A stretch of DNA of 64,000 nucleotides from positions 1,798,001 through 1,862,000 of the forward strand of contig NZ_BAAAZF010000001.1 of assembly GCF_039536765.1 (NCBI RefSeq). Reading direction: 5' to 3'. The notes under the pieces were generated by a model. The model saw only the letters and a program-made list of their open reading frames with translations, was not told the origin of the DNA and did not search any database. This document shows, in pieces, positions 1 through 64,000 of the stretch (its first letter is position 1; each line of letters begins with the position of its first letter). The DNA comes from Parerythrobacter jejuensis (GTDB taxonomy: Bacteria > Pseudomonadota > Alphaproteobacteria > Sphingomonadales > Sphingomonadaceae). The position numbers and the translations under genes are program-made.

Positions 1-139
1 GAATGTGATGTTGTCTGAGGAAGCAGCGAAAGCGTGCTGCCTATGGCGCGCCTGTTTCGTCGTTAAATCTTCGCAACTGACGGCTTTCCACCGTTTGAAC
101 CAATGTCGATCCGAGATTTGCAGACGTGCTCAAGACAAC
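1..139. other. No gene recognised at left edge
   Basis: This stretch lies downstream of the minus-strand gene that stops at 140. Short frames run through it on the plus strand, but they continue antisense through that gene and have no recognisable domain. I see no RNA gene and no clear terminator. Confidence 0.4.
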
Positions 140-1057
140 TCACTCCGGTTCGTCGTATTGCTCTGTCATTATCGCCACAATTGCCGGATCGGGATCACGA
201 CCCAACCGCTTCATATTGGCCAGGTATTGCTCCAGCACTTTGTTTCTCCGCGCACCATAGCTGCTGGCCACCTCATCAAAGGACGTAGCAGCCGCTGCTG
301 CCGTGCCGTCCTGTGCCGATGTTGCAGTTACACGGAACCCCTCCGATCCCGTCAAAACCACACGGGAAAAATCGATGCCAAGCTGCTCGGCATGCTTGAT
401 CGCCGCCTCCCGTGCAGCCCGATACCCCTGTGGTTGGGTCTCACGCGCTAGTACGCCTTGCGCATAGCCATAGGAATAGACCCACAATTGGTCTGCCATT
501 CTTTGCTTGTCAGCATCGCTTGTCGACGCGAGCTTGCCCGATTGTGTCAGGCCAAATGCAAATTGCGCCTTTACCGGTTTGACACTCTGAGGGTCGGGCG
601 GTGAGAAATCACCGCTGATGATGCCATGCGCATTGAGGGCCCAGACCGTCATCGCGTCGGCCAGATTATTCGTCTTCAGTCCATAGGGTCGCAGTTGCGC
701 TTCCCATTGTTGGATGATGGACTGACCGTTGTTTTCCCGTTTGATCTGCGCCTGCAATTGCGCATTCAAAATGCGATCATAAACGCTCTGACGGATTGCG
801 TTGGACGTCTCGAAACCAAAGATGGCGGGCGGTATTGCGACCGTTGCCGCCGGGGGCGACCAGACTGGCACGTCACGGGTTTCGTCTTCATCCTCGCCAT
901 AGCAGGCATCGCGTTCTGCTTGAGAGCCACTGGAGAGTGAGCAGCTTTGCGGTTCCCACAAACCATAGGTGTCCATCCCGCCGCCATAGAATTGGGCTTG
1001 AGCGGGTAGTGCCGCCGCTCCCACGACCAACAGCCACAAGGTTTTGAGCGCTTTCAT
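140..1057 (-). CDS. Secreted protein of unknown function
   Basis: The protein is about 305 residues and begins with a signal peptide: a lysine, a hydrophobic core, then a likely cut after Ala-Gln-Ala. The mature part starts with a Gly/Tyr-rich stretch and a short Cys-containing segment followed by an acidic run. The rest is Gln/Ala-rich and probably helical, and I recognise no catalytic motif. An AGGGAGAG ribosome-binding site sits just before two tandem ATGs (1060 and 1057), so the upstream ATG at 1093 is unlikely. It is divergent from the TonB-like gene at 1239. It is probably periplasmic or surface-exposed, and no function is proposed. Confidence 0.7.
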   Translation of the reverse strand: MKALKTLWLLVVGAAALPAQAQFYGGGMDTYGLWEPQSCSLSSGSQAERDACYGEDEDETRDVPVWSPPAATVAIPPAIFGFETSNAIRQSVYDRILNAQLQAQIKRENNGQSIIQQWEAQLRPYGLKTNNLADAMTVWALNAHGIISGDFSPPDPQSVKPVKAQFAFGLTQSGKLASTSDADKQRMADQLWVYSYGYAQGVLARETQPQGYRAAREAAIKHAEQLGIDFSRVVLTGSEGFRVTATSAQDGTAAAAATSFDEVASSYGARRNKVLEQYLANMKRLGRDPDPAIVAIMTEQYDEPE

Positions 1058-1106
1058 CATTCTCTCCCTTCCGGTTGGGACGAGACTATTCATCTCACTC
1101 GGAAAT

Positions 1107-1118
1107 TGCCAATTGGCA
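1107..1118. promoter_or_regulatory. 12-bp perfect palindrome in divergent intergenic region
   Basis: TGCCAATTGGCA reads the same on both strands. It lies between the divergent secreted-protein genes, about 50 bp before the start of the minus-strand one. Its place suits an operator, but nothing else supports that and a chance palindrome of this length is possible. Confidence 0.25.
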
Positions 1119-1204
1119 GAAATGGTTGCGAATGCGACAGGAGCGTACCCGGTCGAGCCAATCGGGCTTGACCCCGCGAATAATAGATAAGGACGCGGTC
1201 GTGC

Positions 1205-1232
1205 TTGCCCTTTGATATTGCTTGGCTATTCT
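1205..1232 (+). promoter_or_regulatory. Candidate sigma70-type promoter, possibly leaderless
   Basis: TTGCCC (1205-1210) and TATTCT (1227-1232) are 16 bp apart. The ATG at 1239 begins about 7 nt after the -10 box, roughly where transcription would start. No Shine-Dalgarno sequence precedes it. This suggests a leaderless mRNA, but the boxes are only moderate matches. Confidence 0.3.
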
Positions 1233-1238
1233 TGCCCC

Positions 1239-2177
1239 ATGACAAACAGGGTTCGCAAACTTACGGCGCTGGCCACTGCCGCGCTTATGATTCCTCAACC
1301 AGCGGTAGGGCAGGCCCGGATGCCGGCGCCCAAAGTGGTGCTGGAACCGACCGGGGCATGGAATCTCAACTATGCCGATGACAGCTGCCGCCTCGCGCGG
1401 TTCTTTGGCGAGGGAGAGCAGCGCACGGTCCTCTATCTCGAGAGATACGGGCCCGGCGATAGCTTCCTGATGGTGGTGGCTGGCCAGCCGATGCGCGGTA
1501 GCGGGCGCAACGAGGTCACCTTCCAGTTTGGCCCTGAAGGTGGCGGGGAACCGCGGCGACGCACAGTCGATGTCGGCGATCTGGGCGAATACAAGCCCGC
1601 GCTCGTTTTCACTTCCACCACATTGGCCCCGGTGGAGGGGATTCGTGAGAATGGCGATGCGCGCCGAGATTTCGACCAGGAAGAGGCGTCCGCGCCCCCG
1701 CGTGGTCCCACAATCCAACCCGCAATCGAAGCGGGGTTATCCTACCTCGATATTCGGCGGAGTGGTGGCAAGCCGATACGTTTCCAGCTTGGCCCGATGG
1801 GCGATCCGATGCAGGCAATGCGTAATTGCACCGACGAACTGCTGATGCATTGGGGCATTGATGTGGCGGCGCATAGCAAGCTGACACGGGCGGCCGCCCC
1901 CGCAAGCAATCCGGGCAGGTGGCTGACATCGCGCGATTATCCGGGCAATCTGTTGGCGAAAGGCGAGCAGGGTATCGTGAAGTTCCGCCTGTCCGTCGAT
2001 GCCGAGGGCAAGCCGTCGCAATGCCATATCCAGCAATCGACCCGCCCGGACGGCTTTGATCGCGCGGTTTGCGACAAGCTGATGCAGAGAGCCCGGTTCA
2101 AGCCGGCATTGGGGGAAGACGGAGAGCCGCTTGCCTCCTATTGGCGTTCGACTGTGCGGTTCCGGATCCCGGGCTAG
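1239..2177 (+). CDS. Secreted protein with TonB C-terminal-like domain
   Basis: The protein is 312 residues with an N-terminal signal peptide ending near a Val-Gly-Gln-Ala. The last 80 or so residues look like a TonB C-terminal fold: a Gly-Glu-Gln-Gly segment leading a beta strand, a Val-Asp-Ala-Glu-Gly-Lys-Pro turn, a conserved Cys pair, and a closing strand ending in Phe-Arg-Ile-Pro-Gly. The middle has no recognised domain. There is no transmembrane anchor or Pro-rich spacer, so it is not a classical energy-transducing TonB. ATG 1239 is chosen because it starts the signal peptide; an in-frame TTG at 1212 would give an unlikely N-terminus. The stop overlaps the convergent DUF445 gene by 4 bp. 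Confidence 0.7.
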   Translation: MTNRVRKLTALATAALMIPQPAVGQARMPAPKVVLEPTGAWNLNYADDSCRLARFFGEGEQRTVLYLERYGPGDSFLMVVAGQPMRGSGRNEVTFQFGPEGGGEPRRRTVDVGDLGEYKPALVFTSTTLAPVEGIRENGDARRDFDQEEASAPPRGPTIQPAIEAGLSYLDIRRSGGKPIRFQLGPMGDPMQAMRNCTDELLMHWGIDVAAHSKLTRAAAPASNPGRWLTSRDYPGNLLAKGEQGIVKFRLSVDAEGKPSQCHIQQSTRPDGFDRAVCDKLMQRARFKPALGEDGEPLASYWRSTVRFRIPG

Positions 2178-3451
2178 AAGATTTCGATCAGACCGTGAAT
2201 TGTCAGGCCGACGAGGCCACCGACCAGGGTCCCATTGATCCGGATGAATTGCAGGTCACGCCCGACGGCACCTTCGATCCGGTTGGTTACCGTTGTTGCA
2301 TCCCAGCGCTTCACCGTCTCCGACACCAGCTGCACGATCTGGTCGCCATAACGGGTTGCGACCCCCACTGCGGTGCGGCGGGCAAACAGGTTGATCTGCG
2401 ATTGTAGCCGCGGGTCATCCTGCAAGGCCTTGCCCAGCTCGGCCAGGCCTTTGCGCATTTCGCCGCCAAGGGCGCTTTCAGGATCACGGGCACGGCGGAT
2501 CAGCGACTGGCGAATACGCTCCCAAACCCCCATCCACCATTCGGCAACGGCGGGGTTTTCCAGCAGGTCGCGCTTGAGCTCTTCGACCCGTTCACGCGTG
2601 GCCGGATCGGTTTGCAGATCGCTGGCCAGCTTGTCCAAGCCCTCTTCGATCTTGCCCCGCAAAGGATGATCGGGATCAACCAAGACCTCGGCCAGCAGCC
2701 GGTAAAGCCCGTCCAGTACCGAACCTGAAATGCGTTCATCCAAGCCGGTCCAACGCAGCACCGCATTGGCGCGTTGGCGAATGATATCGCGCACCGTCTC
2801 TTCATTATCTTCCAGCGTCAGCCCGGCCCAGCGGATAAGCCCGTCCATCAGCGGCAAGTGGCGCTTGTCGGCAATCGCGCCTTCCAGCATCCGGCCTACG
2901 AGCGGCGCCACGTCGATCTTGGCAACCTGGCCCGCCAGGCCCGAACGCACCTGATTGCCCAACCGGTCCGGATCGAGCGATTCGAGAATTTCGGCCATCA
3001 GCTCGGCAGCGCCACCGGTAATGCGCGAGCGTGTTTCCGTGCCTGGCGCGACCAGAAAATCCCCGGCTGCCTGTGCGACATTCATCCCCTGCATCCGCCG
3101 CGCGACAACCGCCGGCGTCAGGAAATTGCTGCGCAGAAACTGCGCCATGGTGTCGGCAATGCGATCCTTGTTCTCCGGGATGATCGCGGTGTGCGGGATC
3201 GGAATGCCGAGCGGGTGGCGAAACAGAGCGGTGACGGCAAACCAGTCGGCCAGTCCGCCAACCATCGCGGCCTCCGCAAAAGCGTTGGCATAGCCCCAGG
3301 CGGGATGCAGATCGAGAAGGCGATGGGTAGCGATGAAGATCGCCGCCATCAGGACCAGCATCAACGTGGCCGTAATGCGCATCGTGCGCGCACGATCGGC
3401 CAGCAGATCGCCGCCCGCTAGTGCATCTGACTGGTCACTCGACGGCTTCAC
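2174..3451 (-). CDS. DUF445 family membrane protein (YjiN-like)
   Basis: This 425-residue protein matches the DUF445/YjiN family. It has an N-terminal membrane segment (about 24-45), then the family block Gly-Gly-Leu-Ala-Asp-Trp-Phe-Ala-Val-Thr-Ala-Leu-Phe-Arg-His-Pro. A long helical, charged middle follows, and a second hydrophobic segment (Gly-Thr-Leu-Val-Gly-Gly-Leu) lies at the C-terminus. It is an inner-membrane protein with a large soluble domain, and the family's biochemical role is not established. Its ATG overlaps the stop of the RND permease by 4 bp, so translation is probably coupled and it may belong to the efflux operon. Confidence 0.85.
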   Translation of the reverse strand: MKPSSDQSDALAGGDLLADRARTMRITATLMLVLMAAIFIATHRLLDLHPAWGYANAFAEAAMVGGLADWFAVTALFRHPLGIPIPHTAIIPENKDRIADTMAQFLRSNFLTPAVVARRMQGMNVAQAAGDFLVAPGTETRSRITGGAAELMAEILESLDPDRLGNQVRSGLAGQVAKIDVAPLVGRMLEGAIADKRHLPLMDGLIRWAGLTLEDNEETVRDIIRQRANAVLRWTGLDERISGSVLDGLYRLLAEVLVDPDHPLRGKIEEGLDKLASDLQTDPATRERVEELKRDLLENPAVAEWWMGVWERIRQSLIRRARDPESALGGEMRKGLAELGKALQDDPRLQSQINLFARRTAVGVATRYGDQIVQLVSETVKRWDATTVTNRIEGAVGRDLQFIRINGTLVGGLVGLTIHGLIEIF

Positions 3452-6400
3452 TCGGCCGGGGTCGCCTCCGGCCCCGCATCGTCCGGCGCCTTGTCGCCAT
3501 CGGCATCACCGGGACGATAGGTAAGGAATTTCTGCCGCATCCACGGGCCCATCCGCCGCTCCAATCCGTCCGCAAGGCTGAAGCCTGGCGGAACGATCAG
3601 CAAGGTCAGCAGGGTCGAGAGGATCAGGCCCCCGATCACCACCGTGCCCATCGGCGCACGCCATGCACCATCGCCAGAGATCGAGAGGGCAGTCGGCACC
3701 ATACCCGCTGTCATGGCGACCGTGGTCATCACGATCGGCTGCGCACGCTTGTGGCCCGCATCGACAATGGCTTCCAGCTTGCGACGGCCGGTTTCCATTT
3801 CCTCGATCGCGAAATCGATCAGCAGAATCGAGTTCTTGGACACGATCCCAAGCAACAACAGGATGCCGATCAATACCGGCATGGAAAGCGGCTGGCCGAC
3901 GATCCACACCAGGAAAATGCCACCAAGGGGTGCAAGAGCCAGAGAGGCCATGTTGACCAGAGGGCTCATCAGCCGCTTGTACAGCAGCACAAGCGTCGCA
4001 AACACCAGCAGGATGCCGGCAATCAAGGCAGTCTGGAAATTGGTCAGCAGCTCTACCTGAAGTTCGTCCTCTCCCACTGCATCGCGGATCACGCCCGCAG
4101 GCAAGTCCGCGAGCGTCGGCAGGGCATTGATCTGCTCCATCGCGTCACCACGCAGGACTCCCGTAGCAAGGTCGGCCCCGATAAACACACGGCGGTTCTG
4201 GTTGTAACGCTGAATGCTGGTCGGTCCGGAACCGAAGCTGATTTCGGCCACGCGCTCCAGCGGCACCGAGCCACCATTGGCAGTCTGGACTGGCAGTTGG
4301 GCAATCGTTTCCAGATCGCGCCGCGATTCCAGCGGCAGCTTGACGCGGATCGGAATTTGGCGGTCGGAAAGCGAGAATTTCGCAGCATTTTGCTCGATCT
4401 CGCCCAGAGTTGCGATCCGGATCGTCTGACTCAACGCAATCGTCGTAACGCCCAGCTCGGCTGCAATATCGGCCCGTGGACGGATAACGATTTCGGGCCG
4501 CGGAATGTCGGCGTTGATGCGCGGAGCTGTGACCATGTCCAGCCCCTTCATTTCCTCGACCAGGTTGGCTGCGGTGCTCTTCAGCAAGATCGGATCAGAC
4601 CCGGCCAGCATAATGGTAAGGTCACGGCCGCTGCCGGGGCCACCCGGGCCGCCCTGTGACTGGAACCGTACACGGGCATCGGCAAACTTAGACAATTCCG
4701 GCGCAAGGCTGCGCTCGAACTCGAACGATTTCTGCTGCCGGTCTTCTGCCAGCGTGATGTAGATCGTGGCCTGACCTTCGCGCACGCGCACCAGCGCACG
4801 ATCAACTTCCTGCTGTTGATAGAGCAATGCGGCGACGTCATCAGCCACACGTTCGGTCGTTTGCAGCGTGGTTCCGGGGACCATTTCGATTTCGATACGG
4901 CTGTTATCGTCATCGGTTTCCGGCTGGAACTGGAACGGTGTGCTCATGAACAGCAGGATCGTGACCAAGAACGAGAAGAACCCGATCGTCAGCATCCATA
5001 CGCGGTGATCATAGAAGCGCGCTTCGAGATAGCGCCAGCGATCAGAGATTTTTTGCCCGAACAGGCGACTGAGCAAGCCAAGGCCCAACAGGGTCAGGAC
5101 AGCGGCAACAAAGCCAAGACCGATGACAAGGGCAAGCTGCAACAAGGCGACCACGCGCGAAAGCAGGAAGCCGATGCCGGCCAGCGGATCAGCACCGACA
5201 GCCAGCGCCGCATTGTCCGGAAGGTTCATCTCCGAAACCATGCCCCACAGCGTCAAAACAACGGCACCAGGTACCAGCATCATCACCAACAGCAGCAGGA
5301 TGGCGGCCAGCGCATAGAGGAAGCGGTTGCGTGGCGGATGTTCAATCCCCTCGCGGCGGGCATACATTTTCCCGCGATCGAGCGACCAGCGCAGGACGCT
5401 CATATAGCGGTCCATCCACTTGCCTTCGCCATGGGCGGCCTCGCCCTTCGACTGCAGGAAATAGGCCGCCATCATCGGCGTAATCATTCGCGCAACTGCG
5501 AGGCTCATCAGAACTGCAGCCACAATCGTGAGTCCGAAATTCTGGAAGAATTGACCGGTAACACCGGGCATCAAACCAACCGGCAGGAAGACGGCAACGA
5601 TACACATGGACGTGGCCACAACAGCAAGACCGATTTCGTCGGCGGCGTCGATAGAGGCCTGATAGGCGGATTTACCCATCCGCATATGCCGCACGATATT
5701 CTCGATCTCAACGATCGCATCATCGACCAGCACCCCGGCGACCAGCCCGAGCGCCAGCAAGGACATCTGGTTGAGGTTAAAGCCGAGCAAATCCATGAAC
5801 CAGAATGTCGGGATCGCCGAGAGCGGGATCGCGACCGCTGAAATGACCGTTGCGCGCCAGTCGCGCAGGAAGAAGAACACCACGACCACCGCCAGGATCG
5901 CGCCCTCGATCATGGCCGCAATTGAACTTTCATACTGGTCTTCGGTATATTTGACCGTGTTGAACAACGGGATGAAACGCACCCCGGGGTTCTCGGCTTC
6001 GATCTTCGCGATGTCTTCCAGCGCCTTGTCGAACACCGTGACGTCGGATGCGCCCTTGGCGCGCGACATGGCGAAGTTCACGACTTCCTTGTCACGCACC
6101 TTGCTGATCGAGGTCCGTTCGCTGAAGCCGTCACGCACAGTCGCGACATCGGCCAGCTTGATAGTGCGACCTCCCCCAAGGCGGATCTGGCGCTGGGATA
6201 GCTCGTAAGCACTGTCATTATTGCCCAGCACTCGGACCGATTGGCGGGTCCCGCCCACTTCGGCCACACCGCCGCCGGCATCGATATTGTCGAGCCGCAA
6301 TACGTTATTGATCTGGCTGGCCGTGACGCCCAGCGCCTGCATTTTTGATGGATCGAGAATCACCTCGATCTCGCGGTCGACCCCGGCGAACCGGTTGACC

Positions 6401-6927
6401 TCGGCCATGCCTTCGATCGACAGCAATCGCTTGGCCACCGCATCATCGATGAACCAGCTCAGCTGTTCGATGGTCATATCGTCAGCTTCCACGGCGTAGA
6501 TCGCCAGGAAACCGCCAGCGATTTCGACCTTGTTGATCCGCGGTTCGAGAATCCCGTCGGGTAAATTGCCACGGGTCGAGTCGACCGCATTCTTTACTTC
6601 GGCGACCGCATCATTGACGTCGGTGCCGATTTCGAATTCTACGAATGTATTCGAAGAGCCTTCGCGCGCGGTCGAAGAAATATTGCGAACGCCATTTAGC
6701 GACCGGACAGCCGATTCGACCCGCTGGGTGATCTGGTTTTCGATCTCCGTCGGCGCGGCACCCGGCTGGGCGATGGTGATATTTACGCCCGGAAATTCGA
6801 TATCCGGGTTGTTCACCACATCCATACGGGCAAAGCTGAGCATCCCTGCGAAAAGCAGCGCGGTGAAAAACACCAGCGGGATCACGGGGTTCCGGATCGA
6901 CCAGGCAGAGATATTGCGGAAGTTCAT
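3448..6927 (-). CDS. RND efflux permease with extra membrane hairpin
   Basis: This 1159-residue inner-membrane proton/drug antiporter belongs to the AcrB/HAE-1-like RND superfamily. The N-terminal Arg-Asn-Pro before TM1, two periplasmic porter halves, the TM4 Asp-Asp pair (402-403, proton relay) and the Phe-x-Pro-Glu-x-Asp region after TM7 are all present. It is longer than the usual roughly 1040 residues. Between TM6 (ending near 491) and TM7 (about 645-662) lies an insert with two extra strongly hydrophobic segments, about 536-565 and 592-623. The adaptor gene ends 5 bp upstream and the DUF445 start overlaps its stop. No outer-membrane TolC-type channel gene is nearby, so the channel must be elsewhere. 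The substrate cannot be read from the sequence. Confidence 0.93.
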   Translation of the reverse strand: MNFRNISAWSIRNPVIPLVFFTALLFAGMLSFARMDVVNNPDIEFPGVNITIAQPGAAPTEIENQITQRVESAVRSLNGVRNISSTAREGSSNTFVEFEIGTDVNDAVAEVKNAVDSTRGNLPDGILEPRINKVEIAGGFLAIYAVEADDMTIEQLSWFIDDAVAKRLLSIEGMAEVNRFAGVDREIEVILDPSKMQALGVTASQINNVLRLDNIDAGGGVAEVGGTRQSVRVLGNNDSAYELSQRQIRLGGGRTIKLADVATVRDGFSERTSISKVRDKEVVNFAMSRAKGASDVTVFDKALEDIAKIEAENPGVRFIPLFNTVKYTEDQYESSIAAMIEGAILAVVVVFFFLRDWRATVISAVAIPLSAIPTFWFMDLLGFNLNQMSLLALGLVAGVLVDDAIVEIENIVRHMRMGKSAYQASIDAADEIGLAVVATSMCIVAVFLPVGLMPGVTGQFFQNFGLTIVAAVLMSLAVARMITPMMAAYFLQSKGEAAHGEGKWMDRYMSVLRWSLDRGKMYARREGIEHPPRNRFLYALAAILLLLVMMLVPGAVVLTLWGMVSEMNLPDNAALAVGADPLAGIGFLLSRVVALLQLALVIGLGFVAAVLTLLGLGLLSRLFGQKISDRWRYLEARFYDHRVWMLTIGFFSFLVTILLFMSTPFQFQPETDDDNSRIEIEMVPGTTLQTTERVADDVAALLYQQQEVDRALVRVREGQATIYITLAEDRQQKSFEFERSLAPELSKFADARVRFQSQGGPGGPGSGRDLTIMLAGSDPILLKSTAANLVEEMKGLDMVTAPRINADIPRPEIVIRPRADIAAELGVTTIALSQTIRIATLGEIEQNAAKFSLSDRQIPIRVKLPLESRRDLETIAQLPVQTANGGSVPLERVAEISFGSGPTSIQRYNQNRRVFIGADLATGVLRGDAMEQINALPTLADLPAGVIRDAVGEDELQVELLTNFQTALIAGILLVFATLVLLYKRLMSPLVNMASLALAPLGGIFLVWIVGQPLSMPVLIGILLLLGIVSKNSILLIDFAIEEMETGRRKLEAIVDAGHKRAQPIVMTTVAMTAGMVPTALSISGDGAWRAPMGTVVIGGLILSTLLTLLIVPPGFSLADGLERRMGPWMRQKFLTYRPGDADGDKAPDDAGPEATPAE

Positions 6928-6932
6928 GGCGC

Positions 6933-8147
6933 TTAGCCCCCGGTGCTCGTTTCGGCCTCAGCCATTTGTGGCGAAACCGATTCACCTTCGGTCAGGAAGC
7001 CGCCTGCACGCAATACGACCTTTTCGCTACCGTCGAGGCCGCTGTTGATCGCAATGCCGGAATTCGTGACGATGCCGGTCGTTACACTGCGGCGCTGGGC
7101 CTTGTTGTCGGCGTCGATAATGTAAACAAAACTGCCTTCGTCATCGGCCAGAATGGCTGATTCGGGCAGCATCGGCGCAACGATAGTGCCACTCTGGATG
7201 GTGGCCGTGGCAAAACCGCCCGGGCGCAGTTCAGGGGCATACGGCAAGGAAATGCGCGCGGTCCCCTGGCGGGTCTGGGCATTGATTGTCGGCTCCAGCT
7301 GCCAGATCTGACCGGCAAAGCTCTTGTCCGTGCCGGCCGGAATAACCGTTGCCTGCACACCTGTGGAAAGCTGGGCGAGATCGGTTTCACCGACTTGCGC
7401 CATCAACTCCAGCTCGCCGCCACGGGCAATGGTAAAAAGAGGGCCTGAGCCAGCGCTGACCGTCTGGCCCGGCTCCACATTCCGTTCCAGTAGAAGGCCG
7501 GATGCGGGCGCGACAATATTCAGCCGGGCGTTACGGGCCCGCAATTCTGCCAATTGGGCCTGCGCCACACTTACCCGTGCGCGTGCAGAATCGCGTGTGG
7601 CAGTAAGGCGATCGATATCTGCTTTGGAAATAAACCCGCGCTCGACCAGCTGCAGGGCGCGATCCAAATTGCTTTGCGCCAGGCTTGCATCGGCTCTCGC
7701 CACTTCGATTTGTGCTGCCTGCGCGCGGGCTTGCTGGCTTTGGACCGAGCGATCGATCGAAGCCAGGACCTGCCCGGCATTGACCCACTGACCTTGCTCT
7801 ACCGGCACGGCGACCACCCGGCCGCCCTCGCCCACTACGCCAACCGGCATCGCGCGTCGCGCTGCCAGCGTACCTGTGGCGCTGATAGTGCCCTGAATGG
7901 TTCCGGCACCGGGAGCGACCACGGTAATCCGGGGTGCTTGCTCATCACGATCCGCCACGGGTGTCGCCGTGCCAGATCCGCTACCCATGAAGTACCACGC
8001 AGCCACCAATGCCCCGACAATCAGGATGCCGAGGATGATCCAAGGAAGCTTCGATTTGCGCTCCTCGCCATATTCAACGGTCGACAGAGATTCCCCGTGC
8101 ACCTGGGCCGGCGTATCGCTGCGAATTTCATTCGGCTGGTAGTTCAT
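6933..8147 (-). CDS. RND efflux periplasmic adaptor (membrane fusion protein)
   Basis: This is the MFP/HlyD-type partner linking the permease at 3448-6927 to an outer-membrane channel. An N-terminal cytoplasmic tail is followed by one membrane anchor (a Pro-Trp-Ile-Ile start and a long Leu/Ile/Ala stretch). Next come the first lipoyl half (around Gly-Gln-Trp-Val-Asn-Ala-Gly-Gln-Val), an Ala/Gln-rich alpha-helical hairpin, the second lipoyl half (Ala-Pro-Ala-Ser-Gly-Leu) and beta-barrel/membrane-proximal domains. ATG 8147 gives 404 residues; an ATG at 8177 would add ten implausible residues. A membrane anchor instead of a lipobox is normal for part of this family. It is the first gene of the efflux operon. 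Confidence 0.9.
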   Translation of the reverse strand: MNYQPNEIRSDTPAQVHGESLSTVEYGEERKSKLPWIILGILIVGALVAAWYFMGSGSGTATPVADRDEQAPRITVVAPGAGTIQGTISATGTLAARRAMPVGVVGEGGRVVAVPVEQGQWVNAGQVLASIDRSVQSQQARAQAAQIEVARADASLAQSNLDRALQLVERGFISKADIDRLTATRDSARARVSVAQAQLAELRARNARLNIVAPASGLLLERNVEPGQTVSAGSGPLFTIARGGELELMAQVGETDLAQLSTGVQATVIPAGTDKSFAGQIWQLEPTINAQTRQGTARISLPYAPELRPGGFATATIQSGTIVAPMLPESAILADDEGSFVYIIDADNKAQRRSVTTGIVTNSGIAINSGLDGSEKVVLRAGGFLTEGESVSPQMAEAETSTGG

Positions 8148-8185
8148 GCTGTTCCCATCACCGGCACAAGGCTTCAAAGGCCGCT

Positions 8186-8214
8186 GTATTATCTAACTAA
8201 GTCACCCCGCGCAA
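8186..8214 (-). promoter_or_regulatory. Candidate promoter of the RND efflux operon
   Basis: On the minus strand TTGCGC (8214-8209) and TAATAC (8191-8186) are separated by 17 bp, about 40 bp before the adaptor start. This is a good sigma70-type match in spacing and sequence. A small inverted repeat, GCAAG-AGCG-CTTGC, overlaps its upstream edge and could be an operator, but no regulator gene is adjacent. Confidence 0.5.
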
Positions 8215-8350
8215 GAGCGCTTGCCCCTGCATTATCAGCCCTAGGACGGAGCCTCGACCGGCGCAATCGCGCGCTCTACCAACCGACAAGGCGGCAGGAC
8301 GAAGGAATTGGGCGGTGACCTGCACTCTTGTAACGCCCGAAAACGCAAAA

Positions 8351-8374
8351 CGGGGCCGCTTCGCAGCGACCCCG
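8351..8374 (-). terminator. Rho-independent terminator after the GlsB-family gene
   Basis: Read on the minus strand, CGGGGTCGC and GCGGCCCCG form a 9-bp stem (one G-U pair) around a 6-nt loop, followed by TTTT. It starts 27 bp after the stop of the stress-protein gene at 8401-8667 and separates it from the efflux operon. Confidence 0.75.
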
Positions 8375-8400
8375 TTGCAGATATTCGATTTGTCAGGCGT

Positions 8401-8667
8401 TTAGCGCACGCGCCCACGCTGGACGAGATTGACGATGCCGAGCAATACGACGGCGCCAACAACGGCGATGATCAGACCGGTAATCGAGAATTCCTGGACG
8501 CTGCCGCCAATACCGAGCAGCGGGCCCGCAATCGCGTTACCCACGACCGAACCCACGCAACCGACGACGATGTTCCAGAAAATGCCCATCGAGGCATCAC
8601 GGTTCATCACCAGGCTGGCGAGCCAGCCCGCAATGCCACCGACGACCAATGCAATAATCCAACCCAT
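8401..8667 (-). CDS. GlsB/YeaQ/YmgE family stress-response membrane protein
   Basis: This 88-residue protein is almost entirely hydrophobic, with three membrane segments typical of the transglycosylase-associated/GlsB family. They are an N-terminal Gly-Trp-Ile-Ile-Ala-Leu helix, a central Asn-Ile-Val-Val-Gly-Cys-Val-Gly helix and a final Gly-Leu-Ile-Ile-Ala-Val-Val-Gly helix, ending in an Arg-rich tail. Members are small envelope proteins induced by general or osmotic stress, and their mechanism is unknown. A strong AGGAGG ribosome site precedes the ATG. It has its own terminator and a candidate EcfG-type promoter, so it is probably monocistronic. Confidence 0.88.
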   Translation of the reverse strand: MGWIIALVVGGIAGWLASLVMNRDASMGIFWNIVVGCVGSVVGNAIAGPLLGIGGSVQEFSITGLIIAVVGAVVLLGIVNLVQRGRVR

Positions 8668-8705
8668 GTTTTCCTCCTAAAATACAATGCTCTATACCCT
8701 CCACC

Positions 8706-8730
8706 TACGCGACGGAGACGGCATTGTTCC
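8706..8730 (-). promoter_or_regulatory. EcfG-like general stress promoter motif
   Basis: On the minus strand GGAAC (8730-8726) is followed after 16 bp by CGTA (8709-8706). The alphaproteobacterial general-stress sigma factor EcfG recognises GGAAC-N16/17-CGTT, so this is a one-mismatch match about 40 bp before a GlsB-type stress gene. The gene family makes the assignment reasonable. Confidence 0.45.
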
Positions 8731-8791
8731 CTCAAAGCCGAAGCTTATCGAAGAGGGGACTAGGAAATTTCGGGCGGTTTGGCCAGCGGCC

Positions 8792-9091
8792 TCAATATTT
8801 GAGCTGACGCTCGTAGAGGTCGCGATAGTGCTGGATCCGGGTGACCCGCAGGCCCTGCATACCCGAGCGATCGACCGCGCGCTGCCAGGAAGCAAACTCT
8901 TCCAGGGTCAGGCCATAACGTTCGAGAACATCGTCGATGCTCAGCAAGCCACCATTGACGGCTGCAACCACTTCGGCCTTGCGGCGCACGACCCAGCGTT
9001 TCGTCTTGGGCGACGGCAAGTCATCAATGGTCAGCGGTTCGCCTAGCGGACCAATGACCTGGGCCGGACGGATTTTCTGGTTCTCGATCAT
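8792..9091 (-). CDS. sciP: DUF1153 protein, SciP-type CtrA inhibitor
   Basis: This 99-residue protein closely resembles Caulobacter SciP, which binds the cell-cycle regulator CtrA and blocks activation of its targets. Visible signatures are Val-Ile-Gly-Pro-x-Gly-x-Pro-Leu-Thr-Ile near the N-terminus, then Lys-Arg-Trp-Val-x-Arg-Arg-Lys-Ala-Glu-Val-Val-Ala-Ala-Val. A helix-turn-helix-like block follows (Arg-Tyr-x-Leu-Thr-x-Glu-Glu-Phe-x-Ser-Trp-Gln), then a basic tail Arg-Val-Thr-Arg-Ile-Gln. Length and domain are complete. Its ATG overlaps the stop of the gene at 9088-9393 by 4 bp. CtrA control of motility and division is known in other alphaproteobacteria and is inferred here. Confidence 0.88.
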   Translation of the reverse strand: MIENQKIRPAQVIGPLGEPLTIDDLPSPKTKRWVVRRKAEVVAAVNGGLLSIDDVLERYGLTLEEFASWQRAVDRSGMQGLRVTRIQHYRDLYERQLKY

Positions 9092-9393
9092 CGTGTCTCT
9101 CGGTCGCCTTGCGCCGCTCCATCAGCGGCACCAGCGGGTTTGGCCCATGGATATTTTCCATCGGCTAAAGCATCTGGGTTAATTTCCCGTTTGTCATAAT
9201 CAGGTTGCGCCAGCCGGGATGCGGCATCGGCATTGAAACTAGCGGCCGTTTCGCGGGCGCGGGGCTGCAATACGGCGCGAATGTCGCGTTGCGCGGTCAG
9301 GCGTGCGGCCAGCTCGGCCCACGCCAGCGGACGCAATCCGCCCTCTTCTGAACCGGTTTCGCGACCCGGAAAGCTGTGGTTGTTCTCGTACAT
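9088..9393 (-). CDS. Hypothetical protein upstream of sciP
   Basis: This soluble protein of about 101 residues has no signal peptide or membrane segment. It is rich in Ala, Arg and acidic residues, with a [10 protein letters not shown] helix and a Pro-Asp-Tyr-Asp-Lys-Arg turn. I recognise no family. Start 9393 has a GGGG ribosome site; an in-frame ATG at 9441 would add an implausible leader. The 4-bp ATGA overlap with sciP implies co-expression, so a link to cell-cycle control is possible but not shown. Confidence 0.6.
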
Positions 9394-9529
9394 GACGACC
9401 CCTTTAGACTCGCGACGGTCAAGATCGGGTAAAGCCGGCATTTACTGCGCCTTAGGATTCCGCAACGCTCGCGGGGCATCGCAGGAACCCTTTATTCGCA
9501 GCCGAAGGGCGTGTAGGGGCGCGCGCATT

Positions 9530-10684
9530 GTGAATGCCTTTGCCCCCCTGACCCGCGCCGACGAAGCAGCGGACCTGTTCGACCTGCCGCGCGCCGCCTC
9601 AGAGTGCCGTATTGTTGTGGCGATGTCGGGCGGGGTCGATTCCTCTGTAGTCGCCGCGCTTGCCGCTGCGACCGGGGCCGAAGTGATCGGCATCACGCTA
9701 CAGCTATACGACTACGGAGCCGCAACCGGGCGCAAGGGCGCTTGCTGTGCCGGCGACGATATTCGCGATGCGCGCGCCGTGGCCGACAATCTGGGCATCG
9801 CGCATTATGTCTTCGACCATGAAAGTGCCTTCCGTGAGGAAGTGGTCGAGCAGTTTGCGGATGATTACCTTGCCGGGAGAACCCCGGTGCCGTGCATCCG
9901 CTGCAATATGGGCCCGAAATTCACCGACTTGCTGCGCATGGCGAAAGAACTTGATGCCGATTGCCTCGCGACCGGGCATTATGTGCGCCGGGTCGCCGGG
10001 CCAGCCGGGCCTGAATTGCACCGCGCACTCGATCCGGCCCGCGACCAGTCTTATTTTCTCTACGCGACGACCGACGCCCAGCTGGATTATATCCGCTATC
10101 CGCTGGGCGGGTTGCCCAAGAGCCAGGTCCGCGAGCTTGCCGAAGCCGCTGGCCTGCGCAACGCGGCGAAGCCTGACAGTCAGGACATCTGTTTCGTGCC
10201 CGACGGCGACTATGCCAAGATCGTCAAGAAAATGCGTCCCGAAGGCGGCACTCCCGGCGCAATCGTCCATGCCCGCAGCGGCGAGGTGTTGGGCGAGCAC
10301 AAGGGCATCGTGCATTATACTGTCGGCCAGCGGCGCGGCCTCGACATCGGAGGCCAGCCCGAACCGCTGTATGTCGTCGGGCTCGACGCGGCGTCAGGCG
10401 AAGTCAAAGTGGGCCCCAAACAGATGTTGGCCGTGACGGCAGCACAGATCATCGAAACCAACCGGATTGGCCCGCTGCCCGAAGTACCATTGACGGCCAA
10501 GGTTCGCTCTCTCGCCAAGCCGGTGCCGGTGACCGTAGAAGGCACGCTGGGCAATGGTGGCGAAGTCACCTTGCAGTTCGCAACTCCGGAATATGGCGTA
10601 GCGCCCGGACAAGCGGCAGTCATCTATGCCGGCGAGCGCGTGGTGGGCGGCGGCTGGATAGCCTCCACTACCAAGGCAGTCTGA
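9530..10684 (+). CDS. mnmA: tRNA-specific 2-thiouridylase MnmA
   Basis: This 384-residue cytoplasmic enzyme adds sulfur to U34 of Lys, Glu and Gln tRNAs using ATP and a relay sulfur. The PP-loop Ser-Gly-Gly-Val-Asp-Ser-Ser lies near residue 40. The two catalytic cysteines sit in Pro-Val-Pro-Cys-Ile-Arg-Cys-Asn and Ser-Gln-Asp-Ile-Cys-Phe-Val-Pro. An Asn-Met-Gly-Pro-Lys-Phe block and the C-terminal beta-barrel are present. The frame stays open upstream to 9233, but GTG 9530 behind an AGGGG site gives the usual family length. It is divergent from the sciP pair. The fucose synthase gene follows after 8 bp and may be co-transcribed. Confidence 0.95.
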
Positions 10685-10692
10685 GCGCGTCC

Positions 10693-11631
10693 ATGTATGA
10701 TCTGGCAGGCAAGCGGATCTATGTTGCGGGGCACCGCGGCATGGTCGGCTCGGCCATCGTCCGGCAGCTCGAGCAGCACGATTGCGAAGTTCTGGCAGCG
10801 CCGCGATCCCTTGACCTGCGCCAACAGCAACAGGTGCGTGACTGGTTTGCAGCGAACACGCCCGATACGGTCGTTATGGCCGCAGCCAAGGTCGGCGGAA
10901 TTCTGGCCAACGACACCTACCCGGCCGACTTCCTGTACGACAATTTGATGATCGAAACGAATGTGATCGAAGCCGCCCATCGCCATGCCGTCGGCAAGCT
11001 GCTCTTCCTCGGTTCGTCCTGCATCTACCCCAAAATGGCTCCGCAACCGATCCGGGAGGACGCGCTGCTGTCCGGTCCGCTGGAACCGACCAATGAATGG
11101 TATGCGATTGCCAAGATCGCCGGGATCAAGCTGTGCCAGGCCTATCGCAGGCAACATGGGTGCGATTTCATCAGCGCGATGCCGACCAATCTCTATGGTC
11201 CCGGGGACAATTTCGACCTGCAATCGAGCCATGTGCTGCCCGCGCTGATCCGCAAGGCACATGAGGCAAAGCTAGCGGGCGCCAGCAGCATTGAGATCTG
11301 GGGAACGGGCACGCCACGTCGGGAATTCCTGCATGTCGACGATCTGGCCGAGGCCTGCCTGTTCCTGCTGCGCAACTATTCCGGCGAGGAACATGTGAAT
11401 ATCGGGTCGGGCAGCGATCTGACGATTGCCGATCTGGCCAGAACCGTTTGCGATGTGGTCGGCTTCACCGGCTCTATTACCTATGACACGTCAAAGCCTG
11501 ATGGCACACCGCGCAAGCTGATGGACGGATCGAAGATTGCCGCCTTGGGATGGCGTCCGCGCACAGAACTGCAAGCGGGCATCAGTACTGCGTATCAGTG
11601 GTTTCTCACTCAAAGCGTGGCGAGCCGCTAG
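10693..11631 (+). CDS. fcl: GDP-L-fucose synthase
   Basis: This 312-residue extended SDR (WcaG/Fcl family) epimerises and reduces GDP-4-keto-6-deoxy-mannose to GDP-L-fucose with NADPH. Visible are Gly-His-Arg-Gly-Met-Val-Gly-Ser (NADP binding, about 13-20), the family blocks Ala-Ala-Lys-Val-Gly-Gly-Ile and Gly-Ser-Ser-Cys-Ile-Tyr-Pro-Lys, and the catalytic Tyr-x3-Lys in Trp-Tyr-Ala-Ile-Ala-Lys. Gly-Thr-Gly-x-Pro-Arg-Arg-Glu-Phe follows later. It acts after Gmd, encoded at 17432-18502. It sits directly behind mnmA rather than beside gmd. Its stop overlaps a convergent small gene by 4 bp. Confidence 0.94.
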
Positions 11632-11990
11632 CTGTCCCAGCTGTCGAGCACGCAGCCGTAGCCATCGCGCAAGCGGGCGGTGTCACTGGCGATAAGCGGG
11701 AAGGTGGCCGTAACGCTTTGCGCGTCTTCGTCTTCGCTCAACGAGACGAGCTCCATTCCGGCGAGTTTGTCCTTGGCGCAATCCTCCAGCGTCCGGCCCG
11801 CGACAAACCGGCAAGAGCACGCCACGCGCGCTGCATAGGCCGAGCTGACATTGGCATATCCTGTGATCGGCGTGCGATACCATGCGAACAGCGCCGCAGC
11901 GATTACCAGCAACGCCAGCACAAGCCACGGCCAGCGACGTGATTTGCGTGTCGACCTTGCAGAAGAACGCGCTGCACCTGTTTTTGCCAT
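11628..11990 (-). CDS. Small single-pass membrane protein, unknown
   Basis: This 120-residue protein has a basic N-terminus rich in Arg, Ser and Lys and one membrane helix (about 20-38, Trp-Pro-Trp-Leu-Val-Leu-Ala). An extracytoplasmic domain follows with four cysteines: a Cys-Ser-Cys pair, one mid-domain, and one near the C-terminus. The cysteines suggest a disulfide-stabilised periplasmic domain. Start 11990 is the last ATG before the helix; upstream sequence in frame lies antisense to the serine hydrolase. It is divergent from that hydrolase, with 37 bp between starts. I do not recognise a family. Confidence 0.6.
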
Positions 11991-12027
11991 TGCCAAGCTG
12001 AAATCCCTTATGCGACAGGATTGCCCC

Positions 12028-13155
12028 ATGCACCGTCGCCAAGCCACCCTTATCGCCAGCGTCACCCTTCTCACAAGCCTTGTTGCTTGTGGCGATGTCC
12101 CTCCGGTGGAGCGCGAACTGACACAGGAAGCAATCGCCGCCGTGGCGCAGGAGCCCGGCGCGCCAACGCGCCAGCTGGCCCGGCAAATTGACGATCTGTT
12201 TGTGGACGAGACAGTGGGCGAAACCCGTGCCGCGCTGGTCATGCACAATGGCGCAATCGCAGCCGAACGCTATGCCCCCGGTTATGATGCCGACACCCGG
12301 TTTGTCAGCTGGTCGATGGCCAAGACTATTACGGCAGTGATGATCGGGATGCTGGTCGCCGATGGCCAGCTCCGCCTTGATGACAGCCCGCCGATCCCTG
12401 AATGGCAGCGCCCGGGCGATCCGCGCGGAGAGATTACCGTCCGGCAATTGCTACAGATGCGGTCAGGCCTGCGCCACACCGAAGCGGGCGATCCACCCTA
12501 TGATTCGTCAGAGGTCCGCATGCTGTTCCTCGACGGGCGCGACAACATGGCGCAATGGGCCAAGGAACAACCGCTGGAGGATGAACCCGGCGCGAAATTC
12601 GAATATTCCAGTAATACGACCGTCATCCTGGCCGACATTGCCGCGCGCGTCATCGCCAAAGACAGCGCCGATCCCGACACCCGGCGGCGCGCCGTTGCCG
12701 ACTTTCTCGACGCCAGGCTGTTCGGTCCACTTGGAATGGAATCGGTGGTGGCCGAATATGATGCCAGCGGAACGCTGATCGGTGGCAGCCTGATCCACGC
12801 CAATGCCCGCGACTGGGCCAAATTCGGCGAATTCCTGCGCAATCGCGGCTCGGTCGACGGGGCCCAGCTCGTGCCCAGCAAATGGGTGGACTTCATGACC
12901 ACATCCAGCCCGCGCGCAGAATTCTATGGCGCGCAGACCTGGCTCAATTTCGGCGCCGAAGCAGAAGACAATCCGCTCCACCCCATCGCTCAACCCGAGG
13001 GGGTTTTCGCAGCCATCGGCCATATGGGCCAGTATGTGCTGGTCTCTCCCGGCCAACGCCTGACGATCGTGCGCCTGGGCCATTCGGACACTCCGCAGCG
13101 CAAAGAGCTGCTGGCCCAATTGCGCGACGTCGTGGAGCTTTACCCGGTCAGGTAG
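12028..13155 (+). CDS. Serine hydrolase lipoprotein (beta-lactamase/class C PBP fold)
   Basis: This 375-residue protein has a lipoprotein signal (Leu-Val-Ala-Cys), so it is probably membrane-anchored in the periplasm or outer membrane. The penicillin-binding/beta-lactamase fold motifs are all present: Ser-x-x-Lys in Ser-Trp-Ser-Met-Ala-Lys, Tyr-Ser-Ser-Asn as the second box, and His-Met-Gly near the end as the third. Members include esterases, 6-aminohexanoate-dimer hydrolases and D-amino peptidases, and the substrate cannot be told here. An AGGA site 8 bp before ATG 12028 supports this start. The 3' end overlaps phzF (convergent) by 16 bp. Confidence 0.88.
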   Translation: MHRRQATLIASVTLLTSLVACGDVPPVERELTQEAIAAVAQEPGAPTRQLARQIDDLFVDETVGETRAALVMHNGAIAAERYAPGYDADTRFVSWSMAKTITAVMIGMLVADGQLRLDDSPPIPEWQRPGDPRGEITVRQLLQMRSGLRHTEAGDPPYDSSEVRMLFLDGRDNMAQWAKEQPLEDEPGAKFEYSSNTTVILADIAARVIAKDSADPDTRRRAVADFLDARLFGPLGMESVVAEYDASGTLIGGSLIHANARDWAKFGEFLRNRGSVDGAQLVPSKWVDFMTTSSPRAEFYGAQTWLNFGAEAEDNPLHPIAQPEGVFAAIGHMGQYVLVSPGQRLTIVRLGHSDTPQRKELLAQLRDVVELYPVR

Positions 13156-13943
13156 AAGCTTCCTTCAACCACCGTGACGCATGGCCCGGCCAACCATGCG
13201 CGATCCCCGTCCAACCGGCAGGCCACATGTCCACCCCGTTGCGAAGCCTGGAATGCAGTGAAGGTCCCACGCCCGAGTTTTGCAGCCCAGAACGGAGTCA
13301 GGGCAGCGTGTGCCGAACCGGTGAAACTGTCTTCATCCACGCCGCCGCCAGGTACAAACACGCGGCTGACCACGTCAGTATCTGTGCCTGGAGCCGTACA
13401 GATGAACTGGTCATCTCCGAGCGCGCCAAGCGCTCTGACATCCGGATCGAGTGCACGGACTTGCTCCTCGTTTTCGAACAGATAGATGCCGTAGCGATCC
13501 GGGCTTAGCCAGACCTCGACCGGCGTCGCACCCAGCAAGGCAATGGCTTCCGGCCACTCGCCGAGCTGTGTGGCAATCGCAGGCAAAGCCAGTTCGTAGC
13601 CACTTTCGGCCCGCTTCACCTCGAGAATGCCGGCCTTGCGCGTGCGGAATGTCACCCTGTCCCCGCCATCGCGTTCCAGCACCACATGCCCGCTCGCTAG
13701 CGTGGCATGACCGCACAAGCGGATCTCACAGGTCGGCGTGAACCAACGCAGCTCATAATCCGCTGCACCGGTTGCATCCGGAACGATAAAGGCTGTCTCG
13801 GCGAAGTTGTTTTCCTCGCCGATGGCCTGCAACACATTATCGGGCAGCCACGCCTCGAGCGGCATGACGGCCGCCTGGTTCCCCGTGAAGGGCCGGTCGG
13901 CAAAGGCATCGACATGCCAATAGGGGATGGTGGTACCGCTCAT
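13140..13943 (-). CDS. PhzF family isomerase-like protein
   Basis: This 267-residue cytoplasmic protein has the diaminopimelate-epimerase-like fold of PhzF. Visible are Val-Asp-Ala-Phe-Ala-Asp-x-Pro-Phe-Thr-Gly-Asn-Gln-Ala near the N-terminus, then Glu-x-Asn-Phe-Ala-Glu-Thr-Ala-Phe (with the family catalytic Glu) and Cys-Gly-His-Ala-Thr-Leu-Ala. A late Phe-x-Pro-Gly-Gly-Gly-Val-x-Glu-Asp-x-Phe-Thr-Gly-Ser-Ala block is also present. No phenazine genes are nearby, so it is a general family member of unknown substrate. It overlaps the cation-efflux start by 4 bp, in a minus-strand run phzF-CDF-pdxH. Confidence 0.88.
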   Translation of the reverse strand: MSGTTIPYWHVDAFADRPFTGNQAAVMPLEAWLPDNVLQAIGEENNFAETAFIVPDATGAADYELRWFTPTCEIRLCGHATLASGHVVLERDGGDRVTFRTRKAGILEVKRAESGYELALPAIATQLGEWPEAIALLGATPVEVWLSPDRYGIYLFENEEQVRALDPDVRALGALGDDQFICTAPGTDTDVVSRVFVPGGGVDEDSFTGSAHAALTPFWAAKLGRGTFTAFQASQRGGHVACRLDGDRAWLAGPCVTVVEGSFYLTG

Positions 13944-14890
13944 TCCTTGTCCTCCAGCTTGCCTTGCTCCAACCGGGCAAATTCGTCCTGCTCGGCCAGC
14001 GTATTGCCCGGCTCGTCCACATGTCCCTCGGGATCGATATGGATCAGCACATCCGCATCGGGAAATTCACGGAGCAAGTCAGCTTCGACCCGCTCGATGA
14101 TATCGTGGGATTCTCCTACCGTCATATTTTCGGGCAGATCGACATGAAATTGCACGAAGTCACGGTTTCCCGCTGTGCGCGTGCGCAAATCATGCAGATT
14201 GGACAGTTCCGGGTGCCGCGCCGCGATTTCGACAAATCGTTGCCGCTTGTCTTCGGGCCATTCGCGATCCATCAGATTGTCGATTGCTTCGCTTGCCGCG
14301 CGCCATGCTCCCCACAGGAGCCAGGCAGCAATCGCCAGCCCGAACAGTGGATCAGCCCGTGCGAAGCCGAGATATTGGTCCAGTACCAGCGCCGCGATGA
14401 CCGCCGCATTGAGTAGGAGGTCGGACTGGTAGTGTACGTGATCGGCACTGATCGCGACGGATTTAGTCCGCTTGATCACGTAGCGTTGCCAGCCGAGCAA
14501 TAGTACAGTGGCTGCGATCGCTATCAGCGACACAGCAATACCTTCCGGCGCGGCCCGCGTTGTGCTGCCTTCGACCAGATTTTGCAGCGAACGGAACCCG
14601 ATCGCCGATGCCGACAAGGCAATCAGCATGACCTGAAACATGGCGGAAAGCGATTCCGCTTTGCCGTGCCCGAACCGGTGATTCTTGTCGGCCGGCTGGG
14701 CCGCAATCCAAACCCCGACCAGCGTCGCAATACTCGCAATCAGATCAAGGGTGGTGTCGGCGAGGCTGCCGAGCATCGCCATCGAGCCAGTCTGGGCAGT
14801 TGCCCAAAATTTGAGCCCAATCAGAAACAGCGCCGTGGCAATCGATGCGATTGCAGCGCTGCGAGTCAGGAAGGCGCGATCATCGCTCAC
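13940..14890 (-). CDS. Cation diffusion facilitator (FieF-like) transporter
   Basis: This 316-residue inner-membrane divalent-cation/proton antiporter has six predicted helices. TM2 carries Asp-x3-Asp (Leu-Ala-Asp-Thr-Thr-Leu-Asp) and TM5 carries His-x3-Asp (Asp-His-Val-His-Tyr-Gln-Ser-Asp), the usual tetrahedral metal site. His-Arg-Phe-Gly-His-Gly-Lys-Ala-Glu and a cytoplasmic C-terminal ferredoxin-like domain (His-Asp-Leu-Arg-Thr-Arg; Val-His-Ile-Asp-Pro-Glu-Gly) are also present. An Asp-x3-Asp/His-x3-Asp site fits Zn, Fe or Cd export, and specificity is not certain. It has 4-bp overlaps with both pdxH and phzF. Confidence 0.9.
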   Translation of the reverse strand: MSDDRAFLTRSAAIASIATALFLIGLKFWATAQTGSMAMLGSLADTTLDLIASIATLVGVWIAAQPADKNHRFGHGKAESLSAMFQVMLIALSASAIGFRSLQNLVEGSTTRAAPEGIAVSLIAIAATVLLLGWQRYVIKRTKSVAISADHVHYQSDLLLNAAVIAALVLDQYLGFARADPLFGLAIAAWLLWGAWRAASEAIDNLMDREWPEDKRQRFVEIAARHPELSNLHDLRTRTAGNRDFVQFHVDLPENMTVGESHDIIERVEADLLREFPDADVLIHIDPEGHVDEPGNTLAEQDEFARLEQGKLEDKE

Positions 14891-15519
14891 GGATAAAGCA
14901 ACGTGTCGGTCCAGTGCAGCGCATCGCCTGCGCCGTTCAGCGTGAATTGGCGGCGATCATGCAACCGGTTGGGCCGGTCACGCCAGAATTCGATCCGCCG
15001 CGGGATAACAGTAAAGCCAGTCCAGTGAGGCGGCCGTTCCACTTGCCCGCCCTCGAACCGGTCGGTCACGTCTTTGAAACGGTCGATGAAGGTCTGGCGC
15101 TCGGGCAAGGGACGTGACTGATCCGATGCGACTGCACCGAGCTGCGAATCCCGTGCCCGCGAGTGGAAATATGCATCGGCGACACCGGGCGCGACCTCGC
15201 TCAAGGGCCCTTCAATGCGGATCTGGCGGCGCAGGCTCTTCCAGTGAAACAGCAAGGCGGCCTGTGCATTGGCGCGGATTTCGCCACCTTTGCGGCTTTC
15301 GGCATTGGTATAGAAAGTGAAGCCTTCAGGCCCGTGCCCCTTCAACAGCACCATCCGGACCGACGGTGCGCCACTCGCAGTGGCGGTGGCCAGCGCCATG
15401 GCGTTGGAATCGTTTGGCTCGCTTTCGCGCGCCTCCGCCATCCAGGCATCGAACAGCGCGAACGGGTCGGTATTCGGGATTTCGCTGGTTGCTTGGTCGA
15501 CTGCAGAATCGCTCATCAA
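14887..15519 (-). CDS. pdxH: Pyridoxamine 5'-phosphate oxidase
   Basis: This 210-residue FMN enzyme oxidises pyridoxine or pyridoxamine phosphate to pyridoxal phosphate. Conserved blocks are Asn-Ala-Met-Ala-Leu-Ala-Thr-Ala, Pro-Ser-Val-Arg-Met-Val-Leu-Leu-Lys-Gly (FMN), Phe-Tyr-Thr-Asn-x-Glu-Ser-Arg-Lys-Gly, Leu-x-Phe-His-Trp-Lys-Ser-Leu-x-Arg-Gln and the C-terminal Arg-Leu-His-Asp-Arg. Length is normal. ATG occurs twice (15519 and 15516), and either could be used. It is the first gene of the pdxH-CDF-phzF run, divergent from manC with about 100 bp between. Confidence 0.94.
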   Translation of the reverse strand: MMSDSAVDQATSEIPNTDPFALFDAWMAEARESEPNDSNAMALATATASGAPSVRMVLLKGHGPEGFTFYTNAESRKGGEIRANAQAALLFHWKSLRRQIRIEGPLSEVAPGVADAYFHSRARDSQLGAVASDQSRPLPERQTFIDRFKDVTDRFEGGQVERPPHWTGFTVIPRRIEFWRDRPNRLHDRRQFTLNGAGDALHWTDTLLYP

Positions 15520-15621
15520 TCCATCCTTGTCTTGCCCGTCCTGCGGTGCCGCCTACAATGCCGCACGCGACGCTGCAATTGCTCACCTTTTTTACAGGGT
15601 TTTCATGCTAGGTGCGATGCC

Positions 15622-16640
15622 ATGACTGAGTTGATCCATCCTGTGATCCTGTGCGGTGGCGGCGGCACACGGCTTTGGCCGCGCAGCCGACCGGATCTGC
15701 CCAAGCCCTTCCTGCCCCTGCTGGGCGAACGCAGCCTGTTTCAGCAAACGCTGGACCGGGTACAGGATACCACAATATTTGCCGGTGCAACGGTGGTTGC
15801 TGGCACCGGCCATATGGCTCTGATCCGCGCCCAAGCGGATGCCGCCTTGGGCCTCGGCCTGATTGCGGAGCCTATGGGCCGCAACACCGCGCCTGCCATC
15901 GCGCTCGCGGCTCACCTATTGCCAGCCGATGCCGTGATGCTGGTATGCCCGAGCGACCATTATATCGCGGACACCGATGCATTTGTGGCTGCGGCGCAAT
16001 CGGGGGCAACCCTGGCGCGCGACGGGTTTCTAGTCAGCCTGGGCATTACCGCCGACAGGCCCGAAACGGGCTATGGTTATATCAAGCGGGGAGAACCTGC
16101 GGGGGCAGGATACCGCGTCGATCGCTTTGTCGAAAAGCCTGACAGCGACACAGCCAGGAAATTTCTCGCCGACGGAAGCTATAGCTGGAATGGCGGCATA
16201 TTCCTGTTCACTGCGAGCCGCTTCCTCGAAGAATTGACCCAGCACCGGCCTGCCATGGCGCGGCAGATCGAGATTGCAGTGCAACAGGGCGAGACCACAG
16301 ACGGGATTTTCCGCCCGGACGAGAAAGCCTTCGCCGCTATTGAGGGGGACAGCATCGATTATGCCGTGATGGAACCGACCGGGCGCGCTGCCATGGTGCC
16401 GGTTTCCATGGGCTGGTCCGATATTGGCAATTGGCAGGCTCTGGCCGAAGCGCGTGGCGGTGCATCACGCGGGCCGCATGACCTGATTGATGCCGGCAAT
16501 ATCGTGGTCGACAGTGACGGGCCGCGGGTTTCCGTCGTCGGTCTCGACAACTTGATCGTGGTGGTCGATGGCAACGAAGTGCTTGTTACTACACCCGAAG
16601 GCGCGCAAAAGGTCGGCAAGTTGCCAGGGGCGCAAGGTAC

Positions 16641-16644
<4 letters not shown>
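15622..16644 (+). CDS. manC: Mannose-1-phosphate guanylyltransferase
   Basis: This 340-residue enzyme makes GDP-mannose from mannose-1-phosphate and GTP. It has the nucleotidyltransferase loop Leu-Cys-Gly-Gly-Gly-Gly-Thr-Arg-Leu-Trp-Pro, then Pro-Lys-Pro-Phe, Glu-Pro-x-Gly-Arg-Asn-Thr-Ala-Pro-Ala, Pro-Ser-Asp-His-Tyr-Ile, and Phe-Val-Glu-Lys-Pro with Asn-Gly-Gly-Ile-Phe. It lacks the fused C-terminal isomerase domain of long ManC/AlgA, and the isomerase is the next gene. ATG 15622 has an AGGTG-type site; the frame is open far upstream but antisense to pdxH. Its stop overlaps the manA GTG by 4 bp. It feeds Gmd and Fcl. Confidence 0.94.
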
Positions 16645-18535
<1,891 letters not shown>

Positions 18536-18609
18536 CTAGCCATAAACGAACGCGGGCCGGGGTAAAGCGACGCTTGCGCCCATCCACTGTTGCACCTAGC
18601 TAACACGCC

Positions 18610-19563
18610 ATGGCCGATCCTTATGCAATCCTTGGCATTTCGCGCACTGCCTCCGAAAAGGAGATCAAGAGCGCGTATCGCAAACTGGCGAAAGAGCTGC
18701 ATCCCGATCGTAATAAGGACAATCCCAAGGCGGCCGAGAAATTCAGCCAGGCGACGAACGCTTACGATCTGCTGTCTGACAAGGACAAACGCGCGCAATT
18801 TGATCGCGGCGAAATCGATGCGGAGGGCAATCCAGCCAATCCTTTTGCCGGAATGGGCGGCGGCTTCAGCGGGAGGCGTGCAGGCGGCGGGCAGAGCGGA
18901 TTTCGCCCCGAAGATTTCCAGGGCTTCCAATCCGACGATGTCGATTTGGGAGACATATTTGACGGGCTATTCGGGGGTGGCGGAACGCGCCAACGCGGCG
19001 GCGGCTCACCTTTCGGACGTCGTGGGCCACAACCCCCACCGCGCAAGGGAGCCGATATCGCCTATCGGCTCAAAGTGCCGTTCATCGATGCTGCCACAAT
19101 GCGCGACCAGCGGATAACCTTATCCGACGGCAAAACGATCGACCTGAAATTGCCAGCCGGGGTCGAAGACGGCACGCAAATGCGCCTGAAAGGCAAGGGC
19201 GAGCGCGGAGCCGGAGGCGCCGGAGACGGGATTGTTACGCTTTCTGTCGACAACCATGCCTTTTTCGAACGCGACGGCAACAATGTCCGCCTCGATCTGC
19301 CGCTAACCCTTGATGAAGCAGTACACGGCGCGAAAGTGAAAGTGCCCACGGTCGACGGGCCAGTCATGCTGACTATTAAACCGGGCATGTCAGGTGGCAC
19401 GGTGATGAGGCTGACTGGCAAGGGCTTTACTGGCAAGAATGGCAAGCGCGGCGACCAGCTGGTCAAACTGCAAATAGCGATGCCCGATGATATGGAAGAG
19501 CTGGCCAGCCGGTTGAAGGATTGGAAAGATTCCTCCAATCCCCGGGACGGGCTCGGCGTCTGA
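18610..19563 (+). CDS. DnaJ-class co-chaperone (CbpA-like)
   Basis: This 317-residue co-chaperone for DnaK has an N-terminal J domain (Asp-Pro-Tyr-Ala-Ile-Leu-Gly-Ile, with the His-Pro-Asp motif near 32). A Gly/Phe/Arg-rich linker (about 75-145) follows, then two C-terminal beta-sandwich substrate-binding domains. The linker contains no Cys-x-x-Cys-x-Gly-x-Gly zinc repeats, so it is type II (CbpA-like), not DnaJ proper. It is divergent from gmd, with 107 bp between. The membrane protein gene begins about 25 bp downstream and may be co-transcribed. Confidence 0.92.
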
Positions 19564-19589
19564 CAGCGCATTGATCGGGGAGCAGCCGC

Positions 19590-20555
19590 ATTCGCAAATA
19601 TCCGCTTCCAGATACCAAAGAGCGAATCGTCCATTCGCCGACACCGGAGTTGCGCCGCAAGGCTGCCCTGAAGTTCCGGGGGAAGATCACGTCGCGAGAA
19701 GAGCTGAGTGATCGCGCCTGGGAAGTGGTAAAGCGGGTCGCGATCGGCACTTTCAACGATGGCTTCATCCATGCCGGCAATCTTGCGTACCTCGCAATGC
19801 TCGCCATTTTCCCGTTCTTTATCACCGGGGCTGCAATCTTTTCCGTGATCGGCGATGCGTCCGACAGGGCTGCGACAATCAACGCTGTCCTGCTGGCCCT
19901 GCCACCAACAGTTGCCGAAACCATCGAACCGGTCGCGCTCAATGTGATCGATGCGCGCAGCGGCTGGTTGCTGTGGGTCGGGGCCGCCGTCGGCGTCTGG
20001 ACTGCTGGAAGCCTGGTCGAGACCATCCGCGATATCCTGCGCCGTGCCTATGGTACCGAGCCCGTACGCGCTTTCTGGCAATATCGCCTGCTCTCGATGG
20101 GCATGATCCTGGGGGCCGTGCTTCTGCTGATGCTGTCGCTGCTGGCTCAGTTCATGCTGGGGGCTCTGCAGCAATTCGTCAGCCCCTACATTCCGGAATT
20201 CGAGGCCATGCTGGACGAACTGGCGCTGACCCGGATCCTCCCGGCATTTGGGTTGTTCGGCTCGATCTACCTGCTGTTCTTCTCGCTCACCCCGACGGCC
20301 TATCGCAAGCGGCGTTATCCCAAATGGCCAGGCGCCTTGCTGGTCACCACGTGGTGGGTGGTTGTGGCCACGGCCCTGCCGATCGTCTTGCAGCGGTTCC
20401 TGACCTACGACCTGACATACGGATCGCTCGCCGGGATCATGATTGCCCTGTTTTTCTTCTGGCTGGTCGGACTTGGTATGGTGGTCGGCGCAGAATTGAA
20501 TGCCGCACTGGCGGAACCGCAGGACGAGGAGAAGCTTGGAGTGGCGGCAGACTAG
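19590..20555 (+). CDS. YihY/BrkB family membrane protein, probable ATT start
   Basis: This integral inner-membrane protein has about six helices in the YihY (formerly RNase BN/BrkB) family. An early Asn-Leu-Ala-Tyr-Leu-Ala-Met-Leu-Ala-Ile-Phe-Pro-Phe-Phe block is the family signature, followed by Trp-Thr-Ala-Gly-Ser-Leu. Tyr-Arg-Lys-Arg-Arg-Tyr-Pro and a late Gly-Leu-Gly-Met-Val-Val-Gly-Ala-Glu-Leu-Asn-Ala are also present. No in-frame ATG precedes the conserved part. TTG 19650 is possible, but its GGAG directly abuts the codon. ATT 19590 has GGGGAG 7 bp upstream and gives 321 residues, so I prefer it. Function of the family is unknown. Confidence 0.8.
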   Translation: MRKYPLPDTKERIVHSPTPELRRKAALKFRGKITSREELSDRAWEVVKRVAIGTFNDGFIHAGNLAYLAMLAIFPFFITGAAIFSVIGDASDRAATINAVLLALPPTVAETIEPVALNVIDARSGWLLWVGAAVGVWTAGSLVETIRDILRRAYGTEPVRAFWQYRLLSMGMILGAVLLLMLSLLAQFMLGALQQFVSPYIPEFEAMLDELALTRILPAFGLFGSIYLLFFSLTPTAYRKRRYPKWPGALLVTTWWVVVATALPIVLQRFLTYDLTYGSLAGIMIALFFFWLVGLGMVVGAELNAALAEPQDEEKLGVAAD

Positions 20556-20592
20556 TCCTAAAGAGCGTTTCCGGACGTTAGGAGAATTCGCA

Positions 20593-21396
20593 ATGGCAGG
20601 GTTGATGGCAGGCAAGCGCGGGCTGATTATGGGGCTCGCCAATGACAAGTCGATAGCCTGGGGCATCGCCAAACAATTGGCCGAGCAAGGTGCCGAGCTG
20701 GCGTTTTCGTATCAGGGCGAGGCGCTGGCAAAGCGCGTCAAGCCGCTGGCCGAGCAGCTGGGTTCCGACTTTACCTTCGATTGCGATGTTTCGGACATGG
20801 CGGCGCTTGATACCGCTTTCGACACCTTGCGCAGCCGGTGGGACACGATCGATTTCGTAGTCCATGCGATCGGCTTTTCCGACAAGGCGGAGCTGCGCGG
20901 GAATTATGTCGATACCAGCCTCGACAATTTCCTCATGACCATGAACATTTCGGCCTACAGCCTTGTTGCCGTGACGAAGCGCGCTGCCGAAATGATGCCC
21001 GATGGCGGCAGCATCCTGACCCTGACCTATTACGGGGCAGAGAAAGTCATCCCGCATTACAATGTCATGGGCGTTGCCAAGGCTGCGCTGGAAACGAGCG
21101 TCAAATACCTCGCCAACGATCTTGGTCCACGCAACATCCGCGTGAATGCGATCAGCGCCGGGCCGATCAAGACCCTGGCCGCCAGCGGGATCGGCGATTT
21201 CCGCTACATCCTGAAATGGAATGAACTGAATGCACCGATGCGGCGCAATGTCACCATCGACGATGTCGGCGGGTCCGGTGTCTATTTCCTGTCCGATCTT
21301 TCCAGCGGAGTGACGGGTGAGACCCACCATGTCGATGGCGGCTATCATGTGGTAGGCATGAAACAGGAAGACGCGCCGGACATTGCACTGAATTAG
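20593..21396 (+). CDS. fabI: Enoyl-[acyl-carrier-protein] reductase (NADH) FabI
   Basis: This 267-residue SDR catalyses the last reduction step of fatty-acid elongation and is the target of triclosan-type inhibitors. It has the family nucleotide block Gly-Leu-Ala-Asn-Asp-Lys-Ser-Ile-Ala-Trp-Gly-Ile-Ala and His-Ala-Ile-Gly-Phe-Ser-Asp. Leu-Thr-Tyr-Tyr-Gly-Ala-Glu-Lys then leads into the catalytic Tyr-x6-Lys (Tyr-Asn-Val-Met-Gly-Val-Ala-Lys). Ser-Ala-Gly-Pro-Ile-Lys-Thr-Leu-Ala and the C-terminal Val-Asp-Gly-Gly-Tyr are present. ATG 20593 has a TAGGAG site 8 bp upstream. It is the last clearly housekeeping gene before the polysaccharide locus. Confidence 0.96.
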   Translation: MAGLMAGKRGLIMGLANDKSIAWGIAKQLAEQGAELAFSYQGEALAKRVKPLAEQLGSDFTFDCDVSDMAALDTAFDTLRSRWDTIDFVVHAIGFSDKAELRGNYVDTSLDNFLMTMNISAYSLVAVTKRAAEMMPDGGSILTLTYYGAEKVIPHYNVMGVAKAALETSVKYLANDLGPRNIRVNAISAGPIKTLAASGIGDFRYILKWNELNAPMRRNVTIDDVGGSGVYFLSDLSSGVTGETHHVDGGYHVVGMKQEDAPDIALN

Positions 21397-21467
21397 TCAC
21401 ACTGGAAACTTGGGTATTTGCTTCTATTGACAACAATAATTCTGGAAAGTCTCGAGACCCGAACATA

Positions 21468-23369
21468 ATGCCAACCAAAATAATCCTTCAATGGCTCAAT
21501 GTGTTGTCGGGGCTCCCCCGCAACGGCAAACGCGCGATCGTTGTTTCGATTGACGCCACTCTTCTGCTCATTTCCATTTGGGTGGCCTATTCCCTGCGGA
21601 TTAGCGTCTGGGTCTACTGGGACTATGCCATTCAATCGCTCTTGATCGGCACACTTCCAATAATGCTCGCCTCATTCGCCCTGAGCGGCATGTATCGATC
21701 CATTTTCCGGTTTGCGGGCATCGGGATGCTTCGCGTCATCGGAACGGCGATGCTTGTATACACCGTAATAACCGCAGCACTTTTCATGGCTTGGGGCTTC
21801 GAGGGAATCCCGAGGACGCTAGGCCTTCTGCAACCGATGGTATTCTTCCTTCTCGTCCTGGCATCTCGAGCGTTGTTCCGGCTTTTGATGGTAGACGTTC
21901 GGGGCCGTCGAGATTTTGTCGGTATACAGAAAAGAGTCTTGATCTACGGTGCTGGTGTATCGGGACAGCAGCTGGCCAGCTCGATCAGGTCCGATCCTGA
22001 AATGCGGGCTGTTGGCTTTGTCGATGATGACTTGCGGCTGGTCGGGCAAAAGCTGGATGGGGAACGCATCTACGGCTCGGACAGGCTGGCAGACGCCATT
22101 GAAACAACCGGTGCTACGGATGTCCTTCTGGCCATGCCAAGTGCTTCAAGAAAACGCCGCAAGGCCATCGTCAGCTCACTTTCCGAATACGAAGTGACTG
22201 TGAGGACTCTCCCCCACATCGCGGACGTTCTAGGGGGGCAGCTTTCCATCAGCGACATTCGTCCGCTGGAGATTGAAGATCTTCTGGGTAGAGACCCTGT
22301 ACCAGCCAATGAGATTCTCTTGCGCCGTACGGTTGAAGGCAAGGCAGTTCTCGTAACAGGTGCTGGCGGATCAATCGGCAGCGAGCTCTGTCGGCAGATC
22401 GTTCAGATCGGCGCGGCGACGCTGGTTTTGTACGAGATGACAGAATTCGCGCTGTATGCGATTGAACGCGAACTCGCAGAAATTGCGAGAAATCAACCAG
22501 GGCGCCCAACAGCAATTCGTGCGATCTTGGGAACTGTTGCCGATCGCGAAGCGCTCGAAGATGTGATGCGCCAATACGAGATCAAGACGGTATTCCACGC
22601 CGCCGCCTACAAGCATGTACCCTTGGTCGAAGCGAACCCTATTGAAGGGGTGCGGAACAATGTGATCGGAACTTACAATTGTTGCATTGCGGCCAAGCAA
22701 TCTGGCGTCTTGGACTTCATCTTGATCAGTACCGACAAAGCCGTCCGGCCAACCAATATTATGGGCGCATCCAAACGCGCCGCCGAACAGATCATTCAAG
22801 CCATGAACGCTGAGAGTGACGGCTTCCGTTGCAGCATGGTTCGGTTTGGCAATGTGCTGGGATCCAGCGGCTCTGTCGTGCCGCTATTCCGCGAACAGAT
22901 TGAAGTCGGCGGGCCCGTCACTCTGACCGACAAGCGCATCACCCGGTTCTTCATGACCATTCCAGAAGCTTCAAACCTCGTGATCCAAGCCGCCGGCTTG
23001 GCAAAGGGCGGCGAGGTGTTCGTGCTGAACATGGGCAAGCCTGTCAAAATCTTGGATCTGGCGAAGACCATGATCCAGCTTTCTGGCTTGTCTTTGCGGG
23101 ACGAAGACAATCCTGAAGGCGACATTGAGATTCAGGAGATCGGACTAAGACCCGGTGAGAAACTCTATGAGGAACTGTTGATTGGCGAAAACCCGGAAAA
23201 GACGGTTCATTCCGAGATCATGAAGGCACACGAGACGTTTGTGCCTTGGCCGGCGCTTTTGGAATGGGTCAGCCGCGTCGAGCAAGCCCGAGATCCCGCA
23301 GACGTTTTGAGCTTGCTGCAAGAATTGGTGCCAGAGTTTCAGCACAGGCGAAACAATCACGCGGCTTGA
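21468..23369 (+). CDS. Membrane UDP-sugar 4,6-dehydratase (CapD/WbpM/PglF family)
   Basis: This 633-residue protein has an N-terminal domain of four membrane helices (about 22-137), a first Rossmann fold (Tyr-Gly-Ala-Gly-Val-Ser-Gly near 160), then the catalytic SDR. The latter has Thr-Gly-Ala-Gly-Gly-Ser-Ile-Gly-Ser at 297-305 and Ser-Thr-Asp-Lys-Ala at 421-425. Met432 precedes Gly-Ala-Ser-Lys436: this family uses Met where other SDRs have Tyr. Members convert UDP-GlcNAc to the UDP-4-keto-6-deoxy sugar used for FucNAc, QuiNAc or bacillosamine. It is the only plus-strand gene of the locus, with the minus-strand operon facing it. The 71-bp leader contains TTGACA (21427-21432) but no clear -10 at standard spacing. 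Confidence 0.93.
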   Translation: MPTKIILQWLNVLSGLPRNGKRAIVVSIDATLLLISIWVAYSLRISVWVYWDYAIQSLLIGTLPIMLASFALSGMYRSIFRFAGIGMLRVIGTAMLVYTVITAALFMAWGFEGIPRTLGLLQPMVFFLLVLASRALFRLLMVDVRGRRDFVGIQKRVLIYGAGVSGQQLASSIRSDPEMRAVGFVDDDLRLVGQKLDGERIYGSDRLADAIETTGATDVLLAMPSASRKRRKAIVSSLSEYEVTVRTLPHIADVLGGQLSISDIRPLEIEDLLGRDPVPANEILLRRTVEGKAVLVTGAGGSIGSELCRQIVQIGAATLVLYEMTEFALYAIERELAEIARNQPGRPTAIRAILGTVADREALEDVMRQYEIKTVFHAAAYKHVPLVEANPIEGVRNNVIGTYNCCIAAKQSGVLDFILISTDKAVRPTNIMGASKRAAEQIIQAMNAESDGFRCSMVRFGNVLGSSGSVVPLFREQIEVGGPVTLTDKRITRFFMTIPEASNLVIQAAGLAKGGEVFVLNMGKPVKILDLAKTMIQLSGLSLRDEDNPEGDIEIQEIGLRPGEKLYEELLIGENPEKTVHSEIMKAHETFVPWPALLEWVSRVEQARDPADVLSLLQELVPEFQHRRNNHAA

Positions 23370-23430
23370 GCCAAACACGTACAGCCCGGCGGAAACTGGT
23401 CGCTCTATCGATCCAGGGACTCGGACGTTT

Positions 23431-24810
23431 CTATTTCTCGGATCGACCGGTTTCCACCCAGAACCCGCCGAGCCGATCAGGCAGCTTACGGAGATGAAGA
23501 ACCGTGTGAGCTTGGGGGGTAAAAGGGCGACTATCCTGTAGCAACATCCGGCCAGCACTCGCACCGCTGGAAACAACCGTACCCGATCCTAGAAAATGCA
23601 GGCTCAATTCTTGCTCTGACGCTCCGCCCACTAGCCTGTCGAGCCGTTGCTGACCTGTTCCCGCCACATAAATCAAGCGCAGTTGGCTGGCATTCAATCG
23701 GCCTTCCTGCGGTGTTGCTGTAGTTCCGTCCAGCGCGCTCTGGCCGATTACCATTCCACGACGAGCTTCAAATCGCGCGATTGGGCGGAGCATGTCACCC
23801 GGGTCAACCACAGCGAGCCCGGCGCTTGCGCTGGCTCTGAACCCTGGAACCTTTACTTCCTCTCCATTGGCGCCGGTCGGTATCAGCCTGTCGATTGCAT
23901 CTCTGGATATCCCGGCCGCCGCGCGCTCCGACACAAAGTTGCCTGGATGAAAGGAAGAGACCTTGTGCCTATAGCTTGCAGACAGATCACCAAGACCGAG
24001 CAGGACATTGCCACGCTCCGTCACTCGCAGGATGGATCGGTCAGCAGAATCGACGATCCGCCAGCGAACTGAGCCGTCGACCAGATCACGCCCGAATTTT
24101 CCGGTTGGCGGTGAGCGGCCCGTGAGGCCCGCATCCAATGACTCCAAGACCAAGCTGCCCGTGGTGCGGAACACCCCTGGTTCGGCAATGCGCTCTTCGG
24201 CAGACCATCGTTCATATCGATTGTGAATGGCCGCCCACGGAGCCAGAGATCGCAGCCTCAGCGACCATTGATCGCGGCCGTCCTCTTTCCCGAACTGCAG
24301 CAAGGCACCTCCCCTATTCCCCCTTTTCGACGGACCATTGGCAAAATCGCCGGCACTCCACAGCAGTGAAGCAAGCCGCGCCTCTCCACTTCTCGAAGAG
24401 GATACCCCGAAATTGTTCAAGTTGAGCACGGGATGGTGGCCGCTGCCAATCTGCCAATGCGTATCGCTCGTTGCTCGGTCTCGAGAAAGCACGCCGAGAG
24501 ACTTGGTGGTCTCACCCTGGGTAGCGAAGCCATTCACCAAAGAAAGATCAAGCAAGACCTTCTCCGCAGGCAGCGACGCAAGAACCCGTTGTCGATCGAA
24601 ACGACATCCAGCTGGCACGATGATGAGATGACTGGCCCTATCGCCGGCTGCAAGAATGGCATCACTTGCATCTCTGAGCCCCTCACATTGCACGGCAAGG
24701 AGAGATTGGGCCTCCTCGGTTGGTGGGGTTGGCTGAGCAGCATAGGTCGCCGCGAACCCAACAATTGCCATGCAAGCAAGACTCGAAGAGATAGACAGGA
24801 TTAGTCGCAT
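23431..24810 (-). CDS. Secreted protein of unknown function at end of polysaccharide operon
   Basis: This 459-residue protein has a signal peptide (Leu/Ile/Ser-rich core, likely cut after Tyr-Ala-Ala). The mature part reads as beta-rich, with many short Ser/Gly/Asn-flanked strands. The middle contains Asp-Gly-Ser-Val-Arg-Trp-Arg-Ile-Val and Arg-Gly-Asn-Val-Leu-Leu-Gly-Leu, and the C-terminus has several Arg/Leu-rich strands. I recognise no catalytic motif. It is the last gene of the minus-strand run, 36 bp after the hybrid transferase. Its place suggests a role in processing or anchoring the exported polysaccharide, for example a lyase, hydrolase or binding protein with a beta-helix or sandwich fold. 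That is inference from context only. Confidence 0.75.
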   Translation of the reverse strand: MRLILSISSSLACMAIVGFAATYAAQPTPPTEEAQSLLAVQCEGLRDASDAILAAGDRASHLIIVPAGCRFDRQRVLASLPAEKVLLDLSLVNGFATQGETTKSLGVLSRDRATSDTHWQIGSGHHPVLNLNNFGVSSSRSGEARLASLLWSAGDFANGPSKRGNRGGALLQFGKEDGRDQWSLRLRSLAPWAAIHNRYERWSAEERIAEPGVFRTTGSLVLESLDAGLTGRSPPTGKFGRDLVDGSVRWRIVDSADRSILRVTERGNVLLGLGDLSASYRHKVSSFHPGNFVSERAAAGISRDAIDRLIPTGANGEEVKVPGFRASASAGLAVVDPGDMLRPIARFEARRGMVIGQSALDGTTATPQEGRLNASQLRLIYVAGTGQQRLDRLVGGASEQELSLHFLGSGTVVSSGASAGRMLLQDSRPFTPQAHTVLHLRKLPDRLGGFWVETGRSEK

Positions 24811-24846
24811 TGTTCTTCCTTGCTGAAGCCCCCTGCCTCACTTCGT

Positions 24847-26049
24847 TCACGAGCCTATTCGGTCCCCTTGCCCACGCCCCAGGAAAGTTGCGAACACGAC
24901 GCTGATCTCGCTCAAGATGGATCGCTGCATAACATACCGGCGATCCCATTGAGCCAGCAGCTTGGGCGTGCTCATGTCAATCTCATGGACCTGAGCGAGC
25001 CCGGTGATACCAGGCTTCACGTTCAGGACACCGCGGCGGGAGCGCTCTGCGATCAGTTCGGATTGGACCGGCAAACATGGTCGTGGGCCGACCAAGCTAA
25101 GTTCATTCTTCAGAATGTTTAAAACTTGGGGCAATTCGTCGAGCTTGGACTTGCGCAGGAAACCGCCAACGCGGGTGATGGATGACGCGCCAACCTCGTG
25201 TGTGCCTCTTTGTGTGGTCCCCTGAGCCATGGTTCGGAATTTGTAGCAGACAAAGGCTTGTCCGGCTCGCCCGACACGCGTCTGAGCGAAAATCGCAGGT
25301 CCGGGGCTGTCAATTCGCACGGCCAGCCAAAGAATCGCGAAGAGCCAGAAAAACAATATCGCCACCGCAAGGGCGAACACCAGATCTATGGTCCGTTTGA
25401 CAGCTAGAAACAGCAGGTTCGAGTGCTGCCCATCAGACAGTTCCGTCACTGTATCCGGCCATGTTGCTGCATCGGTCGCGAGAAAATGGGCAACCGTTCC
25501 CACAGACACAGTCGGCCGCAAGGCACTGGCCAGGGCGAACAGGGGAAACTGCAAGAAACGCGGCAATCGGGCGAGTAGCCTGAGTTTGCCCTGTTGAGCG
25601 ATGCCATGAATTGCCGCCAGCCTGATGGATAGGGCAAAGCCCCCCCCAGACCGCGTCAATTCTTCGTCCGCTCGCGCCTTGCTAGCCGCATAGAGCGACT
25701 TTTCCGGAGTGGCAGCATGCAAACTGGAAAAGTTGACGAACCGATCAACCTGCGCCTGCTTGGCTAGGTCCATCACTTCCAAAGCGTGATCCACGTTGGC
25801 GGTTTGAAAGTCTGCTTGGGTTCCGGCCTGATCATTGTTGCGCGCAGCAAGGTTCACCACCAGAGAACACCCTGCAGCAAGGTCCGAGATCTCATCGTAG
25901 CTGCCGACATCGCAACCGGGATAAAGTTGGGCCAGTCTTTGGACATCACGGCCCACAAGTCGCACTTCAACACCTTGCTTACGCAACAACGGGACCAGTG
26001 CCTGGCCAACCACACCACTCGCGCCGCACAGGAGAAATCGCTTCGTCAC
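24847..26049 (-). CDS. Hybrid NDP-sugar epimerase/reductase - initiating sugar transferase
   Basis: This 400-residue fusion has an N-terminal SDR domain with Gly-Ala-Ser-Gly-Val-Val-Gly-Gln at 9-16, Ser-Ser at 108-109 and Tyr120-x3-Lys124. A hydrophobic helix (about 218-243) follows, then a bacterial sugar-transferase (WcaJ/PglC-type phosphoglycosyltransferase) domain. The latter has Asp-Ser-Pro-Gly-Pro (247-251), Lys-Leu-Asp-Glu-Leu-Pro-Gln (302-308), Pro-Arg-Pro (322-324) and Lys-Pro-Gly-Ile-Thr-Gly (345-350). The SDR would reduce the 4-keto sugar made by the CapD-like enzyme, and the second domain would load it onto undecaprenyl phosphate. GTG 26049 has an AAGGGTG site and starts 4 bp after the previous gene's stop. 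Confidence 0.9.
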   Translation of the reverse strand: MTKRFLLCGASGVVGQALVPLLRKQGVEVRLVGRDVQRLAQLYPGCDVGSYDEISDLAAGCSLVVNLAARNNDQAGTQADFQTANVDHALEVMDLAKQAQVDRFVNFSSLHAATPEKSLYAASKARADEELTRSGGGFALSIRLAAIHGIAQQGKLRLLARLPRFLQFPLFALASALRPTVSVGTVAHFLATDAATWPDTVTELSDGQHSNLLFLAVKRTIDLVFALAVAILFFWLFAILWLAVRIDSPGPAIFAQTRVGRAGQAFVCYKFRTMAQGTTQRGTHEVGASSITRVGGFLRKSKLDELPQVLNILKNELSLVGPRPCLPVQSELIAERSRRGVLNVKPGITGLAQVHEIDMSTPKLLAQWDRRYVMQRSILSEISVVFATFLGRGQGDRIGS

Positions 26050-26053
26050 CGGT

Positions 26054-27232
26054 TCACCCTTGCGCAACAAAACTGACCAAGTCGTCGGCCATTCTGTTCA
26101 TGATTTCTGTCCGGGCAAATTTCTCCCGAAACGTGCGCACAGCAGCGAGGTCAACAGGGCCAAGCTGGTCGAATGCTTCGACCAGCTGGTCCGGACGACA
26201 AGGTTCAAACACACGCGCATAAGGCAATTCTTCCTGAACCAGCTTGGCACTCACGCCATTCAGCCCGGCCAGAATTGGCTTTCCCATGGCCCCATATTCG
26301 AAAATCTTTGACGGAAGAACTTTCAGGAAGGCCGGATAGTCATTGAGGTGGACAAACAAGATGTCAGCCTGCGCATACTCCTGCAGCAGAACCGTTCGCG
26401 AAACCGGCGGCACAAGGGTGACGTTGGGCAACCCTGATACACTTTTCTTGAGCTCGGCAAGCCCGCCTCCGTGCCCAACGATACGGAATTGCGCGCGCGA
26501 CCCCAATGAACGCGCAGCCTCGGGCAAGATCCGGTGCAGACCCTGCCCTTCGCCCACATTGCCAGCATACAAGATTGTCGGGGGCCGTTTCGTGGCGGGA
26601 AGCGATCCGGCGGGATCGATCGCCAAGAACTCTTCATCGATGCCGTTCGGCAGTTCGCTCAATTCAGCAGCAGGAGCAATCCGATGCACGTGTTCGGTGA
26701 AACCTGGTGAAACGACATTGATGTAGGAAGCTCTGCGGAAAGTCCAACGCTCAAGTAGATTGAAGAGTGGCGCCAGTACCTTAGCTGTTCCTCTGCCCAG
26801 GACATTAGACATTGTCTCGGCAAACAAGTCCCGAATGTCGAGATAAAGGGGGACTGATTTGGCGGTCGACACGAAAGCCCCCAAGGTCGCCGTCATCAAA
26901 CGGGAGGAGGTGGCAAAAGCGCCATCGAAGGGGCCAGATCGGAAAACTATGGGCAACGCCTTGCCTGCAAATGTCAGAAATGATCTGGCTTGGTCGATCA
27001 TCCCGCTGTCATGGGCCGGCAAGGCGATTCGATGGACGGTGACCCTGCCAATCTGTTCGCACTCAGGAGCCTCTGCTATGGCTTCCCTGTATCTATTCGG
27101 CTGGGTGGTGACGACTACGGCAGTCATACCTTCTGGCATGCGCTCGTTCAAAGCGGCAACCAATGCTCCGCACCGGAACGAACCTGCGCACAAGTCAGGC
27201 GGGAAGTAAAAACTCAAGATGAGTAGTTTCAC
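26054..27232 (-). CDS. Family GT4 glycosyltransferase (WbuB-like)
   Basis: This 392-residue GT-B enzyme has an N-terminal acceptor half with Ser-Phe-Tyr-Phe-Pro-Pro-Asp, a family opening of WbuB/WcaI-like proteins, and Leu-Asp-Ile-Arg-Asp-Leu-Phe mid-way. The C-terminal donor half has Tyr-Ala-Gly-Asn-Val-Gly-Glu-Gly-Gln-Gly, Lys-Ile-Phe-Glu-Tyr-Gly-Ala-Met-Gly-Lys-Pro-Ile (the Glu-x7-Glu-like nucleotide-sugar region) and a closing helix. WbuB-type enzymes often transfer FucNAc-type sugars; the donor here is not proven and ManNAcA is also possible. No membrane segment is obvious, so it acts on the cytoplasmic membrane face. Confidence 0.88.
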   Translation of the reverse strand: MKLLILSFYFPPDLCAGSFRCGALVAALNERMPEGMTAVVVTTQPNRYREAIAEAPECEQIGRVTVHRIALPAHDSGMIDQARSFLTFAGKALPIVFRSGPFDGAFATSSRLMTATLGAFVSTAKSVPLYLDIRDLFAETMSNVLGRGTAKVLAPLFNLLERWTFRRASYINVVSPGFTEHVHRIAPAAELSELPNGIDEEFLAIDPAGSLPATKRPPTILYAGNVGEGQGLHRILPEAARSLGSRAQFRIVGHGGGLAELKKSVSGLPNVTLVPPVSRTVLLQEYAQADILFVHLNDYPAFLKVLPSKIFEYGAMGKPILAGLNGVSAKLVQEELPYARVFEPCRPDQLVEAFDQLGPVDLAAVRTFREKFARTEIMNRMADDLVSFVAQG

Positions 27233-27252
27233 TGCGTCGTCCCCGCCTTGGG

Positions 27253-28464
27253 CTAATTCTGGGCCTGTAACGCGCCACAGAAATCAAATACCTGTTTGCC
27301 CTCCAGGCGGCGCATGAATTCTTCGGTCTTGAATTCCTTATGGCTTACCAGCAGGGCGACGATATCGCAGGCATCCAATGCTTCGTCGAGCGAATGAATC
27401 GGAAGCTCATTGTGTTGTTCGATGTTCGGCTCAACGTTCATCGTTGCCACGCCGCTGGCACGAAGGGTTTCCGCCACTCGCAACGCCGGCGCTTCCCTGA
27501 GGTCATCTATGTCTGGCTTGAAGGCCAGGCCAAGACAGGCAATCTTGGAATCTCCCGAAACTTTGGCAGCCGATTTGATACACTCGATCACCCAGTGCGT
27601 CTTATAGTCATTAATCTCACGCGCTTGCCGAATGAGCTTTGCATTCTCGGGGTCTCGAGCAACAATGAACCATGGATCTACTGCTATGCAGTGTCCGCCC
27701 ACACCAGTTCCAGGCTGCAGAATGTTGACCCGGGGATGATGATTGGACAGCCGAATGAGTTCCCAGACGTCTATGCCTTCCCGCTCACACAAGAGAGACA
27801 ACTCGTTAGCGAAAGCTATGTTGACATCGCGAAAGCTGTTCTCGGTCAGTTTGCACATCTCCGCAGTCTTCGCATCGGTCCGCAAAACTTCTCCTTGAAC
27901 AAAGCGCTCATAAAAATCAGCGACCTGCTTGGTAGCCTCGGGTGTATATCCACCCACGATCCTGTCGTTTTCTACCAGTTCAGCCAGGATCTTCCCCGGC
28001 AAGACTCGCTCAGGGCAATAGGCAAGGGAAATTGATTCAGGCTCGATCCCGGCCTTCTGAAGCTCTTGGGCAACCATTGCTGTCGATCCCACCGGCGACG
28101 TGGATTCAAGAATCACGATATTCCCTGGCTTGAGAAACGGTGCAATGGCACGCGAAGCGGAGAGCACATAATCAAGATTCGGCTCAGGGTACTCCCCCCC
28201 GTCACGAAACGGCGTGGGCACACACAGCATGAAGACATCTGCCTCTGCCGGAGACGTTGATGCTTTCAGCTTTCCGGTCTCCACAGTCCGTTTTACCAGT
28301 GCGTCAAGATCGGGTTCGACAATATGTACGCGACCGTCAGAAATGACGTCCACCACATGCTGGCTCAAATCTACGCCGTGCACGTCAAATCCGGAATCAG
28401 CCATCAAAGCCGCGGTGGGAAGGCCGATATAGCCGAGGCCCATGACACATATGCGTTCGATCAT
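27253..28464 (-). CDS. wecC: UDP-N-acetyl-D-mannosamine dehydrogenase
   Basis: This 403-residue protein belongs to the UDP-glucose/GDP-mannose dehydrogenase family. Visible are Gly-Leu-Gly-Tyr-Ile-Gly-Leu-Pro-Thr (NAD loop), Pro-Thr-Pro-Phe, Glu-Ser-Thr-Ser-Pro-Val-Gly-Ser-Thr, Tyr-Cys-Pro-Glu-Arg-Val-Leu-Pro-Gly, the substrate Lys/Asn region (Leu-Thr-Glu-Asn-Ser-Phe-Arg-Asp) and Gly-Gly-His-Cys-Ile-Ala-Val-Asp-Pro with the catalytic Cys. These are WecC-type blocks. It oxidises UDP-ManNAc, made by WecB at 52012, to UDP-ManNAcA. ATG 28464 is chosen because the earlier in-frame start adds a Ser/Arg-rich leader. A 111-bp pyrimidine-rich gap precedes it on its own strand. Confidence 0.92.
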   Translation of the reverse strand: MIERICVMGLGYIGLPTAALMADSGFDVHGVDLSQHVVDVISDGRVHIVEPDLDALVKRTVETGKLKASTSPAEADVFMLCVPTPFRDGGEYPEPNLDYVLSASRAIAPFLKPGNIVILESTSPVGSTAMVAQELQKAGIEPESISLAYCPERVLPGKILAELVENDRIVGGYTPEATKQVADFYERFVQGEVLRTDAKTAEMCKLTENSFRDVNIAFANELSLLCEREGIDVWELIRLSNHHPRVNILQPGTGVGGHCIAVDPWFIVARDPENAKLIRQAREINDYKTHWVIECIKSAAKVSGDSKIACLGLAFKPDIDDLREAPALRVAETLRASGVATMNVEPNIEQHNELPIHSLDEALDACDIVALLVSHKEFKTEEFMRRLEGKQVFDFCGALQAQN

Positions 28465-28575
28465 AGCGATGCGTTTCCTGCCTGAGGATTGAGATAAACT
28501 GGAGGGAGAGGGAGAGTGAGAATTGAAGAGTCTGTCATCTTTGGCCCGACGCAATTTCGGACCTCGGGGAGGCGC

Positions 28576-30216
28576 CTATTGGAGGGGCTGCCATACAATG
28601 CGAAGATGCGCGTGACCACCCACAAGCCGAACGTGCAAAGCCGCCGTATCTTCTTTCCTGCCAAACTCGGCGCTGTGCTTGCCCGTTGTAAGCTGCGCGT
28701 CGCCACATAGAGCATCGATCTTTATCCTATCGAGATTGAATCCAGCTGGCCCACTCACCGAAATTCTGCGTGCCGGATGAAAAAGATACTGGGCGACGGC
28801 TTCGCTCGCCGGCATGACTTCGTCGGACACCGTCAAGCTAGAACCATCAAGCTGCCATGTACGTTTGTGGCGCGGAGAGCCTGGCAGGCGCGCATAGCCA
28901 TCATGAGCTGCAGACACACTAACGCCGGTTGCGCTCTCTTCTACCTTTACCCCTATCGGCCTGGCCCGGCGCGCGACACGAAAGCCACCCCAAACTTCAG
29001 AGGAATTGGCCGCTCCCACCGTGACAGTACTATGGGCGCGCGTTCCTCGTTCCGCCAATCGCTCGGCGCTCGTGCCATAGCACGATGTCCCGCCATTCAC
29101 GATCAGGCGTTCGCCGTTGACCGACAGCTCGAAGGATAGTGTGTCTGCATGTCCATGGGCCGGCAAGTAGTCAGGTCCGACCTGTGCGACATCGCATAGC
29201 AAGACAGCCCCTGATGACTCGATGCGGACATAGCCACTATCACGCAGCCAGATGGCGGAATCGCCGACCGCAACGACACCGCGTCCAGGATTCCCTGAAA
29301 CTCCCAAGGCATCTGCATATCTGAGCAATTCATCGACCGGTGGTGCAATCCCGAGGGCGGCGTCATTGAAGTTCGAAATCTCACCATCCGGATGGCACAT
29401 GCTCTCCAGCCAGAAACGCATCTCTGCCGCCGTGCGACGCCAATAAGCGACGGTTCTGCTGTCTATGAGTTGCGGTTTTGCAAGCGAAAGATTGATCAAG
29501 TCCAGGACATCTTCGAAACCCAGAGCATGATACATCGTGCTCAGTTCGAAATTGCCTCCATCCGGCAAGACCTGTTCAGGAATTTCCCGAGCAAGGATCT
29601 TGAGACCACAATTCCGCCACTCTTCCGCCTCGGCGGCTTCAAAGACTGACCCGGCAAACACCAGTGCTTTGGCGTTCGCAAGAAGATGATTGCCGAGCAG
29701 GTGGTATTCCAAATCCTGGGCAAGATGCCGCGCCTGAACTGCCATCGACTGCATCATCTCGGGTCTGGGTGAGTGGCCGGCAAAGAGCCACTTGCACCAG
29801 TTCACCAGGCGCAAGGATGTGGGGTAAGGATCAAATGCCGGCCGATCACCCGCGGAATTGTCTGCCAGCCAGTTATCAATAAGATCTTGGTGCATGTCGG
29901 CACGCTCGGCCGCGTGCAAGGCATTGAGATCGTCGAAATAGTGTTGGTTGTAACGCCACAGCAATTCGCGTCGGTCGTCTTTCCAGCCGATTTCGGCGAG
30001 ATCACCAGGCTGATTGAGAAAGTGAAAGCTTCCCGGGGCCAGCAAGCTCTGCGCGCGTGCGGCAGGTCTACGCCATGCAGCAACTTGCAGATCTACAGGC
30101 GGGGCAGCCGCAGAATCGACCTTTACCTTTCGAAAACGCAATAGCAGTTGGTGCCACACCTGCTCCAGCCGCATGTATCTGAGCGTATGGAAATATAGGC
30201 TTATGCGCGCCAACAT
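28576..30216 (-). CDS. Heparinase II/III family protein
   Basis: This protein of about 546 residues has an N-terminal alpha/alpha-toroid: Trp-Arg-Tyr-Asn-Gln-His-Tyr-Phe-Asp-Asp-Leu, then Trp-Cys-Lys-Trp-Leu-Phe and Leu-Gly-Asn-His-Leu-Leu-Ala-Asn. A beta-sandwich follows with Ala-His-Gly-His-Ala-Asp-Thr-Leu-Ser-Phe-Glu (putative catalytic His/Glu region) and Asn-Gly-Gly-Thr-Ser-Cys-Tyr-Gly. This is the polysaccharide-lyase-like family often found inside O-antigen and capsule clusters. I see no signal peptide, which is odd for a lyase of an exported polymer. ATG 30216 has a GAGG site; a GTG at 30228 directly abuts the upstream stop. Whether it cleaves the polymer is unknown. Confidence 0.88.
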   Translation of the reverse strand: MLARISLYFHTLRYMRLEQVWHQLLLRFRKVKVDSAAAPPVDLQVAAWRRPAARAQSLLAPGSFHFLNQPGDLAEIGWKDDRRELLWRYNQHYFDDLNALHAAERADMHQDLIDNWLADNSAGDRPAFDPYPTSLRLVNWCKWLFAGHSPRPEMMQSMAVQARHLAQDLEYHLLGNHLLANAKALVFAGSVFEAAEAEEWRNCGLKILAREIPEQVLPDGGNFELSTMYHALGFEDVLDLINLSLAKPQLIDSRTVAYWRRTAAEMRFWLESMCHPDGEISNFNDAALGIAPPVDELLRYADALGVSGNPGRGVVAVGDSAIWLRDSGYVRIESSGAVLLCDVAQVGPDYLPAHGHADTLSFELSVNGERLIVNGGTSCYGTSAERLAERGTRAHSTVTVGAANSSEVWGGFRVARRARPIGVKVEESATGVSVSAAHDGYARLPGSPRHKRTWQLDGSSLTVSDEVMPASEAVAQYLFHPARRISVSGPAGFNLDRIKIDALCGDAQLTTGKHSAEFGRKEDTAALHVRLVGGHAHLRIVWQPLQ

Positions 30217-30228
30217 GGCCGACCTCAC

Positions 30229-32355
30229 TCAGGAGTCATGAACAAGCTGGATCGAAGTTTCTGCAATCTCGAAGATCTGGTCGACCGGGATAGGAGGCGC
30301 GCCCTCTCCCGAGACAGCCTCCACAAACCCCGCAGCAAACGCTCGCTGACCCTTGTCCTGACGCATGAGCCGATCATTTCTGACGCCAGGCCAACCGAAG
30401 CTGCGCAGTTTACGAAAATTGTCGAGCTGCAGGATGCTCTCGCCCGCGAAGATCTCAAGGCGCTCCTTGGGAAAGGACTTTGATCCATTGGCAAAGTAGT
30501 GGACCGTGCCGATCGAACCGTCTTCAAAATCCAGGGAGATTGAAACCGTGTCACCACATTGCGACTCCATTGAGCTCATCGATGCGTTCTTGATCGGACT
30601 GTCGGCCAGATGGCGAAGCAAATCGATGAAGTGGCATGCTTCGCCAATGACGCGGCCCCCACCTGCATTCAGATCCTGTGTCCAGTGATCGCTGGGAATA
30701 GCTCCCGCATTGACCGTCATCACCATTGCCTTTGGCCCCTGCTTCTTGGCCAGGGCCTCGCGTGCAGTCCGCACATGCGGGGCAAAACGACGATTGAAAC
30801 CGACCGACAAGACAGGGCCGGGCCCGGCCTTGTTGGCAGCTTCGTAGGCGGCCCGGATTTCGTCGAGTTCTGACTTGTGCAGGCAGAGGGGCTTCTCAAC
30901 AAATACGCTCTTGCCGGCGTTGAGCGCACGTATGACGAACTGCGCGTGTGTATCGTGCCGCGTTGAAATGACAATCGCATCAACAGACGTGTCTTCGAAA
31001 ACCGAGTCCAGATCGGTGGTGCTTGCACTGAAGCTACTCTTCTTGCCAACCTGATACGCGCTTAGGCCTCCCGCAGAAGCAATGACCCCCAGCTGCGCCC
31101 GCGTCGCAGCGAATGCTGGCGCCAAGACAGCGTTTGCGTAATTGCCTGCCCCGATGAAAGCGACTTTTGGAGCCGCAGGGCCATCAAAGAGCGAGCTTTC
31201 CGCAGCGGAAGCCACGGAGACTGTCTTCATGCCACGGTTCAGAGGAGTCGATGAATAGTCCAGCATAACCCCGAGCGCGGGTTTGCGATCGGAAATGAGC
31301 TGGTACGCATCCGCCGCATTCTCGATAGAAAAACGATGTGATATCAGAGGTTTAATATCAATTTTTCCGTCAGCCATCAACCCAAGGACGGCTTCGAAAT
31401 TGCGCTGCTCCGTCCAGCGGACGAAGCCTAGAGGGTAGTCATTCCCGCCCTGCTCATAATTGGGATCATACCGGCCGGGGCCGTAGGAGCAGGATACTTG
31501 GAAGGAGAGCTCTTTCTCGTAGAAATCGGCACGCGATAGCTCCAGGCCGGTGACGCCCACCAAGACAATCCGGCCGCGCTTGCGGCACATTTTCGCGCCT
31601 TGGCTTATCGGATCATTGCTATCGGTGGAGGCGCAAATGACGACGGCATCAACGCCACGCTGCCCGGTTAGCCCAAGCGCATCGGCAACAGGATCGCTGC
31701 TGGTCGAAAGATCGATGGTCTTGGCACCGAACGTCCGCGCTAGCTCCAGTTTCTCGGCATCGAAATCCAGACCGATTACTTCGCATCCATTGGCCTTCAA
31801 CAATTGCACGCATAGGAGACCGATGAGACCAAGCCCGCTGACAACAACTGTCTCTCCCAAGGTGGGATCAGCTAGACGAATGCCCTGGAGCCCGATTGCA
31901 GCCATGACTGTAAAGGCAGCTTCGTCATCACTCACAGCGTCGGGAATGCGGGCCGCGAGGTTGGTGGGGATAGCCACATACTCAGCGTGCGGTCCATTGC
32001 TAACGACACGATCACCCTCGGCGAAGTCCGACACACCAGAGCCCATTTCCACCACGGTGCCAACGTTGCAGTAGCCAAGCGGCAACGGCTGATCGAGCTT
32101 GTTCAAGACCGCTTCAACGGTTGGCTGAAGACCGTCGACCCGAACCTTGTCGAGAACCATCTTGACTTTATCTGGCTGCTGCCGCGCTTTGTCGATCCAG
32201 CCTGCCTTGCCGAAATCGACAAGCATTCGCTCTGTCCCGACTGAAACCAGGCTGGTCGATGTTTGCACCAAGAGCTGGCGTTTGCCAGGCTGGGGCACCG
32301 GTACGTCCGCAACCTCAGTCCGGCCATCTTTCAGGCCCTGTAAAACTTGCTTCAC
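30229..32355 (-). CDS. Two-domain oxidoreductase (MDR + Gfo/Idh/MocA fusion)
   Basis: This 708-residue fusion has residues 1 to about 370 as a medium-chain dehydrogenase with Ser-Gly-Leu-Gly-Leu-Ile-Gly at 173-179. The classical zinc motif Gly-His-Glu is replaced by Gly-Tyr-Cys-Asn-Val-Gly (94-99), so catalytic zinc is doubtful. Residues about 395-708 form a Gfo/Idh/MocA domain with Gly-Ala-Gly-Asn-Tyr-Ala (402-407) and Glu-Lys-Pro-Leu (487-490). Both halves bind NAD(P). Such fusions recur in surface-polysaccharide clusters next to heparinase-like genes, as here, where its stop lies 12 bp before the heparinase ATG. The substrate is unknown; a nucleotide-sugar or sugar-acid redox step is the likely class. 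Confidence 0.88.
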   Translation of the reverse strand: MKQVLQGLKDGRTEVADVPVPQPGKRQLLVQTSTSLVSVGTERMLVDFGKAGWIDKARQQPDKVKMVLDKVRVDGLQPTVEAVLNKLDQPLPLGYCNVGTVVEMGSGVSDFAEGDRVVSNGPHAEYVAIPTNLAARIPDAVSDDEAAFTVMAAIGLQGIRLADPTLGETVVVSGLGLIGLLCVQLLKANGCEVIGLDFDAEKLELARTFGAKTIDLSTSSDPVADALGLTGQRGVDAVVICASTDSNDPISQGAKMCRKRGRIVLVGVTGLELSRADFYEKELSFQVSCSYGPGRYDPNYEQGGNDYPLGFVRWTEQRNFEAVLGLMADGKIDIKPLISHRFSIENAADAYQLISDRKPALGVMLDYSSTPLNRGMKTVSVASAAESSLFDGPAAPKVAFIGAGNYANAVLAPAFAATRAQLGVIASAGGLSAYQVGKKSSFSASTTDLDSVFEDTSVDAIVISTRHDTHAQFVIRALNAGKSVFVEKPLCLHKSELDEIRAAYEAANKAGPGPVLSVGFNRRFAPHVRTAREALAKKQGPKAMVMTVNAGAIPSDHWTQDLNAGGGRVIGEACHFIDLLRHLADSPIKNASMSSMESQCGDTVSISLDFEDGSIGTVHYFANGSKSFPKERLEIFAGESILQLDNFRKLRSFGWPGVRNDRLMRQDKGQRAFAAGFVEAVSGEGAPPIPVDQIFEIAETSIQLVHDS

Positions 32356-32367
32356 TGCAGCACCTTC

Positions 32368-33138
32368 TTAGTCTTTGCCGATTAGCGCGGCTTTTTGCTC
32401 GTCGACCGGGTAGTTGATGAGCACCGCCCGGTATTTGCCTTTGAAGACAAACAGGCTGCCAGCGGCAGCTCCGATAATTGGGAACCGATCTATCAATTCT
32501 CTCAGGTGTGCCAATTCGCCCGCCCCCCCCAGGGCGGTCAGTGGCACGGATGTCGCTTGACGGACGTCTTCCATGAGATCGAAATCGTAACCGCTCATCT
32601 CGCCATCGCGGTTTATATTGTTGACTACGATCTCCCCGACGCCAAGAGATTCCAGATGAGCCGCCAATTTCGCTGGCGCCAAACCTGTTTTTTTCGATCC
32701 ATTGTGGGTATGCACTTCGTACTTGCCGAAGATGCCTGTCTTGCGAACATCCAGTACCGCAACGATACTCTGACTTCCAACCCTCGACACAGCTTCCGAG
32801 ATAAGCGCTTCACCGTCAATCGCCGCGCTGCCTATCGCAACCTTCTCCACACCGAGAGATACGATCCGCTCAAACTGGTCTGCCGTCTTGACTCCGCCAG
32901 CATAGCACAGCGGCATGCGACACTCCGCTGCCAAATTGCGGATCATGTCGTAGTTGGGCTCCTTCCCGAGAGCAGACGCATCAATGTCGGCCACAAAAAG
33001 TTCGTCGACTTCCTTCTCGTTGAAGATCCGGACTGCATTGATTGGATCGCCAACATATTTTGGCTCGCCGAACCGCCGAGTTTTTACCAGCCCCCCTTGA
33101 TGGATCAAAAGGCACGGAATGATGCGTGGTCTCAACAT
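32368..33138 (-). CDS. hisF2: HisF-like cyclase subunit of sugar acetamidino modification
   Basis: This 256-residue beta/alpha barrel has the HisF opening Arg-Pro-Arg-Ile-Ile-Pro-Cys-Leu-Leu. It diverges from histidine HisF soon after, with Gly-Leu-Val-Lys-Thr-Arg-Arg-Phe, which is typical of the HisF2/WbuZ/AglZ subfamily. Asp-Ile-Asp-Ala, Tyr-Ala-Gly-Gly-Val and Ala-Leu-Gly-Gly-Ala-Gly phosphate-site blocks follow. In known O-antigen loci, HisH2 and HisF2 supply ammonia to a WbpG-type amidotransferase that converts N-acetyl to N-acetamidino. The neighbours here are exactly those partners. ATG 33138 lies 2 bp after the HisH2 stop. Confidence 0.9.
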   Translation of the reverse strand: MLRPRIIPCLLIHQGGLVKTRRFGEPKYVGDPINAVRIFNEKEVDELFVADIDASALGKEPNYDMIRNLAAECRMPLCYAGGVKTADQFERIVSLGVEKVAIGSAAIDGEALISEAVSRVGSQSIVAVLDVRKTGIFGKYEVHTHNGSKKTGLAPAKLAAHLESLGVGEIVVNNINRDGEMSGYDFDLMEDVRQATSVPLTALGGAGELAHLRELIDRFPIIGAAAGSLFVFKGKYRAVLINYPVDEQKAALIGKD

Positions 33139-33140
33139 GA

Positions 33141-33752
33141 TCAAATGCGCGCAAAATTGGCGAGAAGCGACACACCCCAGTGGTGGCTCTTCTCTGGGTG
33201 AAACTGCGTACCGAAGACATTGCCCTTGCGAAGGGCGCATGTGAAGTCGATGCCGTATGTTGACTGAGCCAGCGCATCTTCCGGGCTTTCAGGCACAAAG
33301 TGATAGCTGTGCAGGAAGTAGAAGCGGGGGCATGGAAGATCGACAAACAGACCATCTGCGCTTGCCGGCGTAACATCATTCCATCCCATATGTGGAAGAT
33401 GCGTTCGATGGTTGAACGATGATTCATCGAAGCGTTTCACCTGCCCAGGAATCCAACCCAGCCCGGCGCATTCCCCCTCTTCGCTTCTGTCAGCCATCAT
33501 TTGCATGCCCACGCAGACACCCAGCACTGGCACCTTCGTGTCAATCACGGCTTCATCCAGGGCTTCGCGCATGCCCGATTCTTGGAGGCGCTCCATCGCG
33601 CGGTCAAAAGCTCCTACGCCCGGGAGGATAATCCTCTCAGCGCCTGCAAGCTCATCAGCCCTAGTTGCATTCTTGGCAGGAATGTTGAGGCGCTTGAAAA
33701 TATCGAGGAACGCTTGAACATTGCCCAGGCCGTAATCGACCACAATGATCAA
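33141..33752 (-). CDS. hisH2: HisH-like glutaminase subunit of sugar acetamidino modification
   Basis: This 203-residue class I glutamine amidotransferase has Val-Asp-Tyr-Gly-Leu-Gly-Asn at the start, Pro-Gly-Val-Gly-Ala-Phe, and Gly-Val-Cys-Val-Gly-Met-Gln with the nucleophile Cys. The His-Pro-Glu of the catalytic triad lies near the C-terminus (Phe-His-Pro-Glu-Lys-Ser). It hydrolyses glutamine and passes ammonia to HisF2 or the amidotransferase. The start is a TTG behind GGAGG, inside a TTGA overlap with the amidotransferase stop. An upstream in-frame start would read antisense-like sequence. The trio order (amidotransferase, hisH2, hisF2) matches acetamidino loci rather than histidine biosynthesis. 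Confidence 0.9.
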   Translation of the reverse strand: MIIVVDYGLGNVQAFLDIFKRLNIPAKNATRADELAGAERIILPGVGAFDRAMERLQESGMREALDEAVIDTKVPVLGVCVGMQMMADRSEEGECAGLGWIPGQVKRFDESSFNHRTHLPHMGWNDVTPASADGLFVDLPCPRFYFLHSYHFVPESPEDALAQSTYGIDFTCALRKGNVFGTQFHPEKSHHWGVSLLANFARI

Positions 33753-34876
33753 CGTTTGCCTCCAACTTCCAGCCCGAGCGCCTTCGCGGCCTTTGCACCG
33801 GCATCGTAGATCCACATCTGCGATTTGTAGTCACGATAAGTCTTGTTCGGCGCGTCAAAATATCCGCGCAGCTCGTCAACGGTAATCCCGAGCTTGGTCG
33901 CTACAAATTCGAAATCCTGATGAATTGTCTCGGGGTCGTATGCGGGAGATTTCAGCTTTTCGAGCGCCTCTTCACGGGTCATCTGACCTGTCAGGATCAA
34001 GCTCGAATATTGCACCTTGCGCGTATCAAATCCGAATTTCTCGGGCAGCCAGTAAGATTCGTAGAACCGCGTGAAGCGCGATTCAAAGTGCTTTTGCGGA
34101 TACGGTTGCCAGCCGAACTTTTCCTGCAGAAGCTCCATGGCTTCCGTCTTCACATATGGAATCAGATTGAGTGGCCTCCACGTCCGGATGCCCTTGACGT
34201 AAGGAAGGTACAATTTGTGCCAAAGGATCGATGTGACGGGGAAGTTCTTCAGCGGACGCTCGCCAAACTGCGAATGAATGTCGCGCAATTGCCGCGCATC
34301 CGATTGGTAGTACATCCACTCGATCGGATTGCGCACGCACTCGGTAGACAGATTGCCACCTGTCAGGATGTCGCGGACGCCATATTGCGTCGCAAACTTG
34401 TACATGGTCGCGAAGAAGGCGTGGTCTTGCGGTGTATCCACATGGGGAACGCCGGAACGGAAGAAGGCCAGTTGCAGGTCCTTGATCTCTTCCCAGTCAA
34501 TCACGTCGGTGTAGAGATCCAGTCCTAGATTATCGACCAAGCGCTCGATATTGTTGACTGCAATCTGGGAATTCCACCCTGCGTCGACGTGGAATACAAG
34601 CGGCCGCAAGCCGAACATTTCTTTGGCCGCATAGACCAGATACGAGCTGTCGATGCCGCCACTCATACCGATAATGCAGTCGAAATCCCGGCCCTCGCCG
34701 TTCTTTCGAATGCGCTCAATCATCCGGTTGAGCTCGTCCGCTGCCGCATCGCCCTGCGGCCAGTTGGGCAAAGTATGATCGCGAAAAGACCTGCAGTGAT
34801 CGCAAACACCTTGGTCATCAAAGGTGATCTTCGCGTCTGTCTCGTCCATCACGCAGTTGGTGCAAACTCTAGTCAT
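33749..34876 (-). CDS. N-acetyl sugar amidotransferase (WbpG/PseA-like)
   Basis: This 375-residue PP-loop enzyme has two Cys-x-x-Cys pairs at the N-terminus (Cys-Thr-Asn-Cys and Cys-Asp-His-Cys) that probably bind zinc. The ATP loop Ser-Gly-Gly-Ile-Asp-Ser-Ser sits near residue 70. Later blocks are Gly-Gly-Asn-Leu-Ser-Thr-Glu and Trp-Leu-Pro-Glu-Lys-Phe-Gly-Phe-Asp. The family activates a sugar N-acetyl group with ATP and installs an amidino nitrogen. Given the legionaminic-acid genes further upstream in the same run, the target may be that sugar, as in Legionella and Campylobacter glycans. It overlaps the next gene by 4 bp and the previous one by 8 bp. Confidence 0.9.
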   Translation of the reverse strand: MTRVCTNCVMDETDAKITFDDQGVCDHCRSFRDHTLPNWPQGDAAADELNRMIERIRKNGEGRDFDCIIGMSGGIDSSYLVYAAKEMFGLRPLVFHVDAGWNSQIAVNNIERLVDNLGLDLYTDVIDWEEIKDLQLAFFRSGVPHVDTPQDHAFFATMYKFATQYGVRDILTGGNLSTECVRNPIEWMYYQSDARQLRDIHSQFGERPLKNFPVTSILWHKLYLPYVKGIRTWRPLNLIPYVKTEAMELLQEKFGWQPYPQKHFESRFTRFYESYWLPEKFGFDTRKVQYSSLILTGQMTREEALEKLKSPAYDPETIHQDFEFVATKLGITVDELRGYFDAPNKTYRDYKSQMWIYDAGAKAAKALGLEVGGKR

Positions 34877-35498
34877 TGTCGCTCTTGTCGTCGCCGAGTC
34901 GGTTGATGAACTCTTGTGGATCTTTGAAATAGGCTGCGAAACGCATCAGCTTTTCATCGGGAAAATCCCACCACATTGATGCAAGCAAGTGATGGATCGT
35001 TTCTTCGTCAAAGCGATGCCGCACAAGCTTGGCTGGGCAACCCGCTGCGACCCCATAGGGCGGTATGTCTCGCGTTACAACAGCTCCTGCACCGATTACC
35101 GCGCCATGCCCGATGGACACCCCAGGGAGCACAATCGCATTGCGGCCGATCCAGACGTCATGGCCTACCTTGACCTTTTCTGGCGGAGGGCGGTCATGTT
35201 CGGAGAATTTGGCCTTCACGCTGTCGCGGCCGCTGTAAAAGACAGGCGACATACCCACCCACTCCATAGGATGGCGACCTCCGCCCAGAACCACTCCATT
35301 GGCAATCGACACGAAAGAGCCGATTTCGGCATGTGCCACATCGCAATCGTAGCCGCAAAAGGAATGGCGGCCCATGGAACTGGAAACGAAACTCGTGCCC
35401 GGTTCGACCTTGCTCGTGGCATGCACTTCTGAGTCCACTATTGCCGCGAGGCGCGCTTTCTTGAGCAACTTGGACCACAGGTAAGATAGGCGCTTCAT
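34869..35498 (-). CDS. CatB-type left-handed beta-helix O-acetyltransferase
   Basis: This 209-residue hexapeptide-repeat protein of the xenobiotic/CatB acetyltransferase group shows repeats around Ser-Val-Ile-Gly-like coils. Gly-His-Asp-Val-Trp-Ile-Gly-Arg-Asn-Ala is the family signature, followed by Val-Leu-Pro-Gly-Val-Ser-Ile-Gly-His-Gly-Ala-Val-Ile-Gly-Ala-Gly-Ala-Val-Val, and Val-Ala-Ala-Gly-Cys-Pro-Ala-Lys closes the helix. It probably O-acetylates a sugar of the polymer or a precursor using acetyl-CoA. It overlaps the amidotransferase start by 8 bp and the Wzy-like stop by 4 bp. Which sugar is acetylated cannot be told. Confidence 0.87.
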   Translation of the reverse strand: MKRLSYLWSKLLKKARLAAIVDSEVHATSKVEPGTSFVSSSMGRHSFCGYDCDVAHAEIGSFVSIANGVVLGGGRHPMEWVGMSPVFYSGRDSVKAKFSEHDRPPPEKVKVGHDVWIGRNAIVLPGVSIGHGAVIGAGAVVTRDIPPYGVAAGCPAKLVRHRFDEETIHHLLASMWWDFPDEKLMRFAAYFKDPQEFINRLGDDKSDND

Positions 35499-36673
35499 GC
35501 TATCCCTTTCCTGGGTCGCGAACTCTCTGCCGCATCTCTTGCACGAAAGAACATCAGGATCATCAGGAAGAAGAAGACATCCAGCAGCGTCGGGAAGAGC
35601 ACCGGTTCAGTCGCAGCACGGACAGCCGCCATACCGACATAGAATCCAATCGGCAACTTGAGCGACCAAGGTCCGCGAGCGAAGAAAATAATGAGAGGGC
35701 TCAGGGCAGCCATCAAAGTGGGAAAAATCCCGAAGAACGAGTGCGTCCTTATGTAGGCGATGTGAGGATTACCCTCGTGCTTGAACTCGATAAGCGTGCC
35801 TGAATAGTCAGCCCCTATGAAGAACGTAAAGACGTCGATCTTTGAAAGATAGCTCGCGATGATGGCTTCACGGTTGCGGTCGGAAATGCCGACGCTCAGC
35901 TTGGTGTAACGGCTCACGTAATCGAAAAGCTCGACGGCATAGATCGCCAACTGCGCCATCGCCGCAATCGAGATTGCCATGAGCAACAAGCGATAGATGA
36001 AGGGCACTTTGCGCGGGAAAAGATTGAATGCCAATCCGCCCATGACAAGCAGGCTTCCGACGACCAAAGAACCACGTCCGCTACCGTAAAATGCAATGAG
36101 GAACGTTATGATCGGAGTCACTAACGGGGCACGCCCATGCATGACGAATGTCGTCACGCACAAGAATGTTTGCACGATGATCATGTATGCCGGGATGCCG
36201 TTGGTGCTCGAGCCCTCGATCACCTCGGCAAAAGGTGTTGGCGAACCCCAATAGATGTAGAGGACAATCCCGACCAGAGCGGCGAGCACGAAGTACAGTA
36301 TCGTCGCCGCAAGATGCAAAGCTGCAGCTGAGAAGCGCGACATTGTGTAAGCTGTCACGAACGTGACTGCGGTGGCAAAGAAGTAGAATACAGGTGAAAA
36401 ACCGTGGCCTGGTTTTAGAAACGCCGGGAAGAACAATAGCAAGACCATCAAGCAATTGGTGACAGTTCGGCTACTGACCGGCAGCAAATGCGCGTGGCGC
36501 ACTACAAACGCCAAACAAATGGCGACCCCGCCCACCAAAGTAATGATGGATTGTAGCGCAAATGCGAGAACGATCGTTATGCTGAGTCCGGCAAGCTCGA
36601 TGCCCTGCCAAAATTCAGCAGAGCTCTTATCGGCAAAACGGGCAGTGATCGCTGGCGCTGGTAAGGTTGCCAC
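35495..36673 (-). CDS. Wzy-like O-antigen/polysaccharide polymerase candidate
   Basis: This 392-residue protein is highly hydrophobic with roughly ten membrane helices, spread over the whole length with one longer extracytoplasmic loop near 260-310. That loop holds Gly-Ile-Ser-Asp-Arg-Asn-Arg-Glu and His-Ser-Phe-Phe-Gly-Ile-Phe. Helix pattern, loop position and locus fit Wzy-type polymerases, which have little sequence conservation. It has no Wzy_C signature that I can name. Its ATG shares one base with the following gene's reading frame (TGATG-type junction), and its stop overlaps the acetyltransferase start. The other candidate with a similar role is the ligase-family protein at 50511. Confidence 0.7.
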   Translation of the reverse strand: MATLPAPAITARFADKSSAEFWQGIELAGLSITIVLAFALQSIITLVGGVAICLAFVVRHAHLLPVSSRTVTNCLMVLLLFFPAFLKPGHGFSPVFYFFATAVTFVTAYTMSRFSAAALHLAATILYFVLAALVGIVLYIYWGSPTPFAEVIEGSSTNGIPAYMIIVQTFLCVTTFVMHGRAPLVTPIITFLIAFYGSGRGSLVVGSLLVMGGLAFNLFPRKVPFIYRLLLMAISIAAMAQLAIYAVELFDYVSRYTKLSVGISDRNREAIIASYLSKIDVFTFFIGADYSGTLIEFKHEGNPHIAYIRTHSFFGIFPTLMAALSPLIIFFARGPWSLKLPIGFYVGMAAVRAATEPVLFPTLLDVFFFLMILMFFRARDAAESSRPRKGIA

Positions 36674-37932
36674 TACTGATACTCCGATCTGATCACTGTC
36701 GAGATTTTGTCGACATCGATTATTCGGTCCGGATCATCATACAGAATCTCTGGCCTGATCGTCTCGGTCCTTATCAGGAATTTGCGTCCTTGGAATCTCG
36801 GATCGATATGAGTTGTCGAATAGAGTGACAGAAGGATGGGATCCGGCAGCGATTGAATCTCATTGATCGACTGGACCATTGCGAACCCGTCTGGTGCTTT
36901 CGGGTTTCGATAGTTTGGGTGCGGCTTGAACATCAGCGCAATATCCGGCTCATCCGCCGCGAGGCGGCGCAACTCTGTCACAAGTTGGCGTTCAGACTGC
37001 GCGATAAACGTCAATTCATTGCCGAAATCCTGGCTCACAATCACAACAGCCTTTTCCGGACCGGATTTGGAAACATCGGGAGCTGTGTCAAAGGCGGCGT
37101 TGATCGTGTGCCGCCCGTATTCGCAAGGGACCGACGCCGTATAGTAGGCCTCTTGGCGATCAATCAGAGTGTCGAATTTGGCGTAAGCGTGAACTGGGAA
37201 ATACTTGCCGACGCCATGGGCGACATTGTGGGTCAAGATGTTCTTCCGCGACAAATACCGCGCGAAATGCAGGCTGCCGATGTTGAATTCATCGGAGAGT
37301 TGCACGAGCGACGGCGGCCTAGCAGCGATGCGAATGGCGCGGCGAAGTTCGCTTCGCGCCTCGAGGCGGGCAAGGCTTTCGTAATTTCGTCGCCGCAGGA
37401 AACCCAGCGTATCCCCAAGGCCATACCTGTTGCCGTCGAGAAAGTAGCGCAGGCCATTGCGGCGCAGGTAGCGGAGATATCGCCATTGCCTGCCAAGGCT
37501 TATGGGGAAGGGATACACCGCGCGCCAGACGACACCTTCATCAGCATCAAAAGCAAGTTCGATATCGTCAACATAGGCTTTGCGATACGTCCAGTCGCCA
37601 TTCGTTATGCGCCTGCGTTTTAAGGCGCCGAAAAGGGCGAAAAGACTATGCGCAACGACCTTCACGATTGTTCGAACAACAACCTTGTTCGGAACACGGC
37701 GGGGGAACACATCTTCGAGAACCGACGGAGGGCCGGCCGCTTGAGCCAGATAGGCGTCCGGATCAGCCAGAAAAAGGTTCGCCTCTGCCTCATAGAAGGC
37801 CGCCGCGTTTCGCCATGACCAATTGGCCCGCCGAAACGCCCGGCTTCGATGCTCTCCGTGCGCCTTCGCCGCCGCAACTAGGCGATGGGAGAAGGCAACG
37901 GCACCGCGCAGCATGGGCACTTCGATAGTCAT
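36673..37932 (-). CDS. GT-B-like glycosyltransferase; candidate nonulosonate transferase
   Basis: This 419-residue protein has no signal peptide; a short hydrophobic segment near 88-103 may associate with the membrane. Lys-Pro-His-Pro-Asn (336-340) and Ser-Thr-Thr (372-374) resemble the HP and S-S/T motifs of bacterial sialyltransferases, and Asp-Glu-Gly (131-133) could be their D/E-D/E-G motif. Their order is correct. An Ala-His-Gly (238-240) in the middle also recalls capsule and CDP-glycerol transferases. The locus makes CMP-legionaminic acid and this is the only unassigned transferase-like gene, so a legionaminyltransferase is plausible but unproven. ATG 37932 lies in an ATGA overlap with wzx; the frame's upstream extension is not supported. 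Confidence 0.65.
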   Translation of the reverse strand: MTIEVPMLRGAVAFSHRLVAAAKAHGEHRSRAFRRANWSWRNAAAFYEAEANLFLADPDAYLAQAAGPPSVLEDVFPRRVPNKVVVRTIVKVVAHSLFALFGALKRRRITNGDWTYRKAYVDDIELAFDADEGVVWRAVYPFPISLGRQWRYLRYLRRNGLRYFLDGNRYGLGDTLGFLRRRNYESLARLEARSELRRAIRIAARPPSLVQLSDEFNIGSLHFARYLSRKNILTHNVAHGVGKYFPVHAYAKFDTLIDRQEAYYTASVPCEYGRHTINAAFDTAPDVSKSGPEKAVVIVSQDFGNELTFIAQSERQLVTELRRLAADEPDIALMFKPHPNYRNPKAPDGFAMVQSINEIQSLPDPILLSLYSTTHIDPRFQGRKFLIRTETIRPEILYDDPDRIIDVDKISTVIRSEYQ

Positions 37933-39239
37933 GCGTCTGTTCGCCAGGCGCTGAACCAAGGCATCGGCATAACAGCGTTCGAAAGCACCCAAACTGCTAC
38001 GAAAAGGACGATATTCGTGATCATGAAGGATAGTCCTGCCCCAAGAATCCCGAATTGCATGATGAGGAGCGCCGACCAAACCACAGCAGCGGCCACAACA
38101 CCACACGTGACAAAGGAGAGCTTCCCGGTCTTCTCGGCATAGAAGATGTAGTTGACCACGCCATAGTACATTCCTTGGAAAGCCATGCCGACCGCTACCG
38201 GAACGATGATCTGCTTGGCGTCAGAAAATTCATCCGAAAAAAGAAGGTCGAAAACACTCACAAACAGAGCCGCCGCGATCATCGAAAGAGCCAGCAAGCC
38301 AACAAACAGCCCATAGGTAACTTTGACTATCAGTCTCTTGTCGTCTTCGGAACCATCTGTGAGCTTCTTAAAAAGCCACGGAGCAAGTGTGCGATTGAGT
38401 GGCTCGATCACAAGGCTCAAGGCCATTCCGAGCTGAGATGCAACCATGAAGATCCCGAGCTTCTCAATACCCAGCAGGTACGACACCATTATCCGGTCAA
38501 GGTTGGTGAGCATTTGCCCTGCGAAGACATGCGGTACCAATGGGATACCGAAACGCGCTACGCTCTCGAAAGCCTTCTTGTCCGGAGCTGTCGCGAGGAC
38601 ACGTTTCTTGACCAAGAAGGCCAAAGCACACAGCGCGCTCGCGGCAATGGCTGCAACATAGGACCAAATGCGGACATCCGGACCCGCAACAATGAGCTGC
38701 AAGAGTGCAAGGCAGCCAAGAATTTCGATAGCCGACTGGAGCATACGCAGCAGCAGGTAGATGCCGGGGCGCTGACTTGCCTGCATGAAGGCAAGTCCGA
38801 TCAAATTTATGCTAAGTGCCACACCTACGGCCGCAGCGCCCAACGAGTAAGTTCGCGTAAGTCCGGTGAATGCGCTGAGAGGCACGAGCCCGGTAGAAAT
38901 TACCAGCCCGGCTAGCAGATGAACCAAAAGAATTACGGAGATCGCCGCAGCAACGATGCGCTGGAACCCGACAAATGCGTCTTTGAAAAACCGGACGGAT
39001 ACAAGGCCATGCACGGTCAGTCCGCATGTGTTGGCAATCATGGCCACTAGAACGATCCACGAAGTCGCCTGCCCAAACTCGGCCGGAGAAAGGGCCTGCG
39101 TCAGAACCGGCAGGAGGACCAATGGTGTGAGGCCGGCAAAGCTGAAAGCGATGGCATATAGTGCCACCGAGCGTCCAATGGAGGACTGCAGCCCCACCCA
39201 AGCTTGCCGCAAAAGTATCGAAGGTGAGAGCGCGCGCAT
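37929..39239 (-). CDS. wzx: Wzx-type polysaccharide flippase (MOP superfamily)
   Basis: This integral membrane protein of about 436 residues has 12-14 helices and a typical Wzx layout. An N-terminal helix pair contains Leu-Thr-Pro-Leu-Val-Leu-Leu-Pro-Val-Leu-Thr-Gln-Ala-Leu-Ser-Pro-Ala-Glu-Phe-Gly (the last two near residue 55). A mid-protein region has Phe-Gly-Ile-Pro-Leu-Val-Pro-His-Val and Asn-Leu-Asp-Arg-Ile-Met-Val. These are the usual flippase blocks. It would move the lipid-linked repeat unit across the inner membrane. ATG 39239 or the TTG 12 bp further upstream could be used; neither has a strong ribosome site. It lies 27 bp after the guanylyltransferase gene. Confidence 0.88.
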   Translation of the reverse strand: MRALSPSILLRQAWVGLQSSIGRSVALYAIAFSFAGLTPLVLLPVLTQALSPAEFGQATSWIVLVAMIANTCGLTVHGLVSVRFFKDAFVGFQRIVAAAISVILLVHLLAGLVISTGLVPLSAFTGLTRTYSLGAAAVGVALSINLIGLAFMQASQRPGIYLLLRMLQSAIEILGCLALLQLIVAGPDVRIWSYVAAIAASALCALAFLVKKRVLATAPDKKAFESVARFGIPLVPHVFAGQMLTNLDRIMVSYLLGIEKLGIFMVASQLGMALSLVIEPLNRTLAPWLFKKLTDGSEDDKRLIVKVTYGLFVGLLALSMIAAALFVSVFDLLFSDEFSDAKQIIVPVAVGMAFQGMYYGVVNYIFYAEKTGKLSFVTCGVVAAAVVWSALLIMQFGILGAGLSFMITNIVLFVAVWVLSNAVMPMPWFSAWRTDA

Positions 39240-39266
39240 ACAATTCCACAAGCGACTTGCCCGCGA

Positions 39267-40322
39267 TCACCCGGTAATCGTTTGGTCGGCTCGGGCCAGA
39301 TCGTCTGGCCTGCCTACATCCAGCCAGTCCTCATGCATAGGGAAAACGACTGTGCGTTCTTGGCGGTCACGAATGCGTCCGAACAAGGTAGGCATATCGC
39401 AATAAGCATTGGTCTCTAGCAGATCGAGCGCGCTTGGGTCGATCACATAGATGCCGGCGTTTACGTAGGATTTTACGACAGGCTTTTCTTCGAACCCTGT
39501 GATTTCAACCCCATCGGTCAGAACAACACCGAATTCATTGCGCATTTCGTGACTGCGGACGGCCATGGTTGCCACAGCGCGATGGAGATTATGATAGTCG
39601 ACCACTTCCGCGAAATTCACACTCGAAATGACGTCGCCGTTGCAGACAAGGAACGGTGCTCTAGGTCGCTCTTGGAGCAGACTCAGTGATCCGCCTGTGC
39701 CCAAGGGCGTTTCTTCACGGACATAGTCGATCGAGACACCCCATTTCGAACCATCACCGAAATACTCTTCGATCATGTGTCCGAGATAATGAACGGAAAC
39801 GACAAAGTTCGTGATGCCCGATGCTCTTGCATTCTCAAGAATGTGTTCCAGCATCGGCTTTCCCGACACCTCGAGAAGGGGCTTCGGGCAATTCTGAGTG
39901 TGGGGCCGAAGCCGGGTGCCCTTACCGCCCGCCATGATGACCATGAGATTGGGCCGTTCTTGTGCAGCCCCCATCATATCGGGAATATATAATCCCACCA
40001 GAACTCCGGAATCATCAATAATCGGCATTTGCCGGATCTTGTTGGCTGACATCAACTGCCGCACAGTTGCTTCTGGCAAATCACTCGGTGCGACCATGGG
40101 TGAGCGCTGGATAATCCCGTCTATCGAGCTTTCCAGCGTGTCGCCGCGTAATAGGCCCCGCCGAATGTCGCCATCGGTGATGGTTCCTTCCAGCACACCG
40201 TCGGCATCGGCCGCCAATACGATTTGCAGGCCTGATCGATCAAGCGCAGCAATCGCATCGCCAATGGTGGCACTCGATCGCTGCAACAGCGCCTTTCGCC
40301 AGCCAGGGTGCGTCTCAACCAT
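39267..40322 (-). CDS. CBS-domain sugar-1-phosphate guanylyltransferase (PtmE-like)
   Basis: This 351-residue protein has two N-terminal CBS repeats (to about 120, with Thr-Asp-Gly-Asp-Ile-Arg-Arg-Gly and Met-Pro-Ile-Ile-Asp) joined to a nucleotidyltransferase domain. The latter has Met-Ala-Gly-Gly-Lys-Gly-Thr-Arg-Leu-Arg-Pro, Cys-Pro-Lys-Pro-Leu-Leu, Cys-Asn-Gly-Asp-Val and Phe-Glu-Glu-Lys-Pro. The CBS-NTP transferase layout is that of Campylobacter PtmE, which makes GDP-glucosamine for the legionaminic-acid route. The adjacent leg genes support this. CBS domains suggest nucleotide-dependent regulation. The ATG shares one base with the legG stop (TGATG). Confidence 0.85.
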   Translation of the reverse strand: MVETHPGWRKALLQRSSATIGDAIAALDRSGLQIVLAADADGVLEGTITDGDIRRGLLRGDTLESSIDGIIQRSPMVAPSDLPEATVRQLMSANKIRQMPIIDDSGVLVGLYIPDMMGAAQERPNLMVIMAGGKGTRLRPHTQNCPKPLLEVSGKPMLEHILENARASGITNFVVSVHYLGHMIEEYFGDGSKWGVSIDYVREETPLGTGGSLSLLQERPRAPFLVCNGDVISSVNFAEVVDYHNLHRAVATMAVRSHEMRNEFGVVLTDGVEITGFEEKPVVKSYVNAGIYVIDPSALDLLETNAYCDMPTLFGRIRDRQERTVVFPMHEDWLDVGRPDDLARADQTITG

Positions 40323-41503
40323 CAGACCGATCCTTCGTCAGTCGGCAGATCATATGCAAGGTCCAAAAACGCTTTTGAAGACCCGCGTGGTGTCCAGTCC
40401 TCGATCTCTTTCACAATTCGCTCAGAGGCCCCGCCCTGCCCATAAGGATTGACAACATCCTTTACCTGCTCACGAAATTCCGACGCGAGGATACGCTTCA
40501 GGCCCGCGGCGATTGCGCTGCGATCGGCTGGGCAATCGACAACGCTTGCTGCGCGCAACCTGCCATCCTGACGCGCGCCGATATTTAGCGTTGGAATCTT
40601 GAATGCAGGAGCCTCGATCAATCCACTCGATGAATTGCCAACTACGCCATCAACAATTGCCATTGTCGAAAGATACCGTCTCTGCCCAAGCGATACATGA
40701 GCACAGGCCCGATCCGGATGCGCTGCGACAAATTCATCGATCAAGCGGAAAAGCACTCGCCCGCCCGTATCCGCATTGGGCAATGTGAATATAATGCTGG
40801 CGTCAACACTCTCTAGCGCCGCCAGCAGCTCCAGCATCTGCCCGGCCGGATCGTTCGCCGTACTTGTTTCCGGATGGAAGGTGACCAGCAGATTTTTCTC
40901 CCCGAGTGGGAAATCAAGCGATGCTTCGAGTTCCTCCCGTGTCATCAGATCGGCGCGAAGTATCCCATCGATTCCCAAGCCTCCGACGTTCCATACACTG
41001 CATGGATCCTCTCCCATCTGCACCACGCGCCTCCGATAGGGCTCTGCCGCTGTGAAATGCAGGTGCGACATCTTGGTGATGGAATGACGAATCGGATCGT
41101 CACATGCGCCGACCGTCAGCTCACCGCCATGCAGATGCGCGATCGGAATATTGGCGATCATGGCAGCTGCTGCAGCGGCCAACATCTCGAAACGATCACC
41201 AAGAATCACAATCAAATCAGGCTTCAATTCGCTGAGAGCATCAGCATAGCCAATCATGCCAAGTCCCATCGACTTGGTTATACCAACCGCACTGTCAGAA
41301 CTCAGCAGCATCTCGACCTTTCGGTCAATCTTGAAGCCATCAGCTTCTATCGCCTCCCAGGTCGCTCCAAACTCAGGCGACAAGTGCATGCCTGTCGCAA
41401 TGATCTGCAGTTCGCATGAAGCCGAATGCTGAAGGCCTTCGATCACCCATCGCAAAAGGCCATATTCGGCCCGCGTTCCCGTTATTACGCACACTCGCTT
41501 CAT
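40322..41503 (-). CDS. legG: NDP-sugar hydrolysing 2-epimerase (LegG/NeuC family)
   Basis: This 393-residue GT-B-fold enzyme releases NDP and epimerises C2 of the diacetamido sugar, giving the 6-deoxy-mannosamine precursor of legionaminic acid. It has Thr-Gly-Thr-Arg-Ala-Glu-Tyr-Gly-Leu-Leu, Gly-Asp-Arg-Phe-Glu-Met, His-Leu-His-Gly-Gly-Glu-x-Thr-x-Gly-Ala-x-Asp-Asp, His-Pro-Glu-Thr and Val-Gly-Asn-Ser-Ser-Ser-Gly-Leu-Ile-Glu. Hydrolysing 2-epimerases carry these. ATG 41503 has GGAGAGG 7 bp upstream; a longer in-frame start at 41572 gives an unlikely leader. The 124 bp up to the legI stop contain nothing I recognise. Confidence 0.92.
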   Translation of the reverse strand: MKRVCVITGTRAEYGLLRWVIEGLQHSASCELQIIATGMHLSPEFGATWEAIEADGFKIDRKVEMLLSSDSAVGITKSMGLGMIGYADALSELKPDLIVILGDRFEMLAAAAAAMIANIPIAHLHGGELTVGACDDPIRHSITKMSHLHFTAAEPYRRRVVQMGEDPCSVWNVGGLGIDGILRADLMTREELEASLDFPLGEKNLLVTFHPETSTANDPAGQMLELLAALESVDASIIFTLPNADTGGRVLFRLIDEFVAAHPDRACAHVSLGQRRYLSTMAIVDGVVGNSSSGLIEAPAFKIPTLNIGARQDGRLRAASVVDCPADRSAIAAGLKRILASEFREQVKDVVNPYGQGGASERIVKEIEDWTPRGSSKAFLDLAYDLPTDEGSV

Positions 41504-41627
41504 CGCGCGCCCTCTCCGCAATGTTTGAGCCAAACCTGCACTTGCGAATGCAGCCTTGCTTGGCGAGGACAAGAAAACTCACCTTCTCGCAAACCCCGAT
41601 TGGAGCTTGCTTTCACGAGAGAGGTTG

Positions 41628-42656
41628 TCACACGCCCTCCCTCCTGTTGCCAGACGAAATCTCGATCATTTCATCAGGGACATAGTTCTTCTGCGCCACT
41701 TGCCCGATCACTGCATCCCAGCGCATTGGAGAAACGCCATCACCAGGGCGTTTGGTGGTTAGGTTCTTGACCGTGAATGCCTCACCCTTCGATATCGGGC
41801 ATGCCGCGACTATCGACTTTCGCACTATGGACCGATTGCCAACTTCGCTGGGCGAAGGGCGCTTGATACCGTCGCCAGACATGGCAGCCTCGATATTCCG
41901 GATAGAACGCACCATCGCGCGCAATTCTTCGGGCTCAAGACTCGCAGCATGATCTGGGCCTGGGAGCGTACGATCGAGAGTAAAGTGTTTTTCGATTACG
42001 CTTGCCCCAAGCGCGACTGCCGCAATGGAGACTTCGATACCGGCGGTATGGTCGGAATAGCCGTGAGAGGTGCCTAACGCTCTGCCGATATTGGCCATCG
42101 CACGCAGATTAACATCGTGCATAGGGGTCGGGTATTCAGTGTTGCAGTGAAGGATCGTCAGATCTTCGCGATCTGCACCGCCGTCTTCAAGGACATCAAC
42201 CGCTGATTCAATTTCGCCAAGATTCGCCATTCCGGTCGAAAGAATGATGGGAAGGCCTCTGCCAGCAACATGGCGCAACAGCGGCAAGTTCGTGATCTCT
42301 CCAGAGGGGATTTTTACTCGGTCGATCCCAAGCTCGAAAAGGAAATCCAGACTGTCGATATCGAAACCGGTCGAGAAGAAACCGATGCCACATTCCTTGC
42401 ATTCCTGCATCAGATCGTAGTGGTCCTCGCGAGAAAGCTCGAGCTTTCGAACCATCTCGAGTTGGCTTTCGTCCGTCCCTGTCGATGTCTGTTGATAAGC
42501 AGCCTTGGGGGCATTTGCGGAAGCAATCTTGCTCGCTGTGAAGGTTTGGAACTTAACCAGGTCAGCGCCCGCATCTGCCGCCGCCTTCACCAGTTTACGG
42601 GCCACCCCCATGTCGCCATTATGATTTACTCCTGCCTCGGCAATGATCAGTGTCAC
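41628..42656 (-). CDS. legI: Legionaminic acid synthase (NeuB family)
   Basis: This 342-residue protein condenses the mannosamine-type intermediate with phosphoenolpyruvate. Blocks include Ile-Ala-Glu-Ala-Gly-Val-Asn-His-Asn-Gly, Val-Lys-Phe-Gln-Thr-Phe, Lys-Ile-Pro-Ser-Gly-Glu-Ile-Thr-Asn, Ser-Thr-Gly-Met-Ala, His-Cys-Asn-Thr-Glu-Tyr-Pro and Gly-Tyr-Ser-Asp-His-Thr. A C-terminal antifreeze-like (SAF) domain follows, with Arg-Ser-Ile-Val and Lys-Arg-Pro-Gly-Asp-Gly. Thr-Asn after Ser-Gly-Glu is common in the LegI/NeuB branch. GTG 42656 lies in a GTGA overlap with the acetyltransferase stop and has an AAGGAG site. The longer in-frame start encodes an odd Cys-rich leader. Confidence 0.92.
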   Translation of the reverse strand: MTLIIAEAGVNHNGDMGVARKLVKAAADAGADLVKFQTFTASKIASANAPKAAYQQTSTGTDESQLEMVRKLELSREDHYDLMQECKECGIGFFSTGFDIDSLDFLFELGIDRVKIPSGEITNLPLLRHVAGRGLPIILSTGMANLGEIESAVDVLEDGGADREDLTILHCNTEYPTPMHDVNLRAMANIGRALGTSHGYSDHTAGIEVSIAAVALGASVIEKHFTLDRTLPGPDHAASLEPEELRAMVRSIRNIEAAMSGDGIKRPSPSEVGNRSIVRKSIVAACPISKGEAFTVKNLTTKRPGDGVSPMRWDAVIGQVAQKNYVPDEMIEISSGNRREGV

Positions 42657-43291
42657 AAGAGTTTCTCCTTGGCTGGGACGCCGACTGATGTTGCACGAGG
42701 CCGGACATCGTGGACGACCGCCGCCCCCGAACCAACAACAGACCAGGCACCAATCTGACGCGGTGATGCATCCGTACCTTGATTCACCACAACCCCCATG
42801 CCTACCCAAGCTCCTTCGGCGACAAAAACATTTCCGGCCAAATGAGCGCCAGGCGACAAATTGACGAAGTCATCCAGCACACAATCGTGCGAAACCGTAG
42901 CATTGAGATTGAGGGTGCAGAAATCACCGATCTTGCAACCACCCATCACTCTCACCCCGGGGAATACCACGGTACCAGCGGTTTTAGACAGCATGTCAAA
43001 CATGCCGCGCGCAAGCGAGCTGTCGGGATCGATCAGGGCGGGAAATCTTAACTGCTGCCGGTATTTGTTTGCGGCCAACCGACGCGTTTGGTTGTCTCCG
43101 ATTCCGATGGCGAACGCTGCGTCACCCTTTGTGACAACCTGATCCTCAAGCGCGATTTCATCACTGCCCTGCCAACTCTCTATTTCAGCTTGATCGCGCG
43201 TCACAAAGATCGGTCGCCAATCAAGCCGGAAAGCGATTTCAGCAATGTCCCGCGCTTGGCCGCCGGTTCCCAAGATAAACAGGTCACTCAC
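42653..43291 (-). CDS. NeuD/PglD-family sugar N-acetyltransferase (LegH candidate)
   Basis: This 212-residue protein has an N-terminal Rossmann-like Leu-Gly-Thr-Gly-Gly-Gln-Ala-Arg-Asp-Ile-Ala-Glu, then left-handed beta-helix coils with Asn-Leu-Asn-Ala-Thr-Val-Ser-His-Asp. The His there is the usual catalytic residue of PglD/NeuD enzymes. Val-Gly-Val-Pro-Ala-Lys closes the helix. In this place it most likely acetylates the 4-amino group made by LegC, so it is the LegH function. GTG 43291 overlaps the legF stop by 4 bp; no upstream ATG fits. The alternative is O-acetylation of the finished sugar. Confidence 0.85.
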   Translation of the reverse strand: MSDLFILGTGGQARDIAEIAFRLDWRPIFVTRDQAEIESWQGSDEIALEDQVVTKGDAAFAIGIGDNQTRRLAANKYRQQLRFPALIDPDSSLARGMFDMLSKTAGTVVFPGVRVMGGCKIGDFCTLNLNATVSHDCVLDDFVNLSPGAHLAGNVFVAEGAWVGMGVVVNQGTDASPRQIGAWSVVGSGAAVVHDVRPRATSVGVPAKEKLL

Positions 43292-43971
43292 TGGCTCGAT
43301 TTGTGCCGCGCGCGCAGCAGCATTTCCGCGAACTTCCAATCGAGCATGTCGTCCACGTCGACGGAGTCCTCCGCTTCCATAATATAGGCCCGCGTATCTT
43401 GGCTGACCAAGGCTCGATGCTCCAAAAACCAAGCCACGCTGACCCAATACAGCGCACCGTTGAGGGAAAACAACTGTTCAAGGTCCTGCCTTCGGGTAGC
43501 CTTCTTTTCACCGGCATAAGGGACCATATCACCGGCTTCGCCGCAATGATACATGATTGCCGGATGGTCACGAACTTCCGTCACTGAAGTAGCCGACAAG
43601 GTCTTGGTTCGACGGCTAAGCTCGAGAATTCCTTCGATATGCTCCGAAGTCCGCAGGGGCGAAGTCGGTTGGAGCAGCACCAGATCCTTATATTCGGGCA
43701 ATTGTTCACATGCATGTGCGACAACGCTTTGGCTTGATGCGTTATCATCGGCCAATTCGGCAGGACGCATAAAGGGCACATCAGCGCCGTACTGGCGGGC
43801 GACGGATGCTATCTCTTCGTCTTCTGTCGAAACCACGACCCGCGCAATCGATCGGGAAGACAGGGCAGCTTCGATAGTCCAGGCTATCAGTGGCTTCCCG
43901 GCAATCATCCGAATATTCTTGCGCGGAATACCTTTTGACCCGCCCCGGGCTGTGATCAATGCCAGGGTCAC
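43288..43971 (-). CDS. legF: CMP-legionaminic acid synthetase (acylneuraminate cytidylyltransferase)
   Basis: This 227-residue enzyme activates the nonulosonic acid with CTP. Visible are Ala-Arg-Gly-Gly-Ser-Lys-Gly-Ile-Pro-Arg-Lys-Asn (nucleotide loop), Gly-Lys-Pro-Leu-Ile-Ala-Trp-Thr-Ile, Leu-Leu-Gln-Pro-Thr-Ser-Pro-Leu-Arg and a C-terminal Ser-Val-Asp-Val-Asp-Asp-Met-Leu-Asp. All family blocks are present. It overlaps legC (ATGA) and the acetyltransferase by 4 bp each. Its product needs a CMP-sugar transferase, for which 36673-37932 is the candidate. Confidence 0.93.
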   Translation of the reverse strand: MTLALITARGGSKGIPRKNIRMIAGKPLIAWTIEAALSSRSIARVVVSTEDEEIASVARQYGADVPFMRPAELADDNASSQSVVAHACEQLPEYKDLVLLQPTSPLRTSEHIEGILELSRRTKTLSATSVTEVRDHPAIMYHCGEAGDMVPYAGEKKATRRQDLEQLFSLNGALYWVSVAWFLEHRALVSQDTRAYIMEAEDSVDVDDMLDWKFAEMLLRARHKSSQ

Positions 43972-45161
43972 ACATCACCCCCAGCCCCGGCAGGCGCCGC
44001 GAACAGCTTGGGGCTGCTCGGGATGTTGATGATTTGCACTGCCAGGCGTTCGGCGCACGAAAGGTCTGCCCGTGGTGCATCCGCAAACATGGGCAGCCGA
44101 TGCATCAGGGTCCAAACAGGTCGTGCCATCAAGCCCGCATCGTTAAGTGCCGAAAGCACCTCTGTGTGCAGCTGATGATCAAATTGTTCCAGTACCAGCG
44201 TGCAAAGCCAGTAATTGCTCTCGGTGCCCTGCGGCTCTTCAAGGAGCCGCACACCCGCAATGTCTTTAAAGAGCGCCTTGTATCGCATCGCAAGCGCACG
44301 CTTGCGTTGCAACATGTCAGTGATACGCTCTAACTGTGCGCATCCGAGGGCGGCATTGAGGTTTGGCAGACGATAATTGTAGCCGATTTCGTCATGAGTA
44401 AAATTCCACCCGTCTGAGATACGCGCGGTAGTGGTCAGATGCTTGGCACGATCAGCGATCGCGGGATCATTCGTGAGTATGGCGCCACCACCTCCGGTGG
44501 TGAGGATCTTGTTGCCATTGAAGCTGAGGGCTGAAACCAGGCCGAAGCCGCCCGTGTGGCGGCCTTGGTAGTATGAACCAAGAGACTCAGCAGCATCCTC
44601 GACGAGCGGGATCGACCATTCCCGGCACAATTCCAGCAATGGATCGAGTTGCGCGGGATGGCCGAACGCATGCATGACGACAAGGGCAGCAATCCGGCGG
44701 CCAGTCTTGCGATTGAAGCAGCCACCATCGCGTTTCTCCGCGCATTCTTCGAGATGGCTTCGCAGAGCTTCGGGACAGACAGCCAACGTGGTCGCTTCAC
44801 TATCGACAAAATGCGGAATGGCGCCTGCGTAAGAGGTCGCGTTTGCAGTCGCTACAAACGTCAGAGTGGGCAGAAGGACCTCATCCCCTGCTTGGACACC
44901 TGAACACTTCAACGCGATATGGAGCGCAGCGGTGCCGTTGACGGTCGCAACCGCTCGGCTGCAACCGGTGAATTCTGCAAGATCCGCTTCAAAACGGTCT
45001 ACGAAAGAGCCAACACTCGAAACCCAGCCAGTGCGGATGCAGTCGGCAACATAGTCCTCTTCTCGACCCGCAAACTCAGGTTCGTGCAGCGGGGTGAAGG
45101 CCTCGGGGAATCCAGCGCCTTCGCGAACCGCCTCGAGAATGGAGTTGGTGAGTGTCGTCAT
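43968..45161 (-). CDS. legC: LegC-family PLP aminotransferase
   Basis: This 397-residue DegT/DnrJ/EryC1-fold enzyme aminates the 4-keto sugar made by LegB. Early blocks are Pro-Leu-His-Glu-Pro-x-Phe-x-Gly-x-Glu and Gly-Trp-Val-Ser-Ser-Val-Gly, characteristic of LegC. The PLP Lys lies in Ser-Phe-Asn-Gly-Asn-Lys-Ile-Leu-Thr-Thr-Gly, with Glu-Asp-Ala-Ala-Glu-Ser and Asn-Tyr-Arg-Leu-Pro-Asn around the cofactor and dimer site. Length is normal. It is 30 bp after legB and overlaps legF by 4 bp. Confidence 0.94.
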   Translation of the reverse strand: MTTLTNSILEAVREGAGFPEAFTPLHEPEFAGREEDYVADCIRTGWVSSVGSFVDRFEADLAEFTGCSRAVATVNGTAALHIALKCSGVQAGDEVLLPTLTFVATANATSYAGAIPHFVDSEATTLAVCPEALRSHLEECAEKRDGGCFNRKTGRRIAALVVMHAFGHPAQLDPLLELCREWSIPLVEDAAESLGSYYQGRHTGGFGLVSALSFNGNKILTTGGGGAILTNDPAIADRAKHLTTTARISDGWNFTHDEIGYNYRLPNLNAALGCAQLERITDMLQRKRALAMRYKALFKDIAGVRLLEEPQGTESNYWLCTLVLEQFDHQLHTEVLSALNDAGLMARPVWTLMHRLPMFADAPRADLSCAERLAVQIINIPSSPKLFAAPAGAGGDV

Positions 45162-45191
45162 GGTCTGAGTGCCATCCCATTCCGAGAAGGA

Positions 45192-46217
45192 TTATATGTT
45201 ATAAGTATCGGCTTTGTAGCGGGCCAGATTGGACGCATCGATGAACCATTCGATGGTTTCATCGAGGCCGCGGCCAAAGCCCTCATGATCCCCGTAATCC
45301 GGCGTCCAGCCTGCAAGATCTCGCGCTTTTTCATTGGAAGCCCAAAGCCGCTCAACCTCGCTCTTCTCCGGCCGCATGCGCTGGTCGTCGCTTGTGACCT
45401 TGATGCTCTTACCCATACGCTCAGCGATGAGCTTAGCGGTATCGCCAATGGAGATTTCGTAATTGCTCCCGACATTGATGACTTCACCAATCGCGCTGTC
45501 AGCTTCGGCGACCGCGCAAAACCCGCGCACAGTATCACGAACATAATTGAAGTCGCGCGTCGGATGCGTGGCTCCGAGTTTGATTTCCTCCTTGCCGGCA
45601 GCAAGCTGGGTGATGATTGTCGGAATGACCGCACGGGCGGATTGCCTTGGCCCATAGGTGTTGAAGGGACGAATTGTGGTCACCGGCGTATCAAACGACA
45701 AATAGAAGCTTTGAGCGATCTGATCTGCGCCGATCTTGCTAGCAGAGTAGGGCGACTGGCCTTGAAGGGGGTGCGCTTCATCGATGGGAACGTAGCGCGC
45801 GGTGCCATAAACTTCGCTCGTCGAAGTGTGCACGACGCGCTCAACCCCAAGGTCTCGAGCAGCCTGGACTATGTTCAGAGTGCCTTTGACGTTGGTATCG
45901 ACGTAGCTATCTGGCGAGTGGTAGGAGAAAGGGATAGCGATGAGCGCAGCGAGGTGCATAACGACGTCGCAGTCTTGCATGGCAGTCCGAACACCGTTGG
46001 GATCACGAATGTCCCCGGCAAATACATCGATTGAGCGCCGAACGGTTTCAGAGCTCTGGTCAAGCCAACCCCAACTGTTGAAGCTGTTGTAGTATACAAA
46101 CGCCCGGACGTCCGCCCCCTGCTCCACCAGATACTCGACGAGATGAGATCCGATAAAGCCATCGGCCCCAGTCACGAGTACGCGCTTGTTCTTCAGTTCC
46201 AATGTCTCGCCATCCAC
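45192..46217 (-). CDS. legB: NAD-dependent 4,6-dehydratase LegB
   Basis: This 341-residue extended SDR starts the legionaminic-acid route on (probably GDP-)GlcNAc. It has Val-Thr-Gly-Ala-Asp-Gly-Phe-Ile-Gly-Ser-His-Leu, then Tyr-Tyr-Asn-Ser-Phe-Asn-Ser-Trp-Gly-Trp-Leu-Asp, a stretch peculiar to LegB. Thr-Ser-Thr-Ser-Glu-Val-Tyr-Gly, Tyr-Ser-Ala-Ser-Lys (catalytic Tyr/Lys) and Asn-Thr-Tyr-Gly-Pro-Arg-Gln-Ser-Ala-Arg-Ala-Val follow. It is the first gene of the leg block, with a candidate promoter 34-61 bp upstream. The PtmE-like gene downstream supports a GDP-sugar rather than UDP-sugar substrate. Confidence 0.94.
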   Translation of the reverse strand: MDGETLELKNKRVLVTGADGFIGSHLVEYLVEQGADVRAFVYYNSFNSWGWLDQSSETVRRSIDVFAGDIRDPNGVRTAMQDCDVVMHLAALIAIPFSYHSPDSYVDTNVKGTLNIVQAARDLGVERVVHTSTSEVYGTARYVPIDEAHPLQGQSPYSASKIGADQIAQSFYLSFDTPVTTIRPFNTYGPRQSARAVIPTIITQLAAGKEEIKLGATHPTRDFNYVRDTVRGFCAVAEADSAIGEVINVGSNYEISIGDTAKLIAERMGKSIKVTSDDQRMRPEKSEVERLWASNEKARDLAGWTPDYGDHEGFGRGLDETIEWFIDASNLARYKADTYNI

Positions 46218-46250
46218 ATTAATAATTCTGACTTCGAGGGTCAGCCCGGG

Positions 46251-46278
46251 CCTATAGCGATTTCCGAACCAGTAGCAA
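46251..46278 (-). promoter_or_regulatory. Candidate internal promoter before legB
   Basis: On the minus strand TTGCTA (46278-46273) and TATAGG (46256-46251) are 16 bp apart, in the 87-bp gap before legB. This gap is one of the larger ones in the minus-strand run, so a separate start for the leg block is plausible. Confidence 0.4.
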
Positions 46279-46304
46279 TCGCTTTCCGGGTATGTGCGGC
46301 TAGC

Positions 46305-47513
46305 TCAGGATCTGGTCAATTCGACCGCATTGATGATGACCGCAGCTGGCTCGGAAGCCCGCGTGTTACGACCATAAACCTGGACCATCTGGAACGGGCA
46401 AGAAGCAGGGATGACAACAGTCTCGCCAGTTTCGGAAGTCCATATGTCTGGGAAGGATTGCCCATCTGCACAGCGGATCCGCCAAAGCAAACTTCCGCCA
46501 TTCTCGGACGTTTCCCGCCTGTCGATTTGATAGCTGCCAGCCGGAAGCGCCATCAATCTTGACAGCGCAAGCTCTTCAATTCCGGCGCCAATGTCGATCT
46601 TCGCAAGTGGCACGTCCTCCGCCTGGCCCGGCTCAAGATTCAGTTCGGCCAAAACGTTTTCTTGCGCGCCAGCAGTCCAGGCAAAGGCGCCAATTTCAGG
46701 ATCGACCGTCTCCGAAGCAAATCCAAACTTCGCCAGAAGCCTCGTATCTTTGGTCGGCAGGGCCTCCAGAAGTGAAAGGGCTTCAGGATACTGGCCCTGC
46801 GCAATAAGTTTTGAAAGCGTGCGTCCTGCAATCCTCGGAGTCAGCTCTTGGAGCACATCTGGCTCAAGCTTTAAAAGCACCTTCTGAACTGCATCAGCCT
46901 CGGAAGACTGATCCACGGCATGAATCAAGAAAGGCGCGGTCCAATCGCGCCCTTCATTGAATTTCGGCGCCAAGGCAGCACGAAACTCCTCGAAGCGCAA
47001 AGCCTGCGCGATGAGGCCAAACAGGAGCGGCTGACGATCACCAGCTGTCCTCACCGCCGTATCCAAGTGTTTGATCGCTTGGTCGAAATCGCTCATTTGC
47101 AGATTGGTCTGGAACAAAAGAAGCTGTCCGCCAAGGTCGCGACGGTTGATACGGTCGGATAGCAAGCCAAGCCTTAGGGCATCATCATAATCTTCGCTGC
47201 CATAGCGCTGCATAGCAATTGCAGTAATGCCGGTTGCGTTGAGAGGGTTTTCCAGCAGCGCGCCCCGGCCGACAAGCGCAAGGCTTGGGTCAGACTGCTC
47301 CAACTCTTCGGCCGCGATATCGCGCATCGTCGAATTGAGACGTGCCTGACCGACACTTGTGAGGCCAACGGATTGCGTCAGTTGGGGGTTGGAAAAGACA
47401 AATACCTCGCCGACAGCAGCCATAAAGGAGATAACCGCGAGCAAGACGCCAAGAAGGATCCCAAAGGTCTTGCGGGCTGGACTGATCCCTGTCGCTTCTT
47501 TGTCAAGGCTCAT
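46305..47513 (-). CDS. Inner-membrane protein with helical repeats, unknown, in polysaccharide operon
   Basis: This 402-residue protein has a basic N-terminus, one membrane helix (about 17-40, Leu-Leu-Gly-Val-Leu-Leu-Ala-Val) and a long extracytoplasmic part. Residues about 55-270 look like alpha-helical (TPR-like) repeats with regular Ala/Leu spacing, for example Tyr-Asp-Asp-Ala-Leu-Arg-Leu-Gly-Leu-Leu. The last 100 residues look beta-rich, with two cysteines (Arg-Cys-Ala-Asp and Ser-Cys-Pro-Phe). I recognise no family. It lies 12 bp after the tyrosine autokinase gene, so it may scaffold or regulate polymer export or chain length. That is inference from place only. Confidence 0.75.
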   Translation of the reverse strand: MSLDKEATGISPARKTFGILLGVLLAVISFMAAVGEVFVFSNPQLTQSVGLTSVGQARLNSTMRDIAAEELEQSDPSLALVGRGALLENPLNATGITAIAMQRYGSEDYDDALRLGLLSDRINRRDLGGQLLLFQTNLQMSDFDQAIKHLDTAVRTAGDRQPLLFGLIAQALRFEEFRAALAPKFNEGRDWTAPFLIHAVDQSSEADAVQKVLLKLEPDVLQELTPRIAGRTLSKLIAQGQYPEALSLLEALPTKDTRLLAKFGFASETVDPEIGAFAWTAGAQENVLAELNLEPGQAEDVPLAKIDIGAGIEELALSRLMALPAGSYQIDRRETSENGGSLLWRIRCADGQSFPDIWTSETGETVVIPASCPFQMVQVYGRNTRASEPAAVIINAVELTRS

Positions 47514-47525
47514 GGCGGAAGCAGC

Positions 47526-49733
47526 CTAAAGGTCCTGATCGCCGGAGTTGCCATAGCCATAGCCATAGCCATAGCCATAGCCGTGGGCTTGCTCATCAAT
47601 CTTGGTAAGGACTACTCCCAAAACGTTAACCTGAACGGCATGGAGGCGATTGATAGAGGCGTTTATCTCACGTGCTGGCGCGCCAGCCACTTCGGAAACG
47701 AAGACACAACCTTCTACCTCGCGCGCAAGGAGCGGCGCATCGGCAAGTCCAAGCACCGGAGGCGCATCAATAATGACAAGATCGTATTCGGACGACAGGC
47801 TATCGATGAGCTGCTTGGTGCGGTCCGAGCTCAGCAGTTCAGCTGGGTTCGGAGGTTTCGGTCCTGTCGATATGACAGACAGGTTCTTGAACGAACTGTC
47901 CTGTACAAGGCCACGCCAATCATCATCACCCGCGAGGTAGTTGGCATATCCCCGTTCGTTGCTGGTGCCGACAAATAGGTGCACGGATGGTGAGCGGAGA
48001 TCACCGTCCACCAAGAGCACACGCTTGCCGGCTCTCGCAATGATAAGCGCCAGGGCCGTCGAAGAAATGGTCTTGCCTTCATTCGGCTTAGTGCTCGTGA
48101 ACACAAGCGATCGAGGCAATCCTCGAGGTGACGAGAATGCAAGGTTGGACCAAATCGTCGTATATGCCTCTGACAGTTCACTCTTCGGATCTTGTAGATC
48201 GGCAAGCGTGAAGTCCGCGACGCGCGGCACTCCGCCGAGCAGTGTTTGGCCCAGTAAGTTTGCCACGTCGCGGGGACTCTCGAGACCCTCGTCTATCTGC
48301 TCGAGAGCGAAGACCAGGCCGCCTGACAGTATAAGACCCGCCAATAATGCCAGCGCCATATTGATTGGCAGATTGGGTGACGAAGGCTCGTCTGGAACCT
48401 CTGCCCGGTCAACGATTGAGATATTGTTCAAACCAACCCCTGCTGCACCAATCTCCTTGAAGCGTTGCAACAAGCCATTGTAGAGTTCGCGGCTGGTATC
48501 AACATCTCGCCGATAAATGTTGTATTGAATCCCAGCGCGGCGTTGGGATTCCAGTTCAAGTTTCAAATCTGTGACCCGCTGCCGCAGATCATTTTCTCGC
48601 CGCAGGGCTTCGCGATACTCGTCCGCCCTGGCGCTCGAGCGTATATTGCGCACTCGCGCCTCTTCCTGCGCAATGCTGCGGTCAAGCTCACGCAATTGTT
48701 GCTGCGACGCCTCTAGCGCAGGGTAACCCTCCTCGAACTGTGTCTTCAGCCGTTCAACTTCGGCAGAAAGCTCCGCTCGACGCTGTCGAAGCGTACCAAT
48801 CGAAGTGTTTGCAAGCAGCTCTGCACTTAGCGAACTGGAGGCCTCCTTTGCTCTACTCTCAGCGCGGACGCGTTCAGCGATTGCACCGACCAGGGCTTGG
48901 TTGAGCGCCTCCAAATTGCTGGCCAGCAAAGTCCGCTCGCCTTCAACCGTCCCATCGCTCGATCCGACGACTGTTATGATGTCATTATTTGCGGCGTAAT
49001 TGACGATGTTTCGCTCGGATTCCTCCAGGCGCACACGCAGTGTCTGCAACCTCTCCTCGAGGAATTCACGCGCTGAGGAAGCCGAAGAATATCGCCTGTC
49101 GAGGTTCGACTGGATATACTCTTCAACCCAGGCGTTTGCGATGGACGCCGAAATTTCCGGAGAGGTGGACCTGTAGGCTACGTCGATCAATGCCGATCCA
49201 CGCAAGGGTCTGATGCTCAAATGGTCCAGCAGAAGCTCAACCACTTGCTTTTCGCGCTCCGCGCGGTCCGCCGCGCTAAGCGCTATGTTGGCAGTCGCAA
49301 AGTCATTGCCATCTTCAGGCGCGGCACCATGCGTGTCAAAAAATCGCTCGTTGGCGGCCAGTTTCAACTTCTTCGAAACACGCATCGCCAAAGAGCGCGA
49401 TTCCAGCAGCGAATATTGAGTTTGGTAGAATTCAAGATCGCGACTCGCGTCGGAAGATTCCAAGCCGTCGCCCGTGCTGATTTCCCGCTTTTCTCTATCA
49501 ATTTCAATTCGGGATATCGCCGTATACTGCTTCGGCATGAGCAACGTCGCGACCAAGCCCATCATGATGGCCCCGACCACAACACCGGCAATTACGAAAC
49601 GCCTGCGCTTGAGGATATTCCAATAGTGCAGGAGGGCTGGCCCAAGAGCCGCCCCTTGTGGGTCGGCCGTGAGCAGAGCCGGATCAGCCTCGAATTGAGT
49701 AGACTCGGCCTCTGAGCGGGCGTTCTGTGACAT
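47526..49733 (-). CDS. Polysaccharide chain-length/tyrosine autokinase (Wzc-like)
   Basis: This 735-residue BY-kinase is fused to a Wzz domain. N-terminal helix 44-66, a long periplasmic coiled-coil region (about 150-430) and a second helix (about 457-477) frame the Wzz part. The cytoplasmic kinase has a Walker A in Thr-Lys-Pro-Asn-Glu-Gly-Lys-Thr (548-555), Walker A' Val-Leu-Leu-Val-Asp-Gly-Asp (572-578) and Walker B Val-Ile-Ile-Asp-Ala-Pro-Pro (653-659). The tail (719-728) has five alternating Tyr-Gly units, the phosphoacceptor cluster. It controls polymer length and export with the Wza-like protein, whose gene lies 12 bp upstream. Confidence 0.93.
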   Translation of the reverse strand: MSQNARSEAESTQFEADPALLTADPQGAALGPALLHYWNILKRRRFVIAGVVVGAIMMGLVATLLMPKQYTAISRIEIDREKREISTGDGLESSDASRDLEFYQTQYSLLESRSLAMRVSKKLKLAANERFFDTHGAAPEDGNDFATANIALSAADRAEREKQVVELLLDHLSIRPLRGSALIDVAYRSTSPEISASIANAWVEEYIQSNLDRRYSSASSAREFLEERLQTLRVRLEESERNIVNYAANNDIITVVGSSDGTVEGERTLLASNLEALNQALVGAIAERVRAESRAKEASSSLSAELLANTSIGTLRQRRAELSAEVERLKTQFEEGYPALEASQQQLRELDRSIAQEEARVRNIRSSARADEYREALRRENDLRQRVTDLKLELESQRRAGIQYNIYRRDVDTSRELYNGLLQRFKEIGAAGVGLNNISIVDRAEVPDEPSSPNLPINMALALLAGLILSGGLVFALEQIDEGLESPRDVANLLGQTLLGGVPRVADFTLADLQDPKSELSEAYTTIWSNLAFSSPRGLPRSLVFTSTKPNEGKTISSTALALIIARAGKRVLLVDGDLRSPSVHLFVGTSNERGYANYLAGDDDWRGLVQDSSFKNLSVISTGPKPPNPAELLSSDRTKQLIDSLSSEYDLVIIDAPPVLGLADAPLLAREVEGCVFVSEVAGAPAREINASINRLHAVQVNVLGVVLTKIDEQAHGYGYGYGYGYGNSGDQDL
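47551..47580 (-). repeat. Five-copy hexanucleotide repeat coding the Tyr-Gly tail of the kinase
   Basis: CCATAG is repeated five times exactly on the plus strand, reading CTATGG on the coding strand. In frame it gives alternating Tyr and Gly at the C-terminus of the autokinase. Copy changes keep the frame and would change the number of phosphoacceptor tyrosines. Confidence 0.9.
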
Positions 49734-49745
49734 GGCTTTCGTGAC

Positions 49746-50468
49746 CTATCGGGTAAGCAAGATTACAAGAGGGCTAAGGAGAGCAGCGCCCTGTACGATC
49801 ATGCTGAACGCCCTGCGAGATGGCGAATCTCCGACAACCACGACATCATTGGCAAAGATCGAGGGATCAGAATAGGTCCCTGCCCGCAATGCGCGCAGAT
49901 CATATACCCCGACCATGCGCTGATCGCCGACATTTCTAAAGACAAGAACCTCGTTGAGGCGAGCGAACTCAGATGGCCCTTGCGCCAAGGCCACAGCTCT
50001 CAACAGTGTCATGTTTCCTTCGACAGGGAACATCCCCGGCTGCTTGACCTCACCCTCGACAGTGACGAGCTGGCTCCTGATATCCACTGCATTGATCGCC
50101 ACATCGGGATTACGGACCTTCTTCTGCTTCAGTAAGCCTTCGATAGTGGATGAAAGCTCAGAAGGCGTCCGGCCGGCCGCTCGCACTGTTCCCGCAAGCG
50201 GCACTGCAATGTTGCCCGCTGTATCAATCTGAACATCTTCAGCAGACAGAGCTCCAATACCAAAGACGACGACGTCGATCTTGTCCAAAGGCCCAAGCAC
50301 GAATTCCCGCGGTGCCGGGCTCGTGTCTGCAACCCCGGGGGCTGGCAGGCCTTCGCCACGAACAATTTCCAAGCCCGCACCTGGAGCAAGCGCTGAACCG
50401 CCTCCAAAGCAGGCAGAGAGGCTCAACGCCAATCCAACGGCCGCTATCATTCGTAGCTGTTCAAACAC
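49746..50468 (-). CDS. Wza-like polysaccharide export lipoprotein
   Basis: This protein of about 240 residues has a lipobox (Leu-Ser-Leu-Ser-Ala-Cys) and the polysaccharide-export (Poly_export) domain with Leu-Gly-Pro-Leu-Asp-Lys-Ile-Asp-Val-Val-Val-Phe. Ile-Asp-Thr-Ala-Gly-Asn-Ile-Ala-Val-Pro-Leu-Ala-Gly is the family strand. An SLBB-like part follows (Val-Thr-Val-Glu-Gly-Glu-Val-Lys-Gln-Pro-Gly-Met-Phe-Pro), then a hydrophobic C-terminal segment. It is shorter than E. coli Wza, as in alphaproteobacterial exporters. GTG 50468 is taken as the start; ATG 50453 or TTG 50507 are possible and none has a strong site. Confidence 0.9.
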   Translation of the reverse strand: MFEQLRMIAAVGLALSLSACFGGGSALAPGAGLEIVRGEGLPAPGVADTSPAPREFVLGPLDKIDVVVFGIGALSAEDVQIDTAGNIAVPLAGTVRAAGRTPSELSSTIEGLLKQKKVRNPDVAINAVDIRSQLVTVEGEVKQPGMFPVEGNMTLLRAVALAQGPSEFARLNEVLVFRNVGDQRMVGVYDLRALRAGTYSDPSIFANDVVVVGDSPSRRAFSMIVQGAALLSPLVILLTR

Positions 50469-50510
50469 GTATTTAGAAATCCTCAGATGATGAGTGAACT
50501 GAGCCAAGCC

Positions 50511-51887
50511 TCAGCCTCTTGCCAAAGGTTTTTGCCTCCTAAGGCAGACCAAGGCAAAAGCAAAGAGGCAAGACAGGATCGGCGTCCGCAATGGATAGTC
50601 AAAAACACTGGTAAGCGCGAGGAAAGAGATCAACGCAATCGCTAGATAGCCGAGCAGCGCGCCCTTCCCGCGGTCATTCCTTCGAATGAGCTCGATTGCA
50701 TTGGTGCCAACGACAACCACAAGCATCGACAGCAGAAATAGGCCCGGCAACCCTGCAACCATGACAACTTCGAGCCAATCATTATGGGCGTGATTGAGAT
50801 ACTTTTCACTGAGCAACGCATCCGGCTCGTAGACTTTATAGACCTCAACAAATGAACCGATCCCAGAGCCAATCGGAAAGTGATCCCACGTGCTCGCAAG
50901 AATTGGCCGCCAGACCTGGAAGCGGATATTGTCCAGAGCACCATCTTCCGAACCAAGCCGATCAAATGTGGTGGTTTGCGCAGCCACGACCGTCACAATG
51001 CCCAGCAAAATGACAGCGAGAAAGCCCGCCACCATCAGCTTGCGCCGCTCTTTTGCTGGCAAATTCCTATCACCTGCTTTTCGGCCGGATACCCGCTGGT
51101 AAATCAATACCGCAGCAAGAATGCCAAGAACCCCAACGACCAATCCCATGCGGGATCCGGTAATGATGATAAGCGGCACAAGCGGAAGTGCGCATATCAT
51201 CGCGAGCATGCTGCGAAAGCGCGCATGCTCGACGGTACGCGCAGGCCAAGCGGCAAAGACACCGAGCATTGGCAGGAGCATGGCCAGCAAGAATGCCTGG
51301 TGGTTACGGTTTGCAAACAAGCCAACGGAAAATTCAGGATTGGTGATCCGATAGGTGTAGAAGGCGTCGCCTCCCGCAGCCTGGATAATGCCAAAGGCCG
51401 CACTAACGCCCCCCAAGGCCAAAATCAGTGTCAGGAGCCTGAACAACGAGTCATGGTCGAGCCGTATCAGCAATAGAAAAAATGCAGCAGGAACCATCAA
51501 TGAGAAGAGGGCATTGGCGGCCTCGCCAGGCACCGGAGAAATGGGTCGCCAAACCCCTTCCAATCCAATCGTCGAATCGATCTCAGCGATCAGTTCTCTG
51601 CCCGGCAACGATTGCCAGATCGCGGGAGGCAAAGGAATAAGATGGATGAATGCCAAGCCAGCCGAGGCGACAATTATGAACCAAATTGCCCGGAGACCTT
51701 CAAAGTCAGCCCTGAGCGACGTAACAATGCCGTAGGCCAAGAGCAGTCCTGCCATCGGACGCAGAAGAACAAGCGATGAGATGTCAGACCGCGAGCCACC
51801 CCCCATGGCAAAGACTGCCACAAGAAACGCTGCTGCCAGCGAAAACGCAATCAGCTGGCGCTGCGATGCTGTTTTACTTTTCAACAT
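50511..51887 (-). CDS. O-antigen ligase family membrane protein (Wzy_C/WaaL-like)
   Basis: This 458-residue protein has about 12 helices and a large periplasmic loop that carries Arg-Phe-Gln-Val-Trp-Arg-Pro-Ile-Leu and Pro-Ile-Gly-Ser-Gly-Ile-Gly-Ser-Phe. His-Ala-His-Asn-Asp-Trp-Leu-Glu follows: the His-x-His-Asn block is the Wzy_C/ligase signature. It could be the ligase joining polymer to lipid A core or the polymerase itself, and the Wzy-like gene at 35495 takes the other role. It is probably the first gene of the minus-strand polysaccharide run. 124 bp separate it from the wecB stop, with no terminator that I can see. Confidence 0.88.
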   Translation of the reverse strand: MLKSKTASQRQLIAFSLAAAFLVAVFAMGGGSRSDISSLVLLRPMAGLLLAYGIVTSLRADFEGLRAIWFIIVASAGLAFIHLIPLPPAIWQSLPGRELIAEIDSTIGLEGVWRPISPVPGEAANALFSLMVPAAFFLLLIRLDHDSLFRLLTLILALGGVSAAFGIIQAAGGDAFYTYRITNPEFSVGLFANRNHQAFLLAMLLPMLGVFAAWPARTVEHARFRSMLAMICALPLVPLIIITGSRMGLVVGVLGILAAVLIYQRVSGRKAGDRNLPAKERRKLMVAGFLAVILLGIVTVVAAQTTTFDRLGSEDGALDNIRFQVWRPILASTWDHFPIGSGIGSFVEVYKVYEPDALLSEKYLNHAHNDWLEVVMVAGLPGLFLLSMLVVVVGTNAIELIRRNDRGKGALLGYLAIALISFLALTSVFDYPLRTPILSCLFAFALVCLRRQKPLARG

Positions 51888-52011
51888 ATGATCTGGTGAG
51901 TGACTCTAGCTAACCGCTCGGCCAGAACGCGACCTACCCGTCGTTCACTAGCAGATCGCATTCCCTTTGCAAGGCGGCAGGGCTGGCACCAGGGGCCAGA
52001 ACAGGAGCCAG

Positions 52012-53133
52012 TCAGCCTGCAAGCATATCCGCAATCCGCAGGGCCGATTTGCCATCGCCAAACGGATTGTGCGCCCGCGCCATCTCGGCATAGGCATTCT
52101 CGTCATCAAGCAGGCGCTCGACTTCGCGCACGATCGCTTCTTCGTCGGTACCGACAAGTTTGGCCGTTCCGGCCTCGACGCCTTCGGGCCGCTCTGTCGT
52201 CTCGCGCATGACCAGCACCGGTTTACCAAGCGCAGGCGCCTCTTCCTGCACCCCGCCGCTATCGGTCAGCATCAGCGTGCAGATATCGAGCAGCCGCGCA
52301 AAATGGGGATAATCAAGCGGTTCGAGCAAGGCGACATTGTCCAGCCCTTCCAGCTCACCCTGCATGATTTCGCGCACATTGGGATTGAGGTGGACCGGGA
52401 ATATCAGCGCAACATCCTCGCGCGCCGCGAGCCGCCGGATCGCATTGGCAATCGCGCGCATGCCGTCACCGAAATTCTCACGCCGGTGGGACGTCACACC
52501 GATGATCCGCTTGCCGGCAAAGCGCGCTTCGACACCGGCCAGGTCTCCGGCGAGCTGGGGTTCGGCGGCAACCTTGGAAGTGATCCAGTGCAAGGCATCG
52601 ATCACGGTATTGCCGGTCACATGCACACTGGCAGGGTCGACATTCTCGCGTTTGAGAGCGTTGGCAGAGGTTTCGGTCGGGGCGGCGTGCAAGGCGGCGA
52701 AACTGCCGATGACCTTGCGATTCACCTCTTCAGGCCAGGGGTGATAGATATCGCCGCTGCGCAGGCCAGCCTCGACATGGCAGACCGGAATCTTCCGATA
52801 GTAAGCGGCAAGCGCGCCGCACATGGCGGTGGCAGTATCGCCCTGGACGATGACCCAGTCGGGCTGTTCCTTATCGAGCACTTCGCCGATCCCAGTCAGC
52901 AGGCGTGCGGTCAGCGCATCGAGTGACTGGTTAGGCTGCATTACATCAAGATCATGATGCGGCTGAATGTCAGCGATTTGCAGGACCTGGTCGAGCATAC
53001 CGCGATGCTGGCCGGAGACGAGAACGCGGCTGTCAAACCGGTCATCGGCATCCAGGACATGCACGAGGGGGAAGAGTTTGATCGCTTCGGGACGCGTGCC
53101 GAAGACCGTGATAACTTTGCGGGTTTCGCTCAT
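52012..53133 (-). CDS. wecB: UDP-N-acetylglucosamine 2-epimerase (non-hydrolysing)
   Basis: This 373-residue GT-B-fold enzyme interconverts UDP-GlcNAc and UDP-ManNAc. Visible are Phe-Gly-Thr-Arg-Pro-Glu-Ala-Ile-Lys, Ser-Gly-Gln-His, Val-Gln-Gly-Asp-Thr-x-Thr-Ala, His-Val-Glu-Ala-Gly-Leu-Arg-Ser, Pro-Glu-Glu-x-Asn-Arg, Thr-Ser-His-Arg-Arg-Glu-Asn-Phe-Gly and Asp-Ser-Gly-Gly-Val-Gln-Glu-Glu-Ala. It is more GC-rich by eye than the genes at 21.5-51.9 kb, so it may belong to the core genome. It supplies WecC. ATG 53133 is chosen over an in-frame start at 53169, which lacks homology-like sequence. Confidence 0.94.
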   Translation of the reverse strand: MSETRKVITVFGTRPEAIKLFPLVHVLDADDRFDSRVLVSGQHRGMLDQVLQIADIQPHHDLDVMQPNQSLDALTARLLTGIGEVLDKEQPDWVIVQGDTATAMCGALAAYYRKIPVCHVEAGLRSGDIYHPWPEEVNRKVIGSFAALHAAPTETSANALKRENVDPASVHVTGNTVIDALHWITSKVAAEPQLAGDLAGVEARFAGKRIIGVTSHRRENFGDGMRAIANAIRRLAAREDVALIFPVHLNPNVREIMQGELEGLDNVALLEPLDYPHFARLLDICTLMLTDSGGVQEEAPALGKPVLVMRETTERPEGVEAGTAKLVGTDEEAIVREVERLLDDENAYAEMARAHNPFGDGKSALRIADMLAG

Positions 53134-53225
53134 GCGCGCAGCCTTAGTGGGGCCAGTGGGCCCACGCAACGCACAAGTTCAAGGCAGGTGCGCTGTGGAA
53201 GGGGGCGGTAGTGCGGCTGCCGGGA

Positions 53226-53849
53226 TCAGCTGGTGCCAGGGTCCCGATCAAGACCGGAGGCATCTTCGCCGCCATCATCAACCGGGCCGGAGCTTTCCGG
53301 GGCCGGTAATGCAGCCCCCTCCTCGCCGGGCACTTCAGCTTGACGTTCACGCTCCAGGCGTTCCATATATTCGCGCTCGATCGACTCGACGCGCTCCTGC
53401 TCGGCAGCAGCATCAGCATCGATGGTCGAAAGTCGTTCAGCCCGGGCCGCTTCGATCAGCTGGCTGAACCTGACATTGGAACCTTCGCGACGCGCACCAT
53501 AGGCCGCATCGATCAGGTCCTGGGTGCAGCCGGTAATGCCTCCCGCGCCGCTGGGGGAGCAAGACAGCGTGCCGAAATCGCCGACAAAATCGAACCGCTC
53601 GACCCGCTGGGCCCAGGCACTGTTGGCCGGATCATCACTCAGCCTTAGTTGCTCGGGAATGCGGTAGCGTTCGCTTTCCGGCATGGTTGCAACCACCAGG
53701 ATTTCGTCACCTTCGGCCTCGGGGCGCGCATCATCGCCATAGATGATGACCATGCGCACCTTGTCGCCCGCATCGGTTTGCGCGTGGGCTGGCGCAGTCA
53801 TCGCCAGAGCTGCCATTGCGGCAAGGGAAGCGGTGGCAAAACGGATCAT
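53226..53849 (-). CDS. Periplasmic protein of unknown function
   Basis: This protein of about 207 residues has a signal peptide ending in Ala-His-Ala before Gln. The mature part has a short beta-like N-terminal segment (Val-Ile-Ile-Tyr-Gly-Asp-Asp), two cysteines near the middle (Leu-Ser-Cys and Thr-Gly-Cys), a charged helix (Arg-Val-Glu-Ser-Ile-Glu-Arg-Glu) and an acidic, Pro/Gly-rich disordered tail. I recognise no family. Upstream ATG 53897 would put 16 residues before the signal peptide, so ATG 53849 is preferred. It is between wecB and coq7 on the same strand, with gaps of about 90-110 bp. Confidence 0.7.
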   Translation of the reverse strand: MIRFATASLAAMAALAMTAPAHAQTDAGDKVRMVIIYGDDARPEAEGDEILVVATMPESERYRIPEQLRLSDDPANSAWAQRVERFDFVGDFGTLSCSPSGAGGITGCTQDLIDAAYGARREGSNVRFSQLIEAARAERLSTIDADAAAEQERVESIEREYMERLERERQAEVPGEEGAALPAPESSGPVDDGGEDASGLDRDPGTS

Positions 53850-53956
53850 GGTCGAAAGCCTTTCAATCTTTGGCCAGTTCAGGGATTCACCCAACACCGG
53901 CAGGCGTGAATAGCATATGAAGCGCTTACAGGCATTGTCCGGACGGACAACGCCGG

Positions 53957-54478
53957 TCAGACGCGCTCGCTCACCTTGATGGCGGCGCGGCAGCCGAGCC
54001 TGATAAGGCCGGACAAAAGCGGATAAGCAGGGGCATTCTCCGCGCCCGCTGCCAACGCCGCATCGCGATGCTCGCGCTCGTCCTCGCGGAACTCGTGGAT
54101 CATGGCCGCCAACTCGGGATCGGCGCCTGATTCCTCAAGCTCGTCGAGCTGGTCCGAATAGTGCTTGTCAATTTCTGTTTCGACCGCTGCGGTGCAGGCC
54201 ATCGCGGCTTCGGGCCCCAGCAAGGCCGTGCCTGCACCCAGTGCGTATCCGGCAATATTCCAGAAGGGCTGCAAGGCGGTCGGGCGAACGCCGCGCTCTG
54301 CCATCAGGGCATCAAACTTGGCGCGATGCCCCTCTTCCTGGCGGGCCATCGCGGCAATCTCACCCGAATGCGGCCCGCGGTCGCCCATGACGGCCAATTG
54401 GCCTTCATAAATCCGCGTAGCGCCGAATTCGCCGGCCTGGTCGACACGGATCATACGGTCGAGATCGGGCTTGGTCAT
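53957..54478 (-). CDS. coq7: Demethoxyubiquinone hydroxylase (Coq7)
   Basis: This 173-residue di-iron protein hydroxylates the quinone ring in ubiquinone synthesis. The iron-ligand motifs are visible: Glu in Gly-Glu-Phe-Gly-Ala, Glu-x-x-His in Gln-Glu-Glu-Gly-His, Glu in Ala-Val-Glu-Thr-Glu, and Glu-x-x-His in Asp-Glu-Arg-Glu-His. A mid-protein hydrophobic patch (Ala-Gly-Tyr-Ala-Leu-Gly-Ala-Gly-Thr-Ala-Leu) suits its peripheral membrane place. It overlaps the dsbB stop by 4 bp, so they are one operon. Confidence 0.93.
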   Translation of the reverse strand: MTKPDLDRMIRVDQAGEFGATRIYEGQLAVMGDRGPHSGEIAAMARQEEGHRAKFDALMAERGVRPTALQPFWNIAGYALGAGTALLGPEAAMACTAAVETEIDKHYSDQLDELEESGADPELAAMIHEFREDEREHRDAALAAGAENAPAYPLLSGLIRLGCRAAIKVSERV

Positions 54479-54948
54479 GCACGGCTCCTTCTGGCCAAGA
54501 GGACGAGTACTGCCACTCCAGCTAGTGTCGAAATCAGGAAATTCCAGCCGGCCAACGAAATTCCGAACAGGTCCCAGGGCGCCATATCACAGCGCACGAT
54601 GGGGGCATTCATGATCGCATCCAGCGGATCGCCGCCCTGCTCGACGGCGTTGGCACAAGCGGTGATCCCTTCCCACCAGCCATATTCGACCCCGGCATGG
54701 AAGGCGCCGATGCCGCCCGACGCCAGGATCGCAAGCGCTGCAAGGCCGACCCACAATGTGCGGGGTGCCGCGAAAGACCCGACCAGCGCGAGGCCAACGG
54801 CGGCAAAATGCGGCCAGCGCTGCCACAGGCACATCTCACACGGATAGAGGCCAAAGCCGTATTGCCCGATATAGGCGCCCGCCAGCAGCAGCGCAGGGAT
54901 AGCGAGCGCAATTTGCCGGGCCAGCCGCTCCGATGGTGTTTCGATCAT
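54475..54948 (-). CDS. dsbB: Disulfide bond formation protein B
   Basis: This 157-residue protein has four membrane helices. The first active-site pair is Cys-Glu-Met-Cys-Leu-Trp-Gln-Arg-Trp-Pro. The second pair is Cys in Ile-Thr-Ala-Cys and Cys in Val-Arg-Cys-Asp-Met-Ala. It passes electrons from periplasmic DsbA to quinone, which fits its pairing with coq7. ATG 54948 is the start, since the longer in-frame start at 55023 gives a Cys/Arg-rich leader that runs into the protease gene. The start is about 20 bp after the ctpA stop. Confidence 0.9.
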   Translation of the reverse strand: MIETPSERLARQIALAIPALLLAGAYIGQYGFGLYPCEMCLWQRWPHFAAVGLALVGSFAAPRTLWVGLAALAILASGGIGAFHAGVEYGWWEGITACANAVEQGGDPLDAIMNAPIVRCDMAPWDLFGISLAGWNFLISTLAGVAVLVLLARRSRA

Positions 54949-54967
54949 GACGCTACCCCATAGGGTG

Positions 54968-56305
54968 TTAGTCGCGCAGGGCAACCGAGCTTGGCGTAGT
55001 CCGCCGCAGCGTCTGCAAGGCATAATGGAGCTGGAAATCTTCGATGCCCTGCTCCTTCAGCTCTGCTGCTGTCAGCTTGAATCGCGGATCGTCCTGTTTG
55101 TCCGCCTCCAGCTCTTCATCCTTGAGGCCGACTTCGTTGACCAGATGACCGCGCAAATCGGATTCGCGCAGCTGAAATTTCTTGCGCTTTTCCCAATCCG
55201 GATCGGAAATCTGGGGCACCGCAATATCGGGCTTGATGCCGCCTTCCTGGACCGATTTTCCAGCCGGCGTGAAATAGCGTGCTGTGGTCAGCTTCAGGGC
55301 GGCATCGCGGCCCAACGGCAACAGCGACTGGACGCTGCCCTTGCCGAAGCTGCGCTCTCCCATCACCAGCGCCCGGCGATGATCCTGCAGGGCACCTGCA
55401 ACAATTTCCGAGGCCGAAGCAGAACCGGCATCGATCAGTACGATCATCGGCACGTCACTGGCGATATCGCCGCGGAAGACCGTTTCGGCATCGTAGAGTA
55501 TTGTTTCGCCGCGTGCACGGCCCCGCTGCGACACGATCCGGCCCTTGTCGAGGAACAGGTCTGACAGCGCCACGGCTTCATCAAGCGAGCCGCCCGGGTT
55601 CGAGCGCAAATCGAGCAACAGGCCATTGACCCGCCCCGCCGATTTTTCGCGGATGGATTGCCATGCCGCCAGCACGTCTGCGCCGACATCGCGGGAAAAT
55701 TCGTTGACCGTGATCACACCGATGCGACCGGGCTTGAGTTCGTGAGTGACCGGCTCCAGCTCGATCACGCCGCGTGTCACGGTCAGATCGAACGGCTCGT
55801 CACGGCCGGGGCGGAATACAGTCAGGCGGATAGACGACCCTGCGACCCCGCGCATGCGTTGTACCGCTTCGTCCAGATCGCCGCCATAAATCAGTTCGCC
55901 ATCGAGATGCGTGATAAAGTCGCCCGCCTTCATGCCCGCCTGCTCGGCCGGGCTGCCACGGAACGGGCTGATGACCTTCACCGCGCCATCTTCCATCACC
56001 ACCGACAGCCCCAGGCCGGAGTAATTGCCATCAATCAGCGTCTCGAGGCGCTGGAGATCACCGCCGTCGAGATAGGCGGAGTGCGGATCGAGCGATGCCA
56101 GCATCCCGTCGATTGCACCACGAATCAGTTTCTCGTCATCAACCGGCTCGACATAGCTCGCTTTGACCCGCTGATAAGTCGCAAACAGCTTGGCAAATTC
56201 CGGGCCAGCGCGCCCTTCAACCTGCGCAAATCCGGCGGTTGTCGCCGGAATCAGCGCCACGGCAGTCACCAGGGCAGCAGAGCGAACGAGGTTGGCGATT
56301 TTCAT
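54968..56305 (-). CDS. S41 C-terminal processing protease (CtpA-like)
   Basis: This 445-residue protein has a signal peptide. It has an N-terminal helical part, a PDZ domain (Gly-Leu-Gly-Leu-Ser-Val-Val and Gly-Asp-Phe-Ile-Thr-His-Leu-Asp-Gly), and an S41 protease core. The core has Leu-Arg-Ser-Asn-Pro-Gly-Gly-Ser and Gly-Ser-Ala-Ser-Ala-Ser-Glu-Ile with the catalytic Ser. Arg-Ser-Phe-Gly-Lys-Gly carries the catalytic Lys. Pro-Asp-Ile lies in the C-terminal half. It is a periplasmic or membrane-attached protease, often acting on cell-wall or lipoprotein targets. It probably starts the ctpA-dsbB-coq7 run. The 272 bp upstream, shared with the divergent epimerase gene, hold no recognised RNA gene. 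Confidence 0.93.
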   Translation of the reverse strand: MKIANLVRSAALVTAVALIPATTAGFAQVEGRAGPEFAKLFATYQRVKASYVEPVDDEKLIRGAIDGMLASLDPHSAYLDGGDLQRLETLIDGNYSGLGLSVVMEDGAVKVISPFRGSPAEQAGMKAGDFITHLDGELIYGGDLDEAVQRMRGVAGSSIRLTVFRPGRDEPFDLTVTRGVIELEPVTHELKPGRIGVITVNEFSRDVGADVLAAWQSIREKSAGRVNGLLLDLRSNPGGSLDEAVALSDLFLDKGRIVSQRGRARGETILYDAETVFRGDIASDVPMIVLIDAGSASASEIVAGALQDHRRALVMGERSFGKGSVQSLLPLGRDAALKLTTARYFTPAGKSVQEGGIKPDIAVPQISDPDWEKRKKFQLRESDLRGHLVNEVGLKDEELEADKQDDPRFKLTAAELKEQGIEDFQLHYALQTLRRTTPSSVALRD

Positions 56306-56577
56306 ACGAATGTCTCTCTCAGCACAGGCGTTTTGTATCGCCTAGAGCAGGTTAATGCCAGATGAGGTACATCGGCTTTGATGTCGTTCGTCCCGGAGCG
56401 GGGCAACGCCGGTCGAAATATTACTCGCGCTACCGCCTGTTCCGCCGACCACTGCCGAACCTGAGAGGAGGCAAGCTTGACGAGACGTTTACCAGAGCTT
56501 GATAGGGAGCGCTGTAAGGGAAGTTCATCAGTGGACGGCCATGTTTCCGCCATGATCACTCGAGAAAGATTATTCTG

Positions 56578-57576
56578 ATGCATGTCCTAGTCACCGGTGC
56601 CGCAGGGTTTATTGGCGCAGCCTTGTCTGAACGCCTTGCACAAGGCGGACATAAAGTGACCGGCTTGGACAACCTAAATGATTATTACCCGGTCAGCTTG
56701 AAAAATGATCGTCTGAAGCGGCTCTACAGCAAGGGCGGCGGGCATTTCGAGTTCCGCAAGGTCGATTTTGCCGACCACGCAGAATTGAATGCCTCCCTGG
56801 CAAACACCGACTTTGAAGCGATCGTCCACCTTGGGGCGCAGGCGGGTGTGCGTTACTCTCTCGAGAACCCACATGCTTATGTGCAGTCCAATTTGGTCGG
56901 GCATTTCAACATTCTCGAGTTGGCCCGGACGCGGTCGATTCCCAACACGGTCTATGCCAGCTCATCCTCCGTGTACGGGACAAACACGCCAGCACCATTC
57001 TCGGAAGAAGAGCGGGCCGATCGCCCCGTATCGCTTTACGCGGCCACCAAGCGGGCCGATGAATTGCTAAGCGAGAGCTATGCTCATTTGTACCGCCTGC
57101 CACTCACGGGACTGCGGTTCTTCACCGTCTACGGCCCTTTTGGGCGGCCTGACATGATGCCTTGGATATTCGCAGACAAGATCTTGCGGGGTATCCCCAT
57201 CCCGGTGTTCAACAATGGCGAGATGGAGCGAGATTTCACCTATATCGACGATATTGTTGACGGCATTGTCGCTTGTTTGGCCAAGCCTCCAGTGGATAAT
57301 GGCGCAGCGAAACCGGGAGGATCAGTTTCGCCGCATGCGGTGTACAATATCGGCAATAGCCGCCCTGAAAAGCTTCTCGACGTGATCGAAATTATGGAAG
57401 CAGCCTGCGATCGTAAAGCGGTTTTGGAAATGTTGCCCATGCAGAAGGGCGATGTGACGCAAACCTATGCCGATGTGAGCGCGATGAAACGAGATTTCGG
57501 CTATGCCCCTAAGATTTCGGTGCGCGAGGGCATGCGCCGCTACATCGACTGGTTCCGCAACTATCATTCACTCTAG
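56578..57576 (+). CDS. NAD-dependent epimerase (UDP-glucuronate 4-epimerase-like)
   Basis: This 332-residue extended SDR has Thr-Gly-Ala-Ala-Gly-Phe-Ile-Gly (NAD loop), Gly-Leu-Asp-Asn-Leu-Asn-Asp-Tyr-Tyr and Leu-Gly-Ala-Gln-Ala-Gly-Val-Arg-Tyr-Ser. The catalytic Tyr-Ala-Ala-Thr-Lys follows, then Phe-Thr-Val-Tyr-Gly-Pro. The early Asn-Asp-Tyr-Tyr-Pro and Ala-Gly-Val-Arg-Tyr-Ser are usual for UDP-GlcA 4-epimerases, giving UDP-galacturonate. It reads less GC-rich than its neighbours. It lies alone between the divergent ctpA and the convergent EnvC-like gene (4-bp stop overlap), so it may be an acquired sugar gene. Confidence 0.9.
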   Translation: MHVLVTGAAGFIGAALSERLAQGGHKVTGLDNLNDYYPVSLKNDRLKRLYSKGGGHFEFRKVDFADHAELNASLANTDFEAIVHLGAQAGVRYSLENPHAYVQSNLVGHFNILELARTRSIPNTVYASSSSVYGTNTPAPFSEEERADRPVSLYAATKRADELLSESYAHLYRLPLTGLRFFTVYGPFGRPDMMPWIFADKILRGIPIPVFNNGEMERDFTYIDDIVDGIVACLAKPPVDNGAAKPGGSVSPHAVYNIGNSRPEKLLDVIEIMEAACDRKAVLEMLPMQKGDVTQTYADVSAMKRDFGYAPKISVREGMRRYIDWFRNYHSL

Positions 57577-58817
57577 CCGATGAAATCGAGCGGATTGACC
57601 GGTTCGCCTGCGCGCCGCAATTCGAGCGTGACTTCAGGCTGATCGACCCCCGCAACGCCCAATGGGCCGCCGCCGACCAGCTCCTCGCCGACATCGACAT
57701 CAGTACGGGCCAGTCCCGTGATCAGGCTGGTCCATCCCGCGCCATGTTCGATAATCACGATCCGTCCAAATCCGCGATAGGGCCCGGCAAAAGCGACCCG
57801 GCCTGCTGCAGGAGCGATAACCTGCGCACCGGCCCGCGGCGACAATGTCACCCCTTCATTGCGCACGCCGCCATCGGAAATCGATCCAAACCCCAGCAAA
57901 GTCTGCCCCGTGACAGGCAATTGCAGGCCCACCGGAGCGAGACCGGCTCCGCTCGTCGGCGTTTCGGATGTAGTAGGCGCAACGGCCGCAACTCGGGCTT
58001 GCGCGGGGACGTTAGGCCGCAGGATCGGGCCGGGCAAAGCGGCGAGCTCGTCCCGCAAAGAGCCAGCCTCTCCCAAGCGGTCGATTAATCCGCCCAGATC
58101 GCGCGCTTCCTCCGCCAGCGCCAGCGCCCGTTCGGTCTCGCGCGCCGCATCGCCGCTGCGTTGGCGCGATTCAATCCGTTGCCGGGTTTCTACCGCCGCG
58201 AGCCGCTGGCGCCGTTGGCCCAACTCCTCCTGTTGGTCGTTGAGGGCAGCAACCGCCTGTCTTGCCTCTCCTTCAAGCGCCCGCCCGCGATCAATTTCAG
58301 CCCGCAAAGCCGCCGTGCGTGCGCGCACTTGCGGTATCGTGGTCTCCAGCATTGCCCGCAGATAGACAGTCTCACGCAGCGATCCGGGGCGCAGGATAGA
58401 CAAGCCGAGCGGACGGCGTGCAAATTTCTGCAACGCCCCGGTTAGCCGGACCAGCGGCTCCCGCCGTTCCGCCAAACGCCGCACCAATTGTTGACGCTGG
58501 CTTTCAATCAGCCCGATCCGCGCTTCTGCGGCGCCGATCTTTGCTTCGGATTCCTGGATCCGCGCCGCCAGCGCTGCAGCCTCTTGTGCGGTCTTTTCCG
58601 CTTCCTGCGTCGCCAGACGGGCCGCCTGTTCCAATTCGGCCCCGCGGGACGCTGCCTCGGCCGCCTGGGCTTGGGCGCGCGCCATCGAGGCACGAATGTC
58701 GTTCGGATCTTCCAGGCCCGTTGCAGACTGGGCCATCACACCAGCAGTATGCATCGCAAGCCCGACACCGGCGGCGACAAACGCTACGGACAAAAAAGGC
58801 AAGGCATACCGGGTCAT
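57573..58817 (-). CDS. EnvC-like murein hydrolase activator with degenerate M23 domain
   Basis: This 414-residue protein has a signal peptide, a long coiled coil (about 40-250, Ala/Glu/Arg-rich) and a C-terminal LytM/M23 domain (300-414). The metal site is lost. Where active enzymes have His-x3-Asp there is Asn320-x3-Thr324, and the His-x-His is Thr397-x-Glu399; only a His at 358 remains. Such degenerate LytM proteins, as with EnvC, activate amidases during division rather than cut peptidoglycan. ATG 58817 has an AGGGTGA site and lies right after the rlmH stop, so they are co-expressed. Confidence 0.9.
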   Translation of the reverse strand: MTRYALPFLSVAFVAAGVGLAMHTAGVMAQSATGLEDPNDIRASMARAQAQAAEAASRGAELEQAARLATQEAEKTAQEAAALAARIQESEAKIGAAEARIGLIESQRQQLVRRLAERREPLVRLTGALQKFARRPLGLSILRPGSLRETVYLRAMLETTIPQVRARTAALRAEIDRGRALEGEARQAVAALNDQQEELGQRRQRLAAVETRQRIESRQRSGDAARETERALALAEEARDLGGLIDRLGEAGSLRDELAALPGPILRPNVPAQARVAAVAPTTSETPTSGAGLAPVGLQLPVTGQTLLGFGSISDGGVRNEGVTLSPRAGAQVIAPAAGRVAFAGPYRGFGRIVIIEHGAGWTSLITGLARTDVDVGEELVGGGPLGVAGVDQPEVTLELRRAGEPVNPLDFIG

Positions 58818-58821
58818 TGCG

Positions 58822-59244
58822 TCACCCTGCACGATGATACGGGTGGCCTGCAAGAATGCTGGTGGCGCGATAAAGCTGTTCCATCAACATCGCGCGGGCG
58901 AGCAAATGAGGCCAAGTGGCTGAACCGAAGGCCAGCAGCAGGTCCGCATCCGCGCGATCGGCAGGCGAATGGCCATCTGCAGCGCCCAGGACGAAGCGAG
59001 CTTCGCGTATGCCGCCATCGCGCCATTTCTCGAGTGTGGCCGCCAATTCCTGCGACGACAAGTCATTGCCGCGCTCGTCGAGAAGCACAGTTTTGAAAGG
59101 CGATTGGGGGTCGGGGATTCTCCCGCCGGTTTCAGGCAATTCGGTCAGCTTGACCGGCCATGTCAGCCTTTTGTCATAGCGGGCGACCAGGTCGGCTTCC
59201 GGCGACCGGGCAATCTTCCCGCGAGCAATGACATGCAACAGCAT
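58822..59244 (-). CDS. rlmH: 23S rRNA pseudouridine-1915 N3-methyltransferase
   Basis: This 140-residue SPOUT-class methyltransferase modifies 23S rRNA helix 69. The SAM-knot block Phe-Val-Leu-Gly-Ala-Ala-Asp-Gly-His lies mid-protein, with Tyr-Asp-Lys-Arg-Leu near the N-terminus. Glu-Gln-Leu-Tyr-Arg-Ala near the C-terminus and a final Tyr-His-Arg are conserved. Length is a little under the E. coli 155. The order rsfS-rlmH-envC is common in alphaproteobacteria. Confidence 0.93.
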   Translation of the reverse strand: MLLHVIARGKIARSPEADLVARYDKRLTWPVKLTELPETGGRIPDPQSPFKTVLLDERGNDLSSQELAATLEKWRDGGIREARFVLGAADGHSPADRADADLLLAFGSATWPHLLARAMLMEQLYRATSILAGHPYHRAG

Positions 59245-59283
59245 GGCCGCCCCTTACGTCACGCGCCACCGGGCGACAACGCT

Positions 59284-59327
59284 TGATCGGAGGCTGATCG
59301 GGCCCGGATCGGGCCCTGATCAGGCGG
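59284..59327. repeat. Four-copy 11-bp imperfect tandem repeat/hairpin at rsfS 3' end
   Basis: Four 11-bp units, each with GATC at bases 2-5, run in tandem: TGATCGGAGGC, TGATCGGGCCC, GGATCGGGCCC and TGATCAGGCGG. Units 2-4 also form an inverted repeat (59295-59322) with a 5-nt loop. The last unit covers the rsfS stop codon. There is no T-run, so it is not a standard terminator. Confidence 0.6.
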
Positions 59328-59754
59328 TGCCGGTTGGTACGGGCGGTGCGTCGCCGAAGGCCCACATGCGTTCGAGATTGTAGAAGCTGCGCACTTCCGG
59401 GCGAAACAGGTGGACAACCACGTCCCCGGCATCAACCAGCACCCAATCTGCGGCTGGCAAACCTTCGAGGCGGACAGGGCCGTGGCCGGCCTGCTTGATC
59501 GACTCGGCCAGCTTCTGCGCGATCGAGGCGACCTGGCGGGTCGAGCGACCCGAAGCAATCACCATGTGATCGGCAATCGAGGATTTGCCTTCCAGCGGGA
59601 CCGAGACGACATCTTGCGCCTGGTCCTCGTCCAACTGCTCGAGAACGAGCGCGTGGAGCGTGCCGGGCTCTGCCTCAGCCATTGCGGGTGAAGCGCCGGG
59701 TGCGGGCGAGGGGGTTTGCGCCGGTGTCATGGGCGAGGTGGATACTCCTGTCAT
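59320..59754 (-). CDS. rsfS: Ribosome silencing factor RsfS
   Basis: This protein of up to 144 residues has the RsfS (DUF143/Iojap) domain in the C-terminal 110. Leu-Asp-Glu-Asp-Gln-Ala-Gln-Asp-Val opens it, followed by Ala-Asp-His-Met-Val-Ile-Ala-Ser-Gly-Arg-Ser, Arg-Gln-Val, Trp-Val-Leu-Val-Asp-Ala-Gly-Asp-Val-Val-Val-His and Tyr-Asn-Leu-Glu-Arg-Met-Trp. It binds uL14 and blocks subunit joining when nutrients are low. The first 25 residues are Pro/Ala/Thr-rich with three possible ATGs (59754, 59730 and 59682), none with a strong site. It is 36 bp after nadD. Confidence 0.92.
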   Translation of the reverse strand: MTGVSTSPMTPAQTPSPAPGASPAMAEAEPGTLHALVLEQLDEDQAQDVVSVPLEGKSSIADHMVIASGRSTRQVASIAQKLAESIKQAGHGPVRLEGLPAADWVLVDAGDVVVHLFRPEVRSFYNLERMWAFGDAPPVPTGTA

Positions 59755-59790
59755 TCGGGTAAGGTGGGGATGGTCGGGGCCGATTGCGAG

Positions 59791-60465
59791 TCATGCAGCG
59801 GGCGCCGCCTGCCCACGGCTGGAACGGTCGAAAACCTGTCGGTGGGTGACCTGGTCAAACAGCGGGCCGGTGCCATACCGGCTCGCCCAGTCCGGATCGG
59901 CACGGCGGATTGCCGTGGCCGAACGTGGATCCGGATCGAAACGTAAATTCACCAGGCTCGGCGCGCTCCATACACCCCGTTTGCGAAAAACGGCTGGAGA
60001 GACGCGATGCCCCCGCAGCCATGCCATTGCGGGGCTTGCAACAGCTTGGGCATCATAACCAGGCCGGGCGATCACCGCAATCGGCATCATACGCGCAATA
60101 TCCCGCCACGCCTTCCACCGGTGGAACTGGGCCAGATTGTCTGACCCCATCAGCCAGAGGAAATCGCGTTTGGGGAAGCGCCCGGTCAATGCGCGCAGAG
60201 TGTTCACGGTGTAGCGGGTGCCCAGCGTTTGCTCGATCGCAGTGACACGGATCGGCGCATTGCGCGCCTGTACCAATGCCGAGCGGTAGCGCGCAGCAAT
60301 AGGCGCCATGCCCTTTCTCGGTTTGAGCGGATTGCCCGGCGAAACCAGCCACCAGACTTCATCCAGCCCCAATGCCTGCATCGCGAACAGGGAAATCCGG
60401 CGATGCCCGCCATGGGCTGGATTGAAACTGCCGCCGAGCAGGCCGGTGCGGACAGGGGCCGTCAA
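59791..60465 (-). CDS. nadD: Nicotinate-nucleotide adenylyltransferase
   Basis: This 224-residue enzyme transfers AMP to nicotinate mononucleotide in NAD synthesis. The Gly-Gly-Ser-Phe-Asn-Pro-Ala-His-Gly-Gly-His motif is at the N-terminus, Gly-Ser-Asp-Asn-Leu in the middle, and Ser-Ala-Thr-Ala-Ile-Arg near the C-terminus (the family Ser-x-Thr-x-Ile-Arg). I prefer TTG 60465, which makes a TTGA overlap with the proA stop and begins just before the family core. ATG 60498 would add 11 residues and lacks a ribosome site. Confidence 0.92.
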   Translation of the reverse strand: MTAPVRTGLLGGSFNPAHGGHRRISLFAMQALGLDEVWWLVSPGNPLKPRKGMAPIAARYRSALVQARNAPIRVTAIEQTLGTRYTVNTLRALTGRFPKRDFLWLMGSDNLAQFHRWKAWRDIARMMPIAVIARPGYDAQAVASPAMAWLRGHRVSPAVFRKRGVWSAPSLVNLRFDPDPRSATAIRRADPDWASRYGTGPLFDQVTHRQVFDRSSRGQAAPAA

Positions 60466-61736
60466 GGGCGCGCCTGACCCGTGCCGCGCACGATCCATTT
60501 GTAAGTTGTCAGCCCCTCAAGCGCGACGGGCCCTCGGGCATGTAAACGACCGGTCGCGATGCCAATTTCCGCGCCGAGGCCGAATTCACCACCATCGGCA
60601 AATTGGGAGGATGCATTGTGCATTACAATCGCCGAATCGACCTGTGCGAGAAATGCGTCGGCAACATCCTGCGCCTCGGTCACGATCGCATCGGTATGGC
60701 CCGATGAATGGCGCGCAATATGATCGAGTGCAGGCTCTATCCCGTCAACAATCGCGACAGACAGCACAGGAGCAAGATACTCGGTGTCCCAATCCTCGCC
60801 CGAGGCGGGCGTGATACGGGGGTCCAACGCTGTGGCGCGGCCATCCCCACGCACTTCACAGCCCGCATCGAGCAGCGCGCCCAGCACCTGCCTGGCAGCG
60901 CCAAAGCCGGCATCGATCAGCAATGTCTCCATCGCTCCGCAAATGCCGGTGCGGCGCATTTTCGCATTGGTCGCCAGAGCCACGGCCATGTCAGGCGACG
61001 CTTGGGCATCGATGTAAGTGTGGCAAATCCCATCGAGATGGGCGAGCACCGGAACCCGCGCTTCGTCCTGAACACGCGAGACCAGCGATTTGCCCCCTCG
61101 CGGCACGATCATGTCGATCTGTCCGCTGGCCCCCAGCATGGCGCCGACAGCGGCGCGATCCTGTGTCGGGATCAACTGGACCACGTCGGGGGACACGCCA
61201 CCTGTGGCGAGACCTTCGACAAAAGCGGCATGGATCGCGCGATTGGAGTGCACCGCTTCACTGCCACCGCGCAGGATCGCTGCATTGCCGCTGCGCACGC
61301 ATAGCGCAGCCGCATCGGCAGTAACATTGGGGCGACTTTCATAAATGATGCCGATTACGCCGATGGGGATGCGAACACGCGCGAGGTGCAAGCCGTTGGG
61401 CCGTTCCGTCTGGTCGATTGTCTCGCCGACGGGGTCGGGGAGCCCGGCAACCGCGTCCACTGCATCGGCGATCGCTGTCAGCCTGGCGCCATCAAGGGCC
61501 AGCCGATCGAGCAGCGCCTCCGAAAGGCCGCGCGCGCGTCCAGCCGAGACATCTTGCTGATTTGCTTCAAGAATTTGCGCGGACTGCCTGCGCAACGCGG
61601 TGGCTGCAAGCCGCAAGGCAGCGGCCCGTTCACCGGAAGAAACCAGCGCCAGCGAGCGTTGCGCCTCCCGGGCACGCAGGGAGAGATCACCGACAAGCGA
61701 TTCGAATTCACAGGAAGATTCGGCCGGCGTTGAAAT
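60462..61736 (-). CDS. proA: Glutamate-5-semialdehyde dehydrogenase, probable ATT start
   Basis: This 424-residue enzyme reduces glutamyl phosphate in proline synthesis. Visible are Pro-Ile-Gly-Val-Ile-Gly-Ile-Ile-Tyr-Glu-Ser-Arg-Pro-Asn-Val, Lys-Ser-Leu, Gly-Ile-Cys-Gly-Ala-Met-Glu-Thr-Leu-Leu (catalytic Cys) and Phe-Gly-Leu-Gly-Ala-Glu-Ile-Gly-Ile. The only ATG/GTG/TTG start in frame, TTG 61616, would cut off about 40 conserved residues (Arg-Glu-Ala-Gln-Arg-Ser-Leu-Ala, then Ser-Ser-Gly-Glu-Arg). The frame runs on without a stop to ATT 61736, which has AAAGGA 7 bp before it. So ATT is the best start. Confidence 0.9.
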   Translation of the reverse strand: MSTPAESSCEFESLVGDLSLRAREAQRSLALVSSGERAAALRLAATALRRQSAQILEANQQDVSAGRARGLSEALLDRLALDGARLTAIADAVDAVAGLPDPVGETIDQTERPNGLHLARVRIPIGVIGIIYESRPNVTADAAALCVRSGNAAILRGGSEAVHSNRAIHAAFVEGLATGGVSPDVVQLIPTQDRAAVGAMLGASGQIDMIVPRGGKSLVSRVQDEARVPVLAHLDGICHTYIDAQASPDMAVALATNAKMRRTGICGAMETLLIDAGFGAARQVLGALLDAGCEVRGDGRATALDPRITPASGEDWDTEYLAPVLSVAIVDGIEPALDHIARHSSGHTDAIVTEAQDVADAFLAQVDSAIVMHNASSQFADGGEFGLGAEIGIATGRLHARGPVALEGLTTYKWIVRGTGQARP

Positions 61737-61965
61737 TCGGTATTCCTTTCAAGAGCTTGTTCAACCTAGCTTTGCAGGGGCGATTGGCAAAGCCGAGGGG
61801 CACATTGACAGCGATCCCTACCGCAGCGCGACATTCTGGCAAGGCCCCAACCATTCATCGCGGGACTCGCTCGACTCGGCGGTTACAACGGTTACCGGAT
61901 TCGACCCCCGTCGATTCCCTTGCTAGCGGCCCTGCGGGACAGAAAATACCAAAAGTGGGGTCGCA

Positions 61966-63147
61966 TTGTTCAATAGCGCTGAAAACGGCGGGTTTGCCGC
62001 AAAGGTGGCAAACTGGTTCCCGGACCGTGAATTTTTCATGCGGTCGCAGGGACAGGTCCGTTTCATCAAGGTCAGTTCGCGCATGCAGAAGATCGCCGCC
62101 TCCGTGGTGGTGATCGCGCTGTTGGTTTGGGCCATCAGCATGGCCGTGATGTCGTGGACGCAATATCGCGCGCAGGCTGACCGACTTTCTTTGCTGGAAC
62201 GAGAAGCGGAAGTGGCCACCGCGCAAGAACGGGTGAACGCCTATCGCGATGATCTCGGCTCGGTCACCGAAGACCTCCAGAAGCGCCAGGAATTCCTCGA
62301 GGCGATGACAGCCGCCCTGCCGGAAGACATCAAGGCTGAAGACAGCAGCACCGCTGGCACAGTTACCGATAGTTCGTCCGAAGCCGCAGAAACCGTTTCC
62401 AAGGTTAGCTCTTCCATCCCAGAAGCCGCCGAACTTGCCCGGATCGAAGCTCGCCAGCTGGCTTTTGTCGAAAAGCTGACTCGTTTCGCAGACCGCCGTG
62501 CAGCCCGCGCTGAACGCGCCATCCGTCAATTGGGCCTCAACCCGACAGCCATGCTCAAGGGCGCTGACCGGGAGGCCATGGGTGGCCCGTTGGAGATACT
62601 TGCGACCGGCGCTAACGGCTCTATCGACCCGCGCTTTGAACGGCTTGGCCTGAGCCTGGCCCGCATGGCGGCGCTTGAACGTGGCCTCGACGCCATCCCG
62701 CAGATCACCCCGACCAACCTCAACGTCACCAAGGTATCCTCCGGCTTCGGCTATCGCCGGGATCCCTTCACTGGTGGTGGTGCAATGCATTCAGGCCTGG
62801 ACTTCAAGGGTCCGCGCGGCGCGCCGATCTATGCCGCGGCGAAAGGCGTGGTCAGCTATGCCGGCTGGAAATCCGGTTATGGCAAAACCATCGAGATCAC
62901 CCACGGCAACGGCATGATGACACGCTACGCCCACATGTCGCGCTACTCAGCCACCGCCGGCCAGGTGGTTGATGCGGGTGACCCCATCGGCGCCATCGGC
63001 AGTACGGGCCGATCCACCGGGCCACACTTGCACTTCGAAGTGCGTATCAATGAACGCGCGGTCAATCCGCGCCCCTTCCTGGAGGCAGCCCCCAATGTTC
63101 TCAAAGAAGCCCGCAGAACCGGCAATGGGGACAATACCCGTGGCTAA
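61966..63147 (+). CDS. M23 peptidoglycan endopeptidase, membrane-anchored
   Basis: This 393-residue protein has one membrane helix (about 41-63), a coiled-coil and linker region (65-250) and a C-terminal M23/LytM domain. The latter has all ligands: His275-Ser-Gly-Leu-Asp279 and His354-x-His356. It should cut peptide cross-links in the periplasm. The TTG start has GGGG 6-7 bp upstream; no ATG comes before conserved sequence. The next gene, a bactofilin, begins 53 bp before its stop in another frame, so the two are coupled. M23 and bactofilin pairs act together in cell shape or stalk growth in other bacteria. Confidence 0.92.
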   Translation: MFNSAENGGFAAKVANWFPDREFFMRSQGQVRFIKVSSRMQKIAASVVVIALLVWAISMAVMSWTQYRAQADRLSLLEREAEVATAQERVNAYRDDLGSVTEDLQKRQEFLEAMTAALPEDIKAEDSSTAGTVTDSSSEAAETVSKVSSSIPEAAELARIEARQLAFVEKLTRFADRRAARAERAIRQLGLNPTAMLKGADREAMGGPLEILATGANGSIDPRFERLGLSLARMAALERGLDAIPQITPTNLNVTKVSSGFGYRRDPFTGGGAMHSGLDFKGPRGAPIYAAAKGVVSYAGWKSGYGKTIEITHGNGMMTRYAHMSRYSATAGQVVDAGDPIGAIGSTGRSTGPHLHFEVRINERAVNPRPFLEAAPNVLKEARRTGNGDNTRG

Positions 63148-63556
63148 AGCATCCAGCTCCTCCGGCAGCTTTTCCGTGATTGGTGGCGATGTCACCATCA
63201 CCGGCAACATCGCCGCATCGACCGAATTGCACGTTGATGGCACCATCGATGGCGACATTGCCTGTTCTTCGCTTGTCCAGGGCGAGACATCGAAAGTGAA
63301 CGGGGCGATCAAGGCGGAAAGCGCCCGGCTTGCCGGTACGGTCGAGGGATCGATTGACGCCCGCGAGCTGGTCATCCTGCGGACCGCAACGATCAAGGGC
63401 GATGTCCATTATGATGCGCTCACCATCGAACAGGGCGCGGCTGTCGACGGACGCTTTGCCCCGCGTGGGCATGGCAAATCCGCTGTCGCACCGCCGGTGG
63501 CGGCCTCGGGAGATACGGGCGGTGATGACGAGCCCAAGCTCAGCATCGCGACGTAA
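63095..63556 (+). CDS. Bactofilin (polymer-forming cytoskeletal protein)
   Basis: This 153-residue protein has a basic, Ser-rich N-terminus and a central right-handed beta-helix (about 25-125). The helix shows repeated short strands such as Gly-Asp-Val-Thr-Ile-Thr-Gly-Asn-Ile, Leu-His-Val-Asp-Gly-Thr-Ile-Asp-Gly-Asp-Ile and Thr-Ile-Lys-Gly-Asp-Val-His. A disordered Ala/Gly/Asp tail follows. Bactofilins self-assemble into filaments at the membrane and can recruit M23 enzymes. ATG 63095 has a GGAGG site 9 bp upstream and overlaps the M23 gene. The longer in-frame start would lack the family N-terminus. Confidence 0.92.
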   Translation: MFSKKPAEPAMGTIPVAKASSSSGSFSVIGGDVTITGNIAASTELHVDGTIDGDIACSSLVQGETSKVNGAIKAESARLAGTVEGSIDARELVILRTATIKGDVHYDALTIEQGAAVDGRFAPRGHGKSAVAPPVAASGDTGGDDEPKLSIAT

Positions 63557-63581
63557 ACCCGCGATATTCTAGAATAGCAAG

Positions 63582-63610
63582 AAAGGGCGCGGCTTCGGCA
63601 CGCGCCCTTT
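63582..63610. terminator. Bidirectional Rho-independent terminator
   Basis: AAAGGGCGCG and CGCGCCCTTT make a perfect 10-bp stem around a 9-nt loop. A T-run follows on the plus strand (608-611), and TTTC follows on the minus strand. It lies between the convergent bactofilin and acyl-CoA ligase genes, 25 bp after the former's stop and 5 bp after the latter's. Confidence 0.8.
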
Positions 63611-63615
63611 TCGTA

Positions 63616-64000
63616 TCAGCCGAGCACTTCGGCTCTCAATGCCTTGCGATCAAGCTTGCCGATAATCGTCTTGGGCAGCTCGTCACGGATCACAACCTTG
63701 TCGACCCGCTCATGCTTGCCGACCCGGTCGTTGAGCCATGATTTGAGCGAGTCGCCACCGATATCGACATCGCCCGCCAGCGTGATGAACACCCGGGGCA
63801 CTTCACCCAGATAATCGTCGGGCACCCCGATCACGAGCGCTTCTTTCACGGCCTCGTGCTCCAGGATCACATCTTCGACCTGGCTCGGGAAGACTTTGAA
63901 CCCGCCCACGGCGATCATATCCTTGATCCGGTCCACAATCTGCAGGAAGCCGTCACCGTCAACCACCGCAACATCGCCCGTGCGCAACCATGATTTGCCC
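63616..64000 (-). CDS. AMP-binding acyl-CoA ligase, C-terminal part only
   Basis: About 128 C-terminal residues are present and the gene runs off the window. Blocks are Leu-Arg-Thr-Gly-Asp-Val-Ala, Asp-Arg-Ile-Lys-Asp-Met-Ile-Ala-Val-Gly-Gly-Phe-Lys-Val-Phe-Pro-Ser-Gln-Val-Glu-like (the hinge and A8 region), Gly-Val-Pro-Asp and Pro-Lys-Thr-Ile-Ile-Gly-Lys-Leu-Asp-Arg-Lys-Ala-Leu with the A10 catalytic Lys. It is a long-chain fatty-acid-CoA ligase (FadD)-like enzyme, though the substrate-binding part is not in view. The frame is intact to the edge. Confidence 0.88.
   Translation of the reverse strand, partial: GKSWLRTGDVAVVDGDGFLQIVDRIKDMIAVGGFKVFPSQVEDVILEHEAVKEALVIGVPDDYLGEVPRVFITLAGDVDIGGDSLKSWLNDRVGKHERVDKVVIRDELPKTIIGKLDRKALRAEVLG

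Follow-up and report, generated by a model that had tools for sequence, protein, structure and literature searches.

Which protein attaches legionaminic acid to the polysaccharide of this locus? Legionaminic acid is a bacterial cousin of sialic acid and although many bacteria make the sugar, to our knowledge very few legionaminic acid transferases are known. The window analyzed here is a 64,000 nucleotide stretch of DNA from Parerythrobacter jejuensis. A first-pass annotation made from the sequence alone proposed that a gene at 36673..37932 of the window, referred to here as P0001, is a candidate for a new family of nonulosonate transferase. The evidence discussed below makes P0001 a concrete, testable candidate for a CMP-legionaminate transferase.

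The gene and its surroundings

P0001 is a real gene. Its frame runs on the minus strand from an ATG at 37932 to a TAG at 36675-36673 and has 419 codons, and stops interrupt that frame on the plus strand over 36673-37932. The start of P0001 shares an ATGA overlap with the stop of the upstream wzx-like flippase gene (37929..39251, 440 aa, weak TuaB match), and its stop shares a TAGTG overlap with the GTG of the downstream wzy candidate (35495..36673, 392 aa), a multi-spanning protein without a Pfam match. The reported position between wzx and wzy is thus correct. The two genes beyond the wzy candidate overlap likewise, so that the run is tightly packed, and the GC content of P0001 (0.558) is similar to that of the adjoining genes.

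The pathway and glycosyltransferase genes of the cluster described next are also on the minus strand. Profile searches of the cluster genes exceeded the curated cut-offs for legB dehydratase (45192..46217, TIGR04180), legC aminotransferase (43968..45161, TIGR04181), legG/neuC hydrolysing epimerase (40322..41572, TIGR03568) and legI/neuB synthase (41628..42809, TIGR03569), the true start of the last probably being at about 42656. The legH/neuD-like acetyltransferase (42653..43447) is just below the cut-off of the NeuD model and the legF/neuA-like CMP-nonulosonate synthetase (43288..43971) is just below that of PseF, its best model. A ptmE-like protein with CBS and nucleotidyltransferase domains (39267..40322) was recognized by a profile match. 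These genes lie in the same overlapping run as P0001 and bear out the view that the locus makes a CMP-nonulosonate. The gene set is that of the legionaminate pathway, probably with GDP-linked precursors.

P0001 is the only one of the cluster glycosyltransferase genes with a [KR]xHP motif. A GT4-type glycosyltransferase (26054..27232) and an initiating sugar-phosphate transferase (Bac_transf) fused to a NAD-dependent epimerase domain (24847..26070) are both without KxHP. A search of the genome at E 0.001 found neither a Maf-type (PF01973) nor a Capsule_synth (PF05159) protein, and no CDP-polyol synthesis gene was recognized among the cluster genes examined. As judged from sequence, P0001 is the best candidate in the cluster for attaching legionaminic acid.

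Other features of the window concern the polysaccharide more generally. A WbuX/HisH/HisF-like trio is located in the same stretch (32368-34876). Such trios serve to make acetamidino sugars, and from its presence legionaminate or another sugar of the polysaccharide may be amidinated. A heparinase II/III-like gene adjoins a zinc-dehydrogenase/GFO-IDH-MocA fusion within the polysaccharide cluster (28576-32355). Besides the wzy candidate, a second multi-spanning O-antigen polymerase/ligase-like protein is encoded near wza/wzc (50511-51887).

Motifs and their spacing

The four motifs named in the first-pass annotation are all present on the minus strand, and the positions it gave are exact: DEG at residues 131-133 (37534..37542), AHG at 238-240 (37213..37221), KPHP at 336-339 (36916..36927) and ST at 372-373 (36814..36819). 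A second AHG is found at residue 24, and an STT begins at 372. How much weight does each motif carry? The pattern [DE][DE]G turns up in 22% of shuffled P0001 sequences, in 21% of real ORFs of 330-520 aa from the compared loci and in seven other genes of the P0001 cluster, and therefore has no weight as evidence. KxHP by itself is present in about 9% of both shuffles and real ORFs. Of the real ORFs in these loci, 0.5% have the combined pattern xHG-(~100)-KxHP-(24-56)-S[ST], thus the combination is informative.

The DEG of P0001 had been read as the D/E-D/E-G motif of sialyltransferases. It lies 205 residues before KPHP, whereas D/E-D/E-G precedes KxHP by 137 residues in a GT52-type relative, 141 in a GT38-type relative and 131 and 125 in two KpsC-like relatives. 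It is also not conserved among the aligned relatives. On the grounds of spacing, non-conservation and chance frequency DEG was rejected as a catalytic motif and is judged to be a chance match. AHG lies 98 residues before KPHP. In xHG proteins the distance to KxHP is mostly 97-105 residues, with one at 83, and the spacing in P0001 matches that of xHG...KxHP proteins from other legionaminate loci. AHG is presumed from these comparisons to be a better candidate than DEG for the catalytic loop.

KxHP and ST bind CMP in characterized enzymes (PMC12887879, PMC5517516), and KPHP and ST in P0001 are presumed to be a cytidine-nucleotide binding motif and a phosphate contact, respectively. Their assignment held up: GT-B sialyl-, Kdo- and polyol-phosphate transferases share a CMP/CDP-binding motif which KPHP..ST fits, and KPHP and ST are in register with the relatives. 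KxHP proteins include CDP-polyol transferases, therefore the motif leaves the donor of P0001 unfixed.

Homologues, alignment and predicted structure

P0001 had been described as unrecognized, and no Pfam family matched it at E 1, including PF07388, PF07922, PF05159 and PF04464 (Glyphos_transf). The sole library match is to the NF046086 glycosyltransferase model over residues 301-355 (55 residues, E 0.0015), at 17.7 bits far below the curated cut-off of 200. Some 1,360 genome searches covering the order, class and phylum in overlapping samples, with 199 relatives among them, yielded no full-length homologue, and neither did 94 fetched loci, all ORFs of the nonulosonate loci, plasmids and phages (tblastn), viral contigs or exact peptide patterns in GTDB genome contigs. 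Conservation within the protein's own family therefore cannot be seen. Two weak genome matches that retain KPHP are KpsC-like proteins matched at the KxHP region. The weak matches at L002-L005, L053 and L054 were taken as chance.

Legionaminate loci in several phyla supplied ten proteins that were aligned with P0001 (11 proteins in all). AHG aligns with QHG, KPHP with KxHP and YST with S-S/T, and subsets agree under three MAFFT strategies. In the alignment (A2) H239 and S372 do not vary and G240, P246, H338 and P339 hardly do; identities are 12-17%. Pairwise scores against legionaminate-locus proteins are near the shuffle level, so it is the motif register and the profile comparison that carry the relation. 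With hhalign, P0001 alone matched the ten-protein profile at E 0.00047 over 229-340 with a score of 36.5, and 200 shuffles scored at most 23.8. Among 350 real proteins used as a control, 14 score as high and 10 of these are other KxHP proteins, which places P0001 in the GT-B KxHP superfamily and not in one sub-family. The HMMER score of the ten-protein profile against P0001, 1.6 bits, is above those of 1000 shuffles and is not significant. When the alignment profile was compared with solved proteins, KpsC was closest (E 0.0098).

An AlphaFold2 model of P0001 with the ten relatives has pLDDT values mostly of 70-90 at about 291-419 and below 50 for most of the rest; a single-sequence model has a pLDDT of 32. 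The first model was built on a hand-chosen alignment and therefore leans towards that fold. The fold comparison was limited to 281-419, and the matches are GT-B C-terminal domains with Z 7.4-10.5, where a Z under 8 may reflect a shared arrangement only. The stretch from about 291 to 419 is confidently modelled as a GT-B nucleotide-binding domain. The suggestion that P0001 is GT-B-like thus stands for the C-terminal domain, as modelled, and the N-terminal half is without a reliable model. TarL with CDP-ribitol matched at Z 8.8, Bcs3, a TagF-like capsule enzyme, with CMP at Z 7.9 and a GT38 polysialyltransferase at Z 7.8. Apart from one weak Foldseek match to GT80, GT52, GT80 and GT97 are not among the fold matches listed, which is not counted against them. 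It had been suggested that a fold matching only CDP-glycerol or KpsC-type transferases would speak against the proposal. The result is not cleanly of that kind, as TarL, the CMP-bound TagF-like enzyme, GT38 and KpsC are matched alike, and a match to KpsC is compatible with ulosonate transfer since KpsC is a CMP-ulosonate transferase. The KpsC, sialyltransferase and TarL folds are all middling matches, hence the fold search does not choose among them.

The highest Z, 10.5 as an upper value, belongs to non-hydrolysing UDP-GlcNAc 2-epimerases. Could P0001 use an NDP donor for another sugar of the repeat unit, with legionaminic acid being transferred by the GT4 enzyme or by a gene outside the window? 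The C-terminal domains of UDP-sugar enzymes being the top matches is in keeping with this, and B. subtilis SpsA and SpsB, which were expected from their position to be Leg transferases, proved otherwise (PMC7439481). However, KxHP..ST is a cytidine-nucleotide signature in characterized families (PMC12887879, PMC5517516), the cluster GT4 protein is without it, and the genome search for Maf and Capsule_synth genes described above found none. Use of an NDP donor is considered unlikely.

Comparison with known transferases

Tannerella forsythia GtfS (Tanf_01245) and TFUB4_00887 are transferases of Pse/Leg derivatives (PMC6388019, PMC6120980). Like P0001 they are GT-B-type proteins of similar length (445 and 442 aa), with a location beside nonulosonate genes and a HP motif, and their knock-out strips nonulosonate from the glycan. 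Both are reported with D/E-D/E-G and DXD, whereas P0001 is without a correctly spaced D/E-D/E-G; the proteins were compared by description. GT38 MhPST (5wc6, 5wcn) has a C-terminal fold like that of P0001 (16% identity at the Z given above), and its HP and ST follow each other as they do in P0001. MhPST has E153 as the base and H291 as the HP histidine, and a role for S339/T340 has been described (PMC5517516). E153, part of D/E-D/E-G, precedes the HP histidine of MhPST by 138 residues, whereas in P0001 His239 of AHG precedes the HP histidine by 99. Unlike GT38, P0001 does not match PF07388.

TagF and TarL, like P0001, have an xHG loop followed by KxHP at a similar spacing, and a similar C-terminal fold. 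If P0001 were a CDP-polyol or phosphosugar transferase of this kind, it would use His239 and His338; TagF uses two conserved histidines, H444 and H584 (PMC5974469). The xHG-KxHP spacing of 98 in P0001 is close to the 105 of a Glyphos_transf protein, and TarL (16% identity) is among the better fold matches. However, P0001 has no match to Glyphos_transf (PF04464) and the cluster genes examined include no recognized CDP-polyol pathway, making this a very doubtful assignment.

KpsC, WbbB and KrkA (GT107, GT99 and GT140) are retaining Kdo transferases with a CMP-ulosonate donor, and KpsC and WbbB have KxHP as in P0001. A QxxxD nucleophile motif has been described for retaining ulosonate transferases (PMC12887879). 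It is improbable that P0001 belongs with these enzymes and KpsS1 and acts through a covalent Asp adduct: KpsC being the solved sequence closest to the alignment profile, the KpsC-like proteins among the weak matches in relatives and the extent of sequence divergence in the fold shown by GT140 KrkA (PMC12887879) speak for it, but P0001 has no PF05159 match, QxxxD was not recognized at the expected place, the nearest sequence on reading by eye being Q211-L-S-D-E (211-215) in a region without a reliable model, and equatorial C5 substituents have been argued to disfavor the mechanism (PMC12887879).

Proposed role and mechanism

Taken together, we consider it moderately probable that P0001 is a very divergent GT-B CMP-legionaminate transferase. 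The function is the one expected for the gene's place, and it is probably an unusually divergent protein that performs it. From the motifs and the gene context we infer the donor, acceptor, catalytic residue and stereochemistry as follows. P0001 would act in the cytoplasm, transferring legionaminic acid or one of its derivatives from CMP-Leg to a lipid-linked repeat unit before the neighboring Wzx flips the unit and the neighboring Wzy polymerizes it. The CMP part would be held by K336, H338 and P339 together with S372 and T373. His239 of the Ala-His-Gly loop, rather than Asp-Glu-Gly 131-133, may serve as general base in an inverting reaction by direct displacement, with His338 as a putative stabilizer of the leaving group. 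These two roles are proposed because KxHP and ST bind CMP in characterized enzymes and TagF-like enzymes use conserved histidines.

That P0001 is the founder of a new transferase family is possible but unproven. A more specific form of the idea is that a His base in Ala-His-Gly replaces the acid of D/E-D/E-G in a new family of CMP-legionaminate transferases, with the QHG..YFP..KxHP..YST proteins described below as distant relatives that do the same job; this is offered tentatively and is rather less likely true than false. The comparison suggests xHG..KxHP..ST, beside D/E-D/E-G, as a signature for further transferases.

Related proteins in other nonulosonate loci

LegI as the query gave 12 regions within the order and a further 80 loci in other bacteria. 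In a minority of these, the stretch collected includes a GT-B-like gene with [KR]xHP..S[ST]. Some of these genes match Capsule_synth, polysialyltransferase or GT52 and others match nothing in Pfam. In Bacteroidota, Bacillota and one Deltaproteobacterium, legionaminate loci encode unnamed proteins that match no Pfam family significantly and have QHG..YFP..KxHP..YST in common (L129:15349-16707, L067:10858-12189, L088:18092-19534, L115:3-1310, L063:19721-20995 and L061:15144-16550, the last without an intact KxHP). By their sequence motifs they are candidate nonulosonate transferases themselves.

The gene neighbors of NF046086 proteins (BFO_1060 family glycosyltransferase) are often neuA/neuB. 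One possibility considered is that BFO_1060 might be GtfS itself. In 14 genomes or regions picked by an NF046086 match alone, with stretches up to 20 kb, neuB was present in 9, a neuA-like gene in 10 and either in 12. Distances to neuB were read by hand from position lists of whole genomes: neuB is no more than 12 kb away for 11 of the 14 NF046086 matches, but for 2 of the 146 GT4 (PF00534) genes that these genomes contain (Fisher p 9e-13). Proteins of this broad kind therefore travel with nonulosonate synthesis. The association is carried mainly by a sister group (TIGR04396-like), and the match of P0001 to NF046086 is partial. In most of the sampled genomes (L135-L148), neuA/neuB have a protein of NF046086 or TIGR04396 ('surface carbohydrate biosynthesis') encoded near them, which suggests a nonulosonate role for these two named but uncharacterized families.
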